Positions 1 through 64,000 of a DNA stretch of 64,000 nucleotides are shown here, piece by piece (position 1 is the stretch's first letter; every line of letters starts with the position of its first letter). A model generated the notes under the pieces. That model did not search any database. It was not told the DNA's origin and saw only the letters and a list, made by a program, of their open reading frames with translations. Source of the DNA: Desulfobacteraceae bacterium (lineage in GTDB: Bacteria; Desulfobacterota; Desulfobacteria; Desulfobacterales; SURF-7); the NCBI GenBank assembly GCA_003599865.1, contig QZKS01000054.1:1-64000 (forward strand), given 5' to 3'. A program made the position numbers and the translations under genes.

Positions 1-115
1 CCCCTTTTTTTTCGTTTTTCTTTCCGGTAAGACGTTTCTCAATCCGATCCAGCAATGCTGAAAAGGCTTTGGTGGTTTTCCGGATATCCGCTATTTCTTT
101 TTGAATGCTTTTCAT
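1..115 (-). CDS. Partial small coiled-coil hypothetical protein (3' end outside window)
   Basis: A leftward reading frame starts with ATG at 115 and runs off the window edge without a stop. The start is supported by an AAGGAT ribosome-binding site about five bases upstream. The visible 38 residues begin MKSIQKEIADIRK, are rich in Lys, Glu and Ile, and look like a single amphipathic helix or coiled coil ending in a lysine-rich stretch. It lies 38 bp downstream of the acidic protein at 154-498 in the same direction, so it may share that gene's sigma-54 transcript. I do not recognise the family and assign no function. Confidence 0.55.
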   Translation of the reverse strand, partial: MKSIQKEIADIRKTTKAFSALLDRIEKRLTGKKNEKKG

Positions 116-153
116 CTTTTATCCTTATTTCAATAGCGTTTCGTTCACGCTTT

Positions 154-498
154 TTAGTCCTTGAAGTAATCCTCTTTGAAAAAATCATCATCCTCGCCGT
201 CTTCGTCATCATCCTCGTCATCATCCTCATATCCATAATCCAGATCAAGGACCTCATAGTCGGATACGGTAATATATTTAATACCGTCCTCTCCATCGAC
301 GCTGACGATACCGGTAACCTCGACATCTTCATCAATCAGGTTGGAGAGCTGCCTTCCGGCCTTATTTTGCGTCACATAATATTCATCGTCATCATCGGTT
401 GTGATCTTCACCCCCACGAAATCATCGTTATCGGTTTCAATTTCCGAAATATACCCCAGTATTGTAATTTCTTTCCCTGTTTTTTTTTTCGAAGCCAT
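154..498 (-). CDS. Small acidic protein with OB-like core, sigma-54 controlled
   Basis: This 114-residue protein has a lysine-rich N-terminus, a central beta-rich part (residues about 10-80, with the pattern G-Y-I-S-E ... Y-Y-V ... V-T-G-I-V ... Y-I-T-V) and a C-terminal tail made almost only of Asp and Glu. The core resembles the short OB-like proteins at 2852 and 47325, although similarity is weak. ATG 498 is chosen because GGAGG lies at 504-508, five bases upstream; the more upstream ATG at 516 has no such site. A -24/-12 promoter lies 68 bp upstream at 566-580. An acidic tail of this kind is common in nucleic-acid mimics and chaperone-like proteins, but no function can be assigned. Confidence 0.75.
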   Translation of the reverse strand: MASKKKTGKEITILGYISEIETDNDDFVGVKITTDDDDEYYVTQNKAGRQLSNLIDEDVEVTGIVSVDGEDGIKYITVSDYEVLDLDYGYEDDDEDDDEDGEDDDFFKEDYFKD

Positions 499-565
499 AC
501 TGTCCTCCATTTTCATATAATCAATTGACCAGGATCATCGACTGCAGACGTAACGGCGATTTTGT

Positions 566-580
566 GCAAGTAGCATGCCT
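566..580 (-). promoter_or_regulatory. Sigma-54 promoter of the acidic protein gene
   Basis: Read on the minus strand the site is AGGCAT-GCTAC-TTGC followed by A, against the consensus TGGCAC-N5-TTGC. The invariant GG and GC are exactly ten bases apart. It lies 68 bp upstream of the ATG at 498. Confidence 0.75.
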
Positions 581-778
581 TATCCATAGATGCTGCATCA
601 CATTGTCATTAAATGAAAATAAACATGGATACCGCAATTCTCATGACGCGGATTCTGTCTGGATTTTCCCAAAAGAATCCGACCCGGGAAACGTTCAAGT
701 AAATTGTTGCGAGAACTGGAAACGACAAAATATGAATTCCGGATTCCGGTTTTTAAAAATTTCAGAAATCTTGATTCT

Positions 779-2038
779 TCAAATCTGAACACCGAAATAT
801 TGAACGAGCATATAGTTCAAATTATTCCAGAGAACCGAGTAGGAATAATGACGGGTGGCAATTTGATAGTTTTTCTCAACCATGAGGGATCTTCGGTCCT
901 CGCACTCCAGAACATCCCGGGCCTTTTGAATGTTTTTTTTGGTGAGATATTGATCCATGACAATCAAGTCAAAACCCAATGGCTCGATATCGCGGACAAA
1001 AGTAGCATATCGATTGATCAGGATGGGCTTTTTAAAATAGATTGCCTCGAGAAAGGCATTGCCGAATCCTTCATAAAGACTGGGAAAGGTAATAAAATCG
1101 GCATGCGGATAAATATCCCACAGGGAAAACCGCCCCTCCCCGGGCTGGCGGTTGTTCCATGGATCTTCAAGCCGGGCATTGATCAGCCGCAGGTCAACCC
1201 CCTGATTCAATGCATTTTCCTGAATCCAGTCCTGATATTCAAAGCCCTCGTCCCCGGCTTCATGGGAGATGAAGAGCTTGTATTTGGGATTGCCTAGTTT
1301 TTTCACAAATTCGATGGCATGTTCGATTCCTTTCCGCTGTATGATCCGGGTGGGCTGAAGGATAATGACATCATCGGAAGAAAGTCCAATGGATTCGCGA
1401 AGCTTTGATGTTCTGGCCTGATTGATGGCAGGCGGATGTTCAAAGTCGAGAACATTGGGAATAATGATCGAGGCAATTCCCGTCCGAAGTGCCAACTCCT
1501 CCTGGGCTGATGAATTGATGACAACATGCTTCATTCCGTCCAGATTGGGCGGGAATGCCATCCGCAAATAGTCGCCCACGGCATTGATGATGAAACGGGT
1601 TCGTTCCCAATAAAAATCATGATGATGGGCAATCGTCGGAATCTGTGTTTCCGCAATGGTTTCCGTCAAGGCAATACCCAGCGGGATATGAAGAGGGATG
1701 GTCAGCACATTCTGCGCAATCAGGATATCAATGGAAAACTTCTCGATGAACAGCCGAAGATGGTTTTTCAAAAAATCCTTCATCCGGGTGATGTTTTGAG
1801 TCGTTTCCAGGTCCCTTCTTTTCGTACCGAAAATCTGCCTGTTCAGGGACTCGATTGGTTCGCTTTTAAAATGTGCTTCCGGGACAAGATAACTGTTTTC
1901 CGGTTTCCGATCCAGATCACCGGCAAACCAGTACACATCATGGTTGTGCTGCCTCAACACCTCGGCCCATTTACTGGCCTCGAGTGTAACACCGTCTGTC
2001 CCTGAAAAACGTGTGGATATAAAACCGATTTTTTTCAT
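779..2038 (-). CDS. Glycosyltransferase family 4 (GT-B) protein
   Basis: This 419-residue protein has the two-domain layout of GT4 retaining glycosyltransferases. The N-terminal Rossmann half opens with KKIGFISTRFSGTDGVTLEA, including the glycine-rich loop of sugar-nucleotide-dependent enzymes. The C-terminal half carries VIILQPTRIIQRKGIE and the family E-x7-E segment around FPSLYEGFGNAFLEA, where the nucleotide-sugar binds. No membrane segment is seen, so it should act in the cytoplasm. It stands alone, with the sigma-54 gene at 2295 diverging from its 5' side, and no sugar-pathway neighbour indicates donor or acceptor. The ribosome-binding site before the ATG is weak. Confidence 0.85.
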   Translation of the reverse strand: MKKIGFISTRFSGTDGVTLEASKWAEVLRQHNHDVYWFAGDLDRKPENSYLVPEAHFKSEPIESLNRQIFGTKRRDLETTQNITRMKDFLKNHLRLFIEKFSIDILIAQNVLTIPLHIPLGIALTETIAETQIPTIAHHHDFYWERTRFIINAVGDYLRMAFPPNLDGMKHVVINSSAQEELALRTGIASIIIPNVLDFEHPPAINQARTSKLRESIGLSSDDVIILQPTRIIQRKGIEHAIEFVKKLGNPKYKLFISHEAGDEGFEYQDWIQENALNQGVDLRLINARLEDPWNNRQPGEGRFSLWDIYPHADFITFPSLYEGFGNAFLEAIYFKKPILINRYATFVRDIEPLGFDLIVMDQYLTKKNIQKARDVLECEDRRSLMVEKNYQIATRHYSYSVLWNNLNYMLVQYFGVQI

Positions 2039-2238
2039 AAGCCATCAAAAAGTAATTTTTTCTGAACCATTGGATATTCGGATCTGCCGCACCCGGGATC
2101 ACCGGACATCTTTGTTCTTCCGATGCAGAACGTTTGTCTGATTCCATACCACATTATGGACCGGCAGGCAAATTACCTTGAGAAAAATAATCCGCCCGCA
2201 TGGCGTCGCTGCTCATAAAAATAGAGGCCGCCTGATTA

Positions 2239-2253
2239 TGGTACAAGGTTTGC
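2239..2253 (+). promoter_or_regulatory. Sigma-54 promoter of the zinc/HTH protein gene
   Basis: The sequence TGGTAC-AAGGT-TTGC followed by T matches TGGCAC-N5-TTGC with one change and the exact GG-N10-GC spacing. The expected transcription start is near 2265, which leaves room for the ATG at 2295 but hardly for the one at 2274. Confidence 0.75.
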
Positions 2254-2294
2254 TATCGCTTTGATAGATTTTAATGAAAAAAGAAAGCAACCAT

Positions 2295-2639
2295 ATGAAC
2301 CCTCCGTGCAGCCAATGTCAGCTCCAGTTCGAGAGCAAAAATAATGAAATCTGTAACAAGTGCCCTGCCCGATCCGACTGGTCAGACTATCAGGCCGGAT
2401 TTAAAAGCACTTTTAATACGCCGCCCGGACTTCCGATTCATGATAAAAGAGATCGCTATCAAATCATTGCCGAACTGCTGGACTATCCTTCCGAATCCAT
2501 GATGTGGAAAGATCTGTATGAAAAACAAAAATTATCCCTGGTTGAAATCCGGGACAAGATCGGAACCAATATTTATACCATCAAAAAACAGTTTCATAGG
2601 TGGGGGATACCGATACGAGGAGAAAAATCATCAGATTAA
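2295..2639 (+). CDS. Small protein with CxxC zinc site and HTH-like C-terminus
   Basis: The protein has 114 residues when started at ATG 2295. An in-frame ATG at 2274 would sit only about nine bases after the predicted sigma-54 start site, so the later start is preferred. Residues 5-24 hold CSQC and CNKC, twelve residues apart, a likely zinc ribbon. Residues about 85-110 read LSLVEIRDKIGTNIYTIKKQ and end in a W-G-I turn, as in small HTH domains that bind DNA. The layout suggests a DNA-binding regulator, which is inference. It is followed by an OB-like small gene with its own sigma-54 promoter. I do not recognise a named family. Confidence 0.7.
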   Translation: MNPPCSQCQLQFESKNNEICNKCPARSDWSDYQAGFKSTFNTPPGLPIHDKRDRYQIIAELLDYPSESMMWKDLYEKQKLSLVEIRDKIGTNIYTIKKQFHRWGIPIRGEKSSD

Positions 2640-2687
2640 ACATGCCGGCCGGGACAAAACAGGTTTCCGCTTTCGGCCGGGGAATAA

Positions 2688-2706
2688 TCGGAACATTCGA
2701 TTCCGG
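2688..2706. promoter_or_regulatory. Inverted repeat TCGGAAC-N5-ATTCCGG, candidate enhancer
   Basis: TCGGAAC and ATTCCGG flank five bases, so the arms CGGAA and TTCCG are perfectly inverted. It lies 86 bp upstream of the -24 element at 2793, a normal distance for a sigma-54 activator site. The same arrangement occurs at 3744-3762. Confidence 0.5.
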
Positions 2707-2792
2707 TTGAACCGGATGTTTTCAGCCTTTTGAGGACCGGATGGATATAACCAAAAGGCGGGCCCCTTCTTTGATATTAAATTCAAGTGATT

Positions 2793-2807
2793 TGGTATAC
2801 ATATTGC
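2793..2807 (+). promoter_or_regulatory. Sigma-54 promoter of the OB-like gene at 2852
   Basis: TGGTAT-ACATA-TTGC followed by T keeps the invariant GG and GC ten bases apart. The ATG of the downstream gene begins 45 bp after the -12 element. Confidence 0.78.
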
Positions 2808-2851
2808 TTTTCTGTTGACATTGAAACAACCATAAGAACGGGACTGGAAGA

Positions 2852-3106
2852 ATGCGAAGGAAAAATCTTATTGAGGGAGAAAAAGTCAGTCTTCAGGGAA
2901 TCATTATCCCTTCTGATTGGGATCAGACCGGAAAGGTGGTTGCCTATACCCTTTCAACATTTGATGAAAAAGAGTATCGCATCCACCCGAAAAGCAAAAA
3001 TCCGTCTGTTGAACAATTTATGGGAGAGAAAGTTTTTATCAACGGGATATTGCAAAAAAAGGAACACGACCACTATCTCTATGTGGACACCATCCGGCTG
3101 TTTTAA
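2852..3106 (+). CDS. Small OB-like protein, paralog of the protein at 47325
   Basis: This 84-residue protein begins MRRKNLIEGEKVSLQGIIIP. It has the pattern G-I-I-I-P-x3-W-D-x2-G-K ... T-x-D-E-K-E-Y-x-I-x6-K ... M-G-E-K-V-F-I-N-G-I-L, which closely matches the 93-residue protein at 47325 (G-I-V-I-P-E-T-W-N-D-A-G ... T-E-K-K-Y-L-V ... L-R-K-K-V-I-A-E-G). The alternating beta strands with G at turns suggest a five-stranded OB fold. Both genes have sigma-54 promoters. No catalytic motif or export signal is visible and the ligand is unknown. Confidence 0.8.
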   Translation: MRRKNLIEGEKVSLQGIIIPSDWDQTGKVVAYTLSTFDEKEYRIHPKSKNPSVEQFMGEKVFINGILQKKEHDHYLYVDTIRLF

Positions 3107-3235
3107 CAGGCGCCGGAATACCGCTGCAAGCGTTCATTTATAATCTTCAAAAAACCCGGAAAACAGATCTCGATCATCCGGAAGGAAAACCAACCCGGAA
3201 GCTTACAACCCATGACAGGGAATGCAATCAGCCCA

Positions 3236-3598
3236 TTATGTTCCAAAAATGCGTTCCCGTTTCTCCAGCTTTGTCTTGCATGTGATACATTGCGTTGCAA
3301 CCGGTCTCGCCAATAGTCTTTTATAGGAAATCTCCTCACCGCATACTTCACAATAGCCGAAATCACCATCTTCTATTCGTACCAGGGCATCCTTGATCTT
3401 ATTGATCAGGCGACTTTCCCGATTTTTTATGCGAAGCATGAAACCTTGATTCTCGTTCAAAGTAGCACGGTCAAGAGGATCAGCATAGTTATACTCTTCG
3501 TTCTTCAAGCCATTCAGGGTCATTTCTCCACTCTGGGCAAGCTCAATCAGTTGATCTTCCAATAGTTTCTTAAACATACGAATTTTTTCTTTTTCCAT
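3236..3598 (-). CDS. dksA: DksA/TraR family zinc-finger transcription factor
   Basis: This 120-residue protein has an N-terminal coiled coil and a C-terminal zinc finger, CEVC and CITC separated by 17 residues, typical of DksA, which binds in the secondary channel of RNA polymerase and acts with (p)ppGpp. It contains the acidic-tip segment ADPLDRA, matching the conserved coiled-coil tip of DksA (two Asp, Ala at the end). ATG 3598 is chosen for its GGGAG ribosome-binding site six bases upstream. At 120 residues it is shorter than E. coli DksA (151). A perfect-spacing sigma-54 promoter lies at 3646-3660, divergent from that of the HU gene, so this may be a specialised copy rather than the housekeeping one. 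Confidence 0.88.
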   Translation of the reverse strand: MEKEKIRMFKKLLEDQLIELAQSGEMTLNGLKNEEYNYADPLDRATLNENQGFMLRIKNRESRLINKIKDALVRIEDGDFGYCEVCGEEISYKRLLARPVATQCITCKTKLEKRERIFGT

Positions 3599-3645
3599 CG
3601 CAAACTCCCGCTCAAAACGTTGAATCCAAGTATAAAAGAAGTATA

Positions 3646-3660
3646 GCAAACCCTATGCCA
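3646..3660 (-). promoter_or_regulatory. Sigma-54 promoter of the dksA-like gene
   Basis: On the minus strand TGGCAT-AGGGT-TTGC followed by T differs from consensus at one base. It lies 48 bp upstream of the ATG at 3598. Confidence 0.82.
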
Positions 3661-3743
3661 CGAAGGTAATTATTTCGTTTTGCATCCATTCTGATTCCAT
3701 CTGTTATCAACTATATTTCAAACCAGTATGGACCCAATCGGAA

Positions 3744-3762
3744 TCGGAACTTACAATTCCGA
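3744..3762. promoter_or_regulatory. Inverted repeat TCGGAAC-N5-ATTCCGA between two divergent sigma-54 promoters
   Basis: The TCGGAAC and ATTCCGA arms lie inside a wider inverted repeat (ATCGGAAT at 3737-3744, ATTCCGAT at 3756-3763). It is 84 bp from the dksA-side promoter and 61 bp from the HU-side promoter, so one activator could serve both genes. The same motif occurs at 2688-2706, and its first 12 bases recur at 40620-40631. Confidence 0.5.
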
Positions 3763-3822
3763 TCTCAGGGTGTTGGTAAAAAATTTTATATTATATTTCA
3801 ACAAATTACCGTTATGAGTGCA

Positions 3823-3837
3823 AGGCATATTTCTTGC
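3823..3837 (+). promoter_or_regulatory. Sigma-54 promoter of the HU gene
   Basis: AGGCAT-ATTTC-TTGC followed by T has the required GG-N10-GC spacing. It lies about 170 bp upstream of the HU start codon, which would give a long leader. Confidence 0.68.
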
Positions 3838-4009
3838 TAAATCCATATCGGGTAATAACTCAAGCGACAAAATAAGGCCTTCAAGACATGATTGCAAGTA
3901 AAACCCGTAAAGAAAAAAAAATCCGGGGGTGGATCATACGGGCATCATTGATGTCCGAAGTTCATCAAAACAAACCAATGTAAATTGAATCCGTGAAAAG
4001 GAAAAAATC

Positions 4010-4279
4010 ATGAACAAAACCGATCTGATCGAAGAGGTTGAATCCGTTGTAGGAAGCAAAAAGGCTGCTTCTGATTGTATTGACAGCCTGATCAAAAACA
4101 TCACGACCGCACTGCAAAATGGTGAAGAAGTACGCCTGTCAAACTTTGGCATCTTTAAAGTCAGCAAACGCAAAGCCAGAACAGGTGTGAATCCGAGAAC
4201 AGGCGAAAAAATCAACATTCCGGCAAAAAAAGTGCCTGTATTTTCTCCTTCCAAAGGATTGAAAGAAGCGGTCAATTAA
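4010..4279 (+). CDS. HU-family nucleoid DNA-binding protein
   Basis: This 89-residue protein has the full HU fold. An N-terminal helical half opens MNKTDLIEEVESVVGSKKAA, and the beta-arm contains the family signature with N-P-R-T-G-E (residues about 62-67), where the proline intercalates into DNA. The length equals that of E. coli HU (90). It has an AAGGA ribosome-binding site and is followed by a strong hairpin at 4286-4328. HU proteins bend and compact DNA and commonly assist sigma-54 promoter looping. This copy itself appears to be sigma-54 controlled, which is unusual for HU and suggests a condition-specific copy. Confidence 0.92.
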   Translation: MNKTDLIEEVESVVGSKKAASDCIDSLIKNITTALQNGEEVRLSNFGIFKVSKRKARTGVNPRTGEKINIPAKKVPVFSPSKGLKEAVN

Positions 4280-4285
4280 AAACAT

Positions 4286-4328
4286 CCATCAAGGTGGGAA
4301 AAACGCCTTATCTTTCTCACCTTGATGG
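4286..4328. terminator. Terminator hairpin between convergent HU and secreted-protein genes
   Basis: An 11-bp perfect stem (ccatcaaggtg with caccttgatgg) encloses a 21-base loop that can extend the stem further. On the minus strand it is followed by ATGTTTTT; on the plus strand only A residues follow. It probably serves the leftward gene at 4354 best and also ends the HU transcript. Confidence 0.7.
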
Positions 4329-4353
4329 AAAAAAAACATTGGAAATGTGGATA

Positions 4354-4629
4354 CTATTCGCTCTTAACATCTTCCACTTCCCCATCCGGAGATATCGGCT
4401 CACCTTCTTCGGAATCGCCTCCGGTAACAATCTCTTCTTCATCCCCTGACATATCAATTGCTTCAGCATCCTCTTCGGCCGCATAGATTGAATCATTATC
4501 CGGTTCCGGTTCCGTGGTTTCCGTCGTTGCCGGCTGCTCTGCAGCCATCGCAATATTCTGAAAATCCCCACCTGTCACAACCGAAACAACCAACATGATG
4601 ATCATCATCAATACTGCTTGCTTTTTCAT
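4354..4629 (-). CDS. Small secreted acidic protein, sigma-54 controlled
   Basis: The 91-residue product starts MKKQAVLMMIIMLVVSVVTG, a clear signal peptide with a likely cleavage after AMA (residue about 30), followed by a low-complexity tail rich in Glu, Asp, Ser, Gly and Pro. ATG 4629 is chosen because GGGAG at 4636-4640 is then six bases away. No known domain is seen. It lies directly downstream of the sigma-54 activator at 4744 and has its own -24/-12 promoter at 4681-4695, so it is a plausible target of that activator. The acidic tail may bind cations, but that is a guess. Confidence 0.75.
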   Translation of the reverse strand: MKKQAVLMMIIMLVVSVVTGGDFQNIAMAAEQPATTETTEPEPDNDSIYAAEEDAEAIDMSGDEEEIVTGGDSEEGEPISPDGEVEDVKSE

Positions 4630-4680
4630 TGTCATCTCCCGTTTTTAAGATTTGTTGATCCGCGTCATGGTCATAATTTA

Positions 4681-4695
4681 GCAAATTCAATGCCG
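4681..4695 (-). promoter_or_regulatory. Sigma-54 promoter of the secreted acidic protein gene
   Basis: On the minus strand CGGCAT-TGAAT-TTGC followed by T keeps GG and GC ten bases apart. It lies 52 bp upstream of the ATG at 4629, in the gap after the activator gene. Confidence 0.75.
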
Positions 4696-4743
4696 GCTCT
4701 CGAAAAGAGTCTGTTTCTGCCGATACAGGCTCCTGACCGGATT

Positions 4744-6162
4744 CTATTTGAACTCAACCTTTTTGATTCCATATTTGGTGAGCAGCTTATGAAGCTGACG
4801 GGTGCTGATATCCGCGTCCCGGGCACTGGGAGCGATGCGCCCCTTGTTGATGCTCAGTATTTCCTTAAGATACTGCCTTTCGATGCTTTCAATTCCGGCA
4901 CGCCGGACTTCGGCAAGTGTCTTGGAGGCGCTCAGGTTGACCTGGGCGATCTGCGGCTGATTCTGAAAAAACTCCATCGGAAAACTTTCGGCTGTGAGTG
5001 TCGAGCTGGTTTCCAGGATGTGGGCCCTTTCGATCAGATTTTCCAATTCCCGGATATTGCCCGGCCATTCATAAGCATGCAGCGCTTCCAGAACCACCGG
5101 ATGAACGCCGCTGATCTGCTTGGCATGAAAAAGGTTCAGCTGCCGGATAAACTGCGAAACCAGTTCCGGAATATCCTCCTTCCGGTCTCTGAGGGGCGGC
5201 AACTCAATCGGAAATACATTCAAGCGGTAATACAGATCTTTCCGGAATTCCCCGGATTCCGCCATTTCCTGCAAATCACAATTGGATGCGGCAATAAAAC
5301 GGGCATCGGTTTCGATATTGACCTCACCACCCACAGGCTGAAAGGTTCTATCCTGCAAAACTTGGAGAAGCTTGATTTGAGTGGAGGAGGTAATCGTGTT
5401 GATTTCATCCAGAAAAATGGTTCCTTCCTTGGCAATTTCAAATTTTCCCAGCTTCCTTTTCACCGCACCGGTAAACGCGCCCTTCTCATGACCAAACAGC
5501 TCGCTTTCGATCAGGGTATCCGGGATCGCGCCGCAATGAACGCCGATGAACTGATTGCCTTTCCGGTTGCTGTGGGCATGGATCAATCTGGCCATCACTC
5601 CCTTGCCGGTACCGGTTTCTCCCAGAAGCAAAACCGTTGTTTTGGTCGGCGCAACCGAACGGATTTTTTTGAGCACTTCCTTCATCTTGGGACTGTTTGT
5701 TTTCACAATCTCCAAAAAATCCGTATCCCAGAACTGATCCCGCAGATAATCAAGCTCCTCCTGGGTGATAATATCATCCTGAATTTTTTTCGTAACCAGC
5801 CGGACCTCCTCGATATCGATCGGTGAGGTCACATAATTGCTGGCACCCGCCTTAACCGCATTGACCGCTTTTCGGATCGATGCCTGAGGGCTGATGATAA
5901 TGATTTCGGTGGTTGGGAAAATCTGGAGATACGGTGCCAGTATATTGATATAGGGATTGTCGTTGGAATGGGACGGGATACCCGCGGATATGAGATCAAT
6001 GTCTAAAAAAACAAATTCATGCCGTTTTTTCTGAAAAAGTTCAAAACAGTCTTTTTCCGCGTTTGCAACCATGACATCAAACCGATGCCCCAGGCATTCC
6101 TGAACGGCGGCCGCGGTTTGTTCACTTCCGGTTGCGATTAAAACAGACTTTCTGATTTTCAT
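4744..6162 (-). CDS. Sigma-54 activator with degenerate receiver domain (paralog of 47774)
   Basis: This 472-residue protein has a receiver-like domain (about 1-125), an AAA+ domain with Walker A GETGTGKG, the sigma-54 contact loop GAFTGA and Walker B IFLDEI, and a C-terminal HTH (residues 450-472 end, ADISTRQLHKLLTKYG). The receiver keeps Asp54 (VFLDID) but lacks the acidic pair after beta-1 (it reads VLIATGS) and the beta-5 lysine (it reads YVTSPID), so normal phosphorylation chemistry is doubtful. ATG 6162 is chosen because that residue starts the receiver fold; upstream codons are unlike any domain. No histidine kinase is adjacent. Its closest relative in the window is at 47774. Tandem palindromic repeats lie just upstream of the start. 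Confidence 0.9.
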   Translation of the reverse strand: MKIRKSVLIATGSEQTAAAVQECLGHRFDVMVANAEKDCFELFQKKRHEFVFLDIDLISAGIPSHSNDNPYINILAPYLQIFPTTEIIIISPQASIRKAVNAVKAGASNYVTSPIDIEEVRLVTKKIQDDIITQEELDYLRDQFWDTDFLEIVKTNSPKMKEVLKKIRSVAPTKTTVLLLGETGTGKGVMARLIHAHSNRKGNQFIGVHCGAIPDTLIESELFGHEKGAFTGAVKRKLGKFEIAKEGTIFLDEINTITSSTQIKLLQVLQDRTFQPVGGEVNIETDARFIAASNCDLQEMAESGEFRKDLYYRLNVFPIELPPLRDRKEDIPELVSQFIRQLNLFHAKQISGVHPVVLEALHAYEWPGNIRELENLIERAHILETSSTLTAESFPMEFFQNQPQIAQVNLSASKTLAEVRRAGIESIERQYLKEILSINKGRIAPSARDADISTRQLHKLLTKYGIKKVEFK

Positions 6163-6173
6163 ATCCCTGTGAC

Positions 6174-6205
6174 TGCTTGGAAATATTCCTGCTTGGAAAT
6201 ATTCC
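6174..6205. repeat. Tandem 16-bp repeat upstream of the sigma-54 activator
   Basis: Two exact copies of TGCTTGGAAATATTCC lie head to tail, ending 12 bp upstream of the ATG at 6162. Each contains the small inverted repeat GGAA-ATA-TTCC. The position suits an autoregulatory operator, but a chance duplication is possible. Confidence 0.6.
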
Positions 6206-6328
6206 TGATTGATCTCACGAAAAAATAAATCCTCAAAAAAAACAGGGGTATTATATTCATTTAACGAAATTTTACAATACAATAATCCATAATCCGATCC
6301 GCAACCCTTTGCCGGTTTTTCCGCTGCC

Positions 6329-7507
6329 TTAAAGGATGGTTTCGGTCCAGGGCAATCCATGCCGGTTCAGGGCGTCCATAAACGGCTCCGGATCAAACTC
6401 CTCCATATTGAACACACCATGGCCGCGCCATTTTCCGGTCAGCATCATCATGGCGCCGATCATGGCCGGAACCCCCGTGGTGTAAGAAACGGCCTGGGAT
6501 TGAACTTCTTGATAGGTCTGTTCATGGTCGCAGATATTATACACATAGTATTTCTTTTCGCGGCCCTCTTTCAGCCCCTTGATCAGACAACCAATACAGG
6601 TCCGTCCTTTGGTCACGGGACCCAGGGATGCCGGATCCGGAAGAAGGGCCTTTAAAAACTGAAGGGGAACGATCTCCTGCCCGTTATAGACAACCGGATC
6701 GATCCGCGTCATGCCGACGTTTTGAAGCACTTCCAGATGTTTCAGATAGTTATCACTGAAGGTCATCCAGAATCGTGCCCGGTTGACGCCGGGAATGTGC
6801 CGGATCAGGGACTCGAGCTCTTCATGGTATAACAGATAGATTTTGCGGGGTCCGATCCCTTCCGGAAAATCAAATGTTTTGGATATGGATAAGGGGTCGG
6901 TTTCAATCCACTTTCCGGATTCATAATACCTGCCCTTGGCCGTCACTTCACGAATGTTGATTTCCGGATTGAAATTGGTCGCGAACGGATGCCCATGATC
7001 TCCGGCGTTGCAATCAATGATATCGATTTCCCGAATCGTATCAAAGTGCTTCTTCCGGGCCCAGGCGCAGAAAACATTGGTGACGCCGGGATCAAAACCG
7101 CTTCCCAGAAGGGCCATGATTCCGCGTTTTTTAAAACGATCGTGATAGTCCCACTGCCACTGATAACAGAACCGGGCCTCATCCCGGGGTTCATAATTGG
7201 CGGTATCCAGATAATCCACACCGGTTGCAAGGCAGGCATCCATAATATGAAGATCCTGGTACGGGAGCGCGACATTGATCAGCACATCCGGTTTGAACGT
7301 TTCAATCAGTGAGACCAGTTCCGGAACATTGTCGGCATCCACCTGTGCGGTCCGTATCTTTCGTGGAAGCATTTCAGCAATACGGTTGCATTTTTCCAGT
7401 GTTCGGCTGGCAAGGCAGATCTCGCTGAAAACTTCCGGCAGTTTGGCGCACTTGAAGGCAACAACCTGCCCTACGCCTCCGGCTCCTATGATTAAAACCT
7501 TTCCCAT
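6329..7507 (-). CDS. Carboxynorspermidine/carboxyspermidine dehydrogenase (saccharopine dehydrogenase family)
   Basis: This 392-residue protein has an N-terminal NAD(P)-binding Rossmann fold (GKVLIIGAGGVGQVVAFK) and the saccharopine dehydrogenase C-terminal domain. Motifs such as YLDTANYEPRDEA and LGSGFDPGVTNVFCAWA match the carboxynorspermidine dehydrogenase branch, which joins aspartate semialdehyde to putrescine or diaminopropane in the alternative spermidine route. ATG 7507 is chosen for GGAGG eight bases upstream. It lies 14 bp after the speA stop, so the two are one operon for arginine-to-polyamine synthesis. The partner decarboxylase and the agmatine-processing enzymes are not in the window. 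Confidence 0.87.
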   Translation of the reverse strand: MGKVLIIGAGGVGQVVAFKCAKLPEVFSEICLASRTLEKCNRIAEMLPRKIRTAQVDADNVPELVSLIETFKPDVLINVALPYQDLHIMDACLATGVDYLDTANYEPRDEARFCYQWQWDYHDRFKKRGIMALLGSGFDPGVTNVFCAWARKKHFDTIREIDIIDCNAGDHGHPFATNFNPEINIREVTAKGRYYESGKWIETDPLSISKTFDFPEGIGPRKIYLLYHEELESLIRHIPGVNRARFWMTFSDNYLKHLEVLQNVGMTRIDPVVYNGQEIVPLQFLKALLPDPASLGPVTKGRTCIGCLIKGLKEGREKKYYVYNICDHEQTYQEVQSQAVSYTTGVPAMIGAMMMLTGKWRGHGVFNMEEFDPEPFMDALNRHGLPWTETIL

Positions 7508-7521
7508 CGTTTTATCCTCCA

Positions 7522-9447
7522 CTATCGTTCATAATAGGAGTAACCCCTTAGTCCGGAACGAAACGCCTTCATGATCTTCTGTCTTTCCTTCGGGGTTATC
7601 AATTTATTACGAATGGCGTTCTCCGCCAGTTCCCGGAAATCCGAATACATTGTCTTAACATCGTATTCCACGTAAGACAATATTTCCTCCACCGAATCGC
7701 CCTCAATCTCCTTGATCAGTTCATAATCACCGTCTTCGGTGATCTGCACACTGACGATATTGGTATCCCCCAGAAGATTATGCAGATCTCCCAATGTCTC
7801 CTGATAGGCTCCCACCAGAAAAATTCCCAGATAATACTCTTCCGTGTCATTGATCTCATGAAGCGCAAGGGTATCTTTTACATCGTGCTGATCAATGAAT
7901 TTATCAATCTTTCCATCGCAATCACAAGTGATATCCGCAAGAATCACATTGCGGGTCGGCTCTTCCTTCAGTCTGTGAATCGGCAGAATCGGGAACAGGT
8001 GTCCGATAGCCCAGGAATCCGGCAGCGACTGAAACACGCTGAAATTTCCATAATAAATATCCGCCAGGGCCGACTCAATCCCTTCCAGTTCATTGGGAAT
8101 CTGCTTCAGCTTTTTCATATCCTGCGTGATTTTATGAATAATGTGCCAGAAAATATTATCCCCCATGGCCCGTTCCCGGAGTGAAATATTGCCATGCTTG
8201 AACAGCTGCCGCAGTTCATCCCGATAATAGAGTGCATCATTGTAGCACTCCTGCAGGTTTTTCATATTGATGGATTGTTTTACATCCCACAGATTGATGA
8301 TCATCTCATGGGTTTCTTCTGCGAGAATTTCAGGAATCGGATAGGTTTCAAACCGGCTCACATCCAGAATATTAAACAGGAGCACGGAATAATAGGCAAC
8401 CGTTGCCCGGCCGGACTCTGTAACGATCACCGGATGGGGGATGGCCTTTTCATCCAGCGTACTCATGATGACCTCGATGATATCCGAGCAGTACTCCTTC
8501 ATGGTATAATTCCGGCTGCTGATGAAATTGGTATGGGAGCCGTCATAATCAACCGCCAGTCCGCCTCCCAGATCAAGGTATCCCATGGGCGCACCTTCTT
8601 CCACAAGTCCCTCGTATACCCTGCAGGCTTCGGTAACGGCAAACCGGATATCCCGGATATTGGGAATCTGCGACCCCAGATGATAATGCAAAAGCTGAAA
8701 CGAATCCAGCATCTTTTTTTGTTTCAGTGTTTCCACGACATCCAGAATCTGGGTGATGCTGAGTCCGAAAATACTCCTGTCTCCACTGGACTCACTCCAG
8801 TGACCGCCTGCGCGGGTGCTGATTTTGATCCGAACACCGATCTTCGGCTTGATCTCGAGAGCCTCCGCTCTTTCCAGGATCAGTTGAAGCTCGCTGGGCA
8901 TTTCAATGACAAAAAAACAGTTGTATCCCATCTTGCACGCATACAGTCCCAGGTCCACAAATTCCTCATCCTTATAGCCGTTGCAGATCAGACAGGCCTC
9001 CGGATCTCTCAGCAGCGATATGGCGGCAATGAGCTCCGCCTTGCTTCCTGCTTCCAGTCCATGGTGAAAACGGGAACCGAAGTGGGTTACCTCTTCCACA
9101 ACCTGCTGCTGCTGGTTCACCTTAATCGGGTAAACCCCTCTGTATTTATTCTGGTATCCCAGCTCTTCAATCGTATCCTGGAAGTATTTGTGAAGGAAGG
9201 TAATCTGCGACTGAAGAATATCCCGGAACCGGAGAAGGATCGGCATCCCCATTCCCCTGTCTTTGATATCCGAGACAATCTTCATCAGACTGACAGCGTT
9301 TTTATCTCCCATTTTCCCGGACGGATTGACGACAACCTCTCCCTGATCAGAGATATCAAAATAACCGGCACCCCAATTATGCACCCCATAGAGATCCACG
9401 GCATTTTCAATGGACCACCTTTCCAGAGAACCGCTTTTGTTCATCAT
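7522..9447 (-). CDS. speA: Biosynthetic arginine decarboxylase
   Basis: This 641-residue PLP enzyme of the alanine-racemase-fold family turns arginine into agmatine. The PLP lysine is Lys109 in VYPIKVNQQ, the phosphate-binding glycine cluster is YLDLGGGLAVDYDG, and the C-terminal active-site cysteine motif is ITCDCDGKID. The length fits bacterial SpeA (about 630-660). It is followed 14 bp later by the carboxynorspermidine dehydrogenase gene. A perfect hairpin without a T run separates it from the exported phosphodiesterase gene upstream. Confidence 0.95.
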   Translation of the reverse strand: MMNKSGSLERWSIENAVDLYGVHNWGAGYFDISDQGEVVVNPSGKMGDKNAVSLMKIVSDIKDRGMGMPILLRFRDILQSQITFLHKYFQDTIEELGYQNKYRGVYPIKVNQQQQVVEEVTHFGSRFHHGLEAGSKAELIAAISLLRDPEACLICNGYKDEEFVDLGLYACKMGYNCFFVIEMPSELQLILERAEALEIKPKIGVRIKISTRAGGHWSESSGDRSIFGLSITQILDVVETLKQKKMLDSFQLLHYHLGSQIPNIRDIRFAVTEACRVYEGLVEEGAPMGYLDLGGGLAVDYDGSHTNFISSRNYTMKEYCSDIIEVIMSTLDEKAIPHPVIVTESGRATVAYYSVLLFNILDVSRFETYPIPEILAEETHEMIINLWDVKQSINMKNLQECYNDALYYRDELRQLFKHGNISLRERAMGDNIFWHIIHKITQDMKKLKQIPNELEGIESALADIYYGNFSVFQSLPDSWAIGHLFPILPIHRLKEEPTRNVILADITCDCDGKIDKFIDQHDVKDTLALHEINDTEEYYLGIFLVGAYQETLGDLHNLLGDTNIVSVQITEDGDYELIKEIEGDSVEEILSYVEYDVKTMYSDFRELAENAIRNKLITPKERQKIMKAFRSGLRGYSYYER

Positions 9448-9485
9448 GTTCCACTCTTTTCCAATATGATATGATTTTTTCGAAG

Positions 9486-9512
9486 AGGACCGGAATCATG
9501 GATTCCGGTCCT
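9486..9512. other. Intergenic hairpin upstream of speA
   Basis: A perfect 12-bp stem (aggaccggaatc with gattccggtcct) closes on a 3-base loop, between the stop of the phosphodiesterase-like gene and speA. No T run follows on either strand, so it may be a processing or stability element or a weak terminator. Confidence 0.5.
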
Positions 9513-9623
9513 GCCGTTCATGTTTCGGATTATGAGATATTCTTGGGAATAAATCAATGCAGAGAATGGATCATGTTAAAATATTTGACGGCCCAAAACG
9601 GATATTCTGCCGGATCGGTTTGA

Positions 9624-12515
9624 TCATCCGGTTGCGATCTCTTTCCAAACCAGGCCGGAAGCGGTTTCCGGTATTTCCCAACCCAGTATATGACAGAGGG
9701 TGGGTACAATGTCATGCAACCGGGCAGGACGCTGCATTTTCCTGCCGGTCCCGATTCCCGGACCGGAAAACACCATGGGCACATGCGTTGTCAGTCTCGA
9801 ACCGTGGATTCCCACCAGACGAAAGCTGTTTTTCGATAACAGGGACACGTTTTCCCCCATGCCGTTAACCCCCCGTATCATGGCATCACCCGGTGTTGCC
9901 GCCTGATAATGGCGGCGGAAGAAAATACACAGCTCCGGCCAGTGAATGCCGTCCTTGGCATGATGCATATAATACTCGGAAAACAGTTCATCCGGCTCGG
10001 TAATCTGCTTTTCATGTTCCGGCAGAAACGGGTTGTCCGCATCCCTGCCCGTGCGGATGCCCTGATCATTGATGACAATACAGGGATGAAACGAGGGTCC
10101 TTCGGCCGGATCATCTACCGCCATCCCCTGGATCAGACGACGAATCGTTTCCCGGACGGCATCATCCCGTGCATCAAAAATAACGGCCCAATGGTTCAAT
10201 GCCCAGGCCGTTCCATAATGATCGGGAGAAACAATGCCGTGAGAACGAAGATATTCCTTGATATCCAGCGGCGCATAACCCTGTTTGTGATATCCCTCGG
10301 TAATCATGCTGTGGTCTGCGGCAAAAACGATCAGGGAATGATCCAGCATCCCCCGTGTCTCGATTTCATTGATGATCCGGCCGAAACGGAAATCCGCTTC
10401 CCGGACCACATCCAGTATTTCTTCCCGTCTTGCCTGCTCCGAATATCTGCTGACCCAGCGGGAACCGAAGAACAATCCGTTTGCCTTTTTCCATTCATCC
10501 GGGTCCCAGGCCGCTCCATACACGTGCCCGGCCTCATCGGTCGCCGCAAGATTCACATACAGGACATCCGGGTCTTCTTCCCGGATCACCTGGCAGGCCG
10601 TATCCGCGATCCATCGGTCATCCGGAAATTCTCCCGGCTTGCTGCCGATAAATTCTCCGACATCCTTGATCACGGCTTTCAACAGATGGAAATCCCCGCT
10701 CAATACCTGGGGCAGCAATTCCAGCGGATTCCCGTTGACGACAAACTCTTTGGGCTTGATGGGGCGACGGTCACCGGGATTGGTATCGGTCGGCGGATCT
10801 CCCAGAACATACGGGGGAGGAGGAGAAGCATACACCGGAAACCGGCTTCCGGTAATTCCCCATTTGACGGCATGGCCGTCCTCATGAAGATGGCTGACCC
10901 ATGGCTTGTTGCTGATCATGATTGACCGGGCATCCGCATACCGCTCCTTGACCATATCAAAAATTCTCGGAAGTTTTTTCCCTTCCGGCCCATAACGCAG
11001 CACATCGGGTTTGGGGCGGATCACCCGGATATCCCCGACCTCATCCAGGCCGGCATAGTAGCCGGAAACCCAATAGGCGCCAAGGGTTCCGGTGGTTGCT
11101 CCGGAAACGATGGTTGTGTGGTTCATATCCGTTGCCGAAGGCATTCCGCATCGGGCCTGCGTGAAGGAAACTCCTTTTTGCAAATACTTTCGGATATGAG
11201 GGCACAGCCAGTCTCCTTCCTTTCCGGGACCGTCAGCGTTCTGGTTCAACTCCAGGTACTGGTAATCCAGGGAATCAATGACCAGCATGTAAATTTTCGG
11301 TATGTCGGTCACTTCTGCCTGCAGCCGGACGACACCCAATCGTTTTCCATCTTCAGATCTGGCGGCCACCTGGCAGATGACCGTTTCTCCGGTTTTCGCC
11401 GTGTCCGGTGCGGTTACCGTTACCGGAATCTCCTTTTGTTCTGTTGCCTTGACCGGAACACGGTCTTCGGCAAGCTCGGCTTTCCATCCGGCCGGAAGCA
11501 TTTCTGCCTGAAGATGAAATGTCAGATCCTGCGGGCTCGTATTCTGCAAATGAAGAACATACCCGGTCATCCGGCCGGGCTGCACATAGTGCCTCCGGGG
11601 ATCGAGACCGTCCAGGTCATTGACCGAAAACAACGGCTCCGAATAGTAAGCATATACGGTATACTCGTCCGTCAAGCCGGTTATGGATGATTTGGCAACG
11701 ACCCTGATCGGTGTATTCTTTTTTATGACCGCATGACTGTTCGGTGAAGCTTCCAGCCGGATATCCTCCGGGTATTCCCATTGAAACATGCCGCTGACCG
11801 GAGAAACCCGGATCGATGATACCTCACGCCCCTTTCCATCCAGAAGCCTTGCGGTCCATCCATCTGGTTTTTCCACATGAATGGAAAACAGATCTTCGAT
11901 ATGGCCCCGATTCCCGAGGGACAAATGATATTGGATGGGTTCTCCGCAGGATATTTTCTGGGGCTGATCATACACCCTGGTTTCAGACAGCCCCATTTTC
12001 CATCGGGGCGCGGCTGACAGAACAGTGATCCGCAGAAAAAATTCCCGGATTTCCTCTCCCCGCCGGCCGGAAATTTTAAAAATGGCCTCTGTCTGTTCTC
12101 CGATTCCGGGAGGTGCAATAATCCGGCACGTAAAATCCCGGCCGGTTTTTTTCAGCACAACCTGTTCGCGGCTCAGCTCGACCTGAAACCCTTTGGGACC
12201 GCTCTGCTGGAGCGCGGAAAGCCGGATCGGTTCATTGGAAACCGATATGGGATTCACCGATATTTCAAACACCGCCTCCCGTTCCGAAGCTTCAGGTCCG
12301 GCTGCCACCAGCCTGGACTTGTGATCCGTATAAAAATCAAAACCGGCCCGATCCATTTCATGGGCATCCACCGTGCTGTACATCGCCGGCTTTTCTCCAC
12401 TGCTTCCATAGGCAACCCCGGTCCGGGTGAATTTCCCGGCAGCCGTTTCTCCTGCCAATGCAGCCGCCGTATATCCCACTCCCTTTAAAAATGACCGCCT
12501 GTCCATTCTGTTCAT
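9624..12515 (-). CDS. Tat-exported alkaline-phosphatase-superfamily phosphodiesterase-like protein
   Basis: The 963-residue protein opens MNRMDRRSFLKGVGYTAAA, a twin-arginine signal with the RRSFLKG motif. Residues about 60-420 hold beta-sandwich repeats like the NPCBM-associated NEW3 type. From about 425 the catalytic domain begins with YMLVIDSLDYQYL, has a Thr nucleophile candidate in DMNHTTIVSGATTG, and metal-binding segments LIVFAADHSM and THVPMVFSGPG, as in type I phosphodiesterases and nucleotide pyrophosphatases. It should fold in the cytoplasm and act in the periplasm. AAGGAG precedes the ATG. The substrate is unknown. It is an unusually long member because of the added N-terminal domains. 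Confidence 0.82.
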   Translation of the reverse strand: MNRMDRRSFLKGVGYTAAALAGETAAGKFTRTGVAYGSSGEKPAMYSTVDAHEMDRAGFDFYTDHKSRLVAAGPEASEREAVFEISVNPISVSNEPIRLSALQQSGPKGFQVELSREQVVLKKTGRDFTCRIIAPPGIGEQTEAIFKISGRRGEEIREFFLRITVLSAAPRWKMGLSETRVYDQPQKISCGEPIQYHLSLGNRGHIEDLFSIHVEKPDGWTARLLDGKGREVSSIRVSPVSGMFQWEYPEDIRLEASPNSHAVIKKNTPIRVVAKSSITGLTDEYTVYAYYSEPLFSVNDLDGLDPRRHYVQPGRMTGYVLHLQNTSPQDLTFHLQAEMLPAGWKAELAEDRVPVKATEQKEIPVTVTAPDTAKTGETVICQVAARSEDGKRLGVVRLQAEVTDIPKIYMLVIDSLDYQYLELNQNADGPGKEGDWLCPHIRKYLQKGVSFTQARCGMPSATDMNHTTIVSGATTGTLGAYWVSGYYAGLDEVGDIRVIRPKPDVLRYGPEGKKLPRIFDMVKERYADARSIMISNKPWVSHLHEDGHAVKWGITGSRFPVYASPPPPYVLGDPPTDTNPGDRRPIKPKEFVVNGNPLELLPQVLSGDFHLLKAVIKDVGEFIGSKPGEFPDDRWIADTACQVIREEDPDVLYVNLAATDEAGHVYGAAWDPDEWKKANGLFFGSRWVSRYSEQARREEILDVVREADFRFGRIINEIETRGMLDHSLIVFAADHSMITEGYHKQGYAPLDIKEYLRSHGIVSPDHYGTAWALNHWAVIFDARDDAVRETIRRLIQGMAVDDPAEGPSFHPCIVINDQGIRTGRDADNPFLPEHEKQITEPDELFSEYYMHHAKDGIHWPELCIFFRRHYQAATPGDAMIRGVNGMGENVSLLSKNSFRLVGIHGSRLTTHVPMVFSGPGIGTGRKMQRPARLHDIVPTLCHILGWEIPETASGLVWKEIATG

Positions 12516-12920
12516 GACATCTCCTTCCCGGCTTTATGAGGGTTCAACCGGCGTAATGCAACATGACATCCCATCCTGTCGGCAACCCGACAAGGGAACT
12601 TCCGAATTCAAGTGTAGTTGGTTGTATACAGCTATGACAAAAACCCTTCGGCTGTCAACACAAATTTTCCTTCAGGCCGGATGAAAACCGGTTTTTCAAC
12701 CGTCAATGGCTGAACAACGGCAAGCAAACCATAATATGGATTGCAATTTTAACGGCTATGCAATATTGTTGCATGGTCTATCCGGCCTGTTGTTTTTTAT
12801 CTCTATTATTTCATCATATAAGTCGATTGGCAAAATTCCGGCCGCTCATTTTAAAATGTACCGGTTTTTGCCTTATGATTCTTGATAAAGATTGCCTGGG
12901 AGAAAAAAGGACGTTCGAAC
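12516..12920. other. Intergenic region upstream of znuA
   Basis: No gene is visible. It holds the divergent start regions of the exported phosphodiesterase gene (leftward) and znuA (rightward), and the Zur-box candidate at 12758-12774. A short palindrome ATTGCAAT occurs at 12740-12747. No clear -35/-10 pair could be fixed. Confidence 0.5.
12758..12774. promoter_or_regulatory. Zur operator candidate
   Basis: ATGCAA-TATTG-TTGCAT is a perfect 6+5+6 inverted repeat about 150 bp upstream of znuA. The operon ends with a Fur-family gene, and AT-rich palindromes of this type are normal Zur targets. The link to Zur is inference from context. Confidence 0.6.
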
Positions 12921-13802
12921 ATGAAAATTAAAACCGGAATGTTTCTAATTTTAATTATTTTTTCAGCATTTTATATTGAATCCGGATATGCCGGAGATTC
13001 GATTCCCATATTTGTCAGCATTCCGCCCCAGAAACAGTTTGTGCAACAAATTGGCAAAGACAAGGTCCATGTTCAGGTCATGGTGGAGCCGGGGGCAGAC
13101 CCGCACACCTATGAGCCCAAGCCGCAGCAAATGGTCGCTATTTCCAAGGCTCGGCTGTATTTTGCCATTGGAATCGATTTTGAAACGGCAAAACTGAAAA
13201 AAATTCGCTCCTCCAGCCCGGACCTGAAGGTGGTTCCTACCGACCGGGGAATCCGGAAAATACCCATGGCTGTGCATCATCATGACCCGGAAGAAAGCCA
13301 TCATGCGGAAGGACTGCCGGATCCCCACATCTGGCTTTCCCCGCGCCTGGTAATGGTTCAAGCCCGGACAATCCTGAAGGCCCTCCAGGACATCGATCCG
13401 GAAAACAGCCTCTTCTATGAAAACAACTGCGCGGCCTTTATGTCGGAACTCACCCGTCTTGATCAGGATCTTACCGATCTTTTTTCCGGCAAATCCGGAC
13501 TCCGGTTTATGGTGTTTCACCCATCCTGGGGATATTTCGCCCATACCTATGGATTACAGCAGATCCCCATTGAGATGGAAGGCAAAGCGCCCAAACCGTC
13601 CCAGCTGAAGGAATTGATTGACCTTGCACGGAAAAACCGGATCCGGGTGATTTTTGCCCAGCCACAGATTTCATCGGAAAATGCCAAACTGATTGCCCGG
13701 GAAATCGGCGGAGAGGTCTTTTTCGTCGATCCCCTGGCGGAAAACTGGTTTGAAAACCTGCGGCTGGTGGCAAGCCGATTCAAAGCCGCCTTGAGGCCAT
13801 GA
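12921..13802 (+). CDS. znuA: Zinc ABC transporter, periplasmic zinc-binding protein
   Basis: This 293-residue protein has a signal peptide (MKIKTGMFLILIIFSAFYIE) and the cluster A-I fold. Metal ligands are visible in DPHTYEP, a His-rich loop with the runs HHHD and ESHHAEG (residues about 117-127), and DPHIWLSP, followed by the inter-domain helix and MVFHPSWGYFAHTYG. The His-rich loop points to zinc rather than manganese. ATG 12921 is chosen for the AAGGA site nine bases upstream. It is the first gene of znuA-znuC-znuB-zur, with one base between its stop and the next start. Confidence 0.92.
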   Translation: MKIKTGMFLILIIFSAFYIESGYAGDSIPIFVSIPPQKQFVQQIGKDKVHVQVMVEPGADPHTYEPKPQQMVAISKARLYFAIGIDFETAKLKKIRSSSPDLKVVPTDRGIRKIPMAVHHHDPEESHHAEGLPDPHIWLSPRLVMVQARTILKALQDIDPENSLFYENNCAAFMSELTRLDQDLTDLFSGKSGLRFMVFHPSWGYFAHTYGLQQIPIEMEGKAPKPSQLKELIDLARKNRIRVIFAQPQISSENAKLIAREIGGEVFFVDPLAENWFENLRLVASRFKAALRP

Positions 13803-13803
13803 A

Positions 13804-14586
13804 ATGAATATGAATCATCCCATCGTTGAAATCAGGAATGTGTCGTTTGACTACAGCGGCGAGATCGTACTCCAGGATGTCAGCCTGGATATCCGGCAGG
13901 GGGATTTCATTGCCATGATCGGCCCGAACGGCGGCGGCAAAACCACCCTGCTGAAGCTCATCCTGGGGCTGCTCAAACCGAACCGGGGAACGATCCGGGT
14001 GATGGGGGAGCCCAGCCGAAAAGCATCCCATCATATCGGATATGTCCCCCAGAACGTAAACATCAACCGCAGTTTTCCGATCACGGCAATGGATGTTGTG
14101 ATGATGGGAAAGCTGGAACCCGGCCGGCAGTGGAAAAGGCAGACCGCCTCCGACCGGCGGGATGCAATGGAAGCGCTTGACCGCATGGAAATGGCTCCCC
14201 TTGCAGACCGCAAGATCGCAGAACTTTCCGGGGGACAGCGCCAACGGGTCTTTATCGCCAGGGCGCTGGTCACACAACCCCAATTGCTGCTGCTGGATGA
14301 GCCTACGGCAAGCATTGACACAAAAGGACAGACCGATTTCTACAAACTCCTCAAAGAGCTCAATCAAGACATCACGATACTGGTTGTCTGCCACGATCTT
14401 CTGGTGATCTCCACCTATGCCAAGTCAATGGCATGCATGAACAGACGACTTCACTATCACGACCATAATGACATTACCGGGGATATGTTACAATCCATGT
14501 ATGCATGCACTGTCGAGGAAGTATGTCCGGTTGAACTGGTCACGCAGTTTCACCAGAACTCGTTTGACAAACGAGTAAAAGGATAA
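13804..14586 (+). CDS. znuC: Zinc ABC transporter ATP-binding protein
   Basis: This 260-residue ABC ATPase has Walker A GPNGGGKTT, the signature LSGGQRQRV, Walker B LLLLDEPTA and the switch histidine in VVCHDL. The C-terminus (His-rich stretch LHYHDHND near residue 215) may touch zinc. It starts one base after the znuA stop and ends four bases before znuB, so the three are translated from one message. It energises zinc import through ZnuB in the inner membrane. Confidence 0.93.
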   Translation: MNMNHPIVEIRNVSFDYSGEIVLQDVSLDIRQGDFIAMIGPNGGGKTTLLKLILGLLKPNRGTIRVMGEPSRKASHHIGYVPQNVNINRSFPITAMDVVMMGKLEPGRQWKRQTASDRRDAMEALDRMEMAPLADRKIAELSGGQRQRVFIARALVTQPQLLLLDEPTASIDTKGQTDFYKLLKELNQDITILVVCHDLLVISTYAKSMACMNRRLHYHDHNDITGDMLQSMYACTVEEVCPVELVTQFHQNSFDKRVKG

Positions 14587-14590
14587 TGGA

Positions 14591-15454
14591 ATGATCGAAG
14601 CACTGCAATTCGAATTTATGAGAAATGCCCTGATTGCCGGACTGCTGGCAAGCATCATCTGCGGAATCATGGGAACCTTTGTGGTTGTCAACCGGATTGT
14701 GTTTTTGTCCGGCGGCATTGCCCATGCTGCCTATGGCGGCATCGGCCTGGCCTTTTATTTCGGATGGCCGTTTCTGCTGGGCACCATCGGGTTTTCGCTG
14801 GCAGCCGCCATGATCATGGCAGCCATCACCCTTACCGCAAAACATCGCGCGGATTCGGTTATTGGTGTGATCTGGGCGCTTGGGATGGCGTTCGGCATCA
14901 TCCTGATGGATATCACGCCCGGATACAATGTGGACCTGATGAGCTATCTGTTCGGCAGTATCCTGAGTGTCCCCCGATCCGATCTGTGGATCATGGTCGG
15001 CCTGGGACTGCTCATCACCGCACTGGTTGCCCTTTACTACAAAAACCTGCTGGCCATGTCCTATGATGAAGAATTTGCCCGAATCCGCGGAGTCCCTGTA
15101 AAGACCCTGTATTTTCTCCTGATCGGCATGCTGGCCGTCACCATTGTACTGGTCATTCAGGTAGTGGGACTGATTCTGGTGATTGCACTCCTGACCATAC
15201 CGCCGCTGATCATGGAACAATATGCAAAATCACTGTTCCAAATGATGGTCGGTGCCGGCATTGCCGGGGCGCTGTTCACCGTTATCGGATTGTGGCTTTC
15301 CTATACCTGCAATCTGACATCCGGTGCATCGATCATCATGGTTTCCGGTATTGCCTATTTTCTCTCCTTACTGATCAGCCGAATACGAATAGCCATAAAG
15401 ACCCGAAGTAAACAGAACAACGGAAAATTGAAAAACATGTCTTCCCGTTCATGA
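14591..15454 (+). CDS. znuB: Zinc ABC transporter permease
   Basis: This 287-residue protein of the ABC-3 permease family has about eight hydrophobic segments, beginning MRNALIAGLLASIICGIMG, and the family features SGGIAHAAYGGIGLA and VVGLILVIALLTIPP. It forms the zinc channel with ZnuC. It ends 12 bp before the zur gene. Confidence 0.92.
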   Translation: MIEALQFEFMRNALIAGLLASIICGIMGTFVVVNRIVFLSGGIAHAAYGGIGLAFYFGWPFLLGTIGFSLAAAMIMAAITLTAKHRADSVIGVIWALGMAFGIILMDITPGYNVDLMSYLFGSILSVPRSDLWIMVGLGLLITALVALYYKNLLAMSYDEEFARIRGVPVKTLYFLLIGMLAVTIVLVIQVVGLILVIALLTIPPLIMEQYAKSLFQMMVGAGIAGALFTVIGLWLSYTCNLTSGASIIMVSGIAYFLSLLISRIRIAIKTRSKQNNGKLKNMSSRS

Positions 15455-15466
15455 TAAAGGACCATT

Positions 15467-15901
15467 ATGTGCCAGCACTGTAATTATCCGGAGTTGTTAA
15501 CCACCGCCAGGCTGGAATTGACAGAGAGCCGTTTGCGGGTCCTCGAAATCATCGGCAACAACAGCTTCCCGTTGTCTGCCGGAGACATCTACAAAACCCT
15601 GGAGCGAAGCAGTACGATCAACCGGGTAACGGTTTACCGCATTCTGGATCTTTTGGTTGATCACGGCATTGTCGAACGGCTGAGTACCGGCGGCAGATCC
15701 GCATACTACGGCCTTGCCCCCAATGCCTTTCATCAGCCGCACCCGCATTTTTATTGCAAAAAATGCGGCCAGATGGACTGCCTGAAACCGGACAGCCTGA
15801 CAGTCAAGGTCGAACCGCTGTCAAAAACCTTTCCCGGCCGGATCGATAAGGTGGAAATTCGTGTGGATGGAATCTGTAAAAACTGTTTAAAGCAGAATTG
15901 A
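15467..15901 (+). CDS. zur: Fur-family zinc uptake regulator
   Basis: The 144-residue protein has a winged HTH (residues about 15-80, LSAGDIYKTLE ... INRVTVYRILDLL) and a C-terminal dimerisation and metal domain with HPHFYCKKCG and CKNC, two CxxC pairs that form the structural zinc site. Its place as last gene of the znu operon indicates zinc repression of that operon, probably through the palindrome at 12758. Fur or PerR identity is less likely given the neighbours. Confidence 0.87.
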   Translation: MCQHCNYPELLTTARLELTESRLRVLEIIGNNSFPLSAGDIYKTLERSSTINRVTVYRILDLLVDHGIVERLSTGGRSAYYGLAPNAFHQPHPHFYCKKCGQMDCLKPDSLTVKVEPLSKTFPGRIDKVEIRVDGICKNCLKQN

Positions 15902-15939
15902 TCTTCAGCGATATCAGACGGAGGAATGGCCTCTTTTCG

Positions 15940-16131
15940 TCATAGCGAATCCGATTCGCTGCCCTGCAATTCACTGACACGTTTCATCAACCGGTCATAT
16001 TCATCTTCCAGCTCCAGAAGATCCATCATGACCGGCGGTTTGACGGAATGGGCGGGAAGCCTTTTTTTTGTCTCTTGAATTTCCAACTCAAGCTGGATAA
16101 TCCTTTTTTTAAGTTTTGCCAGGGTTTCCAT
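15940..16131 (-). CDS. Small coiled-coil protein with LPAHSVKP motif
   Basis: This 63-residue protein starts METLAKLKKRIIQLELEIQE, a heptad-rich helix, then holds RLPAHSVKPPVMMDLLELED and a second acidic helix. I recall small proteins with a similar LPAHSVxP motif from other anaerobic deltaproteobacteria, but know no function. ATG 16131 is chosen for AGGAG seven bases upstream. A CRP/FNR-type box lies about 120 bp upstream at 16251-16264, which would suit redox control. Its 3' end converges on the zur gene. Confidence 0.7.
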   Translation of the reverse strand: METLAKLKKRIIQLELEIQETKKRLPAHSVKPPVMMDLLELEDEYDRLMKRVSELQGSESDSL

Positions 16132-16170
16132 AGTATTTCTCCTGCGAAAAAAATGACGCGGATGCAAAAA

Positions 16171-16205
16171 GTCACAATTCCGTCACTCCGGTGAAAACCG
16201 AGCCC
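16171..16205. repeat. Intergenic repeat, copy A
   Basis: The segment contains ATTCCGTCACTCCGGTGAAA and closely matches copy B at 57816-57850 (ATTCCGACACTCCGGTGAAA) over about 35 bases. Both lie in gene-free gaps near the end or start of transcripts. It looks like a small dispersed repeat of the genome. Confidence 0.6.
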
Positions 16206-16250
16206 GGAGCCTATTGACATGGAAAATACCCCTTTTTTTTCTTGCGGTCC

Positions 16251-16264
16251 TTGATTCAGGTCAA
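16251..16264. promoter_or_regulatory. CRP/FNR-family box candidate
   Basis: TTGATTCAGGTCAA matches the palindrome TTGAT-N4-ATCAA at all but one base. It lies between the LPAHSVKP small gene and nifV; only the former is oriented to be controlled by it. Confidence 0.5.
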
Positions 16265-16356
16265 CAAATTTTGTTAATTCCTATCAACCGCTTGTGATGA
16301 TGACAAGAAAAAGTTCCAATTTGATCCGGCTCCAGAGAGGTGTATTTGCGGATGGA

Positions 16357-17499
16357 TCATTCCATATAATATCTCCGGATCATTTCCAACTCAAGGGTTG
16401 TCAGGCAGCGTCTTTTTTCCAGGGCCGTTTTTCGAATCACCGGCATCATTTTATACGCCGTCTCCTGATCAACATCCAGTCCATACTTTTGAAGCACATG
16501 GTTGAGTATTGCCGTTCCGGAGGATTTGCCGATCTGCAGACGCAAAGGTCCCCTTCCTATCGATTTGGGGGAAAAAGATTGATAGGTATTCAGATCCTTC
16601 ATCAGGGCCCGGCAGTGGATACCGGACTCATGGGTAAAAATATCCGATCCGGTAACCGGTTTGTTTCCGGGAATCGGACGGCCGGTGATCCTTGCCACCA
16701 GTTGACACAATTTCTGCAAATATTGAAAATTGATCTGGGAGGAAAGTCCCAGCGCCATGGGAAGCGCGGCCGCAACCTCTTCCAGGCAGGCATTGCCGGC
16801 CCTTTCTCCCAGGCCGTTTACGGTAACGCTGACAGCTCTTGCGCCGGAAGATACGGCACTGATCGTATTGGCCGTGGCCATACCAAGATCATTGTGTCCG
16901 TGAAATGCCGAAATGAACCTGTTTTCCTTTTCCGAAATGGTTTGGAAAATCGTCTGAATCATCATCGGAGTGGCGCATCCTACCGTATCGGCAATACAAA
17001 ACCGTTGGGCACCGCAATCAGCCGCCAGACCGATGATTTTTTGCAAAAAATCCAGATCACATCTGGTCGCATCCTGCGCCCCCACCGAAACATGATCAAA
17101 ATGCTTCCGGGCGAAAGGTATCAGCATTTCCATTTGCCCAGCCACCCACGCCTCTTTTTTGGAAAAGGCTTTCAAAAGGATGGATGATACCGGAAAGCTG
17201 ATATGAATGCTGCCGGTATTACATCCGGCAGCCATCTCCAGATCCAACCGCGTGGCCCGGCACCAATTTGTCAGGCGTACCGAACGAATCTCCTTTTGCA
17301 GAAAACGAATCGTAGTCTGTTCCTCTTCTCCCATCACCGGAATCCCGACTTCGATTTCATCAACCCCGGCATCCACCAGCATGGAAGCGATTCGCAACTT
17401 TTCCGATCTGGTAAAAGCGACACCCGGCGTTTGCTCCCCGTCACGCAATGTTGTATCGATCAACCAAACGGATGTAGAACTTTCCTTCATTTTCATCAT
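16357..17499 (-). CDS. nifV: Homocitrate synthase
   Basis: This 380-residue protein condenses acetyl-CoA and 2-oxoglutarate to homocitrate, the organic ligand of FeMo-co. The TIM barrel begins [18 protein letters not shown] (metal-binding Asp and catalytic Arg), the C-terminal metal ligands are in [13 protein letters not shown], and [11 protein letters not shown] is the usual NifV/LeuA signature. ATG 17499 overlaps the acetyltransferase stop by four bases (ATGA), so coupled translation is likely; ATGs at 17496 and 17490 are alternatives. It is the last gene of the long nif operon. Confidence 0.94.
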
Positions 17500-17957
17500 A
17501 CCCGTTTTCGCAAGCAGATTAGCCGGGTAGGCTGCCACTGCTGCCGGGAATAGAATCGCAAACCCGGCTGATTGGTTTGATCTGCAAGTAGTTGCAGACG
17601 TTGAATTCCACGCCCGGCAGCCCAGGCTTCGACCGATTGAATCAGGCGGTTGCCGATTCCCCGGCCACGAAATTGACGGCCAACCACCAGATCCTCGACC
17701 ACCGCCGCCAGACCACCTTCCGCGGTGGATATCAGCGTCTGGGCACTGCACATACCCACCACACAGTCCTGAATCTCTGCAACACGGACACAACGATGTT
17801 TACCACATCCATCCAGCATCATTTGAAGCCCCCGATGTTGCCGGGATCCATCAAATTGAAAGTCCGTTTCGATGGCAAACAGTTCCTTCAACAGCGCCGC
17901 CATCGGTTGGATATCCGCAACCGTTGCATTCCGAATCAATAAATCGCGCATGCTCAT
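17496..17957 (-). CDS. GNAT acetyltransferase inside the nif operon
   Basis: The 153-residue protein is a complete GNAT domain. It starts [20 protein letters not shown], and the acetyl-CoA pyrophosphate loop is [14 protein letters not shown] (Q-x-x-G-x-G type), followed by YSRQQWQP near the end. It lies between modC and nifV, 22 bp after the modC stop and overlapping nifV by four bases, so it is co-expressed with nitrogenase. The start at 17957 is supported by GGAAAG; ATG 17951 is an alternative. The substrate is unknown. Confidence 0.85.
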
Positions 17958-17979
17958 CTTCTTTCCGTCCGGCCGGGCG

Positions 17980-18732
17980 TCATGCGGCCGCTGTAGAATC
18001 ACCGTCCTGATATAGTTGAAATTTTTCGGTTCCACAAACCCTACAATTTTCTTTTCTTCCGGTCTGGACCATCTTGATCATTCCACACCCATACCTAACG
18101 ATTGTTCTGCCAAGCTCTCGGACATCACAAAGATCATGCGTAACCATAATAACCGGGATGTGAAAACAGGTATGTATATCAGACAACTGTTTGCGCAGCC
18201 TTACTTTTAAATTCTGATCCAGGGCGGAAAACGGCTCGTCCAGAAGAAGCAGTTCCGGCTTCCTGACCAATGCTCTTGCCAGAGCCACACGCTGCCGCTG
18301 TCCTCCGGAAAGTTCTTCCGGACGTGCATCCGTAAGGGATTCAATCTCCAGCAGACAAAGAATTTCGGCTACCTGAAGCTTTTCCCGGTAACCCAAAAAT
18401 GGATTCCATTTTTTTCGGAGTCCATAGGCAACATTGTTTTTCACACTCAGATGCGGAAACAAGGCATAGTCCTGAAAGACATATCCGATATTTCGATGGC
18501 GTGCTTTTCGGTCAACACCGGTATCCGAATCAAACAATATGCGATCCCCCACTGCTATGAATCCGGAATCGGGTCTTTGCAATCCGGCAATCATTTGAAG
18601 CGTGATGGTTTTACCGGCCCCGGAAGGACCATATAATATCGTAAACAATGCATGGGATTGAAAATCAATATTCATGTCAAAATCCCGATTTTTGGTCCGC
18701 AGCTTTTTCTGAAAACAAACCTGAATATTCAT
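17980..18732 (-). CDS. modC: Molybdate ABC transporter ATP-binding protein (short form)
   Basis: The 250-residue ATPase has Walker A GPSGAGKT, signature LSGGQRQRVALARAL, Walker B LLLLDEPFSALD and the switch His in MVTHDL. ModC normally has about 350 residues with a C-terminal mop domain that binds molybdate; here that domain is absent and a short tail with Cys residues (C-R-V-C) takes its place. The start overlaps the modA stop by four bases. It powers molybdate uptake for FeMo-co. Confidence 0.9.
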   Translation of the reverse strand: MNIQVCFQKKLRTKNRDFDMNIDFQSHALFTILYGPSGAGKTITLQMIAGLQRPDSGFIAVGDRILFDSDTGVDRKARHRNIGYVFQDYALFPHLSVKNNVAYGLRKKWNPFLGYREKLQVAEILCLLEIESLTDARPEELSGGQRQRVALARALVRKPELLLLDEPFSALDQNLKVRLRKQLSDIHTCFHIPVIMVTHDLCDVRELGRTIVRYGCGMIKMVQTGRKENCRVCGTEKFQLYQDGDSTAAA

Positions 18733-19508
18733 GGTTTTTCCCCTTGAAGACGGATAAATCCATACTGATCCAAAATACGCTGCCCGGTTTCACCATGCAG
18801 GAACCGAATGAATCCACTTGCCGCATCCAAATGCCCGGATGAAGCGATTATTGCGACAGGATATAGTATTGGATCAATGTTTTTCAACATCACTACTTCT
18901 CTTACTCTCCCGTTGGCAGCCATTATATCGGAAGCATATACAAATCCCGCATCCACCTCCTCCCGTATCGTGTAGGCCAGGACTTGACGTACGGAATTTG
19001 CATATATGAATTTATCTTTCAGCGCATCCCAGAGACCGGCATTAAGCAGGGATGCTTTTGCATATCGACCGGCGGGAACGGTTTCAGGATGCCCAATGGC
19101 AATGCGCTGAAAACCGGGTAATTGCAAATTTTCCAATCCGGCAAGGGGACACCGGGAATGCAATGGAACAATCAGAACTATTTGATTGGATGTAAAATCG
19201 ATTCTCGAGTTCGACAGAATCAACCCCTCATCCGATAACCGGTCCATAAAAAACTGATTGGCCGAGACAAAAATATCCACCGGGGCTCCATGCCGGATTT
19301 GCTGGACCAGTGAACCGGATGAAGCAAAATTGAAAATCACCCGGATGGATGGATTGAAAAATTGAAAATCATCTTTCACCGCATTCATGACATTGGTCAG
19401 GCTTGCGGCGGCCGATACGATCAGCTCTTCAGCCGCCTGCACTTTTCGAACTTCGACGCCATGAAGAATGAACAGGCATATGCAAAAAAATAAAGCTACT
19501 GTTTTCAT
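18729..19508 (-). CDS. modA: Molybdate-binding periplasmic protein
   Basis: The 259-residue protein has a signal peptide (cleavage likely after VQAAE, residue about 26) and the ModA fold. The oxyanion-binding Ser segments are VSAAASLTNVM and NFASSGSLVQQI, followed by GAPVDIFVSAN and a DAGFVYASD motif near residue 185. It overlaps modC by four bases and follows modB by 21 bp. The gene order B-A-C differs from the common A-B-C. Confidence 0.92.
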   Translation of the reverse strand: MKTVALFFCICLFILHGVEVRKVQAAEELIVSAAASLTNVMNAVKDDFQFFNPSIRVIFNFASSGSLVQQIRHGAPVDIFVSANQFFMDRLSDEGLILSNSRIDFTSNQIVLIVPLHSRCPLAGLENLQLPGFQRIAIGHPETVPAGRYAKASLLNAGLWDALKDKFIYANSVRQVLAYTIREEVDAGFVYASDIMAANGRVREVVMLKNIDPILYPVAIIASSGHLDAASGFIRFLHGETGQRILDQYGFIRLQGEKP

Positions 19509-19529
19509 ACCGTCCCGCTATCTTTCCGA

Positions 19530-20180
19530 TTAACCGTTTTTTTCCAGAAGAAGCCCGGATAAATATAAAATCACAATCCCCGCAGCAGAAGTGATGACGA
19601 CCAAAGTACCGGCCAGACTGTCGTTGCCTGCCTGAACCGCATCATAAACCGCCATGGGGAGCGTCTGCGTTTTTCCGGGAAGGTTACCGGCAATCATCAG
19701 TGTCGCGCCAAATTCCCCCATGGCACGGGCAAAAGCCAGAAGTGTTCCCGCCAGAATACCGCGCCAGGCCATCGGGATCGAAATTCGGAAAAAAATACCT
19801 ACCTCTGATGAGCCAAGCGTCCGTGCAGCGTTCTCGATGGTTTGATCCACGTTTTCAAACGCGGCACAGGCCGATTTCATCACCAGCGGAAGGGACACAA
19901 TTGATGCGGCCAGAACAGCTCCCTGCCAGGTGAACATGATCGACATCCCGAACCAGTCATTCAGCCATTTACCCAACCAGCCGTTTCGCCCCAGAAAAAC
20001 AATCAGGTAATACCCCAGAACGGTGGGTGGCAGCACCATTGGCAGCGTCAGGAATGCTTCCACGAGCTTCTTACCCGGCAGGGAGGAGTGTGCCAGCAGG
20101 TAAGCCAGAAGAATTCCGATATGAAACGCTGCCAATGTGGCGATTGCTGCAACTTTCAGTGTAAGAAACAAAGGTTCCAT
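19530..20180 (-). CDS. modB: Molybdate ABC transporter permease
   Basis: This 216-residue membrane protein has five to six hydrophobic segments and the ABC permease EAA loop with ARAMGEFGATLMIAG, characteristic of ModB/CysU. It starts 10 bp after the ferredoxin gene stop, so the molybdate transporter is built into the nif operon. It forms the inner-membrane channel for molybdate. Confidence 0.92.
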   Translation of the reverse strand: MEPLFLTLKVAAIATLAAFHIGILLAYLLAHSSLPGKKLVEAFLTLPMVLPPTVLGYYLIVFLGRNGWLGKWLNDWFGMSIMFTWQGAVLAASIVSLPLVMKSACAAFENVDQTIENAARTLGSSEVGIFFRISIPMAWRGILAGTLLAFARAMGEFGATLMIAGNLPGKTQTLPMAVYDAVQAGNDSLAGTLVVITSAAGIVILYLSGLLLEKNG

Positions 20181-20190
20181 TGAATTGGCT

Positions 20191-20496
20191 TTATTCGATT
20201 AAATAGGAGTCGGCAATTTCGCCATCTTCCAAGGCATCCAGAATTTCATCAACCGCCGCCTCGTTTTCAATATTGCCATACCAGTGCCCTTCCGGATAGA
20301 TAATCATGACCGGTCCGTAATCGCACGCTTTCATACAGCCGGTGCTCGTGACCTGAGCATCCAGGCCGCGATCCAGAATTTCATTTTCAATATATGGCAA
20401 AAAACCGGCTGAACCTTTTTTGTGGCACATGCCTTTTGCCTCTCCATCTGCCCGAAAACTCGCACATACAAAAATATGATGTCTGGGTTTGTCCAT
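20191..20496 (-). CDS. Thioredoxin-like [2Fe-2S] ferredoxin of the nif operon
   Basis: This 101-residue protein has cysteines in the Shethna/thioredoxin-like ferredoxin pattern, Cys11-x12-Cys24 and then TGCMKAC. Such ferredoxins bind one [2Fe-2S] cluster and are often found next to nifB or nifENX genes. A clear AAGGAG precedes the ATG. It lies between nifB and modB. A role as electron carrier or protective protein for nitrogenase is likely but not shown by the sequence. Confidence 0.88.
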   Translation of the reverse strand: MDKPRHHIFVCASFRADGEAKGMCHKKGSAGFLPYIENEILDRGLDAQVTSTGCMKACDYGPVMIIYPEGHWYGNIENEAAVDEILDALEDGEIADSYLIE

Positions 20497-20540
20497 GATC
20501 GCTCCTTATATTTTAATGGTTATTGATTATGCATGAAAAC

Positions 20541-21815
20541 TCATCCACATCCGCCGCCTGTTCCAGAGCAGCCCATCCCGCATTGAGCGTTGGCACGCCG
20601 AATCATATGTCGCAGATCACTACCTTCAAAAGCCCCCTGCACCGCTTCATCAATCAGGCCTTCAATCTGATACACATCGATACCGCTTTGGCTTAATGCC
20701 TGACGGGGATTGTCTCCCACTCCGCTCACCAGAAGCACCTGACAATCAGATAGAATTTCGGCCACCTGTTGCCACCTTTGATCCCCGCCTCCTTTGGGAG
20801 GCATTTCTCTTGCCTCTTCCAACATGATCCGGCCATCCTTTTTCCCATAAATCAAAAGATTGGAGGCCTCTCCCAGGTGCTGATTCACCAGAACACCTTC
20901 CATGCTGGCAACGGCCACACGGGTTCGATCAATGACAGGCTCCTGATATACAGCAACCATATCCATTTTCTCACATGCCTGAAGCTTATTCATCAATGGT
21001 CGATCCGGAGTTTCTCCCAGCAATCCTACCGCATCTGCCCGGCATCTTGTACAGTGGCGCATCTGTTTCACATACTTGCCGGCTTTGGTGCGAATTTTTT
21101 CTACCAGCTCTTGTGACGGTTCCTCCATATGTTCAAAGGCGCTTCCCTGATTGGGGTAGTAGGGAACACAGTTCAGGATATCGATATCCATGTCGGACAT
21201 TTTTTTTGCGATCTCTTCCATATGATCGTCATTGATTCCCGGAATGATAATGGAGTTGATTTTTACCATGATTCCCCGCTCCTTCAATCCCCGGACGCCC
21301 GCCATCTGATTTTCCAGAAGAATTTGTGCACCTTTTTCCGCATGGAGAACTCGGCGGTTATATCTGACCCAGGAATAAATCCGGGAAGCAATTTCCGAAT
21401 CCACGGCATTGACCGTTACGGTAACGTGACTGACCTTTAACCGTGCCAGATCATCCAGGTAGGGCGCCAGATTCAAACCATTGGTTGCAACGCACAGCAT
21501 CGCATCCGGATATTGTTCTCTCACAAGTTGAAGCGTTTCAAGTGTTTCATCCGGATTCGCAAAAGGATCTCCCGGACCTGCGATGCCCACCACGGAAATA
21601 TTCTGTTTTACCGTAAACACTTCCGCCAGATATGCCATGGCCTGACGGGGCGTGAGAATCCCGCTCGTAACCCCCGGCCGGCTCTCATTGACACAATCAA
21701 ATTTCCGGTTGCAGAATTTGCACTGAATGTTACAGCGAGGCGCAACCGGCAGATGAACCCGCCCATATGTTCGATGGGCGGATTCATTAAAACAGGGATG
21801 ATTTTCAAAATTCAT
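20541..21815 (-). CDS. nifB: Nitrogenase cofactor biosynthesis protein NifB
   Basis: The 424-residue protein has a radical-SAM domain with the CxxxCxxC motif in RCNIQCKFCNRKFDC, and a C-terminal NifX/NafY-like domain starting near RVAVASMEGVLVNQHLGEA. It builds NifB-co, the iron-sulfur-carbide core of FeMo-co. The last residues, CGMGCSGTGGGCG, form a Cys/Gly-rich tail. ATG 21815 is chosen for GAGAGG upstream. It follows nifN by 34 bp. Confidence 0.96.
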   Translation of the reverse strand: MNFENHPCFNESAHRTYGRVHLPVAPRCNIQCKFCNRKFDCVNESRPGVTSGILTPRQAMAYLAEVFTVKQNISVVGIAGPGDPFANPDETLETLQLVREQYPDAMLCVATNGLNLAPYLDDLARLKVSHVTVTVNAVDSEIASRIYSWVRYNRRVLHAEKGAQILLENQMAGVRGLKERGIMVKINSIIIPGINDDHMEEIAKKMSDMDIDILNCVPYYPNQGSAFEHMEEPSQELVEKIRTKAGKYVKQMRHCTRCRADAVGLLGETPDRPLMNKLQACEKMDMVAVYQEPVIDRTRVAVASMEGVLVNQHLGEASNLLIYGKKDGRIMLEEAREMPPKGGGDQRWQQVAEILSDCQVLLVSGVGDNPRQALSQSGIDVYQIEGLIDEAVQGAFEGSDLRHMIRRANAQCGMGCSGTGGGCG

Positions 21816-21849
21816 GTGATAACCTCTCATTCCTTTTTTAAAAAACCTT

Positions 21850-23232
21850 CTACATATAAGTGTATCCTACCGTTGAAGATAGCTGACGATATTCAATCAA
21901 TTTGTTCGCGATCCGATCGAACAACTGCTGGGTGCCGCGGTATCCCAGATGCAGCCGCCGGGATGCGTCCACCCGGTCATGGATGGGAAAACCGATTCGA
22001 ACCATGGGAATGCCCAACCTCCTGGACATTGCATACCCTTTGCTGTTCCCTACTATCAGATCCGGTTTTGCGTCCTGTACCGTTGATTCAATATCGACAA
22101 AGTCAGCGTTGTCCATGACACGGATCGATTGATCCACATCGTCGGGAAACACACGGGCAAGCTCCTCTTTCAAATATCCGCTCCGGTCACCCGAAGCACA
22201 TATCACCGGCAGAATTCCGATCTCACTGAAAAATGCGGCCATGGCAACCACCAGATCCTCCTCTCCGTAAACCGCAACTTTTGCAGACATTACATGCTTG
22301 TGGCTATCCACATAGCTGTCGATCAATCTCCCGCGTTCTTCTTGGTATTTTTCCGGTGTCGGCCGACCGCTCAAAACCTCCAGGGCTTGAAAGAATCGAT
22401 CGGTTTCGCGGATACCGATCGGAAGTCCCAGATGGTGGCAGTCCACTTGATGTGTTTCATTGAGCCATTTTCCGGCGCTCTGCTTTTCCCTTGACAGGAT
22501 TCGTCCAAACTCCAGACTGCCTGCGGCACCGGCGGAGCAGCGTATCATTTCTACGGTTGTTCCCCCTTCCGGGATCAACTGATACTCCGGCCAGAGAGAA
22601 CCATCCAGGGTCCTGGAATAATCGGGAAGCATCATAAACGGAAGATTGAAATCAATCAGGATTTCCTTCAGATATCGAAGGTCTGCCGGCGAAACCATGC
22701 CGGGGAAAATATTCACATGCCCGATATTCGAAAATTTTCCTGTGACGGCTATCGTTTTCACCGTCGCCAGGACGGCATTATGAAATCCCTGCATATGCGT
22801 CCCCTGGTAACTCGGGGTGGAGACGTGTACCAATGGCGCAGTGCTTTCATCCGGATGCGACGATGCATATTCCCTGATAAACATGGGCACATCATCGCCA
22901 ATGGTCTCACTCAGACAAGTTGTTGCAATCCCTACAAGGGAAGGAAAATATTGACGGTGAATGTTTTGAAGGGCAATTTTCAAATTGGCTCCGCCCCCGA
23001 AGATTGCCGTGTCTTCGGCAAAGTTTGAACAGGCAATGTCGATGGGTTCCTTGTAATGACTGATCAGATAACGCCTGATATAAGTTGAACATCCCTGGGA
23101 GCCGTGCAGCAAGGGTACGGCCCCGGCAATTCCTTTAAATACCAGTGATGCCCCCAGCGGTGCACATAGTTTACAGGCATTTTTCGTGGCCGTATATTCT
23201 TTGGATGATGTCTGTTTTATCTGACTTTTCAT
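21850..23232 (-). CDS. nifN: Nitrogenase FeMo-co scaffold protein NifN
   Basis: The 460-residue protein is homologous to NifK and pairs with NifE as the scaffold on which FeMo-co matures. Cluster-region motifs are visible: CKLCAPLGASLVF, LHGSQGCSTYIRRY and TTCLSETIGDD. It lacks some of the NifK P-cluster context, as expected. It starts 17 bp after the nifE stop and has a purine-rich ribosome-binding site. Confidence 0.95.
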   Translation of the reverse strand: MKSQIKQTSSKEYTATKNACKLCAPLGASLVFKGIAGAVPLLHGSQGCSTYIRRYLISHYKEPIDIACSNFAEDTAIFGGGANLKIALQNIHRQYFPSLVGIATTCLSETIGDDVPMFIREYASSHPDESTAPLVHVSTPSYQGTHMQGFHNAVLATVKTIAVTGKFSNIGHVNIFPGMVSPADLRYLKEILIDFNLPFMMLPDYSRTLDGSLWPEYQLIPEGGTTVEMIRCSAGAAGSLEFGRILSREKQSAGKWLNETHQVDCHHLGLPIGIRETDRFFQALEVLSGRPTPEKYQEERGRLIDSYVDSHKHVMSAKVAVYGEEDLVVAMAAFFSEIGILPVICASGDRSGYLKEELARVFPDDVDQSIRVMDNADFVDIESTVQDAKPDLIVGNSKGYAMSRRLGIPMVRIGFPIHDRVDASRRLHLGYRGTQQLFDRIANKLIEYRQLSSTVGYTYM

Positions 23233-23249
23233 ATAGCTTCCTTCTCCTC

Positions 23250-24683
23250 TCAGGGTAACCTCATTTGGAATAGTTTCCCTTTAAATTCCCCCCTTGAGGG
23301 GGGCCCGGGGGGGTGTTTGTGGTGGGAATTGGTTGAAGAAAGATACTTAGGCGTAAACTGCCAGACCGGACTGGAAACCGTCCGAAATACTTCCCGTGCA
23401 AAATTGAGCATGCCCTGATAACCGGCAAGGGGAATCTTTCGTTCATGATTATGATCACAGAACCCGACACCCAGTTTATAGGCAATAGGCCGCTCCTTTA
23501 CGCCGCCGATAAACAGATCGGCTTTTTTTTCCAGTACATATTTGGACAACTCCAGCGAGTTCGCATCATCGAGTATAATGGTGTCCTCATCACACATCTC
23601 TTTCAGAGTTTGATAATCCTCCTGCATCCCGGTCTGGGAACCGGCCAGTACGACCTTGATTCCAAGGTAGCGAAGTGCCTTGATCAGTGAAAAGGCTTTA
23701 AAGGCACCCCCGACATAAATGGCGGCTTTTTTCCCCCGGACTTTCTGTTTGATCTGCTGCAGCTCTGCGTAAATCGCCTGAATTTCACCCCGTACCAATT
23801 CCTTTGCGGATTCCAGGATTTCCGGATCATCGGTAAAATGTGCCGCTACGTCATACAGCGCCTGTGATGTGTCCTCCAGGCCGAAATAGGAAACCCGGAT
23901 ATAAGGAATCCCGTATACTTCTTTCATTTTTTCCGCCAGATGGGTCATGGAACCGGAACACTGCACCACATTCAATGCCGCACCATGGGAACGCCGGATA
24001 TCATTAACCCGCCCGTCTCCGGTCATGACGGAGACGATCTCGATTCCCATTCTTTGATAATAGGATTTAATCATCCAGGCCTCCCCACCGATATTGAATT
24101 CCCCTAAAATATTAATACTTTTTGGCGATATATCGGCAATATCGCCCTTTCCGACCAGGGAAAACATGGCTTCACATGCCGCCTTGTAACCGTCCTTTTT
24201 GGTACCCTTGAATCCTTCCGAATGAACCGGAAGCACCGGTATTCCGGTTTTTTCTCCAACTGCCCGGCATACGGATTCCACATCATCCCCGATAATACCG
24301 ACAATGCATGTGGAATACACAAATGCAGCTTTGGGCGCGTATTGATGGATCAGTTCGATCAAGGCATGATGCAGTTTTTTCTCACCACCGAAAATCACAT
24401 CCTTTTCCCGTAAATCGGTTGAAAAACTCAGACGATGCAATTCCGGACCGGAAGAAAGAGCGCCGCGGATATCCCAGGTATAAGCGGCGCACCCGATCGG
24501 ACCATGAATCAGATGGAGTGCATCGGCTATGGGATACAGTACAACCCGAGAACCGCAGAAAACACAAGCCCGCTGGCTCACCGATCCGGCCAGACTGTGC
24601 TTACCGCACGTCATGTCAAAAGGCTTTTTCCCTTTCCGGAAAATCTGAGACTCACGCTCTTTCAATATCGGGATGTTGGACAT
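23250..24683 (-). CDS. nifE: Nitrogenase FeMo-co scaffold protein NifE, with repeat-derived C-terminal tail
   Basis: The 477-residue protein has NifD-like motifs CVFCGSR, HGPIGCAAYTWD and STCIVGIIGDD and ends its conserved fold near REVFRTVSSPVW. The last 25 or so residues (from HHKHPPGPPSRGEF) are encoded by a C/G-rich palindromic repeat at 23283-23325 and look like an addition caused by insertion of a dispersed repeat. AAGGAG precedes the ATG. It follows nifK by 17 bp. Confidence 0.95.
   Translation of the reverse strand: MSNIPILKERESQIFRKGKKPFDMTCGKHSLAGSVSQRACVFCGSRVVLYPIADALHLIHGPIGCAAYTWDIRGALSSGPELHRLSFSTDLREKDVIFGGEKKLHHALIELIHQYAPKAAFVYSTCIVGIIGDDVESVCRAVGEKTGIPVLPVHSEGFKGTKKDGYKAACEAMFSLVGKGDIADISPKSINILGEFNIGGEAWMIKSYYQRMGIEIVSVMTGDGRVNDIRRSHGAALNVVQCSGSMTHLAEKMKEVYGIPYIRVSYFGLEDTSQALYDVAAHFTDDPEILESAKELVRGEIQAIYAELQQIKQKVRGKKAAIYVGGAFKAFSLIKALRYLGIKVVLAGSQTGMQEDYQTLKEMCDEDTIILDDANSLELSKYVLEKKADLFIGGVKERPIAYKLGVGFCDHNHERKIPLAGYQGMLNFAREVFRTVSSPVWQFTPKYLSSTNSHHKHPPGPPSRGEFKGKLFQMRLP
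23283..23325. repeat. G/C-rich palindromic repeat at the 3' end of nifE
   Basis: The stretch ccccccttgagggggg followed by cccggggggg and tgtttgtgg is palindromic and unlike neighbouring base use. It is read through by nifE. I recall similar short repeats, giving PPSRGE-like peptides when translated, from many proteobacterial genomes. Confidence 0.6.
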
Positions 24684-24700
24684 GGACTCTCTCCTTCTTT

Positions 24701-26080
24701 CTATAGCACCAGTTCAAAATTGATATCGGTGGAATCCCGATCCTTCCGGTCTAAAATGGCATCCAGAATTTTCTCAACCAGCCGCAGGCCGCCTCTGTAT
24801 CCGACACTGGGGAAATAGCTGTGTCCGATACGATCAAAAATGGGGAATCCATAGCGAACAAACGGAATATCTTCATCTTTGGCAATATATTTGACATAGG
24901 TATTGCCGATCAAAAGATCGACGGTCTGGTTTTTAATCCACTGGTGAAGGAGAAACATATCGCCGCCGACCTTGATCCTGACCTCATGGGGAACATCATT
25001 GGTCGCTTCCTCCAGTGCTTTCTGATATTTCTTGCCCGCGGCCGAACCCGTGACCAGATAGACCGGACACATATCGATGGATACCAGAAATTTGGTCAGG
25101 GCCAGCACCTGATCCGGATCACCGACCAGGGCAACCCGTTTGCCGTAAAAATACTGCTGCATGTCCGCAATCACATCCAGCAGCTGCCCCCGCTCCAGTG
25201 ATAGGGATTCCGGGACATTGACACCCGCCATCTTCCGCAGGCTATCCACAAAAATATCGGTTGCATGCAATCCGATAGGCAGGTCGATCATCTCATACGG
25301 CACCTTGCATTTGGCATCCAATGCCCTGGCTGCGGCAAGAGATGCAGTACGTCCCATGGCGATCGTTCCCAGGCTGTTTCCGGTAGACTCCAGATCCTTT
25401 ATGGTTGACCCTCCAGCCGGAAACATCCGGTAATGTCCGGTCATCGGGCCATTGAGCACACGTGATGTATCCGGAAACATCAGAGAGGAAATCCCCATCT
25501 CACCTGCAATACGTTTGATTTCAGCCATGTCCGAGGGTTCGACATACCCCGGGATCAGATTGATGGTTTTCTGTCTCTGACCGTTCGACGAGGAAAAATA
25601 ATCCACCATGGCCTTGGTCATGCTGGAAAATCCGGTGATGTGGGAGCCTACATAACTCGGTGTATTGGCATGGATGACATATTTGCCGTCCGGTATTTTC
25701 CCGTCTGCTTTTGCCTTGTTGATGATCTGGGGAATATCATCACCAATGGTTTCGGAAAGGCAGGTTGTATGCACGGCGATCACATCCGGGTTATAGACCG
25801 TAAAAATATTGTCAATGGCCTGCAGCAGATTGGCCTGTCCGCCAAAAACAGAAGCGCCTTCGGTAAACGCACTGGTAGCGGCAATTACCGGTTCTTTGTA
25901 ATGGCGCGTAAGCGCACTTCGGTGGTATGCATAGCATCCCTGAGAGCCGTGACTGTGCGGCAAACACCCTTGAATACCCAATGATGCATACATGGCTCCG
26001 ATGGGCTGGCAGGTTTTTGCCGGATTGACGGTCAATGCGCTGCGCTCTTTGATGTCTTTTGTCGTATGTCTTAAAAGCAT
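24701..26080 (-). CDS. nifK: Nitrogenase MoFe protein beta subunit
   Basis: The 459-residue protein has the P-cluster ligand motifs CQPIGAM, HGSQGCYAYHRSA and HTTCLSETIGDD. The N-terminus is about 50 residues shorter than in Azotobacter-type NifK, as in clostridial enzymes, which matches the insertion seen in NifD. ATG 26080 is chosen for AGGAG seven bases upstream. Together with NifD it reduces N2. Confidence 0.97.
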   Translation of the reverse strand: MLLRHTTKDIKERSALTVNPAKTCQPIGAMYASLGIQGCLPHSHGSQGCYAYHRSALTRHYKEPVIAATSAFTEGASVFGGQANLLQAIDNIFTVYNPDVIAVHTTCLSETIGDDIPQIINKAKADGKIPDGKYVIHANTPSYVGSHITGFSSMTKAMVDYFSSSNGQRQKTINLIPGYVEPSDMAEIKRIAGEMGISSLMFPDTSRVLNGPMTGHYRMFPAGGSTIKDLESTGNSLGTIAMGRTASLAAARALDAKCKVPYEMIDLPIGLHATDIFVDSLRKMAGVNVPESLSLERGQLLDVIADMQQYFYGKRVALVGDPDQVLALTKFLVSIDMCPVYLVTGSAAGKKYQKALEEATNDVPHEVRIKVGGDMFLLHQWIKNQTVDLLIGNTYVKYIAKDEDIPFVRYGFPIFDRIGHSYFPSVGYRGGLRLVEKILDAILDRKDRDSTDINFELVL

Positions 26081-26098
26081 GTTCGTTCTCCTATTCAA

Positions 26099-27760
26099 TC
26101 AATCCCAGGCATATGTGGCTGTCAGTTCCGGATTTTTTTCCCATGGTGCTTTCATATAGCCCCACACCTTGCTGTTTACCATGCGATCAATTTCTTTATA
26201 GAAATTGACGGCACCCTTAAATCCGGCATAGGGGCCGCCATAATCATAACTGTGAAGCTGCTTTAAGGGAATTCCGTGTTTCTGAACCGAATATTTTTCT
26301 TTGATGCCCGCACAAAAAATATCCGGTTTCAAAATTTCGATCATGGCGTCGGTTTCAAATTGACTGATGTCATCGATAATCAATGTACCGTTCTTCATGG
26401 TCGGCATCATGCCTTCATAATCCGAAAATGTAACTCCTTGTTCTTCCAGCTTCTTCAATTCTTCCGAAGATTTCCGGGGAGAGTATTGATTCGGATCAGC
26501 GGAAACTTCCAGTTCTTCAATATTTCGACTGTCGGCATCGACCTTGATGGATGACATCACCTTTCGGCCTTCATAATCATCCCGATGGGCAAACTCATAA
26601 CCTGCCGAAAGTACTTTCATGCCCAATTCATTGAACAGCGCCTGATAGTGATGTGCCCGGGAGCCGCCAACAAACAGCATGGCCTTTTTGCCTTCGGTTC
26701 GTGGCCGGATCTCCTTGCAGGCTTTTTCCACTTCCGGCATTTCTTCTGCAATCACCTCTTCCACCCTGTCGATCAGCTTTTGATCACCAAAATATTTGGC
26801 AATTTTACGAAGGGATCCGGCCGTTGCTTCCGCACCGATAAAATTAATCTTGATCCAGGGAAGGCCGTATTTTTTTTCCATCATCTCCGCCACATAATTG
26901 ATGGACCGGTGGCACATGATCAGGTTCAGATCCGCCGTATGGGAGTTGGCAAACGCATCGATACTCGAATTACCACTATAGGTCGCAACAATCGAAATCC
27001 CGCACTTCTCAAATATCCGGTCGATTTCAAAGGCATCACCCCCGATATTGTATTCACCCAGCAGATTGACCTTGTAATTCCCCTTCTGAACGGTATCATC
27101 CAGGCCAACCACATGCTTGAAAATCTGGTTGTTTGCAATATGATGGCCTGCGGATTGACTCACCCCCTTGTACCCTTCGCAGCTGAATCCAAAGATATTG
27201 ATACCCAGTTTTCCCTTCATTTCACGGCACACGGAATGGATATCATCCCCGATAAGTCCGACCGGACAGGTGGCAAATACGGCAATGGCCTTTGGCTTAA
27301 AGTTGTCGTAGGCTTCCTGGATGGCCTTCCGGAGTTTTCGTTCTCCCCCAAAAATGATCTCTTCCTCCTGCATGTCGGTCGAAAAACAGTAGGTTATAAA
27401 ATTATGTCTATCCTCGCTTGCATCCGGGTCTGTCTGATTTCTTCTGGTGAGCCAGCTATAAAATCCGCAACCAATCGGGCCATGAGTGATATTGACAATA
27501 TCCCGCGTTGGTCCCAGGACAACCCCCTTACATCCGGCATAACAACATCCTCGCTGTCCGATCAGACCGGGAATTGTTCTTGCATTGGCACTGATTACCG
27601 GAACTTCATCACAATGTCCCACGTCATTGACGACAATCTGTTTACTTCTTTTTCTGGCTACCTTTATGGGATACACACGCAACAGGTCGGCTTTTACTGC
27701 TTCCGGATCCAGGCCATCCAATTCCATGATTGCTTCCGGTTTTTCATTCTGATCTGCCAT
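26099..27760 (-). CDS. nifD: Nitrogenase MoFe protein alpha subunit
   Basis: The 553-residue protein has the P-cluster motifs GQRGCCYAGCKG, GPIGCGFYSW and FATCPVGLIGDD, the FeMo-co cysteine region TYSGNSSIDAF and the cofactor histidine in LHSYDYGGPYAGF. An insertion of about 50 residues around SADPNQYSPRKSSEELKK is typical of the clostridial/deltaproteobacterial group. ATG 27760 is chosen for AAGGAG seven bases upstream. The presence of nifV, nifE, nifN and mod genes marks it as the molybdenum enzyme. Confidence 0.97.
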   Translation of the reverse strand: MADQNEKPEAIMELDGLDPEAVKADLLRVYPIKVARKRSKQIVVNDVGHCDEVPVISANARTIPGLIGQRGCCYAGCKGVVLGPTRDIVNITHGPIGCGFYSWLTRRNQTDPDASEDRHNFITYCFSTDMQEEEIIFGGERKLRKAIQEAYDNFKPKAIAVFATCPVGLIGDDIHSVCREMKGKLGINIFGFSCEGYKGVSQSAGHHIANNQIFKHVVGLDDTVQKGNYKVNLLGEYNIGGDAFEIDRIFEKCGISIVATYSGNSSIDAFANSHTADLNLIMCHRSINYVAEMMEKKYGLPWIKINFIGAEATAGSLRKIAKYFGDQKLIDRVEEVIAEEMPEVEKACKEIRPRTEGKKAMLFVGGSRAHHYQALFNELGMKVLSAGYEFAHRDDYEGRKVMSSIKVDADSRNIEELEVSADPNQYSPRKSSEELKKLEEQGVTFSDYEGMMPTMKNGTLIIDDISQFETDAMIEILKPDIFCAGIKEKYSVQKHGIPLKQLHSYDYGGPYAGFKGAVNFYKEIDRMVNSKVWGYMKAPWEKNPELTATYAWD

Positions 27761-27806
27761 TTCATTTCTCCTTGGGGTAAATCGTAACAATTCATTTCAT
27801 TTGTTT

Positions 27807-28187
27807 TTAAACGCCATCAAGTGCGGCATCTCCGGACTCGCCGGTACGCACCCGGACTGCATCCAGAACCGGCAGAACGAAAATTTTCCCATCCCCCGAT
27901 TTCCCGGTCTGATTGACCCGGATGATCGTTTTCACAGCTGTCTTAACCAATTTGTTCGGAAGAACCATCAATAAAATTCTTTTGGGAATCAGTCTGCCGC
28001 TTTGCCCGAGCTGAGAAATCGCCTCTTCATAGCCTTTCTCGACACCTGCCAGCAATTCCAGATCGACGATTCCTTTTCCGCGCCCCAATGCATCTCTTGC
28101 CGTGATGGAAGAAATGCCGGCTTCCGTAAGCGCTTTTTTGGTCTGATTCATTTTGTTCATCCGGATAATGGCCATCACTTCTTTCAT
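27807..28187 (-). CDS. nifI2: Nitrogenase-specific PII-like regulator NifI2
   Basis: This 126-residue GlnB-family protein has the PII core (EVMAIIRMNKMNQTKKAL ... GRGKG ... NQTGKSGDGKIFVLPV ... RVRTGE). The T-loop is longer and different from GlnB, without the uridylylated Tyr context. With NifI1 it binds NifDK and switches off nitrogenase when ammonium appears, with release by 2-oxoglutarate and ATP. It starts inside the nifI1 stop (ATGA overlap), so equal synthesis is expected. Confidence 0.93.
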   Translation of the reverse strand: MKEVMAIIRMNKMNQTKKALTEAGISSITARDALGRGKGIVDLELLAGVEKGYEEAISQLGQSGRLIPKRILLMVLPNKLVKTAVKTIIRVNQTGKSGDGKIFVLPVLDAVRVRTGESGDAALDGV

Positions 28188-28540
28188 ATCGACACCTCTT
28201 CTGTTTTGCCATCCGATGTTTCTTTTATACCGGAACTGATGGTGTAGGCTTCTTCGACCGGGAAAATGAAAATCTTCCCGTCTCCATACACCCCTTTTTC
28301 ACCGGTTCTGGCTGCCTTGATGATTGTCCGAATCACGAATTCCTTGTCCTGATCCTTGACAACGGTGAGCAGCAGTTCCTTTGGTATCTCATCATATGTG
28401 ATTTCACCGATTTTTATTCCCCGTTGTTTCCCGCGCCCGACAACCGACATTTTTGTAACACCCGGAAAACCGGCTTCCATAAGCGCTGCCATTACATTGT
28501 CCACTTTTTCCGGTCTTACGATGGATCGAATCATGATCAT
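28184..28540 (-). CDS. nifI1: Nitrogenase-specific PII-like regulator NifI1
   Basis: The 118-residue protein begins MIMIRSIVRPEKVDNVMAAL and has the PII signature around AARTGEKGVYGDGKIFIFPV. ATG 28540 is chosen for GGAGG nine bases upstream. It sits between nifH and nifI2. The position nifH-I1-I2-D is seen in methanogens, clostridia and deltaproteobacteria, and marks post-translational control without DraT/DraG. Confidence 0.92.
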   Translation of the reverse strand: MIMIRSIVRPEKVDNVMAALMEAGFPGVTKMSVVGRGKQRGIKIGEITYDEIPKELLLTVVKDQDKEFVIRTIIKAARTGEKGVYGDGKIFIFPVEEAYTISSGIKETSDGKTEEVSI

Positions 28541-28590
28541 GATTTCCAACCTCCTCTTCAATATGAATCTTTGTGATATTTTTCATAATA

Positions 28591-29514
<924 letters not shown>

Positions 29515-29591
29515 TTATGATTGATTTAATAAGAGTATTTAACGAATTTAGCACCGGTCGAAACCAATACGGAAGTTATTTTATTTCGTGT

Positions 29592-29633
29592 ATCTACAAT
29601 AGTGTAAACCGAACCGTTTACACTATTGTAGAT
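29592..29633. promoter_or_regulatory. Perfect 18-bp inverted repeat upstream of nifH
   Basis: ATCTACAATAGTGTAAAC and its exact reverse complement flank six bases. The centre is about 150 bp upstream of the predicted nif transcription start, the normal place for a NifA enhancer. The usual TGT-N10-ACA element is not found in the gap; this palindrome contains TGT-N14-ACA instead. No T run follows, so it is not a standard terminator of nifA. Confidence 0.75.
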
Positions 29634-29715
29634 GGTAACCCTTCGTTCTTTGATCCGACAATGAGCGCAGAGAATCATCATCACCAAAAAAAATTGATTT
29701 TAGATTGATTTATAG

Positions 29716-29741
29716 AAGGATTTTTTGAAAGGATTTTTTGA
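29716..29741. repeat. Tandem 13-bp repeat between nifA and nifH
   Basis: Two exact copies of AAGGATTTTTTGA lie head to tail. No role is evident; the rest of the 29416-29819 gap holds only the promoter and palindrome described separately. Confidence 0.55.
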
Positions 29742-29819
29742 ATGATTTAGCGGAGTGTTCCGGCACAGGCGTGAGCAAACGATTTTCGATCAACCTCTTT
29801 ATGCGAATGCTTTATCCTC

Positions 29820-31424
29820 TCAGCGAAAGATTACGCTTTTTTTATTCTCCGACATACGTCTTCTTTCTTCCCGTATCATATTATCCAGACCGTATTTTTT
29901 TACACGGTATCCCATCTGACGAAGCGTAATACCGATTTTTCCGGCTGCTTTCTGCTGTACCCAATTACTCTCCTGAAGAGCTTCCACCACTGTTTCTTTC
30001 TCAATTTCTTCCATTCTAGAAAAACAATTATCATTCATGAAAAAAATTTTTGTACTCTTCTGAGACAGGTATCCCGGCAAATGCTTTTTCATGATCATCG
30101 GACCTTCTGCCATAATGGACAAACGTTCAATTACATTTTCCAGCTCCCGGACATTTCCCGGCCATCGATATTCCACCAATACCTGTAAACAATCATCACT
30201 AAAATGTAATCGACGACCATATTCCTTTGCTGTTTTTTCCAAAAAATAACTGCATAACAAAGGGATATCCGCCTTTCGTTCGTATAATGGCGGAATGGCA
30301 ATGGGAAACACATTCAGTCGATAATACAGATCTGAACGAAATTTCCCGAGCTCGACCGCTTTTGCAAGATCCACATTCGTTGCAGCAATCACCCGGACAT
30401 CGACCTTTTTCGTTTTCGTGCCGCCTAAACGCTCAAATTCTCGTTCCTGGAGGAAGTGAAGCAACTTCGCCTGAACACCCAACGGCAAGTCGCCAATTTC
30501 ATCGAGAAAAACAGTTCCGGTATCGGCCTCTTCCAAACGACCCGGCTTTGAATCTATCGCTCCGGTAAATGCCCCTTTTTCATATCCGAATAATTCCGAC
30601 TCAATTAAATTATCCGGCAAGGCGGCGCAATTAACTTTTACAAAAGGACAACGAACCCGACTGCTCAATTCGTGTATGATTCTTGCCGTTAATGTTTTTC
30701 CCGTACCGGATTCCCCCAGCAGCAGTACCGACGCCCGGCTTGGCGATACCTTACGAATCATCTTGTTTAAACTCTGCATGACCGGACTGATCCCGACCGC
30801 AAAAAAATGGTTATACTTTTCCGATATCTCTGCACGGAGGTGCCTGTTTTCATTTACCAGCAACTGTTCCCGTTTATCAACTTCCTGATTGAGATGAACA
30901 AATTGCGCAATCAAAGCAGCTACAATCGTCAAAAAGCGAATGTCTTCTTCAAAATGCACTTTCGAATTGAATAGACGATCCACATGAAAAACACCGATTG
31001 TTTCCCCGTTTAAAATGATTGGTACACCGATAAAGGAAATGCTCTCTTTGGCTATTTTTCTTGCTTTGGTTTTATTTAAAAACAAAGGCTCTTCCCCGAT
31101 ATCCGGAACCGCAACCGGCTGGGCACTGCGAAAAATCAAACCGGTTATTCCTTCGTCCGTCTGGTAAATGCCCCGTTCCTTTTCTTCTGCTTCCAGACTA
31201 TGGGAAGCACGAATTTTCAGCAGACCGGTTTGCCTGTCCTTTAAAACTACAGTAGCACGATCCATATAAAGAGATTTGGATAAAATCTCCAATATTGTTT
31301 CCAGCGTCTGATCCAGGGACAAAATCTGACCGATTATCCCGCTGATTTCATATAAAACCTTTAATTCCAGTTGATGGATCTCGTTCTGCAGAGACATTTT
31401 ATCAAAACCATGATTTGCTTTCAT
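29820..31424 (-). CDS. nifA: Nif-specific sigma-54 transcription activator NifA
   Basis: The 534-residue protein has an N-terminal GAF domain (about 30-180), an AAA+ domain with Walker A GESGTGKT, the sigma-54 loop GAFTGA and Walker [11 protein letters not shown], and a Fis-type HTH near residues 485-512 ([20 protein letters not shown]). That HTH matches NifA. The Cys-x4-Cys linker of oxygen-sensitive NifA between the AAA+ and HTH domains is not obvious, although a Cys occurs in [10 protein letters not shown]. It sits between glnB-amtB and nifH, co-directional with both, behind a strong terminator. Its own promoter was not identified. Confidence 0.93.
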
Positions 31425-31482
31425 ACCTCACCGTATTTTTGAACTGATATGCTTTGTCTTTACAGATGGCCTTATTAAAAGA

Positions 31483-31517
31483 GGATGTCATACCCAGATA
31501 TCCTGGGTATGACATCC
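31483..31517 (-). terminator. Rho-independent terminator of glnB-amtB
   Basis: A perfect 15-bp stem (ggatgtcatacccag with its complement) closes on five bases and, on the minus strand, is followed by TCTTTTAAT. It separates amtB from nifA. Confidence 0.82.
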
Positions 31518-31547
31518 CGTAATTCCGATCAGCAATCATGATTCTGA

Positions 31548-32981
31548 TTACTGCTCTACTGTTTTCGCAATACTGCCGGCTGCCGGATGTGCTTTTGGCA
31601 TATAACTTCCTGAGGATGGAACCGATTCCGTTCCGCCGTATGATGACACACCGAAATCCGGATAGGCAATACCGCCGTGCTCGGCAATATCCAGTCCTTC
31701 CAGTTCTTCTTCCGGAGAAACCCGCAGCCCGATCGTTGCATCGATCAGTTTGAACAACAGAAAAGCTGTCCCGAATGTCCAGATAAAGCAGGAACCGATA
31801 CCCAGCAACTGAACACCTATGATCTTCGTAGATATTCCGCTCATGTTGAAGATACCGGCCGCAAGGGTTCCCCATGCACCGCAGACCCCATGCACGCTGA
31901 TGGCGCCGACCGGATCATCAATTCGAATCTTGTCAAAAAACAGAACCGAGAACACAACCAGAACGCCTGCAACGGCCCCGATCATGATCGCACTGGTCGG
32001 CGTTACATTGGCACAGCCTGCCGTGATTCCCACAAGCCCTGCAAGGGCGCCGTTCAGACTCATTCCGACTTCCGGTTTTCCAAATTTCATCCAGGAAACC
32101 ATCATTGCCATTATGGATCCTGCCGCTGCAGCAAGATTGGTATTCACAAAAATCATGGCTATGCTTTTGTCTGCTACGGTTGTCGATCCGGGATTGAAAC
32201 CAAACCAGCCCAGCCACAGGATAAACACACCAAGGGCCGCCAATGTGATGTTATGACCCAGGATCGGCTTGACCCCTCCGTTTTTGGTATACTTCCCGAT
32301 CCGGGGTCCGAGAACCAATGCGCCTGCCAGAGCTGCCCAGCCGCCTACGGAATGGACAACCGTCGAACCGGCAAAATCAATGAACCCGAAACCTTCCAGC
32401 CAGCCTCCGCCGTTAAACAGTCCTCCCCATGCCCAGCTTCCGAAAATCGGATAGATCAACGCACTTAAAACCAGACTATAGCAAAGATATCCGACAAACT
32501 TTGTCCGTTCCGCCATGGCACCGGATACGATGGTTGCGGATGTTGCGGCAAAAACCACCTGAAACATCCAGAATGCCAGAATCCATGGATCGCCATCCAG
32601 CTTGAAATCGCTTAAAAAAAAGCCTGAAGTCCCAAACCATCCTGTCCTGGAAACCCCGAACATCAAACCAAACCCAATCGCCCAGAACCCGATGCTCCCT
32701 ATGGAAAAATCCATCAGATTTTTCATCATGATATTGACTGCATTTTTGGCTCGGGTAAACCCGGCTTCCACCATCGCAAATCCCGCCTGCATGAAAAAGA
32801 CCAGGGCGGCTGCAATCAGCGTCCAGAGGTAATTGGCATGGGTCTGCACCAGATCAATCGCTTCCTTGTTGGATATCGCCGTAGGTGGTTCATCCGCCGC
32901 CAAAACGGTTGAGATTACCGGTCCGTTTGCCAGTGTTAAAAGGGAAACTGCTATGAGAAGGATAAAAACTGTTTTTTTCAT
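31548..32981 (-). CDS. amtB: Ammonium transporter
   Basis: The 477-residue protein starts MKKTVFILLIAVSLLTLANG, a signal peptide typical of AmtB, then has eleven membrane segments. Pore features are visible: the family signature around DFAGSTVVHSVGGWAALAGA and the conserved histidines in the region GHNITLAALG and ISVHGVCGAWG. It is encoded just after glnB, the usual AmtB-GlnK partnership in which the PII protein blocks the pore when nitrogen is plentiful. ATG 32981 is preferred; ATGs at 32987 and 32990 are possible. Confidence 0.95.
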   Translation of the reverse strand: MKKTVFILLIAVSLLTLANGPVISTVLAADEPPTAISNKEAIDLVQTHANYLWTLIAAALVFFMQAGFAMVEAGFTRAKNAVNIMMKNLMDFSIGSIGFWAIGFGLMFGVSRTGWFGTSGFFLSDFKLDGDPWILAFWMFQVVFAATSATIVSGAMAERTKFVGYLCYSLVLSALIYPIFGSWAWGGLFNGGGWLEGFGFIDFAGSTVVHSVGGWAALAGALVLGPRIGKYTKNGGVKPILGHNITLAALGVFILWLGWFGFNPGSTTVADKSIAMIFVNTNLAAAAGSIMAMMVSWMKFGKPEVGMSLNGALAGLVGITAGCANVTPTSAIMIGAVAGVLVVFSVLFFDKIRIDDPVGAISVHGVCGAWGTLAAGIFNMSGISTKIIGVQLLGIGSCFIWTFGTAFLLFKLIDATIGLRVSPEEELEGLDIAEHGGIAYPDFGVSSYGGTESVPSSGSYMPKAHPAAGSIAKTVEQ

Positions 32982-33027
32982 GATCATCATTCCTTTGCTT
33001 GTATAATAATGTTTTCCTCTGCTTTTT

Positions 33028-33471
<444 letters not shown>

Positions 33472-33543
33472 TTATTTTTAATGATTAATTTTGTTTATTA
33501 TGAAAATAAAACCGGCCGTATTTCATAAATCCAATCCTGTTTA

Positions 33544-33590
33544 CTTACATTTTTGTCTGATCAACTCTCTATTAAAAACAAAAATGTAAG
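33544..33590. promoter_or_regulatory. Long inverted repeat upstream of glnB-amtB
   Basis: CTTACATTTTTGT and its exact complement ACAAAAATGTAAG are 21 bases apart. The element is about 110-155 bp upstream of the -24/-12 site, a position expected for an activator site. The rest of the 33435-33755 gap shows nothing else. Confidence 0.55.
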
Positions 33591-33755
33591 CAAGCTCTCT
33601 TTTACTTCGATCGCAAATTCATTTCATTCCATTTTCAATTTTCTGATGTGAGGGGAGATTCCGAAGTGCTTGCAGGATGTGGGTAAAACGGGATACAGAA
33701 CCATTCCGCCATACCGACGAAACAGCCTGTAAGGGTGGACGATACGCTCTTTTAC

Positions 33756-34355
33756 TTACCGGTCAATCATTGCCTTCAGAAACCGCTTCTGAAAATCCTT
33801 GAGCAGCGCTTCCGTCTCCATGGTGTCCGTATCCAGGATGACTGAAAACAGGGATACACCCTCTAGAAAGGCGACCAGCCCCCAGCTCAACCGTGATGCG
33901 GTTTTCTTGTCATTGGAAATTTTCAGAATGGCGAGATTCACGGTTTCGATCCATTCAGAATAGGCTTTTCGAAGTTTTTCCTTGACCTTCCGGTTATAGA
34001 TGGCGATTTCCCAGATCTCGATAAATATCCTGGACAGATCCCGATTCAATGTGATCTTCTGAACCATGAAATCAAAGCAGGCATGGAGGAAATCCGTGGG
34101 ATTTTCAAGCGTGCTGCTTTCCGATCGGATCCACTCTTCAAAAAGTGATTTATATCGTTCAATGACATGTTCAATATAATTTAACAGGATATCATCCTTG
34201 CTTTTAAAATAATAATGAAGCATGCCGTGATTCAACCCGGCCACAGCAGCGATATCCTTGATCGATGTCTGATCAAATGGTTTTTTCAACAGGCATTTAT
34301 GCAATGCCTCCAAGATCTGCCTGCGCCTTTCTTCCTGCACACTTTTCCGCGTCAT
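33756..34355 (-). CDS. TetR-family transcriptional regulator
   Basis: The 199-residue protein has an N-terminal HTH (residues about 28-50, TSIKDIAAVAGLNHGMLHYY) followed by YFKSKDDIL, the TetR signature, and a helical ligand domain. The C-terminal half looks like the BetI/AcrR-type but no ligand is evident. A short palindrome at 34516-34529, about 160 bp upstream, could be its operator. No divergent target gene is adjacent. Confidence 0.9.
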   Translation of the reverse strand: MTRKSVQEERRRQILEALHKCLLKKPFDQTSIKDIAAVAGLNHGMLHYYFKSKDDILLNYIEHVIERYKSLFEEWIRSESSTLENPTDFLHACFDFMVQKITLNRDLSRIFIEIWEIAIYNRKVKEKLRKAYSEWIETVNLAILKISNDKKTASRLSWGLVAFLEGVSLFSVILDTDTMETEALLKDFQKRFLKAMIDR

Positions 34356-34515
34356 TTTTCTTATCCTGTCGACTCTAAGGCTTTTGTGCTTGCCGTACTT
34401 TTACCGATCCGGCTTTTGACCCATCGCACCCGTCATTTCGGACATTCGCTATGTACAACAAAAGCACTGGATTGACAACGACCAAATATTCAGCAAGTTA
34501 AACAAGATAGAAATA

Positions 34516-34529
34516 TAGTTGACCAACTA
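34516..34529. promoter_or_regulatory. Palindrome TAGTTG-AC-CAACTA, candidate TetR operator
   Basis: Six-base perfect arms flank two bases upstream of the TetR gene. TetR-family operators often have this size; assignment is by position only. Confidence 0.4.
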
Positions 34530-34610
34530 ATTCCATTGATTTGGCCGGATGTATTTCCGGACTGACCGCCCCAGAGATGCACAAAAACGAAGATCCCCAA
34601 TCAGAAAAAA

Positions 34611-34645
34611 AGGCCTGGAGAATGGATTCTCCAGGCCTTTTTTGA
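34611..34645. terminator. Bidirectional terminator after rhlE
   Basis: A stem of about 12 bp (aggcctggaga with tctccaggcct) has a tight loop, with runs of seven T on both sides when read outward. On the minus strand it ends the rhlE transcript. Confidence 0.88.
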
Positions 34646-34690
34646 TCATCAGGCTTTCCTTGCAAACTCCGGAGCAATCCGGAAACCCGA

Positions 34691-35983
34691 TCAGGGTCTG
34701 CTTTGTCTGCCGGAACCTCTCACAGGATTCGGTGAAAAACACGCAAAAGCGCCTTTTTTGGACCTGCCATTGGTCCGGGTTCTCGCTGTTTTCTTTGTAA
34801 CCATCGGCCGTGAATGGTTTGAAGGGGCATTGGCTTTTCTTTCCGGTTGTACGGAACAAGGAGCATCATAATTAAAATTGGACAGGGTGCGCTGTTCCAC
34901 ACAACTGCCGATGGCTTTATTGATGGCACTTACAATACGGGCATCCTCCTTGGTGACCAACGTAAATGCCTCTCCGCTGCGCTGGGCACGCCCGGTTCTT
35001 CCGACGCGATGAATATACGCTTCCGGAGTGGCGGGGATGTCATAGTTGATAACATGGGAAATATTGGAGACATCTATGCCTCTGGCTGCGATATCCGTCG
35101 CCACCAGAATTTTAAATTCTCCGGTACGGAAGCTGCTCAACGCGGCCTGACGTCGAACCTGGGACAGATTTCCCTGGAGCGAGGTAGAGCAATACCCGGC
35201 CCTGGACAGTTTTTCACCCAGACTTTTTGCCCGGGACTTGGTTCGGGTAAAGACCAGGACCGACCGGGTACTGGTGTCGCCCAACAATTTGATCAGCAAT
35301 GCCGTCTTCAAATGCTGACTGACCGGGAACATGGCATGGCTTACCGTTTCTGCCGGTGCCGTGATTCCAATCTGAACCGTAATCGGATTCAGCAGAATTT
35401 CATTTGCCAGCTTGCGGATATCACCCGGCATGGTGGCTGAAAAAAGCAGGGTCTGCCGATTTTTCTGGGGAACATGTTTCAAGATGCGCCGGATATCCGG
35501 GAAAAACCCCATATCAAACATCTGATCCGCTTCATCCAGCACCAGTATTCCCAGCTTTGACAAATCAACCGTACGGCGATTGATATGGTCCAGCAATCTT
35601 CCGGGGCAGGCCACGACGATATCGGCCTGCTTGAGGGCCTGAATCTGGGGATTGATCCCCACACCGCCGTAAACCAGTGCACTTTTCAAACGTGTCCGAC
35701 GCCCCAGGGTCATGATTTCCCCATGGATCTGCTCTGCCAGCTCTCGGGTTGGGGCGATGATCAGTGCGCCGATCTTACCGCGAGGGCCGTTGATCAGCCG
35801 GTTGAGAATGGGCAGTCCAAAAGCGGCTGTTTTACCCGTTCCGGTCTGGGCCAGTCCCATGACATCCCGACCCTTCATGATCTCGGGAATGGCTTGTTCC
35901 TGAATGGGGGTAGGCGTTACATAACCCGCTTGTCCGACACCTTCTTCGACAGCTGCGTGAAAAGAAAAAGCTTTAAAATTCAT
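34691..35983 (-). CDS. rhlE: DEAD-box RNA helicase, RhlE type
   Basis: The 430-residue protein has all DEAD-box motifs in order: Q motif TPIQEQAIP, motif I AQTGTGKT, motif II VLDEADQMFDMGF, motif III SAT, and motif VI HRVGRTGRA. A basic C-terminal tail (KKTARTRTNGRSKKG) binds RNA. ATG 35983 is chosen over the TTG two codons earlier, with AAGGA nine bases upstream. RhlE helicases act in ribosome assembly and RNA decay, often in the cold. The gene has a long upstream gap. Confidence 0.93.
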   Translation of the reverse strand: MNFKAFSFHAAVEEGVGQAGYVTPTPIQEQAIPEIMKGRDVMGLAQTGTGKTAAFGLPILNRLINGPRGKIGALIIAPTRELAEQIHGEIMTLGRRTRLKSALVYGGVGINPQIQALKQADIVVACPGRLLDHINRRTVDLSKLGILVLDEADQMFDMGFFPDIRRILKHVPQKNRQTLLFSATMPGDIRKLANEILLNPITVQIGITAPAETVSHAMFPVSQHLKTALLIKLLGDTSTRSVLVFTRTKSRAKSLGEKLSRAGYCSTSLQGNLSQVRRQAALSSFRTGEFKILVATDIAARGIDVSNISHVINYDIPATPEAYIHRVGRTGRAQRSGEAFTLVTKEDARIVSAINKAIGSCVEQRTLSNFNYDAPCSVQPERKANAPSNHSRPMVTKKTARTRTNGRSKKGAFACFSPNPVRGSGRQSRP

Positions 35984-36747
35984 ATTCAAAATTCCTTACT
36001 TGGAAGATCAATTTCCTTGATCTCATTTTGTGTTTTGTTACGGAGTGTTCATTCCCGTGCTCCATGGTGGAAAGGATTCCGTATCATACAGAGATAACAC
36101 TCTCAGAACCATTCAGGAGTTTATCTTCTTGTTGCTTGTATCCTGGGAATTTTTTCGATTGGAGCGAACAGGGTTTATCGTTACGATTCAGGCAGCGGCC
36201 TCGCAACAGCGAGAAAAACAATCTTTGTTTACAACCTTATGATAACAATATTTCAACGTCTGATGCTGGAGGATGACAAAACACGATGGATATGATTCCT
36301 TCAGAAAAAACTGCCTCACAAATTCCGGGCAAGGCCAAATGATTGGAATGGATACTATCCCCCTTCTGCATCAAAAGCAAGCCCATTATTTATTTTGTTG
36401 GAAAATCCTGCCTTCCGTCCGTTGCGGTGATATCAGAAGACTCCATATTTTTCCGATATCCGGAAACCGGGCAACCCATTTTCGGATCTTCATATTACCG
36501 GTTGTTAAAGTGAAAATGAGTCCTGTTTTTTTCATTCCGCTTCACACAAAAAAAAGAATTTTCATCCCATTGACAGATTTTTTTTTGGTATTAATTTTGG
36601 GTCGGAAAGGGACGTAATATTTAATTTAATTTCCATTATATCAGGAATATATAAAATAAATTACCATCATTTTTGGATGGAAAAAACATGATTATATCCA
36701 ATGGTTGAAACCAACTATTTTTCTTCTGTTAAAAGGAGGTGAGGCAG
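35984..36747. other. Long intergenic gap between rhlE and the Hsp20 genes
   Basis: About 760 bp between divergent genes contain no convincing reading frame: the longest has no ribosome-binding site and no recognisable product. The part near the Hsp20 genes is very A/T rich. A weak -24/-12-like string at 36586-36600 lacks the GC element (it ends TTGG). Long leaders for a cold-induced helicase gene and heat-induced Hsp20 genes are possible. Confidence 0.4.
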
Positions 36748-37239
36748 ATGAGAAAACTGATGGATATCATCCCATGGAAAAAGAAAAAAGAGATTGTAAC
36801 CCAGCCGCCCGAATCCACGTTTCAAAGTATTCAATCGCAAATGGACGATTTTTTTGATCACGCCTTTCCTGGAGACTGGATCACGCCGCGAAGGCTGATG
36901 CAAAAAAGTCAGTTATTTCCCCGGGTGGACATCAAGGAAGAAAAAAGGAAAATTATTGTAGACGCGGAAATGCCGGGAGTTCGGTCCAAAGACATTGATC
37001 TGTCTCTGGATGGCCGGATGCTGACGATCAAGGCTCATAAAAACGATGAAAAAGAACACAAAACGGACGGATATTATCGCCTTGAGCGTTCATACGGTTA
37101 CTACAACAGGACCATTGAACTTCCTGCAGAAGTGGACCCGGTAAAAGTCGATGCGTCCTTTAAAAACGGAGTCCTCAAGGTGGAAATGAAAAAGATAAAA
37201 GAATCGGAAGCAAAGAAGATTGAAGTCAAGACAGAGTAG
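36748..37239 (+). CDS. Small heat shock protein, Hsp20/alpha-crystallin family (first of three)
   Basis: The 163-residue chaperone has the alpha-crystallin domain from about residue 60 to 150 (FPRVDIKEEKRKIIVDAEMPG ... GYYRLERSYGYYNRTIELPAEVD ... ASFKNGVLKVEM). ATG 36748 is chosen because a full AAGGAGG lies eight bases upstream, rather than the GTG inside it. The C-terminal I-x-I motif is weak (IEVKTE). It starts a tandem array of three different Hsp20 genes, each with its own strong ribosome-binding site. Confidence 0.92.
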   Translation: MRKLMDIIPWKKKKEIVTQPPESTFQSIQSQMDDFFDHAFPGDWITPRRLMQKSQLFPRVDIKEEKRKIIVDAEMPGVRSKDIDLSLDGRMLTIKAHKNDEKEHKTDGYYRLERSYGYYNRTIELPAEVDPVKVDASFKNGVLKVEMKKIKESEAKKIEVKTE

Positions 37240-37277
37240 TGGATGTTATTCCAAACCCTAAAAAGGAGGTCAATGCC

Positions 37278-37733
37278 ATGATGTTCAGAAGATATTTTGG
37301 AGTACCGGATTGGAGTTTTCGCCGAAGAGTCGAAGAGTTCGAGAATCTCCGGAAACAATTGAATTTCATGAATGATGCCTTTATGGGGGTAGCACCCGGC
37401 CGCAAAGCCGGTGTTTTCCCTCTGGTCAACCTGACCGAAGACAAGGAGAATTATTATCTTCGGGCAGAACTTCCGGGCGTCAAGTCCGAAGATCTTGATA
37501 TCCAGGCTACCGGAACGACCGTATCGCTTTCCGGAGAGAGAAAAATTCCTGCTGAAAATGACGGGGCAAAGTACCATCGCCGGGAAAGGGAGGCCGGAAA
37601 ATTCTCGCGGATGATGAGCCTTTCCTCGGAAATCAACCCTGACCGGGTAAAAGCCGCTCTTGCCGACGGCATTCTGAAAGTGACTCTGCCGAAATCCGAA
37701 AAGGCAAAACCCAAACAGATCAGTATCAAATAG
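37278..37733 (+). CDS. Small heat shock protein, Hsp20/alpha-crystallin family (second)
   Basis: The 151-residue protein starts MMFRRYFGVPDWSFRRRVEE and has the alpha-crystallin core (FPLVNLTEDKENYYLRAELPG ... REREAGKFSRMMSLSSEINPD ... ALADGILKVTLPKSE) and the C-terminal I-S-I-K tail that docks in Hsp20 oligomers. AAGGAGG precedes the ATG. It begins 38 bp after the first Hsp20 stop. Sequence differs enough from its neighbours to expect hetero-oligomers or divided roles. Confidence 0.92.
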   Translation: MMFRRYFGVPDWSFRRRVEEFENLRKQLNFMNDAFMGVAPGRKAGVFPLVNLTEDKENYYLRAELPGVKSEDLDIQATGTTVSLSGERKIPAENDGAKYHRREREAGKFSRMMSLSSEINPDRVKAALADGILKVTLPKSEKAKPKQISIK

Positions 37734-37753
37734 GAAGAAAGGAGGGATGAAAC

Positions 37754-38158
37754 ATGACGGATAGCAAAGATATTCAGGTTAAAGAAAAGACCGAAGTGGC
37801 AAATCCTGCTGAGCAAACCAAACCCGGACCTGTTTTTTCTCCGGATGTGGATATTTTTGAAAATGATCAGGAAATTGTTCTGCTTGCCGATATGCCCGGT
37901 GTGAAAGCCGACAACTTGAACATTGACCTGCGGGAGAATACCCTCAGCATTGTCGGTGACATTTCTCCTTCTGAAAATGCCGATGAAGAGGACATTCTCA
38001 TTGAGTACGAAATCGGCCGGTTCGTCAGACAGTTCACACTTTCCGAAATCATTGACCAGGGAAGCATCAATGCGAAACTGGACAACGGCGTACTCCGCCT
38101 GACACTTCCCAAGGTCAAAAAGGCTGCCCCCCGGAAAATCACCGTTAGTGCAGCCTAA
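37754..38158 (+). CDS. Small heat shock protein, Hsp20/alpha-crystallin family (third)
   Basis: The 134-residue protein has a short N-terminal arm and a complete core (FSPDVDIFENDQEIVLLADMPG ... EYEIGRFVRQFTLSEIIDQGS ... KLDNGVLRLTLPKVKKA) and ends KITVSAA, with an I-T-V tail motif. AAAGGAGG lies nine bases upstream. A terminator follows at 38164. Shorter N-arms usually give smaller oligomers. Confidence 0.92.
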   Translation: MTDSKDIQVKEKTEVANPAEQTKPGPVFSPDVDIFENDQEIVLLADMPGVKADNLNIDLRENTLSIVGDISPSENADEEDILIEYEIGRFVRQFTLSEIIDQGSINAKLDNGVLRLTLPKVKKAAPRKITVSAA

Positions 38159-38163
38159 CCAAC

Positions 38164-38209
38164 AAGCCGGGATTGATGTAAGCACTGTTACAAATCCCGG
38201 CTTCTGTTT
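38164..38209 (+). terminator. Terminator of the Hsp20 cluster
   Basis: An 11-bp perfect stem (aagccgggatt with aatcccggctt) encloses 18 bases and is followed by CTGTTTTA on the plus strand. Confidence 0.75.
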
Positions 38210-38256
38210 TATCCGGTTTCACCCGATGGATATATACGGAATGATGCTGCTGTAAC

Positions 38257-38772
38257 TTATTTGATTGTGCGGATAACGAGAGCACCCTTCTTCAAGAGAG
38301 ATAGCGATTGACCGATAACGTGATCCTCCAGTTCGAACAAACTCCTGTTCGACTGATTTTCACCCAGAAGTAAACGATTGATCGCTATCTGCTCTTTGAA
38401 AATTTCAATCTGCCGGATGGACGACTCTATGCTTTTTATCCGGACATTCACATATCGCATTCGATTTTGCGGACGCAAATCCAGAAACAGCTCAAGCAGA
38501 TCCTGTTCATACTCGCATACCGAACCAATCGCAGAAAAAGTCAATACCGAAGACAGCCAGATATTCTTTTTTTCATCATAATTCTCATCCGAAGCCTTTG
38601 AGTTATCCATCTGCTTCTGGATATCATTGAGCGCATCGATGTTTTCGGAAAGTTCCTGCAATACCGGAACCATCTGATCATGCAAATCAGAAATGCCTTC
38701 CGGTTTATCACCGGCAAAAAGAGATGTAGACACAAGCATGGCCAGACATACGGCCGACAAAATACGATACAT
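38257..38772 (-). CDS. Exported helical hypothetical protein downstream of groEL
   Basis: The 171-residue product starts MYRILSAVCLAMLVSTSLFAG, a signal peptide with likely cleavage after FAG, and then is almost wholly alpha-helical (long charged helices, e.g. RIKSIESSIRQIEIFKEQIA). ATG 38772 is chosen for AAGGA seven bases upstream. It starts 17 bp after the groEL stop, so both belong to one sigma-54 transcript. A link between an exported protein and a chaperonin is odd. I do not recognise the family. Confidence 0.75.
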   Translation of the reverse strand: MYRILSAVCLAMLVSTSLFAGDKPEGISDLHDQMVPVLQELSENIDALNDIQKQMDNSKASDENYDEKKNIWLSSVLTFSAIGSVCEYEQDLLELFLDLRPQNRMRYVNVRIKSIESSIRQIEIFKEQIAINRLLLGENQSNRSLFELEDHVIGQSLSLLKKGALVIRTIK

Positions 38773-38789
38773 AACCAATTCCTTCCCAG

Positions 38790-40409
38790 TCAATATGGTT
38801 CCTCCATATCCGGAACCGATCCTTTAACATTTTTTTGGGGTATTTCCGTGATCATTGCCTCTGTTGTGAGCATCAGCCCGGCTACGGAAGCGGCATTCTG
38901 AAGGGCAAAACGAACCACTTTTGTCGGATCGATCACACCCGAACCCAGCAGGTTTTCATACGCCAGTGTTTCCGCATTGAAGCCGAAATCATCCCGGCCC
39001 TCCAATACATGGTTCAGAACGACCGAACCATCGAGTCCGGCATTGATGGCAATCTGCCGCAACGGCTCGACCAGGGCGCGTTTCAAAATCCTGACCCCGT
39101 TTTCTTCATCCTTCTCCAGTTTCAAATTCCCAAGAGCGGATAGACAGCGAACCAGCGCAACGCCTCCGCCGGGAACAATACCTTCCTCCACCGCAGCACG
39201 GGTCGCATTCAATGCGTCTTCCACACGGGCTTTTCTTTCTTTCATCTCTGTATCGGTTGCTGCCCCGACTTTCAGAACGGCAACACCGCCCGTAAGCTTG
39301 GCGACTCTTTCCTGCAGTTTTTCCCGCTCATAATCGGTTACGCTTTTCTCGGTCAGTACCCGAAGCTGCCGAACACGATCGGCAATCGCGTCTTTTTTAC
39401 CCTCACCACCGACAATCGTGGTATTGTCCTTATCGATAATGACGCTCCTGCAGATGCCCAGATCCTGGATGGAAACCTTATCCAGCTTTACCCCCAGATC
39501 CTTGGATAACAGCTTGCCGCCGCAGAGTATCGCAATATCCTCCAGCAGGGCTTTCCGCCGGTCGCCAAATCCGGGCGCTTTTACCGCCGCGACCTTCAAC
39601 GTGCCGCGCAGCTTGTTGACAATCAGTGTTGCCAGGGCATCCCCTTCCACATCTTCGGCAATGACCAGCAGCGATTTTCCCGACCGGGCCACCGCTTCCA
39701 GGATCGGAAGAACATCATTCGTATTTTTGATCTTTTTTTCATGAATCAGCACAACCGTATTTTGCAGCCGCACCTCCATCTTTCCGGTATCGGTGACAAA
39801 GTAGGGTGAAATATAACCACGGTCAAACTGCATGCCTTCCACAAACGACATGGACGTATCCATGGATCTTCCTTCCTCGACGGTAATAACCCCTTCTTTA
39901 CCGACCTTGTCCATGGCATCGGCGATCAACCTCCCAATGGCACGGTCATTATTGGCGGATACGGTTCCGACCTGAATGATCTCCGATTGATCCGCAACCG
40001 GTTTTGAAATCTGTTTCAGTTTTTCCACCACCGCAGCAACTCCGGCATCAATACCCCGTTTCAGCGCAATGGGTGCCAAGCCGGACATAACAAGCTTCAG
40101 CCCTTCGCTGTAAACGGACTGGGCAAGAACGGTTGCCGTGGTCGTCCCATCTCCGGCCGTGTCGTTGGTTTTGCCGGCCACTTCCCTGACCATCAGGGCT
40201 CCCATGTTTTCAAATTTATCCTCCAGACTGATCTCTTTGGCTACGGTAACCCCATCTTTGGTGATAATGGGGAGCCCCCAGGATTTCTCAATAATGACAT
40301 TTCTTCCACGGGGTCCCAAGGTCACCTTAACGGCATTGGCCAGGTGATTGACCCCCTGAAGCATTTTCGATCTGGCTTCATGGCTGTATTGGATCATTTT
40401 TGCTGCCAT
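38790..40409 (-). CDS. groEL: Chaperonin GroEL, additional copy without GroES and without GGM tail
   Basis: The 539-residue protein has the ATP site with [12 protein letters not shown] and [15 protein letters not shown] (catalytic Asp), and the usual apical and equatorial domains. It ends [14 protein letters not shown], without the Gly-Gly-Met repeats that line the cavity floor in housekeeping GroEL. No groES lies nearby. ATG 40409 gives the standard N-terminus MAAK. A good -24/-12 promoter lies 69 bp upstream and no CIRCE repeat was found, so this copy seems to be controlled by sigma-54, not by HrcA. It may serve special clients. Confidence 0.93.
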
Positions 40410-40477
40410 TTTCATTTTCTCCCTTGACATACTGAACCATTTCGAAAATAACTTCAATACACTTTATCTATAGTAGA

Positions 40478-40492
40478 GCAACAAGAATGCCA
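40478..40492 (-). promoter_or_regulatory. Sigma-54 promoter of groEL
   Basis: On the minus strand TGGCAT-TCTTG-TTGC followed by T differs from the consensus by one base. The 12-base string TCGGAACTTACA, also present in the dksA/HU enhancer candidate, lies at 40620-40631, 128 bp upstream. Confidence 0.8.
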
Positions 40493-40889
40493 AGACGATA
40501 GGAAGACGCCATAACCAGAGCCGGAACCCGCCGCTTTCATCGGCGCATTACAACGTACGGCAACGCGCCTGAACAACGGCCCGGAAAAAGAGACACCCAA
40601 TGTCCGTTTTTTACTCCTATCGGAACTTACATGTCGTGCCTGTATTGAAAAAGTCTGTCCGGAATTTTTCCCGGTTAAAAAACAGGGGGCATATTTCCGG
40701 AAACAACCGGTTCAAGAAATGAAAATTCTGCCGGAAAATCATGACCGGCCGCAATACCGGATGGAAAGCCAGGCTTCGTTTTGCAAAAGATAAATAACCA
40801 CTTTTTTTGGCATAAAACATGCCTAAAAAACATTGCGTTTGTACGGACAAAAACGCGTTGTTAAACAACAAAAGTCAAGGAGATTCATA
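40493..40889. other. Gap between divergent groEL and kamA genes
   Basis: No gene is supported. The gap holds the TCGGAACTTACA half-motif at 40620-40631 and, nearer kamA, the string TGGCAT-AAAAC-ATGC at 40808-40822, which is at once a GGCAT/ATGCC inverted repeat and a weak -24/-12 match (first T of TTGC replaced by A). Confidence 0.5.
40808..40822 (+). promoter_or_regulatory. Weak sigma-54 promoter or operator candidate of kamA
   Basis: TGGCAT-AAAAC-ATGC keeps GG and GC ten bases apart but has ATGC for TTGC; GGCAT and ATGCC also form a perfect inverted repeat. It lies 67 bp upstream of the kamA ATG. Confidence 0.4.
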
Positions 40890-42278
40890 ATGAAGAATGA
40901 TGTCTTTTTACCAGAAGAGGAGGACCCCCTGGGTCGTTTCGGGAGTGATTATGCTGCCGGGGCTTGCACGGAATCGGATGTTCGATACGGCAATGTTTCA
41001 GAAGAAATGACAAGCAGCCAGAAACAATCACTCTCAAAAAGCGGTATGTCGAAATCCTTGTTCGCCAATTCCAAAACTCACTTATTCCGTAAACAATACT
41101 ACCCAGGGGTCAAACAAAGCCAGTGGAATGACTGGCACTGGCAAATGAAAAACCGCATAACAGGGGTAAGCGCCCTGGAAAGAATCATTCATCTGTCCGA
41201 CGCAGAAAAAAATGCGCTCAGCTCTTCAGCCAAGTCTCTTCCGCTCAGCATTACACCTTACTACGCAAGCCTGATTGACAGGGAGAACTCCTTACAGCCT
41301 GTTCGCCGGACGGTTGTGCCGGTTCAGGACGAGCATCTCCTTGGCGCGGGTGAATTTGCCGATCCGCTCGGAGAAGATAATCACAGTCCGGTTCCGGGAC
41401 TGGTTCATCGCTATCCGGACAGGGTCCTTTTTCTGGTAACCAATACATGTTCCACATATTGTCGATATTGCACCCGATCCCGGATTGTGGGCAGCAGAGC
41501 GGAAAGTCCGCAATGGGAAAAGGCAATTGCTTATATCCGTCAAAACAAGCAGATCCGGGATGTCATCATCTCCGGAGGTGACCCGCTGATGCTTTCGGAC
41601 GAACAGTTGGAATGGCTCCTGATCCAATTGAAACCCATTTCTCATCTGGAAATGATCCGTATCGGCACCAAGGCACCGGTTGTTCTGCCCCAGCGTGTCA
41701 CACCCGCGCTCGTCCGGATGCTGAAGCGGTATCATCCGCTTTATATCAGTATTCACTTTACCCATCCTGATGAGCTGACGCCTGAAACCATGCTGGCATG
41801 CAACCGTCTGGCCGATGCCGGCATTCCATTGGGCAGCCAGACCGTACTGCTGAAAGGAATCAATGACGAGGCCCAAACCCTGAAACGCCTTTTCCATGGG
41901 TTGTTGAAAATTCGGGTTCGGCCTTATTATCTTTACCAATGCGACCCGATCCAGGGTTCCGCCCACTTTCGCACACCGGTTGAAAAAGGGATCGAGATGA
42001 TTCGATCACTTCGCGGATTTACCAGTGGGTATGCCATCCCTGCCTATGTCATCGATGCTCCCGGCGGTGGTGGAAAAATTCCACTCCTCCCGGATTATGT
42101 TGTTCGTCAGGAAAACGATTCCCTGGTCCTGCGGAACTATAGGAATCAAGAGTTCCGGTATCCCCTGACCGCAAATCAGGATCCGGCAAACGAGATCCGG
42201 TCTCCGGAGTTTCTCATGTCTGCTGCAGCGACAAATGGCTGTCCGGTTCATATGGGATTGCCTGAACATGGGGCATGA
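40890..42278 (+). CDS. Lysine 2,3-aminomutase-type radical SAM enzyme
   Basis: The 462-residue protein has the radical-SAM motif CSTYCRYC (Cys187, Cys191, Cys194) and the PLP lysine Lys396 in DAPGGGGK. Asp352 (YQCDP) and Asp389 (VIDAPG) correspond to the two aspartates that hold the side-chain amino group of lysine in clostridial lysine 2,3-aminomutase, so L-lysine to beta-lysine is the likely reaction. The first 70 or so residues, rich in Ser, Glu and Lys, have no counterpart in that enzyme. AAGGAG precedes the ATG at 40890. An ATP-grasp ligase and an acetyltransferase follow on the same strand. This is not the usual ablA-ablB pair, as the acetyltransferase is far shorter than AblB. Confidence 0.88.
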   Translation: MKNDVFLPEEEDPLGRFGSDYAAGACTESDVRYGNVSEEMTSSQKQSLSKSGMSKSLFANSKTHLFRKQYYPGVKQSQWNDWHWQMKNRITGVSALERIIHLSDAEKNALSSSAKSLPLSITPYYASLIDRENSLQPVRRTVVPVQDEHLLGAGEFADPLGEDNHSPVPGLVHRYPDRVLFLVTNTCSTYCRYCTRSRIVGSRAESPQWEKAIAYIRQNKQIRDVIISGGDPLMLSDEQLEWLLIQLKPISHLEMIRIGTKAPVVLPQRVTPALVRMLKRYHPLYISIHFTHPDELTPETMLACNRLADAGIPLGSQTVLLKGINDEAQTLKRLFHGLLKIRVRPYYLYQCDPIQGSAHFRTPVEKGIEMIRSLRGFTSGYAIPAYVIDAPGGGGKIPLLPDYVVRQENDSLVLRNYRNQEFRYPLTANQDPANEIRSPEFLMSAAATNGCPVHMGLPEHGA

Positions 42279-42342
42279 AGAAGAAAAAAACGGCCGTGGC
42301 TGAGATCATCCGATCCAGCCGATCAATGCCATGAAAGATTCA

Positions 42343-42375
42343 ATACGGGAGATGGTATGGTACCATCTCCCGTAT
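42343..42375. other. Strong hairpin between kamA and the ATP-grasp gene
   Basis: Fifteen perfectly paired bases (atacgggagatggta with its complement) close on TGG. No T run follows on either strand, so it is probably a stability or attenuation element, or an operator, rather than a standard terminator. Confidence 0.6.
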
Positions 42376-42415
42376 GGTCTGAAGTTACCGGATTGTCGAA
42401 AAAGGAAATACGCAC

Positions 42416-43450
42416 ATGCCTGAGATTATCGGTATCATTTACAACAAACCTCATCCGGGCTCGATTGATTCACTGGATGTTCTGACCCAGGTGGATGCGA
42501 TTGAACAATCGCTGACCGCTCTCGGATACCGACCGGTGATCATACCGTTTACAAAAGATCTTGCCCTTTTTATGGATCGTTTGAAAAAGCAGACTGTTCG
42601 GGCAGTGTTTAACCTCTGTGAAACCGTTGACGAGGACTCGACCCTTTGCGGTCATCCTGCCGCCGTTCTGGAACTCCTCGGCGTCCCGTTCACCGGCTCA
42701 CCATCTGCCTCCCTGATGCTGACAACCGATAAAATGATTACCAAACATCTGGTAAAATCCTGCGGCATATTGACCCCCAAATCCGTGGTGATCATCAATC
42801 CGATACATTTAAATGTCGATGTTCTGAAATTTCCCGTTATTGTAAAACCCCAGTTCGAAGATGCCAGCATCGGCATCGACCAGGAATCTGTCTTTACAGA
42901 CAAGAAAACTTTGAAACAGCGGATTAAAGCGTTTATTGCACGTTTTGGACCGGTTATCATCGAAGAGTACATTGACGGAAGGGAGTTCAATGTATCCTTG
43001 ATGGGCTATCCGTCACTGGCTCCCCTTCCCCTGGCTGAAATCGATTTCTCCCAGTTGCCGAAAAATCTGTTCCATATCGTCGGTTACCGTGCCAAGTGGG
43101 ATCCCGCTTCACTGGAATATCACAACACCCGTCGCGTATTTCCGGAAGACCTTTCTCCCCGGTTAAGAAGAAGACTGGAAACAACCGCCATCGTCTGCTC
43201 CCGGCTCTTAAAAATCAGAGACTATGGACGCATCGATATGCGTGTGGATCAAGCCGGAAATATCTTTGTGCTGGAAGCAAACGCCAATCCATGCCTGAGC
43301 CCTGACGGCGGTTTTGCCGCCGCAGCCCGGAAATCAGGCCTGAGTTACGAACAGATGGTTTCCAGAATCATCGAGTCTGTTCAGCAGCGGCTTTCCAAAA
43401 AACCCATGCAACCCGAACCGGAAACAGCGCTTCAGGGGTTCCCACTGTAA
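42416..43450 (+). CDS. ATP-grasp ligase related to D-Ala-D-Ala ligase, probably different substrate
   Basis: The 344-residue protein has the Ddl fold: a central segment FNLCETVDEDSTLCG, lid KPQFEDASIG, EEYIDGREFNVSLMG and the metal/ATP end RIDMRVDQAGNIFVLEANANP. Two substrate features of true Ddl are missing: the N-terminal A-E-R-E-V-S motif with the Glu that binds the first D-Ala (here G-S-I-D-S-L-D), and the G-M-T-x-x-S-L motif for the second (here C-L-S-P-D-G-G). It should therefore join some carboxylate to an amine via an acyl phosphate. Beta-lysine from the upstream gene is a candidate partner. The gene starts 137 bp after kamA. Confidence 0.82.
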   Translation: MPEIIGIIYNKPHPGSIDSLDVLTQVDAIEQSLTALGYRPVIIPFTKDLALFMDRLKKQTVRAVFNLCETVDEDSTLCGHPAAVLELLGVPFTGSPSASLMLTTDKMITKHLVKSCGILTPKSVVIINPIHLNVDVLKFPVIVKPQFEDASIGIDQESVFTDKKTLKQRIKAFIARFGPVIIEEYIDGREFNVSLMGYPSLAPLPLAEIDFSQLPKNLFHIVGYRAKWDPASLEYHNTRRVFPEDLSPRLRRRLETTAIVCSRLLKIRDYGRIDMRVDQAGNIFVLEANANPCLSPDGGFAAAARKSGLSYEQMVSRIIESVQQRLSKKPMQPEPETALQGFPL

Positions 43451-43506
43451 AAAACAATTGTTCATGTATCCATGAAAGGCTCTGTTCATCAGAGAAGCCG
43501 CTGTAT

Positions 43507-44007
43507 ATGCAAATCAAACGGAAAGCGAAAACAATATTCCGGCACGAGCCCTGTGAGTCGGACTGTCATAAAATTGAAACCCTTTTAGCAGCCACCGGAT
43601 TCTTTCACTCCTATGAAATTGATGTGGCCATCGAGCTGGTAAACGAACGGCTGGCTAAGGGTACTGACAGCGGTTATCATTTCGTGCTGTATGATATCGA
43701 CGGTTTTTTAGCCGGATACGCCTGTTACGGTGCCACCCCCTGCACCTTATCCAGCTATGATATTTACTGGATCGCTGTTCATCCGGATTTCCAGAAGAGG
43801 GGAATCGGAAAAAACATTTATGATGAAACCGAACTGCTGATTCAAAAAGCACATGGAACCCGTATTTACGTAGACACCTCTCAAAGTGAAAAATACCTGC
43901 CCACCCGAAAATTTTATGAACATATCGGCTTTCAGCAGGCCGCCTTGCTGGAGGATTTTTTTGCGCCGGGCGACGGTAAAATAATTTATTGCAAGGTTCT
44001 GCCCTGA
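43507..44007 (+). CDS. GNAT acetyltransferase, third gene of the kamA cluster
   Basis: The 166-residue protein is a GNAT domain with the acetyl-CoA loop QKRGIG (residues 96-101) after IYWIAVHPDF, and FYEHIGFQQAALLEDFF near the end. It lies 56 bp after the ATP-grasp gene on the same strand. The known beta-lysine acetyltransferase AblB has about 270 residues, so this is a different type. N-acetylation of beta-lysine or of the ligase product is a reasonable guess. The ribosome-binding site is weak. Confidence 0.83.
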   Translation: MQIKRKAKTIFRHEPCESDCHKIETLLAATGFFHSYEIDVAIELVNERLAKGTDSGYHFVLYDIDGFLAGYACYGATPCTLSSYDIYWIAVHPDFQKRGIGKNIYDETELLIQKAHGTRIYVDTSQSEKYLPTRKFYEHIGFQQAALLEDFFAPGDGKIIYCKVLP

Positions 44008-44020
44008 TCGCTTTTCTGCG

Positions 44021-45445
44021 TTATCGTTCGGAAACCCGGTATTGGATTTTTACCGTCTCATTCTGCCCGGACGCTAGTTTCAAAGGAGTTTCCACCGCAA
44101 TCCCGGCAAAAATAATACCGCTTTTCTCAACAATATCAATCGGCACTCTTTTGGTGTATATGGTCTTGATATCCTTCAGCCGCAGGCTTCTTCCGGAAAT
44201 ACGAACAGTCGGCGGCATCACTTGTACGGAACTCAGCAGCAGATTCGGCGGCATCTTTCCGACCCAGTCCACCTGTACCGGAAAATCCTTTGTCACGATG
44301 GAATCAATCAGCGCATCGACCTTTGACGGCGAGATCTGGTTCAATGTAATACCGGGCGGCAATTGAATGTTCTTCGATGTCAGATTGAATGTGTTTTCTC
44401 CGATATTGACATTTTCCAGGTTAATCTCCACATAAAGCTTGGTTGAACTGACGGAACGAAGCAGTGCCGTTGAACCGCTAATCTGCAACTGGACGTTATT
44501 CGTGGATACCTGAACAACCTCCATTCCCGGCTGCCGGTTTTTAAATTGAATCGGCGCCTCCATATTGATCAGGGTATCCGACCTCCTTAAAAAATTGCTC
44601 CAGATGCTGGCAATAAAAATAATCGACAGGAGGGCTGCAATGCTTAACTGGAATGTCTCTTTCCGGACAATCCCGGTAACCTTTTTCTTCCCGAGATGCA
44701 TATCGATATAATGATTCAAATCCCGTTCCCGTTTGATCGTTTTAAAGGTCGCCCCTTTTACAATGGTGACGCTGCCTCTTTCCTCTGAAACAACCACGAT
44801 GAGGGCATCCGACACCTCCGCCAGCCCTGCCGCAGCCCTGTGCCGTGTTCCAAAATGGGAAGGCAGATCCTTGCGTTCCGACAGCGGTAAAATACAGGCC
44901 ACTTCAGAGATCCTGTCCCCTTCAATAATAATGGCTCCGTCATGAACCGGATTGTTGTGCCAGAAAATCGTCTTCAGCATTTCCCGGGAGACCCGCCCCT
45001 GCCAGGGAATACCTCTCTGGACGACACTGTACAGGTTTTCCCTTCCGGGAAAAACGATCAGCGCACCGATCTTTTTTTCCGCCAGCTCAAAAATGGTTTT
45101 AACGATGGTTTCAGCAGGAGCAACCCTGCTGATTGTCGGAATTCCCCAGAGTATGTTTTTCCAGTTGGTGGCTTGAAAAACCCCGCGGATTTCATTCTGG
45201 AAGATCACAATAATGATAATGGCGGCCACCGTCATAATGCCCTGAATGAGCCAGCTGGTTACCACCAGCCCTAAGTAGACGGCGATCTGCTGAAAAAACA
45301 AAAGCCCCGTAATCCCCATCATGACCCGGAAGGTTGTCGTACCCTGAAACAAAACATAGATGCGGAACAGGATATAGCTGTTGATGACAATATCAATAAA
45401 ATCCTGCCATCGTAAATTTTGAATAAAAGAAAAAATAGTCTCCAT
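44021..45445 (-). CDS. Fused membrane diadenylate cyclase (CdaA) and YbbR (CdaR) protein
   Basis: The 474-residue protein has three N-terminal membrane segments (about 15-82), a DAC domain with both catalytic motifs, Asp-Gly-Ala (residues 169-171 in PVHDGA) and Arg-His-Arg (201-203 in GTRHRAA), a fourth membrane segment (267-285) and then about 190 residues of YbbR repeats to the end. It makes c-di-AMP from two ATP. In Firmicutes the cyclase CdaA and its regulator CdaR/YbbR are separate genes; here they form one chain, with YbbR placed outside the membrane. It starts two bases before the DUF2914 gene stop. Confidence 0.9.
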   Translation of the reverse strand: METIFSFIQNLRWQDFIDIVINSYILFRIYVLFQGTTTFRVMMGITGLLFFQQIAVYLGLVVTSWLIQGIMTVAAIIIIVIFQNEIRGVFQATNWKNILWGIPTISRVAPAETIVKTIFELAEKKIGALIVFPGRENLYSVVQRGIPWQGRVSREMLKTIFWHNNPVHDGAIIIEGDRISEVACILPLSERKDLPSHFGTRHRAAAGLAEVSDALIVVVSEERGSVTIVKGATFKTIKRERDLNHYIDMHLGKKKVTGIVRKETFQLSIAALLSIIFIASIWSNFLRRSDTLINMEAPIQFKNRQPGMEVVQVSTNNVQLQISGSTALLRSVSSTKLYVEINLENVNIGENTFNLTSKNIQLPPGITLNQISPSKVDALIDSIVTKDFPVQVDWVGKMPPNLLLSSVQVMPPTVRISGRSLRLKDIKTIYTKRVPIDIVEKSGIIFAGIAVETPLKLASGQNETVKIQYRVSER

Positions 45446-45447
45446 GT

Positions 45448-45891
45448 TTAATCAACTACGCTGAATCTTAAAGTTTTCAAAACATTCCCATCCATATCGG
45501 CAATCTCGACCCGCCATGGCCCTTTATCGGTTTCCCGCAAAGAAATGGAGCTGACGGTCGACCAGCGCGGAGGCTTGACAACCAGCTTGATTCCGGCGAC
45601 ATGGTTATCCCTCCTGATCCAGTTATGGAAAATTTGAGTGGATGAACCAATGCCATCGATTTCCGCAAAACAAAACGCCTTGTCTTTTGCAACCGAAAAG
45701 ACGGCTGTCGGGTTGACCGGCTGGAGGTTATTCATCTCCTCGCAGATTTGCGCCCGAACCACGGTCAACTTGTCCGCTGTCCCCGCGGCTGGTGAGGGTT
45801 CTTTCGGATCACAGAAACCGGCATTTCCGGTGTATCCGATCGCAGCAACTGCTGCGATCAGCCCGATAACGATTCTTCTGATAAAACGCAT
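45448..45891 (-). CDS. DUF2914 domain exported protein
   Basis: The 147-residue protein starts MRFIRRIVIGLIAAVAAIGY, a signal peptide or anchor, then has the DUF2914 pattern: RAQICEEMNNLQPVNP ... CFAEIDG ... FHNWIRRD ... PPRWSTVSSISL ... GPWRVEIADMDGNVLKTLRF. The domain's function is unknown. ATG 45891 is chosen for GGGAG upstream. It lies between yitT-like and cdaA-ybbR genes in one tight leftward operon. Confidence 0.82.
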   Translation of the reverse strand: MRFIRRIVIGLIAAVAAIGYTGNAGFCDPKEPSPAAGTADKLTVVRAQICEEMNNLQPVNPTAVFSVAKDKAFCFAEIDGIGSSTQIFHNWIRRDNHVAGIKLVVKPPRWSTVSSISLRETDKGPWRVEIADMDGNVLKTLRFSVVD

Positions 45892-45908
45892 TCCCTTCTC
45901 CCTTCCGA

Positions 45909-46814
45909 TCACCAGTGCGGCTGGTTTCCGATACGTTTTCCCATGACTTCCAATGTATCACTGACCACGAGAAATGCCAGAGGATCGATCTTGCGGACAA
46001 GATCCTTGAGGCGTGAAAGTTCCTGGAAAGCGATGATCGTATACAGGATGTTTTCCCGTTTGCCGGAAAAACCGCCTTCCCCGTGAATGACGGTGATCCC
46101 GCGGTTCAGACTGTTCATGATCTCACCGGATATTTCCTTCCATTTTGATGAAATGATCAATACCGATTTCCGCTGGCTCAAACCCGTAACCACAAGATTT
46201 AAAATATTTGAACTCACAAACAGAAAAATAAGCGCATAGAGTGCCGACTCCAAAGAAATCATCACCGCTGCAATACCCAGCAGGATGACATTAAAAGCAA
46301 GCACCGTTGTCCCCAGCTTGACGGAGAACCGCTTCATCATGATAATGGAAAGAATATCGGTTCCGCCGGATGATCCGTATGACCGGAGAATACAACCGGA
46401 ACCGCCGCCGAATATAATGCCTGCAAGAAGTGAGCTGAGAATCGGCTCCTGCAGGAGCAAGGGCCGGATCGGGATGGACAGGGCCAGGGTAAAAATGATC
46501 AGCCCGACCACACTGTAAATAAAAAACCGTTTCCCCACATACAGCCAGCCCAGCAGAAACAGCGGAATATTTAACAACAGATAGATGGAGCTTACGGACA
46601 AGCCGCTAAAAAAATAGGAAATCAGAATCGCCATGCCGGTAACACCGCTGCTGATGAAATTTTGAGGGATCAGAATACCATTCACCGACACCGCACACAG
46701 AACGCTCCCCGCGGTGATCAAGGACAGGTTTATGCCGATTGTGGCAAGCAGCCGGACCAATGGCTTCTTCCGGCCGGACTCGACGGCTCCCCTATTTTGA
46801 TCCGCTTTCAACAC
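45909..46814 (-). CDS. YitT-family membrane protein with DUF2179 domain
   Basis: The 301-residue protein has five to six membrane segments (the first at INLSLITAGSVLCAVSVNGI), GSSGGTDILSIIM typical of YitT, and a C-terminal cytoplasmic DUF2179 domain (GITVIHGEGGFSGKRENILY). The start is placed at GTG 46814, seven bases after GGGAG; the more upstream TTG has no such site. YitT proteins are widespread and poorly understood. It is the first gene of the operon leading to the diadenylate cyclase. Confidence 0.85.
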   Translation of the reverse strand: MLKADQNRGAVESGRKKPLVRLLATIGINLSLITAGSVLCAVSVNGILIPQNFISSGVTGMAILISYFFSGLSVSSIYLLLNIPLFLLGWLYVGKRFFIYSVVGLIIFTLALSIPIRPLLLQEPILSSLLAGIIFGGGSGCILRSYGSSGGTDILSIIMMKRFSVKLGTTVLAFNVILLGIAAVMISLESALYALIFLFVSSNILNLVVTGLSQRKSVLIISSKWKEISGEIMNSLNRGITVIHGEGGFSGKRENILYTIIAFQELSRLKDLVRKIDPLAFLVVSDTLEVMGKRIGNQPHW

Positions 46815-47247
46815 GGAAAGGCTCCCTTGGGTTCGATTGACGGAACAATGACGCTGAATCAAAAGAATGCATCAACAACTCGAAAGCAGCACACCCCACA
46901 AGAAACAACACTAAGATGGCGTGAATTTCATCTCGCGGCCTGCCTGAATGCTGACTCCAATATCATTTTTCACGAATCAAAGCAATTGGAATACCAAAAT
47001 CATTTTCCCTGAAAACACGGAATTCAATGGCTCATCAGACCTGCTTGAGACATTCTGCTTCCGATTTCTGTTCCTTACCTCTGTCTGCAAAATCATGTTG
47101 AAAAACCGCCCGTATCCGCCCATGCTCCGGCATACAATTAAAATGGCATATAATATTAAACCGTTATAACAATGCGCTGCGCGGCTGCCGGACAGGCGGG
47201 AATGGCGGAACCGTTGATCGCCGCAACCGGAAAAGGGCTACCGGCTG
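46815..47247. other. Gene-free gap between divergent yitT and OB-like genes
   Basis: Nothing coding is supported in this stretch; short open frames lack ribosome-binding sites and family features. It ends at the sigma-54 promoter of the OB-like gene. No clear enhancer palindrome was found. Confidence 0.4.
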
Positions 47248-47262
47248 TGGCATGCCGATTGC
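47248..47262 (+). promoter_or_regulatory. Sigma-54 promoter of the OB-like gene at 47325
   Basis: TGGCAT-GCCGA-TTGC followed by A differs from consensus by one base and is spaced correctly. It lies 62 bp upstream of the ATG at 47325. Confidence 0.8.
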
Positions 47263-47324
47263 AAAAGTCTTTTCGGACTGTTACTGAATTCAATCAAACG
47301 GAACAATATCAGATATCCAGCCAA

Positions 47325-47606
47325 ATGAAGAAAAAGAAAAAAATAACCATCCGCGGAATCGTGATCCCTGAAACCTGGAATGACGCCGGAGAAATCAGCA
47401 CGCTCTCCATTGTCACGTATACGGAGAAAAAATATCTGGTTGTGGAGAACAAAGAGGCAAAAAAATTAAAAGGGTTTTTACGAAAAAAGGTGATCGCGGA
47501 AGGAATGATGACGGAAAACGGTGAACAGAAGAATATTGTTATTGAACGGTTTGAACGGGATGAATTCAAACCGGATGGTTCCGCACAACAGCCCGCCGTC
47601 AAATAG
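47325..47606 (+). CDS. Small OB-like protein, paralog of the protein at 2852
   Basis: The 93-residue protein starts MKKKKKITIRGIVIPETWND and matches the 84-residue protein at 2852 along its length (G-I-V-I-P-x3-W-x-x-x-G, T-E-K-K-Y-L-V, L-R-K-K-V-I-A-E-G), with an extra tail after residue 80. The ATG at 47325 has no clear ribosome-binding site but upstream codons do not resemble the family. It has a sigma-54 promoter and lies 167 bp before a sigma-54 activator gene. The function is unknown; nucleic-acid or ligand binding is suggested by the OB-like pattern. Confidence 0.78.
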   Translation: MKKKKKITIRGIVIPETWNDAGEISTLSIVTYTEKKYLVVENKEAKKLKGFLRKKVIAEGMMTENGEQKNIVIERFERDEFKPDGSAQQPAVK

Positions 47607-47773
47607 TCCGGACTGTGTTTACGCATTTGCTCTTATATAATGAACCACTGCATCCAAACCCACAATAAAGATTTACCTTTTTCTTGACAAAAAGAACCAA
47701 CTCCATCTAAAGAATAAACCAATAATGCCTTGCAATCTGATCGATCGTCCTCTATCCGGGATCAAAATGTAAT

Positions 47774-49177
47774 ATGAACCGAGTGCTTATCATATCAGGC
47801 AATACGGAAATTATTTCCACCATCCAGAGCGTGCTCTCCGAAGAATTCGAAGTTGAAAATTCCGATTCCATCCGACAGGCCCTTGAAATCCATACCAACA
47901 GGCCGTTTGATCTGATTTTTATCGATCTTCAGGAATTTAAAAATGCCAACGGGGAGGCGCCCCTCCACGACGTGATGATCGATTTTCAGGATGCCAATCC
48001 CATGATCGAGTATGCGGTTCTGACATCACAATCCGCCATTCGGGAAGCATTTAAAGCGGTAAAGGCAGGTGCCGGCGATTATATCACCTATCCCCTTGAC
48101 CCCGAAGAAATCCGGCTGGTGGTTACGGCCTTTAAAGAAGCCTATGCCAGGGATCATGAATTGACATATCTGCGGAATCGTTTCTGGAAAACCGAATGGA
48201 TTGATGTGATTCACACGCGAAACCCTCACATGATGAATATTTATGAAACCATCCGGTCTGTGGCACCGACAATTGCCAACATATTGCTGCTCGGTGAAAC
48301 AGGGACGGGAAAAGGGCTTCTGGCCCGCCTGATCCATATCCACAGCAACCGGAATGACAAACCCTTTCTCTCCGTTCATTGCGGCGCCATACCGGACACG
48401 CTGCTGGAAAGCGAACTGTTCGGACATGAAAAAGGCGCATTTACCGGTGCCGTACGAAGAAAAGCCGGCAAGTTCGAGATCGCGGACGGCGGAACCATCT
48501 TTCTGGATGAAATCGGTACCATTTCCTCATCCGCCCAGGTGAAGCTTTTACAGGTACTTCAGGACAAGACATTCAGCCGTGTCGGGGGCGAAGAACCCCT
48601 GAAAGCGGATGTCCGTATTATTGCCGCCACCAATGCGGATCTGAAAGAACTTGCCGCACAGGGCCGGTTCCGAAAAGATCTCTACTACCGGCTGAATGTA
48701 TTTCCGATTGTCATTCCGCCTCTCCGGCAGCGTGTTGAGGATATTCCGCACATGGTTGAAGTTTTTCTGAAAAAACTCAACCAGCAGTATGGCAAGAACA
48801 TTCAAAAACTCCATCCCAAGGTCATCGAAGCATTGAAACGATATGAATGGCCGGGCAATATCCGGGAACTGGAAAATGTTCTGGAGCGCTCCTATATCCT
48901 GGAAAAAAATGGTACGCTGATGCCCCCGAGCTTTCCGTTGGAGATCATGTCTCCTGATTTTATCAGTGCCTTTCTGCAGGAGCCCGGCGGGCCGCTATCC
49001 CTGAATGAGGCAAGACGACTGGCACTGGAGGATTTCGAACAGCTTTACGTCAAAAACCTGATCGCCCGCAACAAAGGCAAGATCAATCTGTCGGCAAAAG
49101 AGGCCCAAATCACCCCGCGCCAGCTGAACAGGCTCATGTCCCGCTACAGAATTAAAAAATCCGAATATCGATCCTGA
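47774..49177 (+). CDS. Sigma-54 activator with degenerate receiver domain (paralog of 4744)
   Basis: The 467-residue protein has the same layout as the activator at 4744: receiver-like domain (1-125), AAA+ domain with GETGTGKG, GAFTGA and IFLDEIG, and a C-terminal HTH (EAQITPRQLNRLMSRYRIKK). Asp51 (IFIDLQ) is present, but the acidic pair after beta-1 is missing (VLIISGN) and the beta-5 Lys is replaced (YITYPLD), as in its paralog. A segment of about 20 residues is inserted before beta-4. No kinase gene is nearby. Its position beside a sigma-54-controlled OB-like gene suggests it controls that gene. Confidence 0.9.
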   Translation: MNRVLIISGNTEIISTIQSVLSEEFEVENSDSIRQALEIHTNRPFDLIFIDLQEFKNANGEAPLHDVMIDFQDANPMIEYAVLTSQSAIREAFKAVKAGAGDYITYPLDPEEIRLVVTAFKEAYARDHELTYLRNRFWKTEWIDVIHTRNPHMMNIYETIRSVAPTIANILLLGETGTGKGLLARLIHIHSNRNDKPFLSVHCGAIPDTLLESELFGHEKGAFTGAVRRKAGKFEIADGGTIFLDEIGTISSSAQVKLLQVLQDKTFSRVGGEEPLKADVRIIAATNADLKELAAQGRFRKDLYYRLNVFPIVIPPLRQRVEDIPHMVEVFLKKLNQQYGKNIQKLHPKVIEALKRYEWPGNIRELENVLERSYILEKNGTLMPPSFPLEIMSPDFISAFLQEPGGPLSLNEARRLALEDFEQLYVKNLIARNKGKINLSAKEAQITPRQLNRLMSRYRIKKSEYRS

Positions 49178-49326
49178 CAGGCTTCAGCGTCTGTGATATC
49201 CTCCTGCGTGATTGCCGGTTCACACGATCGGCAACAGGACAGACATGCTGAAACCGTTTTTTTCGGTTTGCCCGCAAGACGTTCCATGTCTCATCAATAC
49301 GGTAATCGGACACGGGAGGTCGCATA

Positions 49327-52300
49327 TCATCGTGGTGGCAGCTGCATGCACCCCGGACCGGCAATCAGACTTTTTCCTCCGGAAGCAGGGATGATGTCGA
49401 TCAGTGTACTGATTCTTTCTTTCAGTGCGGTCACATGCGAGATAATACCGATCAATTTTCCATCCTGATGAAGACCGGCAAGTGTCTCCAGGGCGGTTTC
49501 CATCACGTCCTCATCCAATGTGCCGAATCCTTCATCCAGAAACAGGGAGTCGACCCGCACCTTCCGGCCGGCCATTTGGGATAACCCCAGGGCCAGCGAA
49601 AGACTGACAATGAAGCTCTCACCACCGGACAAGTTCCGGGTGGATCGGATTTCACCGGCCTGATAACCGTCAACAACGCTGAGTTCCAGCGGCTGGATCG
49701 CATCCCGGATCAGAAGGTATCGGTCGGTCAATTTGGCAAGCTGCCTGTTGGCGTGGGATATCATCAATTCAAAGGTCAGGCCCTGGGCAAAATTCCGGTA
49801 CTTTTTCCCATCGGCCGAACCGATCAGGCTGTGAAGTTTTTCCCATCGGCGGCACTCATTCTTCCGGGCATCGATCAGCGCCTGCTTGTTCCGGATCTTC
49901 TCCCTGGCTGAGTCGTTTTCGATCAGTTTATGTTTCAATCCGGAGATATCATCCCGGATCTGTTTCAATGCATCTTCGATCTTTTGATATACCGCTGTGA
50001 GTTCTTCCCGCGTGGAATCGGTTACCTTTTTCTCCCGTTCCCGAGCCAGTCGATTTTCCCGATCCGTCTTCCGTGCCTGAATTTCCGTCATCCTGTCATC
50101 CAGCGCTTTGGCACGGGCCGCCAACCGGTTCCGTTCCACGGCAGGCAGGAGACCGGCAACAAATGACGGCTCATCCGGAAAACCCTTGCCCTCCCGATAA
50201 CGAATAAAATCAGACTCCCAAACCTGAAGTTCAGCGGCACTTTTCGAAATGCGCTCTTTCAATGAGTCCATACGCACTGTTGCAGCGTCCAATAATTGTT
50301 TGATGTTGTCCCGCTCTTTGCGAACCGTCTTTTCCCCTTGCGAAGCTTCCGAAACCAAGGTCTCCAGACCCGCTTCCTCTGCATCCGGCATTTTTTGGCC
50401 GAACAATTCCCTGCGTTCCGCCAACCGGCCCTCATATTCCGCCTTCAGAACGCCAATCGCATTCTGCTTTTCCGTCATGGATTGGTTTCGGGTTTCGATC
50501 ACCGCATGGAGCCGATTCATTTCACTGTCCAGTTCCATCTGCTGTTTTTCCATCTTTTCTTTCTTTTGCAGATTCTCCTGCCAGCTCGTGAGCCGATGTT
50601 TCAGATCAGACAACAATAATGAGGCATCGCCTTCCGGTATTTCACGGATACCGAAGGGCAGCAGCCGGATCAGTACGGCTGCTTTCCATCGGGCAAACCC
50701 TTCATCGGCCTTCGCAAGTTCGCCCGTGATCCGGACCAGGCCGTTTTCTGCATCCTTCATTTCATTCAGGGCTTCGGCAACCCGCTTCTCTGCAACAGCA
50801 ACTGTTGCAGAAACATCCTTTTCCGAAGATTCCAGATCCTTGATGCCCGACTCAAACCGCTCGGCTTTGCGTATCAAACCGGAAAGAGCCTGTATCCTTT
50901 TTTCGGTTTCATCAACCGCAGGTACATTTCCCTCGGCATACGGATGTTTTTCAGAACCACATAACGGGCAGGGCTTGCCATCCTCAAGCCGGATTCTTTC
51001 CGATTCCAGGTCCGCAATCTTGCGGTGGAATGCCACCTCCCGAAGCAGAGATTCGTTTTCCGCGCGATATTCCCGAAGAAGACGGTCTCCCAGAAGACCG
51101 GCCAGTTCCGCCTTTTTCAGGACAACCTTCTTCTTTACGGCTTCATTTTCCTGGTTTCGGCCGGCCCATTCTCCGTTGCGAACGGAAGCAGTCTGTGAAG
51201 CGGTCTCCGAACGGCTTTTTGCCGATGCCAAGGCCTGTTTTTTTTCGGAAATATCCTGAAAGGCGGCCCGCAGATGATTGATCTGCTCTTCAATGCCGGC
51301 CAGTTGAACCACAAGCGACTCATCCCCGGCATTGGCCGACAGATAAGCCTCAATTGCCGCCAGAGCCTTCCGGTCTTTTTCCCGTATTGCTGTTTTCCGG
51401 TCCAGATCCGTCCGGCAGACGGCGATCTGATCGGCTATCTTCCGGCAATCCGCTTCACCGGCATGGATCGATTTTTTTCTGTCCGATATCTGCTGGTCCA
51501 GCATGCGTACTTTTTGAATCAGGGGCGCCAGCGATTTCTGCTTTTCCTTAGCCTTGGCTGTTTCAGCCTCCGCGTTTTTCAGCAATTCCTCTTTCTGCGC
51601 TGCCGATGCCCGTATTCCGGGAAAAGCCGCCTCATCATTCTGTAGCGCATTCCGGTCAGACTCCTGCTGCTTGCGGATGGAAAGCAGCGTGGCATACACC
51701 CCTTCCAGTTCTGCTGCTTTTTGCGCACGGTTGAGCTTTTCCCTTTCCGGTAAAAAGGCGTCGGAAGCGGTAGCTGCCGCTTCCGCTTCCTTTACAATCA
51801 ACATCATTTCATTTTGCTGGGTATGAATTCCGGTAAGCCATTCCATGGCTTTCCCGGTTTCCTGAAAATTCACTATTGCCGCTGCTTCTGATTTTTTCTT
51901 TTCGGAAAGCTCCCGGCTGATCTCCGCTTCCTGCTGTTCATCCAGGACATGAATTCCTGAGGTTTCCGCCTGAAGGAGTTGCAATTTGTCACGCTCTTCC
52001 CGCAGCTTTTCATGGACACGTTGCGAAATTTCCGTATAGATTTCCGTGCCGGTGATCTGCTCCAGAATCTTAGACTTCTGCTCTATATCCGCCTTTAAAA
52101 AAGTATCAAACCCTCCTTGCGCCAGAAGGATGGAGCGGGTGAAACGATCAAAATCCATCCCGGTTTTTTCTTCAATGACCGCAGCGACATCCCGCTTTTT
52201 GGATTCAAGTATCCGACCGCTTTGGGCATCGGCTATTTCATGACTGGCATCCAGCAGGTTTCCTTCCGGCTTTTTATGCGCCCGGTGCTGTGCCCAATGG

Positions 52301-52581
52301 CATCGGAATGTGCCTGCCTGCGAGGCAAAGGTTACCTCCGCATAGCATTCTCCGGTGAGCCGGGACATGATCTCGTTGCTGCTTCTGGTAATCCTGCCAA
52401 GACGCGGCGTGGCTCCATAAAGTGCCAGACAGATTGCATCCAGGATCGTTGATTTGCCGGCACCGGTCGGCCCGGCCAGAGCAAAGATTCCGTTTGAAAC
52501 ATATTCCGGATATGAAAAGTCAATCAGCCACTCTCCATAAAGTGAATTCAGATTTTTAAATCGAAGCGCAAGAATCTTCAT
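49327..52581 (-). CDS. sbcC: Exonuclease subunit SbcC (Rad50-like)
   Basis: The 1084-residue ATPase has Walker A GPTGAGKST near residue 40, two long coiled coils separated by the zinc hook CPLCG (near residue 540), the signature LSGGESFIVSL and Walker B SLFLDEGFGTLDED. With SbcD it cuts hairpin and cruciform DNA and protein-blocked ends. It starts 11 bp after the sbcD stop. The downstream activator gene at 47774 is convergent; no strong terminator is seen between them. Confidence 0.96.
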   Translation of the reverse strand: MKILALRFKNLNSLYGEWLIDFSYPEYVSNGIFALAGPTGAGKSTILDAICLALYGATPRLGRITRSSNEIMSRLTGECYAEVTFASQAGTFRCHWAQHRAHKKPEGNLLDASHEIADAQSGRILESKKRDVAAVIEEKTGMDFDRFTRSILLAQGGFDTFLKADIEQKSKILEQITGTEIYTEISQRVHEKLREERDKLQLLQAETSGIHVLDEQQEAEISRELSEKKKSEAAAIVNFQETGKAMEWLTGIHTQQNEMMLIVKEAEAAATASDAFLPEREKLNRAQKAAELEGVYATLLSIRKQQESDRNALQNDEAAFPGIRASAAQKEELLKNAEAETAKAKEKQKSLAPLIQKVRMLDQQISDRKKSIHAGEADCRKIADQIAVCRTDLDRKTAIREKDRKALAAIEAYLSANAGDESLVVQLAGIEEQINHLRAAFQDISEKKQALASAKSRSETASQTASVRNGEWAGRNQENEAVKKKVVLKKAELAGLLGDRLLREYRAENESLLREVAFHRKIADLESERIRLEDGKPCPLCGSEKHPYAEGNVPAVDETEKRIQALSGLIRKAERFESGIKDLESSEKDVSATVAVAEKRVAEALNEMKDAENGLVRITGELAKADEGFARWKAAVLIRLLPFGIREIPEGDASLLLSDLKHRLTSWQENLQKKEKMEKQQMELDSEMNRLHAVIETRNQSMTEKQNAIGVLKAEYEGRLAERRELFGQKMPDAEEAGLETLVSEASQGEKTVRKERDNIKQLLDAATVRMDSLKERISKSAAELQVWESDFIRYREGKGFPDEPSFVAGLLPAVERNRLAARAKALDDRMTEIQARKTDRENRLAREREKKVTDSTREELTAVYQKIEDALKQIRDDISGLKHKLIENDSAREKIRNKQALIDARKNECRRWEKLHSLIGSADGKKYRNFAQGLTFELMISHANRQLAKLTDRYLLIRDAIQPLELSVVDGYQAGEIRSTRNLSGGESFIVSLSLALGLSQMAGRKVRVDSLFLDEGFGTLDEDVMETALETLAGLHQDGKLIGIISHVTALKERISTLIDIIPASGGKSLIAGPGCMQLPPR

Positions 52582-52592
52582 GATCAGCCTTT

Positions 52593-53810
52593 TTATTCCG
52601 CATTGACGTCTTCTTCCTGGAGGGAGCGGATAATTTCATGATATAACTGCTTCATCTCAGGCCGGTCTGCTGAAGGTACGTCAGCGGCTTCCAGGCAGCG
52701 CTCAAACACATCATGAACATTCAGTTCGTCGAGTGTCTCATCTTCGCGCATGCAGCTGATCCGCTCCATTATCCGTCTGTTCTTGACCCGCCGAATTTCC
52801 ATGGCTGTTCCGGACAGGGACTCATCCAAAAGCTCCCGAAGATTCCCGATCATGTCGGAACCGGTATATTCGATCTCCAGCCAGGCAGTGCTTTCCTCCT
52901 TCCTGAGCTGAACTACTTTCTCCTGAATTTCATCAAGAGAGCCTACGATCCTCACCAGTGGCTGAAAACACGGAACCGGAATCTCCCTGACAGCCGGCGT
53001 TCTGCCGCTATCCCATTCCGCCACAATCACCTTCTTCTCCTGATTTGCCTCTCCGTACCCCATGGGAATCGGAGATCCGGAATACCGGAAGTGATTCTCG
53101 TTTCCCACGCATTGCGGCACATGGAGATGCCCCAGAGCCAGGTAATCAATGCATGACGGGAACAACTCCTTTCCGACATGAGCCAAAGAGCCGACATAGA
53201 GCTCCCGGACCCCGTCACCCTCCACTGTCCTGCCGCCTGCAGTGAAGAGATGCCCCATGGCAATGATGGGAATCTCTTTCCGCTTCCGCTCTGCTATGGC
53301 GCAAACATCCGCATAGTGATTCCGAATCCCCTCGATGAGTCTGGCATTTTTGTCATCCATGGTTTCCCCCGGCATTGCCATGCGGATATCCTTGTCCCGG
53401 AGATATGGCACGGCACAAACGATGGCCATCGGATCGTTATTGTCATTATTGAGAACAATAACCTGATCTTCCGGATCTTCTGTTTTTGCCCCGACCACAT
53501 ACACATTCAGTGCCCGCAAAAGCGCTTTGGGTGCATTCAGAAAAGAAGGAGAATCATGGTTTCCGGCAATGACGATGATGTAACGGCAGCAGGAGGCTGC
53601 AACCCTGCATAAAAAACGGTAATACAGCTCCTGGGCCCGGTTGCTGGGCGTGCTGGTGTCAAAAACATCTCCCGCAACCAGCAGGGCATCAATCGCCTGC
53701 TCCGCAATACGATCTGCCAGCCATTCCAGAAAAGCCGAAAATTCATCATATCGTTTTCGCCCATAGAGTGAGCGCCCCAGATGCCAGTCGGATGTGTGGA
53801 GTATTTTCAT
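52593..53810 (-). CDS. sbcD: Exonuclease subunit SbcD (Mre11-like)
   Basis: The 405-residue nuclease has the metallophosphoesterase motifs in order: HTSDWHLG, AGDVFDTS, IAGNHDSP, AMGHLFTAGG and LALGHLHVPQ. It provides the Mn-dependent nuclease of the SbcCD complex. The gene is upstream of sbcC in the same operon. ATG 53810 begins the standard MKILHTSDWHLG. Confidence 0.96.
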   Translation of the reverse strand: MKILHTSDWHLGRSLYGRKRYDEFSAFLEWLADRIAEQAIDALLVAGDVFDTSTPSNRAQELYYRFLCRVAASCCRYIIVIAGNHDSPSFLNAPKALLRALNVYVVGAKTEDPEDQVIVLNNDNNDPMAIVCAVPYLRDKDIRMAMPGETMDDKNARLIEGIRNHYADVCAIAERKRKEIPIIAMGHLFTAGGRTVEGDGVRELYVGSLAHVGKELFPSCIDYLALGHLHVPQCVGNENHFRYSGSPIPMGYGEANQEKKVIVAEWDSGRTPAVREIPVPCFQPLVRIVGSLDEIQEKVVQLRKEESTAWLEIEYTGSDMIGNLRELLDESLSGTAMEIRRVKNRRIMERISCMREDETLDELNVHDVFERCLEAADVPSADRPEMKQLYHEIIRSLQEEDVNAE

Positions 53811-53905
53811 CGGCAGGAAAATCCTTTTGATTGCAATTCATTCATAAAAATCGGGCCGGTTTCCGGTTTCTTTTATCCGGCGGCCAAAACAGAATGTTCA
53901 TCTTT

Positions 53906-54259
53906 TCATGACCAGAATTCAATGCGATTCCCTTCCGGATCATGGATATAAAACTGTCGGGATTTCCATACTGTTTTCAATGGTGACGGGTTCACCTTCC
54001 CGGCTGTCATATCGGCATGCAGCCGCCTGCTGTCTTCGACGTTGAGACTGATGGTGATCCCTTTTCCCTGGCTGGTTTTGATGGATGCCCTTTGCTCATC
54101 GGCAATGCTGACTCTTGATGCATCGTTCAGACGAAATTCAACAAACCAGTCGTTTGAAAACGTTACGGTAAGGTGCAGCACATTCTGATAAAAAGCAACG
54201 GTTTCCTTCCATTTTTGGCAATATAAGATGATATTTGTGCACTGAATATTCATACCCAT
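53906..54259 (-). CDS. VOC (glyoxalase/bleomycin-resistance) family protein
   Basis: The 117-residue protein is a single VOC unit pair: MGMNIQCTNIILYCQKWKE ... FYQNVL ... DWFVEFRLND, then FYIHDPEGNRIEFWS with the C-terminal metal Glu. ATG 54259 is chosen for AAGGAG seven bases upstream. It follows the flavodiiron gene after a 14-bp hairpin and may belong to the nitric-oxide operon. Its substrate is unknown. Confidence 0.82.
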   Translation of the reverse strand: MGMNIQCTNIILYCQKWKETVAFYQNVLHLTVTFSNDWFVEFRLNDASRVSIADEQRASIKTSQGKGITISLNVEDSRRLHADMTAGKVNPSPLKTVWKSRQFYIHDPEGNRIEFWS

Positions 54260-54280
54260 AACAAACTCCTTTGCCGCCGC

Positions 54281-54313
54281 ATCCAAATCCTGCAAAAAAT
54301 GCAGGATTTGGAT
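54281..54313. other. Hairpin between fprA and the VOC gene
   Basis: Fourteen paired bases (atccaaatcctgca with its complement) close on five bases. No T run follows on the minus strand. It may reduce downstream expression or protect the fprA message. Confidence 0.55.
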
Positions 54314-54320
54314 TTGCAGA

Positions 54321-55511
54321 TCATTGTATGGCTTTGGCGAATTCCTTTCCATACTCCCGGCATTGATCCGCACCTTTCGCATCCGGATTCCAGGTTATTT
54401 TCATTCCATCATCCGCGATGGCAAAGCCGGCCTCATGGAGCCGCTTTGTGATCACCGCCGGTGACTCCCCGCTCCATCCATAGCTGCCGAATGCCGCTGC
54501 TTTTTTACCGGCGAATTTCAGCCCGGAAACCTCCTCCAGCAGTGCTGCGATCGAGGTCAGCACACCGCGATTAATGGTGGGAGACCCGATCAAAATAGCT
54601 TTTGACTTGAAAATCTCCGTGATGATTTCATTTTTATCCGATTTCGCCGAATTGTATAATTTGACATTCAATGTTTCATTTTCCTCCCGGATCCCTCTTG
54701 CAATATTTTCGGCCATTTTCCGGGTGCTGTCCCACATGGTATCATAGATAATCGTAACCTGATTTTCCTGGTAGTTGTCCGCCCACGTGAGATATTTCTG
54801 CACAATCTGCACCGGATTGTCCCGCCAGATGACCCCGTGGCTGGGGCAGATGATATCCAGCGGCAGATTCAGGGAAAGAAACTCGTTGATTTTGCGGATA
54901 ACGAGCGGGCTGAAAGGCGTCAGGATATTCGCATAGTATTTCAGGGCCTCCGTAAACAGTTCTTCCTGATTTACCCGGTCATTGAACATGAATTCCGATG
55001 CATAGTGCTGCCCGAACGCATCATTGCTGAACAGGATGTTATCCCCTGTCAGATAGGTCATCATGCTGTCCGGCCAATGCAGCATGGGGGCTTCCACAAA
55101 TATCAGCTCCTTGCTGCCGAGACTCAGACGATCGCCGGTTTTGACGACCTTGAAATTCCAGTCTTCATGAAAATGTCCTTTGAATGATTTCAGCCCGTTT
55201 TTCGTACAGTAAACCGGTGTATCCGGGATCTGCCGCAGGAGTTCCGGAAGCGCACCGCTGTGGTCTATCTCCGCATGATTCGCAATAATATAGTCAATAC
55301 TATTGAGGTCGATTTCCGAAGCCAGATTCCGGACAAACTCCTTTTCATACGGTTTCCAGACCGTATCGATTAAAACGGTTTTTTCCTCTTTGATCAGGTA
55401 GGAGTTATACGTGGAGCCTTTAAACGTGGAGTATTCATCTCCATGGAATTTTCGCAGCTCCCAATCGGTCTTGCCTACCCAGTGTACATTGTTTTTGACG
55501 TTGATATTCAT
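54321..55511 (-). CDS. fprA: A-type flavodiiron protein (NO/O2 reductase)
   Basis: The 396-residue protein has a beta-lactamase-like domain with the diiron ligands H-A-E-I-D-H (residues near 79-84), a His in MLHWPDSM, Asp in FSNDAFG and His in CPSHGV, then a flavodoxin domain with the FMN loop YDTMWDSTRKMAENIA. Such proteins reduce NO to N2O or O2 to water in anaerobes. Control by a NorR homolog encoded next to it favours NO. AAGGAG precedes the ATG; it follows the hemerythrin gene by 18 bp. Confidence 0.93.
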   Translation of the reverse strand: MNINVKNNVHWVGKTDWELRKFHGDEYSTFKGSTYNSYLIKEEKTVLIDTVWKPYEKEFVRNLASEIDLNSIDYIIANHAEIDHSGALPELLRQIPDTPVYCTKNGLKSFKGHFHEDWNFKVVKTGDRLSLGSKELIFVEAPMLHWPDSMMTYLTGDNILFSNDAFGQHYASEFMFNDRVNQEELFTEALKYYANILTPFSPLVIRKINEFLSLNLPLDIICPSHGVIWRDNPVQIVQKYLTWADNYQENQVTIIYDTMWDSTRKMAENIARGIREENETLNVKLYNSAKSDKNEIITEIFKSKAILIGSPTINRGVLTSIAALLEEVSGLKFAGKKAAAFGSYGWSGESPAVITKRLHEAGFAIADDGMKITWNPDAKGADQCREYGKEFAKAIQ

Positions 55512-55529
55512 ACGCGCGTCTCCTTTTGT

Positions 55530-56084
55530 TTACAGATAAATGCTTTTCAATTGATCCAGCAGGCCATGCAGCTCCTCATGCCTGCCGGCACCGATCTTCT
55601 CAATCTCCAATTTCTGAAATGCCTTGTACAACTGTGATTGCTTATCAAATGAAAGGTTTGCTTCCGCAATGGGAAACAGAACCGTGTCTTCTTTTTCAAT
55701 ATGCGCTCTCAAAAGAGAAATATAGTTTGCGGCACTTTGATCGATCCGACCAACGGAATCCGGATTGCCTTTTTTCAACTGATCCAATCCTGCCTGCAAT
55801 TCCCGGATATATCCTCTGCCCTCATCGTGTTCCGCCAGCATGACGCCGATGGGTCCGCCATGTTTGCTGACGCCTATTTTCATCAGGGCCGGGAACAGCA
55901 GATCCTCTTCCTTTCCATGATGGCACTTGTCCACAAAAATTTTAAAAAATTCGACCAGCCGGCCCAGGTGTTCGACAACCTGCCCTTCCGGCACTTCCTT
56001 GATCCGATGAATCATCCGCTCCAATATGGATAATGTCATCAGGATGGCCTGGTGCTCATTTCTGAGTTCATTGATTGCGTCCAT
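55530..56084 (-). CDS. Hemerythrin-like (HHE) protein
   Basis: The 184-residue four-helix protein has the HHE iron-ligand motifs: NEHQAI near the start, KCHHGKEEDLLFP in helix 2-3, LAEHDEGR in the middle and AHIEKEDTVLFP in helix 4. Relatives bind O2 or NO or repair nitrosylated iron-sulfur clusters. It is the first gene after the sigma-54 promoter at 56128 and precedes fprA. AAAGGAG precedes the ATG. Confidence 0.88.
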   Translation of the reverse strand: MDAINELRNEHQAILMTLSILERMIHRIKEVPEGQVVEHLGRLVEFFKIFVDKCHHGKEEDLLFPALMKIGVSKHGGPIGVMLAEHDEGRGYIRELQAGLDQLKKGNPDSVGRIDQSAANYISLLRAHIEKEDTVLFPIAEANLSFDKQSQLYKAFQKLEIEKIGAGRHEELHGLLDQLKSIYL

Positions 56085-56127
56085 GATATTTTCTCCTTTC
56101 CATGAATAATCTTTTATTTTCTATATG

Positions 56128-56142
56128 GCAAGGGTTGTGCCA
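56128..56142 (-). promoter_or_regulatory. Sigma-54 promoter of the hemerythrin-fprA operon
   Basis: On the minus strand TGGCAC-AACCC-TTGC is an exact consensus match. It lies 44 bp upstream of the hemerythrin ATG. Confidence 0.92.
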
Positions 56143-56180
56143 TGCTGAAATTCTCATTTATTCAAACTGTTAAAATCAGT

Positions 56181-56241
56181 GTTATCCTATTGACAACATT
56201 TGCTGTTGCCATTTTCACAACAATGTTATAAAAAATACAAC
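56181..56241. promoter_or_regulatory. Three 17-bp NorR enhancer sites
   Basis: GTTATCCTATTGACAAC (56181-56197), GTTGCCATTTTCACAAC (56205-56221) and GTTATAAAAAATACAAC (56225-56241) share GTT at the left and ACAAC at the right, spaced 24 and 20 bp. They lie 40-100 bp upstream of the sigma-54 promoter and the third touches the norR start codon, which suggests autoregulation. Confidence 0.78.
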
Positions 56242-56242
56242 C

Positions 56243-57796
56243 ATGGACAATCTTGACGCCTTGACATCCATCAGCCTGAGCCTGACAACAGCGCTCTCCA
56301 CCCAGGATAAATACAACCGTCTGCTGGAAGCACTTTCCCCGGCAATTCCGTATGATGCAGCAGCCTTGCTGCGCCTGGAAAAAGACGAACTGATCCCGGT
56401 TGCAGCAAACGGACTATCCCAAAGCGCACTCGGCGTGCGGTATCGTCGCAAGGAACATCCGCGCCTGGATATCATTTGCAATTCCAAAAAACCGGTCCGG
56501 TTCCCGCCGGACAGCGCCCTGCCGGATCCTTTTGACGGACTGCTCATCAATGACAAAACACCGCTGGGCCGCGTCCATGATTGCCTGGGTTGTCCCTTGT
56601 TTGTTGCCGAAACGCTTGTGGGAATATTAACCGCCGATGCCATGAAAGCAGATGCGTTTCGTCATCTGGATCAGCGTTTTCTGCAGGCCGTATCCGCTCT
56701 TGCGGCAGCCCATATGCAAACAGCCGACCTGATTGAAGCGTTGGAGAAAAACGCACAGCGGCAGGGGCTCATCGCCAGGGATTTGATGCGGGATATTTAT
56801 CAGCGGCAGGGAGAACAAATCATTGGAACGAGCCGGGTGATCGAAGCACTGAAGAAGGAAATCGGACTGGTCGCCAAATCTGATTTCACCATACTCATCA
56901 CCGGAGAAACCGGGGTCGGCAAAGAGCTGGTTGCCAGGGCCATTCATTCCGCCTCCGGCCGCAGTCAGGAACCGATCCTCTATTTAAATTGCGCGGCCCT
57001 GCCGGAGACATTGGCGGAAAGTGAGCTTTTCGGTCATGTTCGCGGCGCCTTCACCGGAGCAAATCAGGATCGGGCCGGAAAGTTTGAACTGGCCGATGGC
57101 GGCACCTTGTTTCTGGATGAAATCGGCGAGCTTCCCATGTCCATTCAGGCCAAACTGCTTCGCGCCATTCAGGAAAGAGAAATTCAGCGCATCGGGTCCA
57201 ATCAGACCATTCATGTTGATGCAAGACTTCTGGCCGCGACCAACCGCAGGCTGGATCAGGAAGTGAAAAACGGAAAATTCAGGGCCGATCTTTTCCATCG
57301 CCTGCATGTGTATCCCCTGAGGGTGCCGCCACTGCGGGAAAGAGCCGAAGACATCCCGCTTCTGGCCGGTTATTTTTCCGATATCACCCGGCGGAAACTG
57401 GGTATCGGCATGATTCGATTTGATCCGGAAGCATTGGCGATATTGCAGACCTATGCATGGCCGGGAAATGTCCGGGAGCTGGAGAATGTCATCTCCAGGG
57501 CCATTTTAAAGGCCTCTGTTGACTCCGTGCCGTCGGAAACAATCCTGATCACCACAGCGCATATCGGCAAAGACCTGAAGCAGAGTGCGCCTGAACCGGA
57601 TTTCTCAGCCGCTGAACCGGATCAATCCGGCCTGAAAAATCAAACCCTGAACGAGGCGGTCAGGAATTATAAACGGCAAGTCATTATTCGATCGGTCAAC
57701 AGCCATAGCGGAAACTGGGCTGCGGCGGCGCGGGATCTGGGACTGCATCGCAGCAATCTGCATCATCTGGCAAAAAAACTGGGAATATCCCGATAG
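56243..57796 (+). CDS. norR: Nitric-oxide-responsive sigma-54 activator NorR
   Basis: The 517-residue protein has an N-terminal GAF domain, an AAA+ domain with GETGVGKE, GAFTGA and LFLDEIGELP, and a Fis-type HTH at the end (WAAAARDLGLHRSNLHHLAK). The GAF domain keeps the non-heme iron site of NorR: Cys114 in HDCLGCPLF and Asp132 in LTADAM fit E. coli Cys113 and Asp131. It is divergent from hemerythrin-fprA, with three repeated sites between. It would activate that operon when NO binds iron. Confidence 0.93.
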   Translation: MDNLDALTSISLSLTTALSTQDKYNRLLEALSPAIPYDAAALLRLEKDELIPVAANGLSQSALGVRYRRKEHPRLDIICNSKKPVRFPPDSALPDPFDGLLINDKTPLGRVHDCLGCPLFVAETLVGILTADAMKADAFRHLDQRFLQAVSALAAAHMQTADLIEALEKNAQRQGLIARDLMRDIYQRQGEQIIGTSRVIEALKKEIGLVAKSDFTILITGETGVGKELVARAIHSASGRSQEPILYLNCAALPETLAESELFGHVRGAFTGANQDRAGKFELADGGTLFLDEIGELPMSIQAKLLRAIQEREIQRIGSNQTIHVDARLLAATNRRLDQEVKNGKFRADLFHRLHVYPLRVPPLRERAEDIPLLAGYFSDITRRKLGIGMIRFDPEALAILQTYAWPGNVRELENVISRAILKASVDSVPSETILITTAHIGKDLKQSAPEPDFSAAEPDQSGLKNQTLNEAVRNYKRQVIIRSVNSHSGNWAAAARDLGLHRSNLHHLAKKLGISR

Positions 57797-57815
57797 CTTA
57801 AATCGTTACCGGAAC

Positions 57816-57850
57816 TTCACCATTCCGACACTCCGGTGAAAATCAGTCCG
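57816..57850. repeat. Intergenic repeat, copy B
   Basis: It matches copy A at 16171-16205 over about 35 bases, including the shared core CACTCCGGTGAAAA. It lies between the convergent norR and exchanger genes. Confidence 0.6.
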
Positions 57851-57855
57851 GCGGT

Positions 57856-58836
57856 TCATGATGAATGATGGATCACGCTGCCGATCAGATAGGCCGTATA
57901 CCCCACATAAACCGCCATCAGCGCAGCACCTTCAATCCGGTTTATACGCCCCTGTCTGCCTTTAAACCCGTATCCGAATATGAAAAGCGAAACCGTGAGC
58001 GCTCCCATAACGACCATGTCCCGTGACAGTGTTTCCGGTTCAACCGGAAAGGGTTGTATCGTTCCGGCTATGCCGACAACAGCCAGCGTGTTGAACAGAT
58101 TGGAGCCGAGAATGTTTCCCAGCGCAATATCGTGCTCACCCTTTCGTGCTGCCATAACCGAAGATGCCAGTTCCGGCAGGGAAGTACCAAGCGCGACGAT
58201 CGTCAAGCCGATGACCATATCGCTTATCCCGAAAATCTGTGCTATTTCCACCGCCCCCCACACCAGAATGCGGGAACTGACAATCAGCAGCACCAGACCG
58301 GCCGCCATCCAGAAAACAGCACGTTTAATCGGCATCGCTTTTTCAGCCGTCTCTGCTTCCACCTCTTTTGCCAGAGAGTCGGTTTTCCGTTTCAATCCCT
58401 GATAAACGGTCCATGCCATCAGGCCGCCGAATACCCACAACAGGAGAATTGCATCCAGCCTTGTTAAGTCAAGGTCTGCAATCAGTACGACGGTGAGCAG
58501 GGTCACAAAGGCCAGTATGGGCAGCTCTTTGCGCAATACCGTCGAATGTACCATGATCGGGTTTATCAGAGCAGTCACGCCCAGAATCAGGGCAATGTTG
58601 ACGATATTCGATCCATATGCGTTACCAAGGGCAATCCCCGGGCTGCCCTCCAGAGCGGCCAGCGCCGAAACGAGCATTTCCGGTGCGGAGGTTCCAAACC
58701 CCACAATCACCATACCGATCAACAACGGCGACATCCCGAAATGACGTGCCGTAGCGGCGGAGCCTTCCACAAAACGGTCTGCACTCCAAACCAGGAGGAC
58801 AAGGCCTGCCATTACCACCAAAAGGGCTGTTACCAT
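57856..58836 (-). CDS. Na+/Ca2+ exchanger family (YrbG-like) membrane protein
   Basis: The 326-residue protein has ten hydrophobic segments in two inverted halves, each with the CaCA alpha repeat: GFGTSAPEMLVSALAA ... GNAYGSNIVN and ALGTSLPELASSVMAA ... GNILGSNLFN. These acidic residues bind Ca2+ or Na+. It exports calcium or other cations. It stands alone between norR and the Wadjet genes. Confidence 0.93.
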   Translation of the reverse strand: MVTALLVVMAGLVLLVWSADRFVEGSAATARHFGMSPLLIGMVIVGFGTSAPEMLVSALAALEGSPGIALGNAYGSNIVNIALILGVTALINPIMVHSTVLRKELPILAFVTLLTVVLIADLDLTRLDAILLLWVFGGLMAWTVYQGLKRKTDSLAKEVEAETAEKAMPIKRAVFWMAAGLVLLIVSSRILVWGAVEIAQIFGISDMVIGLTIVALGTSLPELASSVMAARKGEHDIALGNILGSNLFNTLAVVGIAGTIQPFPVEPETLSRDMVVMGALTVSLFIFGYGFKGRQGRINRIEGAALMAVYVGYTAYLIGSVIHHSS

Positions 58837-59025
58837 TTTATTCCTTCATTCCATTCCCTGTTCATTCCGAGTTTCCGGTTCCATTGCATCTTTTATATCA
58901 GACCTCCGAATTCCGACCGCCTTTCCCGTTTTTCTTGCTTTTGTCATAAGCGTTTCGGATTCATCAATATTGATGCCGCATCGATTGCAGATTCCGGAAT
59001 AGCCCTGACAGGATTTTCCAGAAAT

Positions 59026-60201
59026 TCACAACCGCCGGAGAAAATCAAGCAGAAAATCAAACCCAATCCTCTCTTGCTCAAGCCGAATTCGGTCACCCCA
59101 ATGGTTCCGGCGCAGCTGATCGTAAAGAATGCTTTCCTCGGTATTCAACCGCGATAGGTTCCCTGTTTCAGGCTGCGCCTCAACTCCCCAGAGAGGCTGA
59201 TGGTCCAGGAGTGTCTGCCGATCCATGAGAAAAGACGTGGTGTGGGGAAAAAACCCGCGCAACTGATTGAGAATGGCAAAGCCGTGGGTATCGATATCTC
59301 CCCAATAGTGGATTTCCTTCAGCTTCAACCAGGGTACGGCAGCGAGATTGTCAAAACCGTATCCCGCCCCGAAAATCACCATCGCATCAGGAACATCCGG
59401 GAAAGCCAGAAAATTGATTTCATTTTCGGTGATGAACACTTTCGATACCGGCAACTCCAGTGATGAGAAGGAGGCCTGAGTCAGGGTGATATCCTGATCG
59501 GACTCCACCCCCAACAGCCTGATATTTGGGTCCAACACCCGAAAGCGTACCCGTGAAGGTTTATCCAGAAAGCCATAACGGCGGCAGAATCCACCAACGC
59601 CTGTGTATGTTCCATCAATGGCTTCCTCCGGCAGGACAAGATCAAGAAGTTCCGCCAACACGCCTCGATGCCCTTCAATCAACTTGGTATGGACTCCCGG
59701 CAAATCAATCTGGCGCGGATAAATCGCGGGGCGAGGATGCTTGAGCAGCCAGGCGACAATCGCCAGCAGGAGCGGCCAGTCTTCGGCCAATCCCAAAACC
59801 CGCAACGGGCGCTTTGCCACCCAGGGGACCAATTCGGGCTGCCTCTCCCCGGTAAGTTCAACCAACGTTGCAAACTGCTCCGCCGCCCTGCGCTTGCCGA
59901 TCAGTCCAATTGCATCCTCTATCGTATCAATCCAGATTTCCGAAGGGATTTCATTGACCCCAAGGACGCGGTGGTTGACGCTGCGCCATTCGATCCGATA
60001 AGGACCGGCGGCTGCGGACAATTGGGCAATCCAGTCGCGCACCTCGGGAAAACATTCGCTCAGTTCCCGGGAATCAGGACATTTGAGCATCAGACGCCTG
60101 GGGAAAATCAACTCACCGCCAGATAAGGAAGCAAGCAGCAAGCCGCGATCCCAGAGTTTTTGAACCTGTGCTTTGAGATCAGCCGGAGTCGTCCACTTCA
60201 T
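59026..60201 (-). CDS. jetD: Wadjet system nuclease subunit JetD
   Basis: The 391-residue protein has the DUF3322 N-terminal part and the DUF2220 C-terminal toprim-like part: ITENEINFLAFP, IFGAGYGFDNLA and YWGDIDTHGFAILNQLR (Asp-x-Asp metal site). JetD cuts DNA extruded by JetABC in plasmid defence. Its ATG overlaps the jetC stop by four bases. The C-terminus FDFLLDFLRRL is complete, so the subunit is intact. Confidence 0.93.
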   Translation of the reverse strand: MKWTTPADLKAQVQKLWDRGLLLASLSGGELIFPRRLMLKCPDSRELSECFPEVRDWIAQLSAAAGPYRIEWRSVNHRVLGVNEIPSEIWIDTIEDAIGLIGKRRAAEQFATLVELTGERQPELVPWVAKRPLRVLGLAEDWPLLLAIVAWLLKHPRPAIYPRQIDLPGVHTKLIEGHRGVLAELLDLVLPEEAIDGTYTGVGGFCRRYGFLDKPSRVRFRVLDPNIRLLGVESDQDITLTQASFSSLELPVSKVFITENEINFLAFPDVPDAMVIFGAGYGFDNLAAVPWLKLKEIHYWGDIDTHGFAILNQLRGFFPHTTSFLMDRQTLLDHQPLWGVEAQPETGNLSRLNTEESILYDQLRRNHWGDRIRLEQERIGFDFLLDFLRRL

Positions 60202-63200
60202 CCTTGCATCCTTTGCTTCTCGGCCCGATATTCCTCGATGCTCAGGTTGCGCAGGACAGAATTGCGACCGTCTTCATTGTGAACAAACCCGACGCCGGCG
60301 ACAAAAGGCTCGATAATATGGATCTTCTGCAGCGGCGTGACGATCAGCAGTTGCAGATTGAGTTGCGCGAAAAGCTGCAAACCATATTGAGCCGATTCAT
60401 CGGAACCGCGTCCGAAAGCCTCGTCGATCACTACGAAGCGGAAAGAACGCGAGCGCACCGCTCCCCATTCCAAACCAAACTGATATGCCAGGCTGGCGGC
60501 AAGTACGGTATAGGCCAGCTTTTCCTTCTGTCCACCCGATTTCCCGCCGGAATCCGCATAATGTTCATGCTCGGTGTTGTCTTCACGCCAGCGCTCGCTG
60601 GCCGCAAAAATGAACCAGTTGCGCACATCGGTCACCTTGGACGTCCAGCGCCGATCCAGATCGGAGTGTTCCTCCCGGCCTCGGAACCGTTCGATGATTC
60701 GTTTCACCTGCAGGAATTTTGCTTCCGAATACTGCGCATCCTCCGAGCCGGTAAGCGCCCCTTCCGTACAGGCTCGGAGCTCGGACTGGAAGTCACGGAT
60801 GTCGGCGTCGAGATTCATCTGCGCTTCGAGGCTGATGTAGCGGCCATGGTTGTAATCAATCCGGGTGAGAGATTCGTTGATCCGGGCAATGCGCTCCTTG
60901 ATGGTTTCCCGTTCGCGGGCCAGCTGGGATTGAAAATTCGCCACCTCCCGGATGGTATTCTCATTCAGGAGTTCCTTGAAACGCCCTTCAAAACGAGGCA
61001 GGTCGTCAGCCTGAAGTTGATCCAGCATCGATTTGAATTCAGGTCCGGCAGCGATATTGACATCCACATCCCGGGTTTCCAATGGCCAGTCCTTTTTATA
61101 CTCGGCCATCGCTTTGATAATTTTTTCGCTCAGCCGAGTAAGCTTTTTATCTTCAGCATCAATTTTACCCGTCAGCCAGTCGCGCATATCACGCTCACGA
61201 TTGTCACAGGATTCAACCGTCAGCAACTGGCTGCCGAGCGATTCCTCACGCATGCCTTCCAGCATGGCAAATCGCCGGACAGTATCCTCTGCTGTTTCAG
61301 CCAACAGCGCTTGCGCCTGTTGCTGCAGTTCTTTCGCAGCACTGATTTTTTGTTCGGTCTTCGAGCGCTTGTCCTTCCGCTCGTCAAGCTGACCCTCCGT
61401 TTTCCTCAACGCGTCTTCGAGTTCGGCCAATTTCGCCGTGAGGGTTTTGAGCAGATCGGAAGTGGCCTCAAGCTCACGTTTCTCCGTTTCCAGCCTGGCG
61501 ATAGCCACCGCAACGGGTTTCCAGTCAAAATCACGGAAGTCGTTGTATTCTCCCAGCTTCGAGAGTATCGAAAGACGCTCCTTGAGGGCTGACTGTTCCT
61601 TCTGCAACGTACTGATGCGTCCGGCAATCTCAGCAAGCTGTGTTTCCTGCTGCTTGGCTTCCTTTTCCAATGCCGCGATTTTTTCGGCATTGCTCCACCC
61701 GAGAACATAGCGCCGCCGGTCATCGAGACGATGCCGGTCATCCTTTTCATGGCGCTCCCCTGGTGCCTTGATCTGCCCTGCCCGGGTGATGGCTCGGGTT
61801 TCGCGACGAAACTGTTCCTGGTTCGCGCAACAGGCCAGATCAAAGCGATGTGCCACCTCCCGTTCGATCCAGTCGTAAAAGAGTGAATCGGGTTTGACCT
61901 GCAGCTTGCGTACCAGGGAATCGGAATGAAGCGGCGGAAGCTCGGTACGCGCCCCTTCACGCACCCGGAAATAAACCAGCCTCCCTCGCAGATGCGTGCG
62001 GTCAACCCATTCAGCCACCTTGGCGTAATATCGATCCGGAACCAGCAGAGACAGTCCGAAACCGTGAAGCAGCCGTTCGATCGCTCCTTCCCAGTCGCGC
62101 TCATCCTCGCGAACCCGCAGCAACTCACCGGCAAACGGCATCTCTTCCTCGGCCAAATCCAGCGCCTGGCACAGGGAACGCCGCATGGCGATCTGTTTTT
62201 CATCGATATTGCTGACGCGGGATTTCAAGCCCGCGATTTCATTTTTCAACTGATCGTATTCCTGGCGCCCTTGTTCAAATTCGACTTGGGCCTGAGTTCG
62301 ATCATTCTGAGTCTTCGCTTCAGCTTCTTCGGCAGTTTCACGCAAAGCCACAGTATATGAGCGCTGCCGAAGAAATTCTTCCTGGGTCGCGGCAGGGTGT
62401 TCCCCTATTGAGCGCACCAGTTCCTCATAACGAGAGGCTTTCCGCTTACGGCGTTCGAGCTCAATCTGTTTCTGCAGGATTTCCGCGCCGATACTCTCGA
62501 TCCGATCCCCGCCGTTTTCCGCGACGCTGCGGCGAAGCTCGCGCTCCTGTCCCTGCTGGGTACGCCGCGTCTCCTCCAGCTGCTCGATGGTAACCCGGTG
62601 CCCTGTCAAATCTTCATTCAGCGAGATGAGACGTTTCTCCAGTAGATCCAGTTTCATGGTGGCAAACCAGGGGCGCAGGGCATCTCGACAGGCACGCAAA
62701 TTTTCCGCCGTTTGCCTCAGTTCCTGATGGCGTTCACAGTCGGCCACCAGAGGCGCAAGCATTTCGATCTGCCGTTTGGCCTTGAGAACCGACTCGTGAG
62801 CCCGGTTGAGATTTTCGAAGTGTCCAATCAGGGCTGATATACGCGGTGCGACATCAAAAGGCTCAAGCATGTGGCTACGCACGAAGTCGGTCAGATTCCC
62901 GACGGACTTAAGGGATACGGTCTGATGGAACAGATCCAGCGCCTGCTCGTTGTCGATGCCAAAACGACGACGGAACCATGAGCCATAGGATGGAAATCTG
63001 TCAAACAGTTCGACCCCGATTGAACGCAGCTGCTTGCGCAGACCGACCATTTCGCTGCCGAATCCGGAAAAATCAGACGCAATGGAAAGATCGCGTTCGC
63101 AGGCTGCATACAGGCGGGCCGGTTGCGCGTTTGTTTCCTTCATCCAGAAGACTTGGGCCAAGGTGACGGTTTTGTTGTATCCGGCGTTGTAGAAAACACC

Positions 63201-63563
63201 GAGGATCACCGAATAACTGTTGAAGTCACGCAGTGCGACCGGCTTGGCGCTGCCAAAGGTTTCCTGTCGCTCCGATTTATAATAGCCGAGCACATAAGAG
63301 CGCAGCGACCGTTCGCGGGTGTCGGCTCCAGCCGCCTTGTTGTAGGCAACCCGATGACTCGGCACCAGCAAGGTGGTGACGGCATCCACCAGGGTCGATT
63401 TCCCCGAACCGATATCCCCGGTAAGGAGACTGTTTTTCCCATCCAGGTGCAATGTCCAGACCCGGCCATCAAAGGTCCCCCAGTTGAAGACCTCCAGCCG
63501 TTGCAGGCGAAATCCGGCCAGCCGATCATCGGCGATAAATTCCAACTCAAGCTGCTCAGCCAT
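60198..63563 (-). CDS. jetC: Wadjet system SMC-like ATPase JetC
   Basis: The 1121-residue SMC/MukB-like protein has Walker [10 protein letters not shown] near residue 44, long coiled coils, the signature [11 protein letters not shown] and Walker [13 protein letters not shown]. It is the loop-extruding motor of the JetABCD complex that recognises small circular DNA. ATG 63563 (MAEQLELEF) is preferred because GGAG lies six bases upstream; ATG 63569 is possible. It overlaps jetB by eight bases. Confidence 0.93.
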
Positions 63564-64000
63564 TTTCATCTCCAACCCCAGCCCCGGCAAGCTGCTGCCG
63601 ATACTCCGCCAGACGCTCATCGAAGTGGGCCAGCCATTGGGCATCGACAAAGGCTTTGATAATCCGCCGGACTTCGATTATCTGACTTTGACCCCGCAAG
63701 CGGCGGATAAACCCGAGTTCGGCGATCTTGTTCAATGTGGCGTCGACCTGGTCGATCAGTTTCACTTCGTTGCTGCCGACAGGAAGAAAAATCCGGATCA
63801 ACTCCACCACCTCATCTCGGGAAAGAATCAGGCGCGTGTCGCCGCCGCCGGCATCAAACTCGGCCAGCTTTTTGCGCAAAAGCGTTAGCAGCAGACTGAC
63901 CGGATAGGAGAGTTGACGCCGTACCACCAGACGGGGGACGGCCGTTATGCCGTCCTCATCGACATCCTGCCGGGAACGCAAAAAAGCGTATCCTTCCGCC
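63556..64000 (-). CDS. jetB: Wadjet system subunit JetB (5' end outside window)
   Basis: The frame is open to the window edge, so the start is missing. The visible 147 residues include [25 protein letters not shown] and [11 protein letters not shown], the winged-helix MksE-like (DUF4194) fold of the kleisin-associated subunit. It ends inside the jetC start region. The kleisin gene jetA is expected just beyond the window on the same strand. Confidence 0.87.

Follow-up and report, generated by a model that had tools for sequence, protein, structure and literature searches.

General stress regulons of the sigma-S type have targets such as nucleoid proteins, chaperones and compatible solute functions, similar in kind to those described below. 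In the genome of the Desulfobacteraceae bacterium examined here, which resembles sulfate reducers, no match to RpoS was found above the cut-off, and the host appears to use sigma-54 and a dedicated activator instead. The sigma-54/EBP regulons of Desulfovibrio vulgaris, which belongs to the same broad bacterial group, are alike in having an activator, a palindromic upstream site and a -24/-12 promoter (Kazakov 2015, PMC4641369). The main text of that study contains no dksA, HU, nucleoid or OB-fold term, and the one entry that it labels 'general stress', DVU3305, concerns a two-component regulator which has GAFSGA and acts on different targets. In the account of the RpoN regulon of Geobacter sulfurreducens the favouring of RpoN promoters by DksA/ppGpp is discussed, but dksA itself (GSU3206) maps there to an RpoD promoter (Leang 2009, PMC2725144). 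Sigma-54 promoters of the DmpR/Po type share upstream activator sites, an IHF bend and a need for DksA and ppGpp; the account of them does not present these helpers as targets of the activator (PMC7142073), whereas here dksA and hu appear to be.

The window (the whole 64-kb stretch of DNA analysed) carries a 4.1-kb cluster of six sigma-54 elements beside an activator gene, and a second activator of the same subfamily further along. The features are as follows.

154..516 (-), small OB-family protein with an acidic C-terminal tail, 120 aa (alignment); homologues adjoin the activator in other families
565..580 (-), sigma-54 element of the acidic OB gene, AGGCATGCTACTTGCA, 49 bp to the start
779..2038 (-), GT4 glycosyltransferase similar to mannosylglucosylglycerate synthase (243 bits against a cut-off of 640)
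2239..2254 (+), sigma-54 element of the Zn/HTH gene, TGGTACAAGGTTTGCT, no upstream palindrome found
2274..2639 (+), small CxxC zinc-type/HTH-like protein, 121 aa, found in the genus only
2688..2706, activator-type palindrome, TCGGAACATTCGATTCCGG, 86 bp upstream of the OB promoter
2793..2808 (+), sigma-54 element of the OB gene, TGGTATACATATTGCT
2852..3106 (+), small OB-fold protein, 84 aa (AlphaFold2 and Foldseek)
3236..3598 (-), DksA paralogue, 120 aa (TIGR02420, 124.6 bits, cut-off 115.5)
3645..3660 (-), sigma-54 element of dksA, TGGCATAGGGTTTGCT, 47 bp to the start codon
3744..3762, activator-type palindrome, TCGGAACTTACAATTCCGA, common to the divergent dksA (83 bp) and hu (60 bp) promoters
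3823..3838 (+), sigma-54 element of hu, AGGCATATTTCTTGCT
4010..4279 (+), HU/IHF-family DNA-binding protein, 89 aa (PF00216, Bac_DNA_binding, 110.5 bits, above the cut-off, residues 1-89)
4354..4635 (-), acidic protein with a signal-like N terminus, 93 aa (sequence)
4680..4695 (-), sigma-54 element of the acidic secreted gene, CGGCATTGAATTTGCT, no palindrome found
4744..6162 (-), sigma-54 activator, proposed as the master activator, comprising a pseudo-receiver, an AAA+ domain with GAFTGA, and an HTH (PF00158, 222 bits)
45909..46862 (-), YitT membrane protein, behind a sigma-54 element at 46981-46996 (-)
47325..47606 (+), second small OB-family protein, behind a sigma-54 element at 47248-47263 (+)
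47774..49177 (+), second pseudo-receiver activator, 49% identical to that at 4744-6162

A sequence scan of the cluster found the GG-N10-GC spacing in all six -24/-12 elements, every one of which is intergenic, and the host genome has one Sigma54_DBD match for rpoN (214.9 bits). The strict pattern used, GGYAYN5TTGCW, has 121 matches in the 5.0-Mb genome, where its reverse has 44. Ten matches are in the window and six of these inside the cluster, where 0.10 would be expected (Poisson P(>=6) = 1.3e-9; approximately 3e-6 after genome-wide correction). When the spacer was changed to 0-4 or 6-11 the same pattern gave 0-2 matches in the window and none in the cluster. A loose consensus allowing three mismatches shows no enrichment over the window (252 matches, 276 expected), so the strict form alone is informative. 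Five of the six elements lie approximately 41-49 bp from a plausible start codon (measured to the second ATG for the Zn/HTH gene), the exception being hu with its 172-bp leader.

The initial annotation had reported six elements with exact spacing and suggested a search of relatives for their conservation; the elements are confirmed, and most sites are kept as footprints in three congeners (G001-G003), where they form conserved blocks within diverged intergenic DNA. Five of the six are kept in at least one congener, and the sixth gene and its site were found in the window alone. The dksA element is identical in 4/4 genomes of the genus, and the acidic OB gene's element has the footprint AGGCATRYTACTTGCA in G001 and G002. 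The hu element is kept in G002, which has HU at this position, and has decayed in G001 and G003, both of which lack HU there. That the strict matches are due to chance or to another conserved motif is hardly credible: the unenriched loose consensus would fit such an explanation, but the spacing-specific enrichment, the footprints, the start-codon distances and the linkage to an activator and a palindrome across families do not.

The identities first given to the genes stand for DksA, HU and the OB protein (TIGR02420, PF00216 and AlphaFold2/Foldseek respectively), with the amendment that the first gene, described only as encoding an acidic protein, is itself an OB-family member. No Pfam family was above the cut-off for this protein (154-516), DUF5818 being sub-threshold. 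Structure prediction covered proteins of the window and of the genome-contig loci. The AlphaFold2 model of the 2852-3106 protein (pLDDT 88) has five strands and a short helix, in agreement with the OB-fold topology of a five-stranded barrel whose helix falls between strands 3 and 4, and Foldseek returned the OB folds of RPA, YgiW and SSB, with the best matches mostly OB at E >= 0.002. Assignment to the YgiW/BOF family was rejected, there being no Pfam match; the likeness to YgiW is structural only. In the DksA protein all four zinc cysteines are present and the DPLDRA tip aligns with DPVDRA of E. coli DksA (1tjl). The 4010-4279 protein has IHF/HU matches in the PDB, and scores below the curated cut-offs for IHF alpha or beta proper (82.3 of 111 and 72 of 115 bits). 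It may simply be a nucleoid protein that plays no part at the promoters described here.

It had also been argued that DksA is usually a housekeeping protein, which fails here because the host has two dksA genes, of which this is the second; the other, on contig C2, is 50% identical to it. This bears on whether dksA and hu are also read from strong sigma-70 promoters, with sigma-54 a minor input and the module no switch. The Geobacter dksA start was mapped to RpoD (PMC2725144), and the 172-bp hu leader has room for a further promoter, but the presence of another dksA elsewhere, and the unchanged -24/-12 element 46-47 bp from the start codon in all four genus genomes, make this explanation unlikely.

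Sigma-54-type promoters at dksA and hu beside an activator with a degenerate receiver had been noted at the outset; this was borne out, and the association is conserved. The 4744-6162 protein has the features of a bacterial enhancer-binding protein, namely an AAA+ sigma-54 domain, GAFTGA and a C-terminal HTH. In its subfamily the GAFTGA loop is present in 34/40 proteins, including this one, and the HTH is conserved. The first acid-pocket Asp is absent in 40/40 and the second position is Asp or Glu in only 4/40; the conserved Lys (Lys109) is found in 0/40, with Tyr in its place in 25, and the phospho-Asp is kept in 37/40. With the acid pocket and Lys lost across the subfamily, an NtrC-type two-component response regulator was rejected, and the loss of the pocket makes it unlikely that the activator functions in the manner of a usual two-component regulator. 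The PEP-CTERM response regulator PrsR (TIGR02915) is among the two best-scoring NCBIfam models, but at 347.8 bits is below its cut-off of 502.6, and the activator differs from it in having a pseudo-receiver and other neighbours.

A previously unreported palindrome, TCGGAAY-N5-RTTCCGA, lies upstream of sigma-54 sites and was reached twice independently, from the genus footprint and from a de novo dyad count in other families. At the OB promoter it is perfect in G001-G003 (TCGGAAT-N5-ATTCCGA). One-mismatch palindromes number 172 in the host genome against 31 for the reversed pattern, but that control misleads if used alone, both CGGAA and TTCCG being frequent words there; it was replaced by spacer-shift controls and a scan for the composite of palindrome and sigma-54 site. 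With spacer 5 the palindrome was found in 44/87 regions upstream of sigma-54 sites, and in 0-3 at other spacers; outside the order it was found in 6/17. The composite scan of 146 genomes gave 33 vs 1 and 29 vs 1 sites against reversed controls, and the activator is enriched among composite-bearing genomes (17/25, Fisher P 5e-6). The composite sites fall mostly before OB genes, and others before genes for DksA, HU, YitT, acidic secreted proteins, GroES and ClpX. The helical phasing of the palindrome distances gave a weak vector (0.28 at best), so nothing is claimed beyond recurrent distances. An exact IHF consensus occurs at a fixed position in 21/90 palindrome promoters, against 1/45 others and approximately 1 in shuffles. 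In the promoters of the window itself no such site can be recognised where it would be expected.

The originally proposed joint control of the six genes is upheld by sequence for OB, dksA and hu, weakly so for the acidic OB gene, whose promoter (565) has a weak palindrome match only, and not for the Zn/HTH and acidic secreted genes, which are without the palindrome. Within three mismatches it is absent from the promoters at 2239, 4680, 47248 and 46981, thus also from those of the neighbours of the 47774 activator, and from those of nifH, P-II, a chaperonin and hemerythrin. There is consequently a nearly even prospect that six genuine promoters are split over at least two sigma-54 regulons, the 4744 activator serving OB, dksA and hu and another, for example that at 47774, serving the Zn/HTH, acidic OB and acidic secreted genes, with the packing partly historical. 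Such a division would agree with the window's having two activators of one subfamily, and with the occurrence of only three proximal composites in the host genome, all in the cluster (OB, dksA and HU). Against it, relatives carry OB and acidic secreted genes behind the palindrome, the latter as analogous proteins behind the composite, and activators can act from nearby downstream or diverged sites.

Elsewhere in the window nif genes and P-II are likewise under sigma-54, which raises the question of whether the module serves nitrogen limitation. Sigma-54 sites precede nifH (28591) and P-II (33028), approximately 25-30 kb away. However, none of nifH, P-II and the nif-side chaperonin has the palindrome, a TGT/ACA-type dyad stands in its place at nifH, and the composite targets of relatives include stress genes and none recognised as nif. 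This reading is thus very improbable, and a nitrogen regulon was rejected as the main explanation.

Among 45 selected loci of activator orthologues, OB genes are neighbours in 39, DksA in 19 and HU in 11; 39/45 is not an unbiased rate, as the loci were partly picked for nearby OB matches. The OB gene and activator are the constant core, with DksA and HU in part of the loci. Outside the genus 25/54 OB genes have a strict sigma-54 site upstream, compared with 8/260 other genes and 0/39 activator genes; each of ten other spacings gave 0/54 for the OB genes. YitT genes are members of the module in relatives too. Clear module loci among the matches listed from an activator-alignment scan of genome contigs, in which the Walker-A pattern proved too common to discriminate, were L181, L182 and L183, the last being the sequenced isolate Desulfospira joergensenii DSM 10085, in which the palindrome is weak and the regulon is directly testable.

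Together with the promoter evidence, this makes it probable that the cluster forms the central part of a sigma-54 regulon, conserved and hitherto undescribed, with the 4744-6162 protein as its dedicated activator and a stress-type output. The activator would bind TCGGAAY-N5-RTTCCGA upstream of -24/-12 promoters and drive sigma-54 polymerase. Its predicted targets are the OB-fold protein, the second DksA and the HU-family protein, to which the acidic OB protein can probably be added; either this activator or another may control the Zn/HTH and acidic secreted genes. DksA/ppGpp and IHF-type bending are known helpers of sigma-54 transcription (PMC7142073, PMC7962754, PMC2725144), and for this reason the switch is probably self-reinforcing, with polymerase shifted from sigma-70 to sigma-54 and promoter DNA bent. 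If this feed-forward reading is true, sigma-54 would control general transcription and nucleoid factors that normally modulate sigma-54. More tentatively, and with the odds somewhat against it, the module may be a global stress or growth-arrest switch of Desulfobacterota, in which a non-phosphorylatable activator, self-reinforcing through its own DksA and HU/IHF-type bender, takes the place of sigma-S. An activator, a likely DNA site and a target set can now be named for a regulon that is conserved through much of a phylum whose members are mostly anaerobes and whose general stress control is little understood.

Judged by gene content, the nucleoid and polymerase factors would resemble the output of a stress or growth-arrest programme, to which relatives may add chaperonins, Hsp20, ClpX, Usp and a possible compatible-solute enzyme. 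In relatives the composite precedes GroES, ClpX and a lysine-aminomutase-type enzyme, while the sigma-54 sites ahead of GroEL, Hsp20 and Usp genes are accompanied by palindrome-like sequence; each stress gene of the module occurs in one relative or a few. The shared response envisaged in the initial annotation is thus supported circumstantially as stress or starvation; its alternative, a surface or biofilm state, is not, as nothing ties the module to it. The glycosyltransferase at 779..2038 has an orthologue adjoining the activator in several relatives.

All six -24/-12 elements with GG-N10-GC spacing described in the initial annotation are present, each preceding one gene of the cluster:

565-580, reverse strand: sigma-54 element of the acidic OB gene (154-516)
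2239-2254, forward strand: sigma-54 element of the Zn/HTH gene (2274-2639)
2793-2808, forward strand: sigma-54 element of the OB gene (2852-3106)
3645-3660, reverse strand: sigma-54 element of dksA (3236-3598)
3823-3838, forward strand: sigma-54 element of hu (4010-4279)
4680-4695, reverse strand: sigma-54 element of the acidic secreted protein gene (4354-4635)

The strict pattern GGYAYN5TTGCW, the form common to the six and a consensus derived from these same sites, has ten matches in the window, and six of these fall below position 4744. At each of the spacings 0-4 and 6-11 the two words match 0-2 times in the window, and never in the six-element stretch. The whole genome holds 121 matches, compared to 44 for the reversed pattern; at this density 0.10 are expected in 4.1 kb, giving P(>=6) = 1.3e-9, or ~3e-6 after whole-genome correction. 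A position matrix that approximates the sigma-54 consensus from the literature scores the same six elements at 13.5-16.3 bits, and five of the six lie ~41-49 bp upstream of a start codon.

The elements were examined in three congeners, G001 (locus L032), G002 (L033) and G003 (L034), in which protein identity is ~73-92% and intergenic DNA is strongly diverged. The -24/-12 elements are conserved as blocks before the acidic OB gene (AGGCATRYTACTTGCA), the Zn/HTH gene (TGGTAYAAGGTTTGCT), the OB gene (TGGTATANWTATTGCT) and dksA (TGGCATAGGGTTTGCT) in every congener contig covering those places. The hu element persists in G002, where hu is present; in G001 (GGCAGATTTCTTGCC) and G003 (AGATATATTTCTTGCC), where hu is missing at the corresponding place, it has decayed. 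The acidic secreted gene was found in the window and in none of the three congeners.

In the congener alignment a palindrome, TCGGAAT-N5-ATTCCGA, also stands ahead of the OB promoter and in the region separating dksA from hu. When dyads preceding the sigma-54 sites of other families were counted independently, CGGAAY-N5, with the same half-site and spacing, was among the commonest. The copies in the window are:

2688-2706: palindrome, 86 bp from the OB promoter
3744-3762: palindrome, 83 bp from the dksA promoter and 60 bp from the hu promoter
weak palindrome, 150 bp from the acidic OB promoter

No palindrome was found at the Zn/HTH and acidic secreted promoters. At sequence level, the proposed joint control of six genes is supported for OB, dksA and hu and weakly for acidic OB, but not for the other two. 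Of 87 upstream regions, 44 hold the palindrome with <=2 mismatches at spacer 5, compared to 0-3 at spacers 1-4 and 6-10. Distances to the promoter recur at ~52, 83, 150-155 and 180-185 bp, and copies are often paired at a separation of 31 bp.

In scans of 146 genomes, the proximal composite GGAAYN5RTTCC-N50..110-GGYAYN5TTGCW gave 33 sites, spread over 25 genomes, against a single site for the reversed control; the distal composite (140-200 bp) gave 29 sites in 22 genomes, again with one in its control. The host genome has exactly three proximal matches, all inside the window cluster; its other nine exact palindromes have no convincing sigma-54 site nearby. Several composite matches are intragenic and presumably due to chance. 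The genes that follow are chiefly OB, then HU, DksA, YitT, acidic secreted proteins, GroES, ClpX and a lysine-2,3-aminomutase-type enzyme; with <=3 palindrome mismatches allowed, GroEL, Hsp20 and a Usp protein join the list. The activator is present in 17 of the 25 proximal-composite genomes, compared to 41/146 overall (Fisher P 5e-6). In relatives' palindrome promoters the IHF consensus WATCARN4TTR lies 5-6 bp before the sigma-54 16-mer, with exact matches in 21/90, compared to 1/45 promoters without a palindrome and ~1 in shuffled sequence; it is not recognisable at this position in the window's own promoters. Acidic-tail OB genes at three loci (L281, L282 and L303, in G034 and G095) sit on other contigs than the activator, yet keep a constant order of palindrome, IHF consensus and sigma-54 site.

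The adjacent gene, 4744-6162 (reverse strand), encodes a sigma-54 interaction domain and HTH, and its receiver is degenerate, as first described; the loss extends across the subfamily (40 members aligned). The first acid-pocket Asp and the conserved lysine (Tyr in 25) are lost in all 40, the second acidic position is Asp/Glu in four, and the phospho-Asp is retained in 37. Subfamily hallmarks are the linker ELDYLRDxFW and the helix STRQLHKLLxKYGI. Next to a second member (47774-49177, forward strand) are a further OB gene and a YitT gene, and a sigma-54 site precedes each of them. Outside the genus, 0/39 activator genes have a strict sigma-54 site <=250 bp upstream, so the activator gene is apparently not itself under sigma-54 control. 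On the same strand as the 4744-6162 activator gene, the region upstream of it (6329-9447) encodes an arginine decarboxylase that passes the TIGR01273 cut-off and a carboxynorspermidine-synthase-like enzyme that scores below cut-off. This pair also flanks the module in a relative (G024, locus L142), which hints at a polyamine link.

Searches with the pseudo-receiver and, separately, two OB proteins against 146 order genomes, and with DksA against 59 relatives, converge on the same loci. Of 45 activator loci examined, 39 contain an OB gene within 6 kb, 19 a DksA, 11 an HU, 8 the glycosyltransferase and 5 a YitT gene, rates inflated by choosing loci for having matches; chance DksA adjacency would be < 1%, as a genome of 4-5 Mb has ~two DksA genes. 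Outside the genus, a strict sigma-54 site lies <=250 bp upstream of 25/54 OB genes, compared to 8/260 other genes; at any of ten other spacings the figure for OB genes is 0/54. The OB-activator core was also found in other orders of the phylum (subfamily in 17/148 sampled genomes). Among the matches listed, the best locus from a named isolate is that of Desulfospira joergensenii DSM 10085 (Desulfobacterales), where the OB, activator and DksA genes occur together with a sigma-54 site and a weak palindrome (3 mismatches). A contig binned as Calditrichaeota (L181, QQUM01000172.1) carries a 44%-identical activator and two OB genes, reflecting either transfer or misbinning. Small unannotated proteins recur downstream of sigma-54 sites near the module (L157, L172, L285, L283); examples of 115 aa (MSWKFWKKE-type) and 134 aa had no Pfam match.

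The product of 3236-3598 is a DksA above the curated cut-off, with all four zinc cysteines; its DPLDRA aligns with the DPVDRA in DksA from E. coli. Contig C2 encodes another DksA, 50% identical, which makes this one a second copy, and DksA of roughly 50% similarity occurs in nearly all order members searched. The HU/IHF-family protein (4010-4279) scores under IHF cut-offs. The 2852-3106 product is predicted, at a mean pLDDT of 88, to fold into five strands and a short helix, and its best Foldseek matches are mostly OB folds (RPA, YgiW, SSB; E 0.002-0.06); its family includes 154-516 and the protein 47325-47606. The 2274-2639 product combines CxxC pairs with a C terminus resembling an HTH, and its homologues were seen in the genus only.

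The activator would bind the palindrome and drive the OB-, dksA- and hu-type promoters. As sigma-54 transcription is helped by DksA with ppGpp and by IHF-type bending (PMC7142073, PMC7962754, PMC2725144), making DksA and HU from sigma-54 promoters could produce a self-reinforcing switch. The relatives' target list, together with no RpoS match above cut-off in the host genome, suggests a stress or growth-arrest programme. The work on D. vulgaris sigma-54 regulons (PMC4641369) contains no mention of dksA, HU, nucleoid or OB-fold in its main text, and in Geobacter the start mapped for dksA is an RpoD one (PMC2725144). No description of the module was found in the open-access full texts searched. 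This kind of system, an activator with a sigma-54 regulon, is known; the regulon described here appears to be new, as do its site and targets.

Elsewhere in the window, a Cpn60/GroEL-family gene (38790-40430, reverse strand) has a sigma-54 element 47 bp upstream (40477-40492) and no module palindrome was found there. The arrangement recalls nif-linked groEL copies, as the gene lies in a nif-type neighbourhood where nifH (28591-29469) and P-II (33028-33366) are also behind sigma-54 sites. A hemerythrin-domain protein gene (55530-56084, reverse strand) has a strong element 43 bp upstream (56127-56142), and opposite it is another sigma-54 activator gene (56243-57796).
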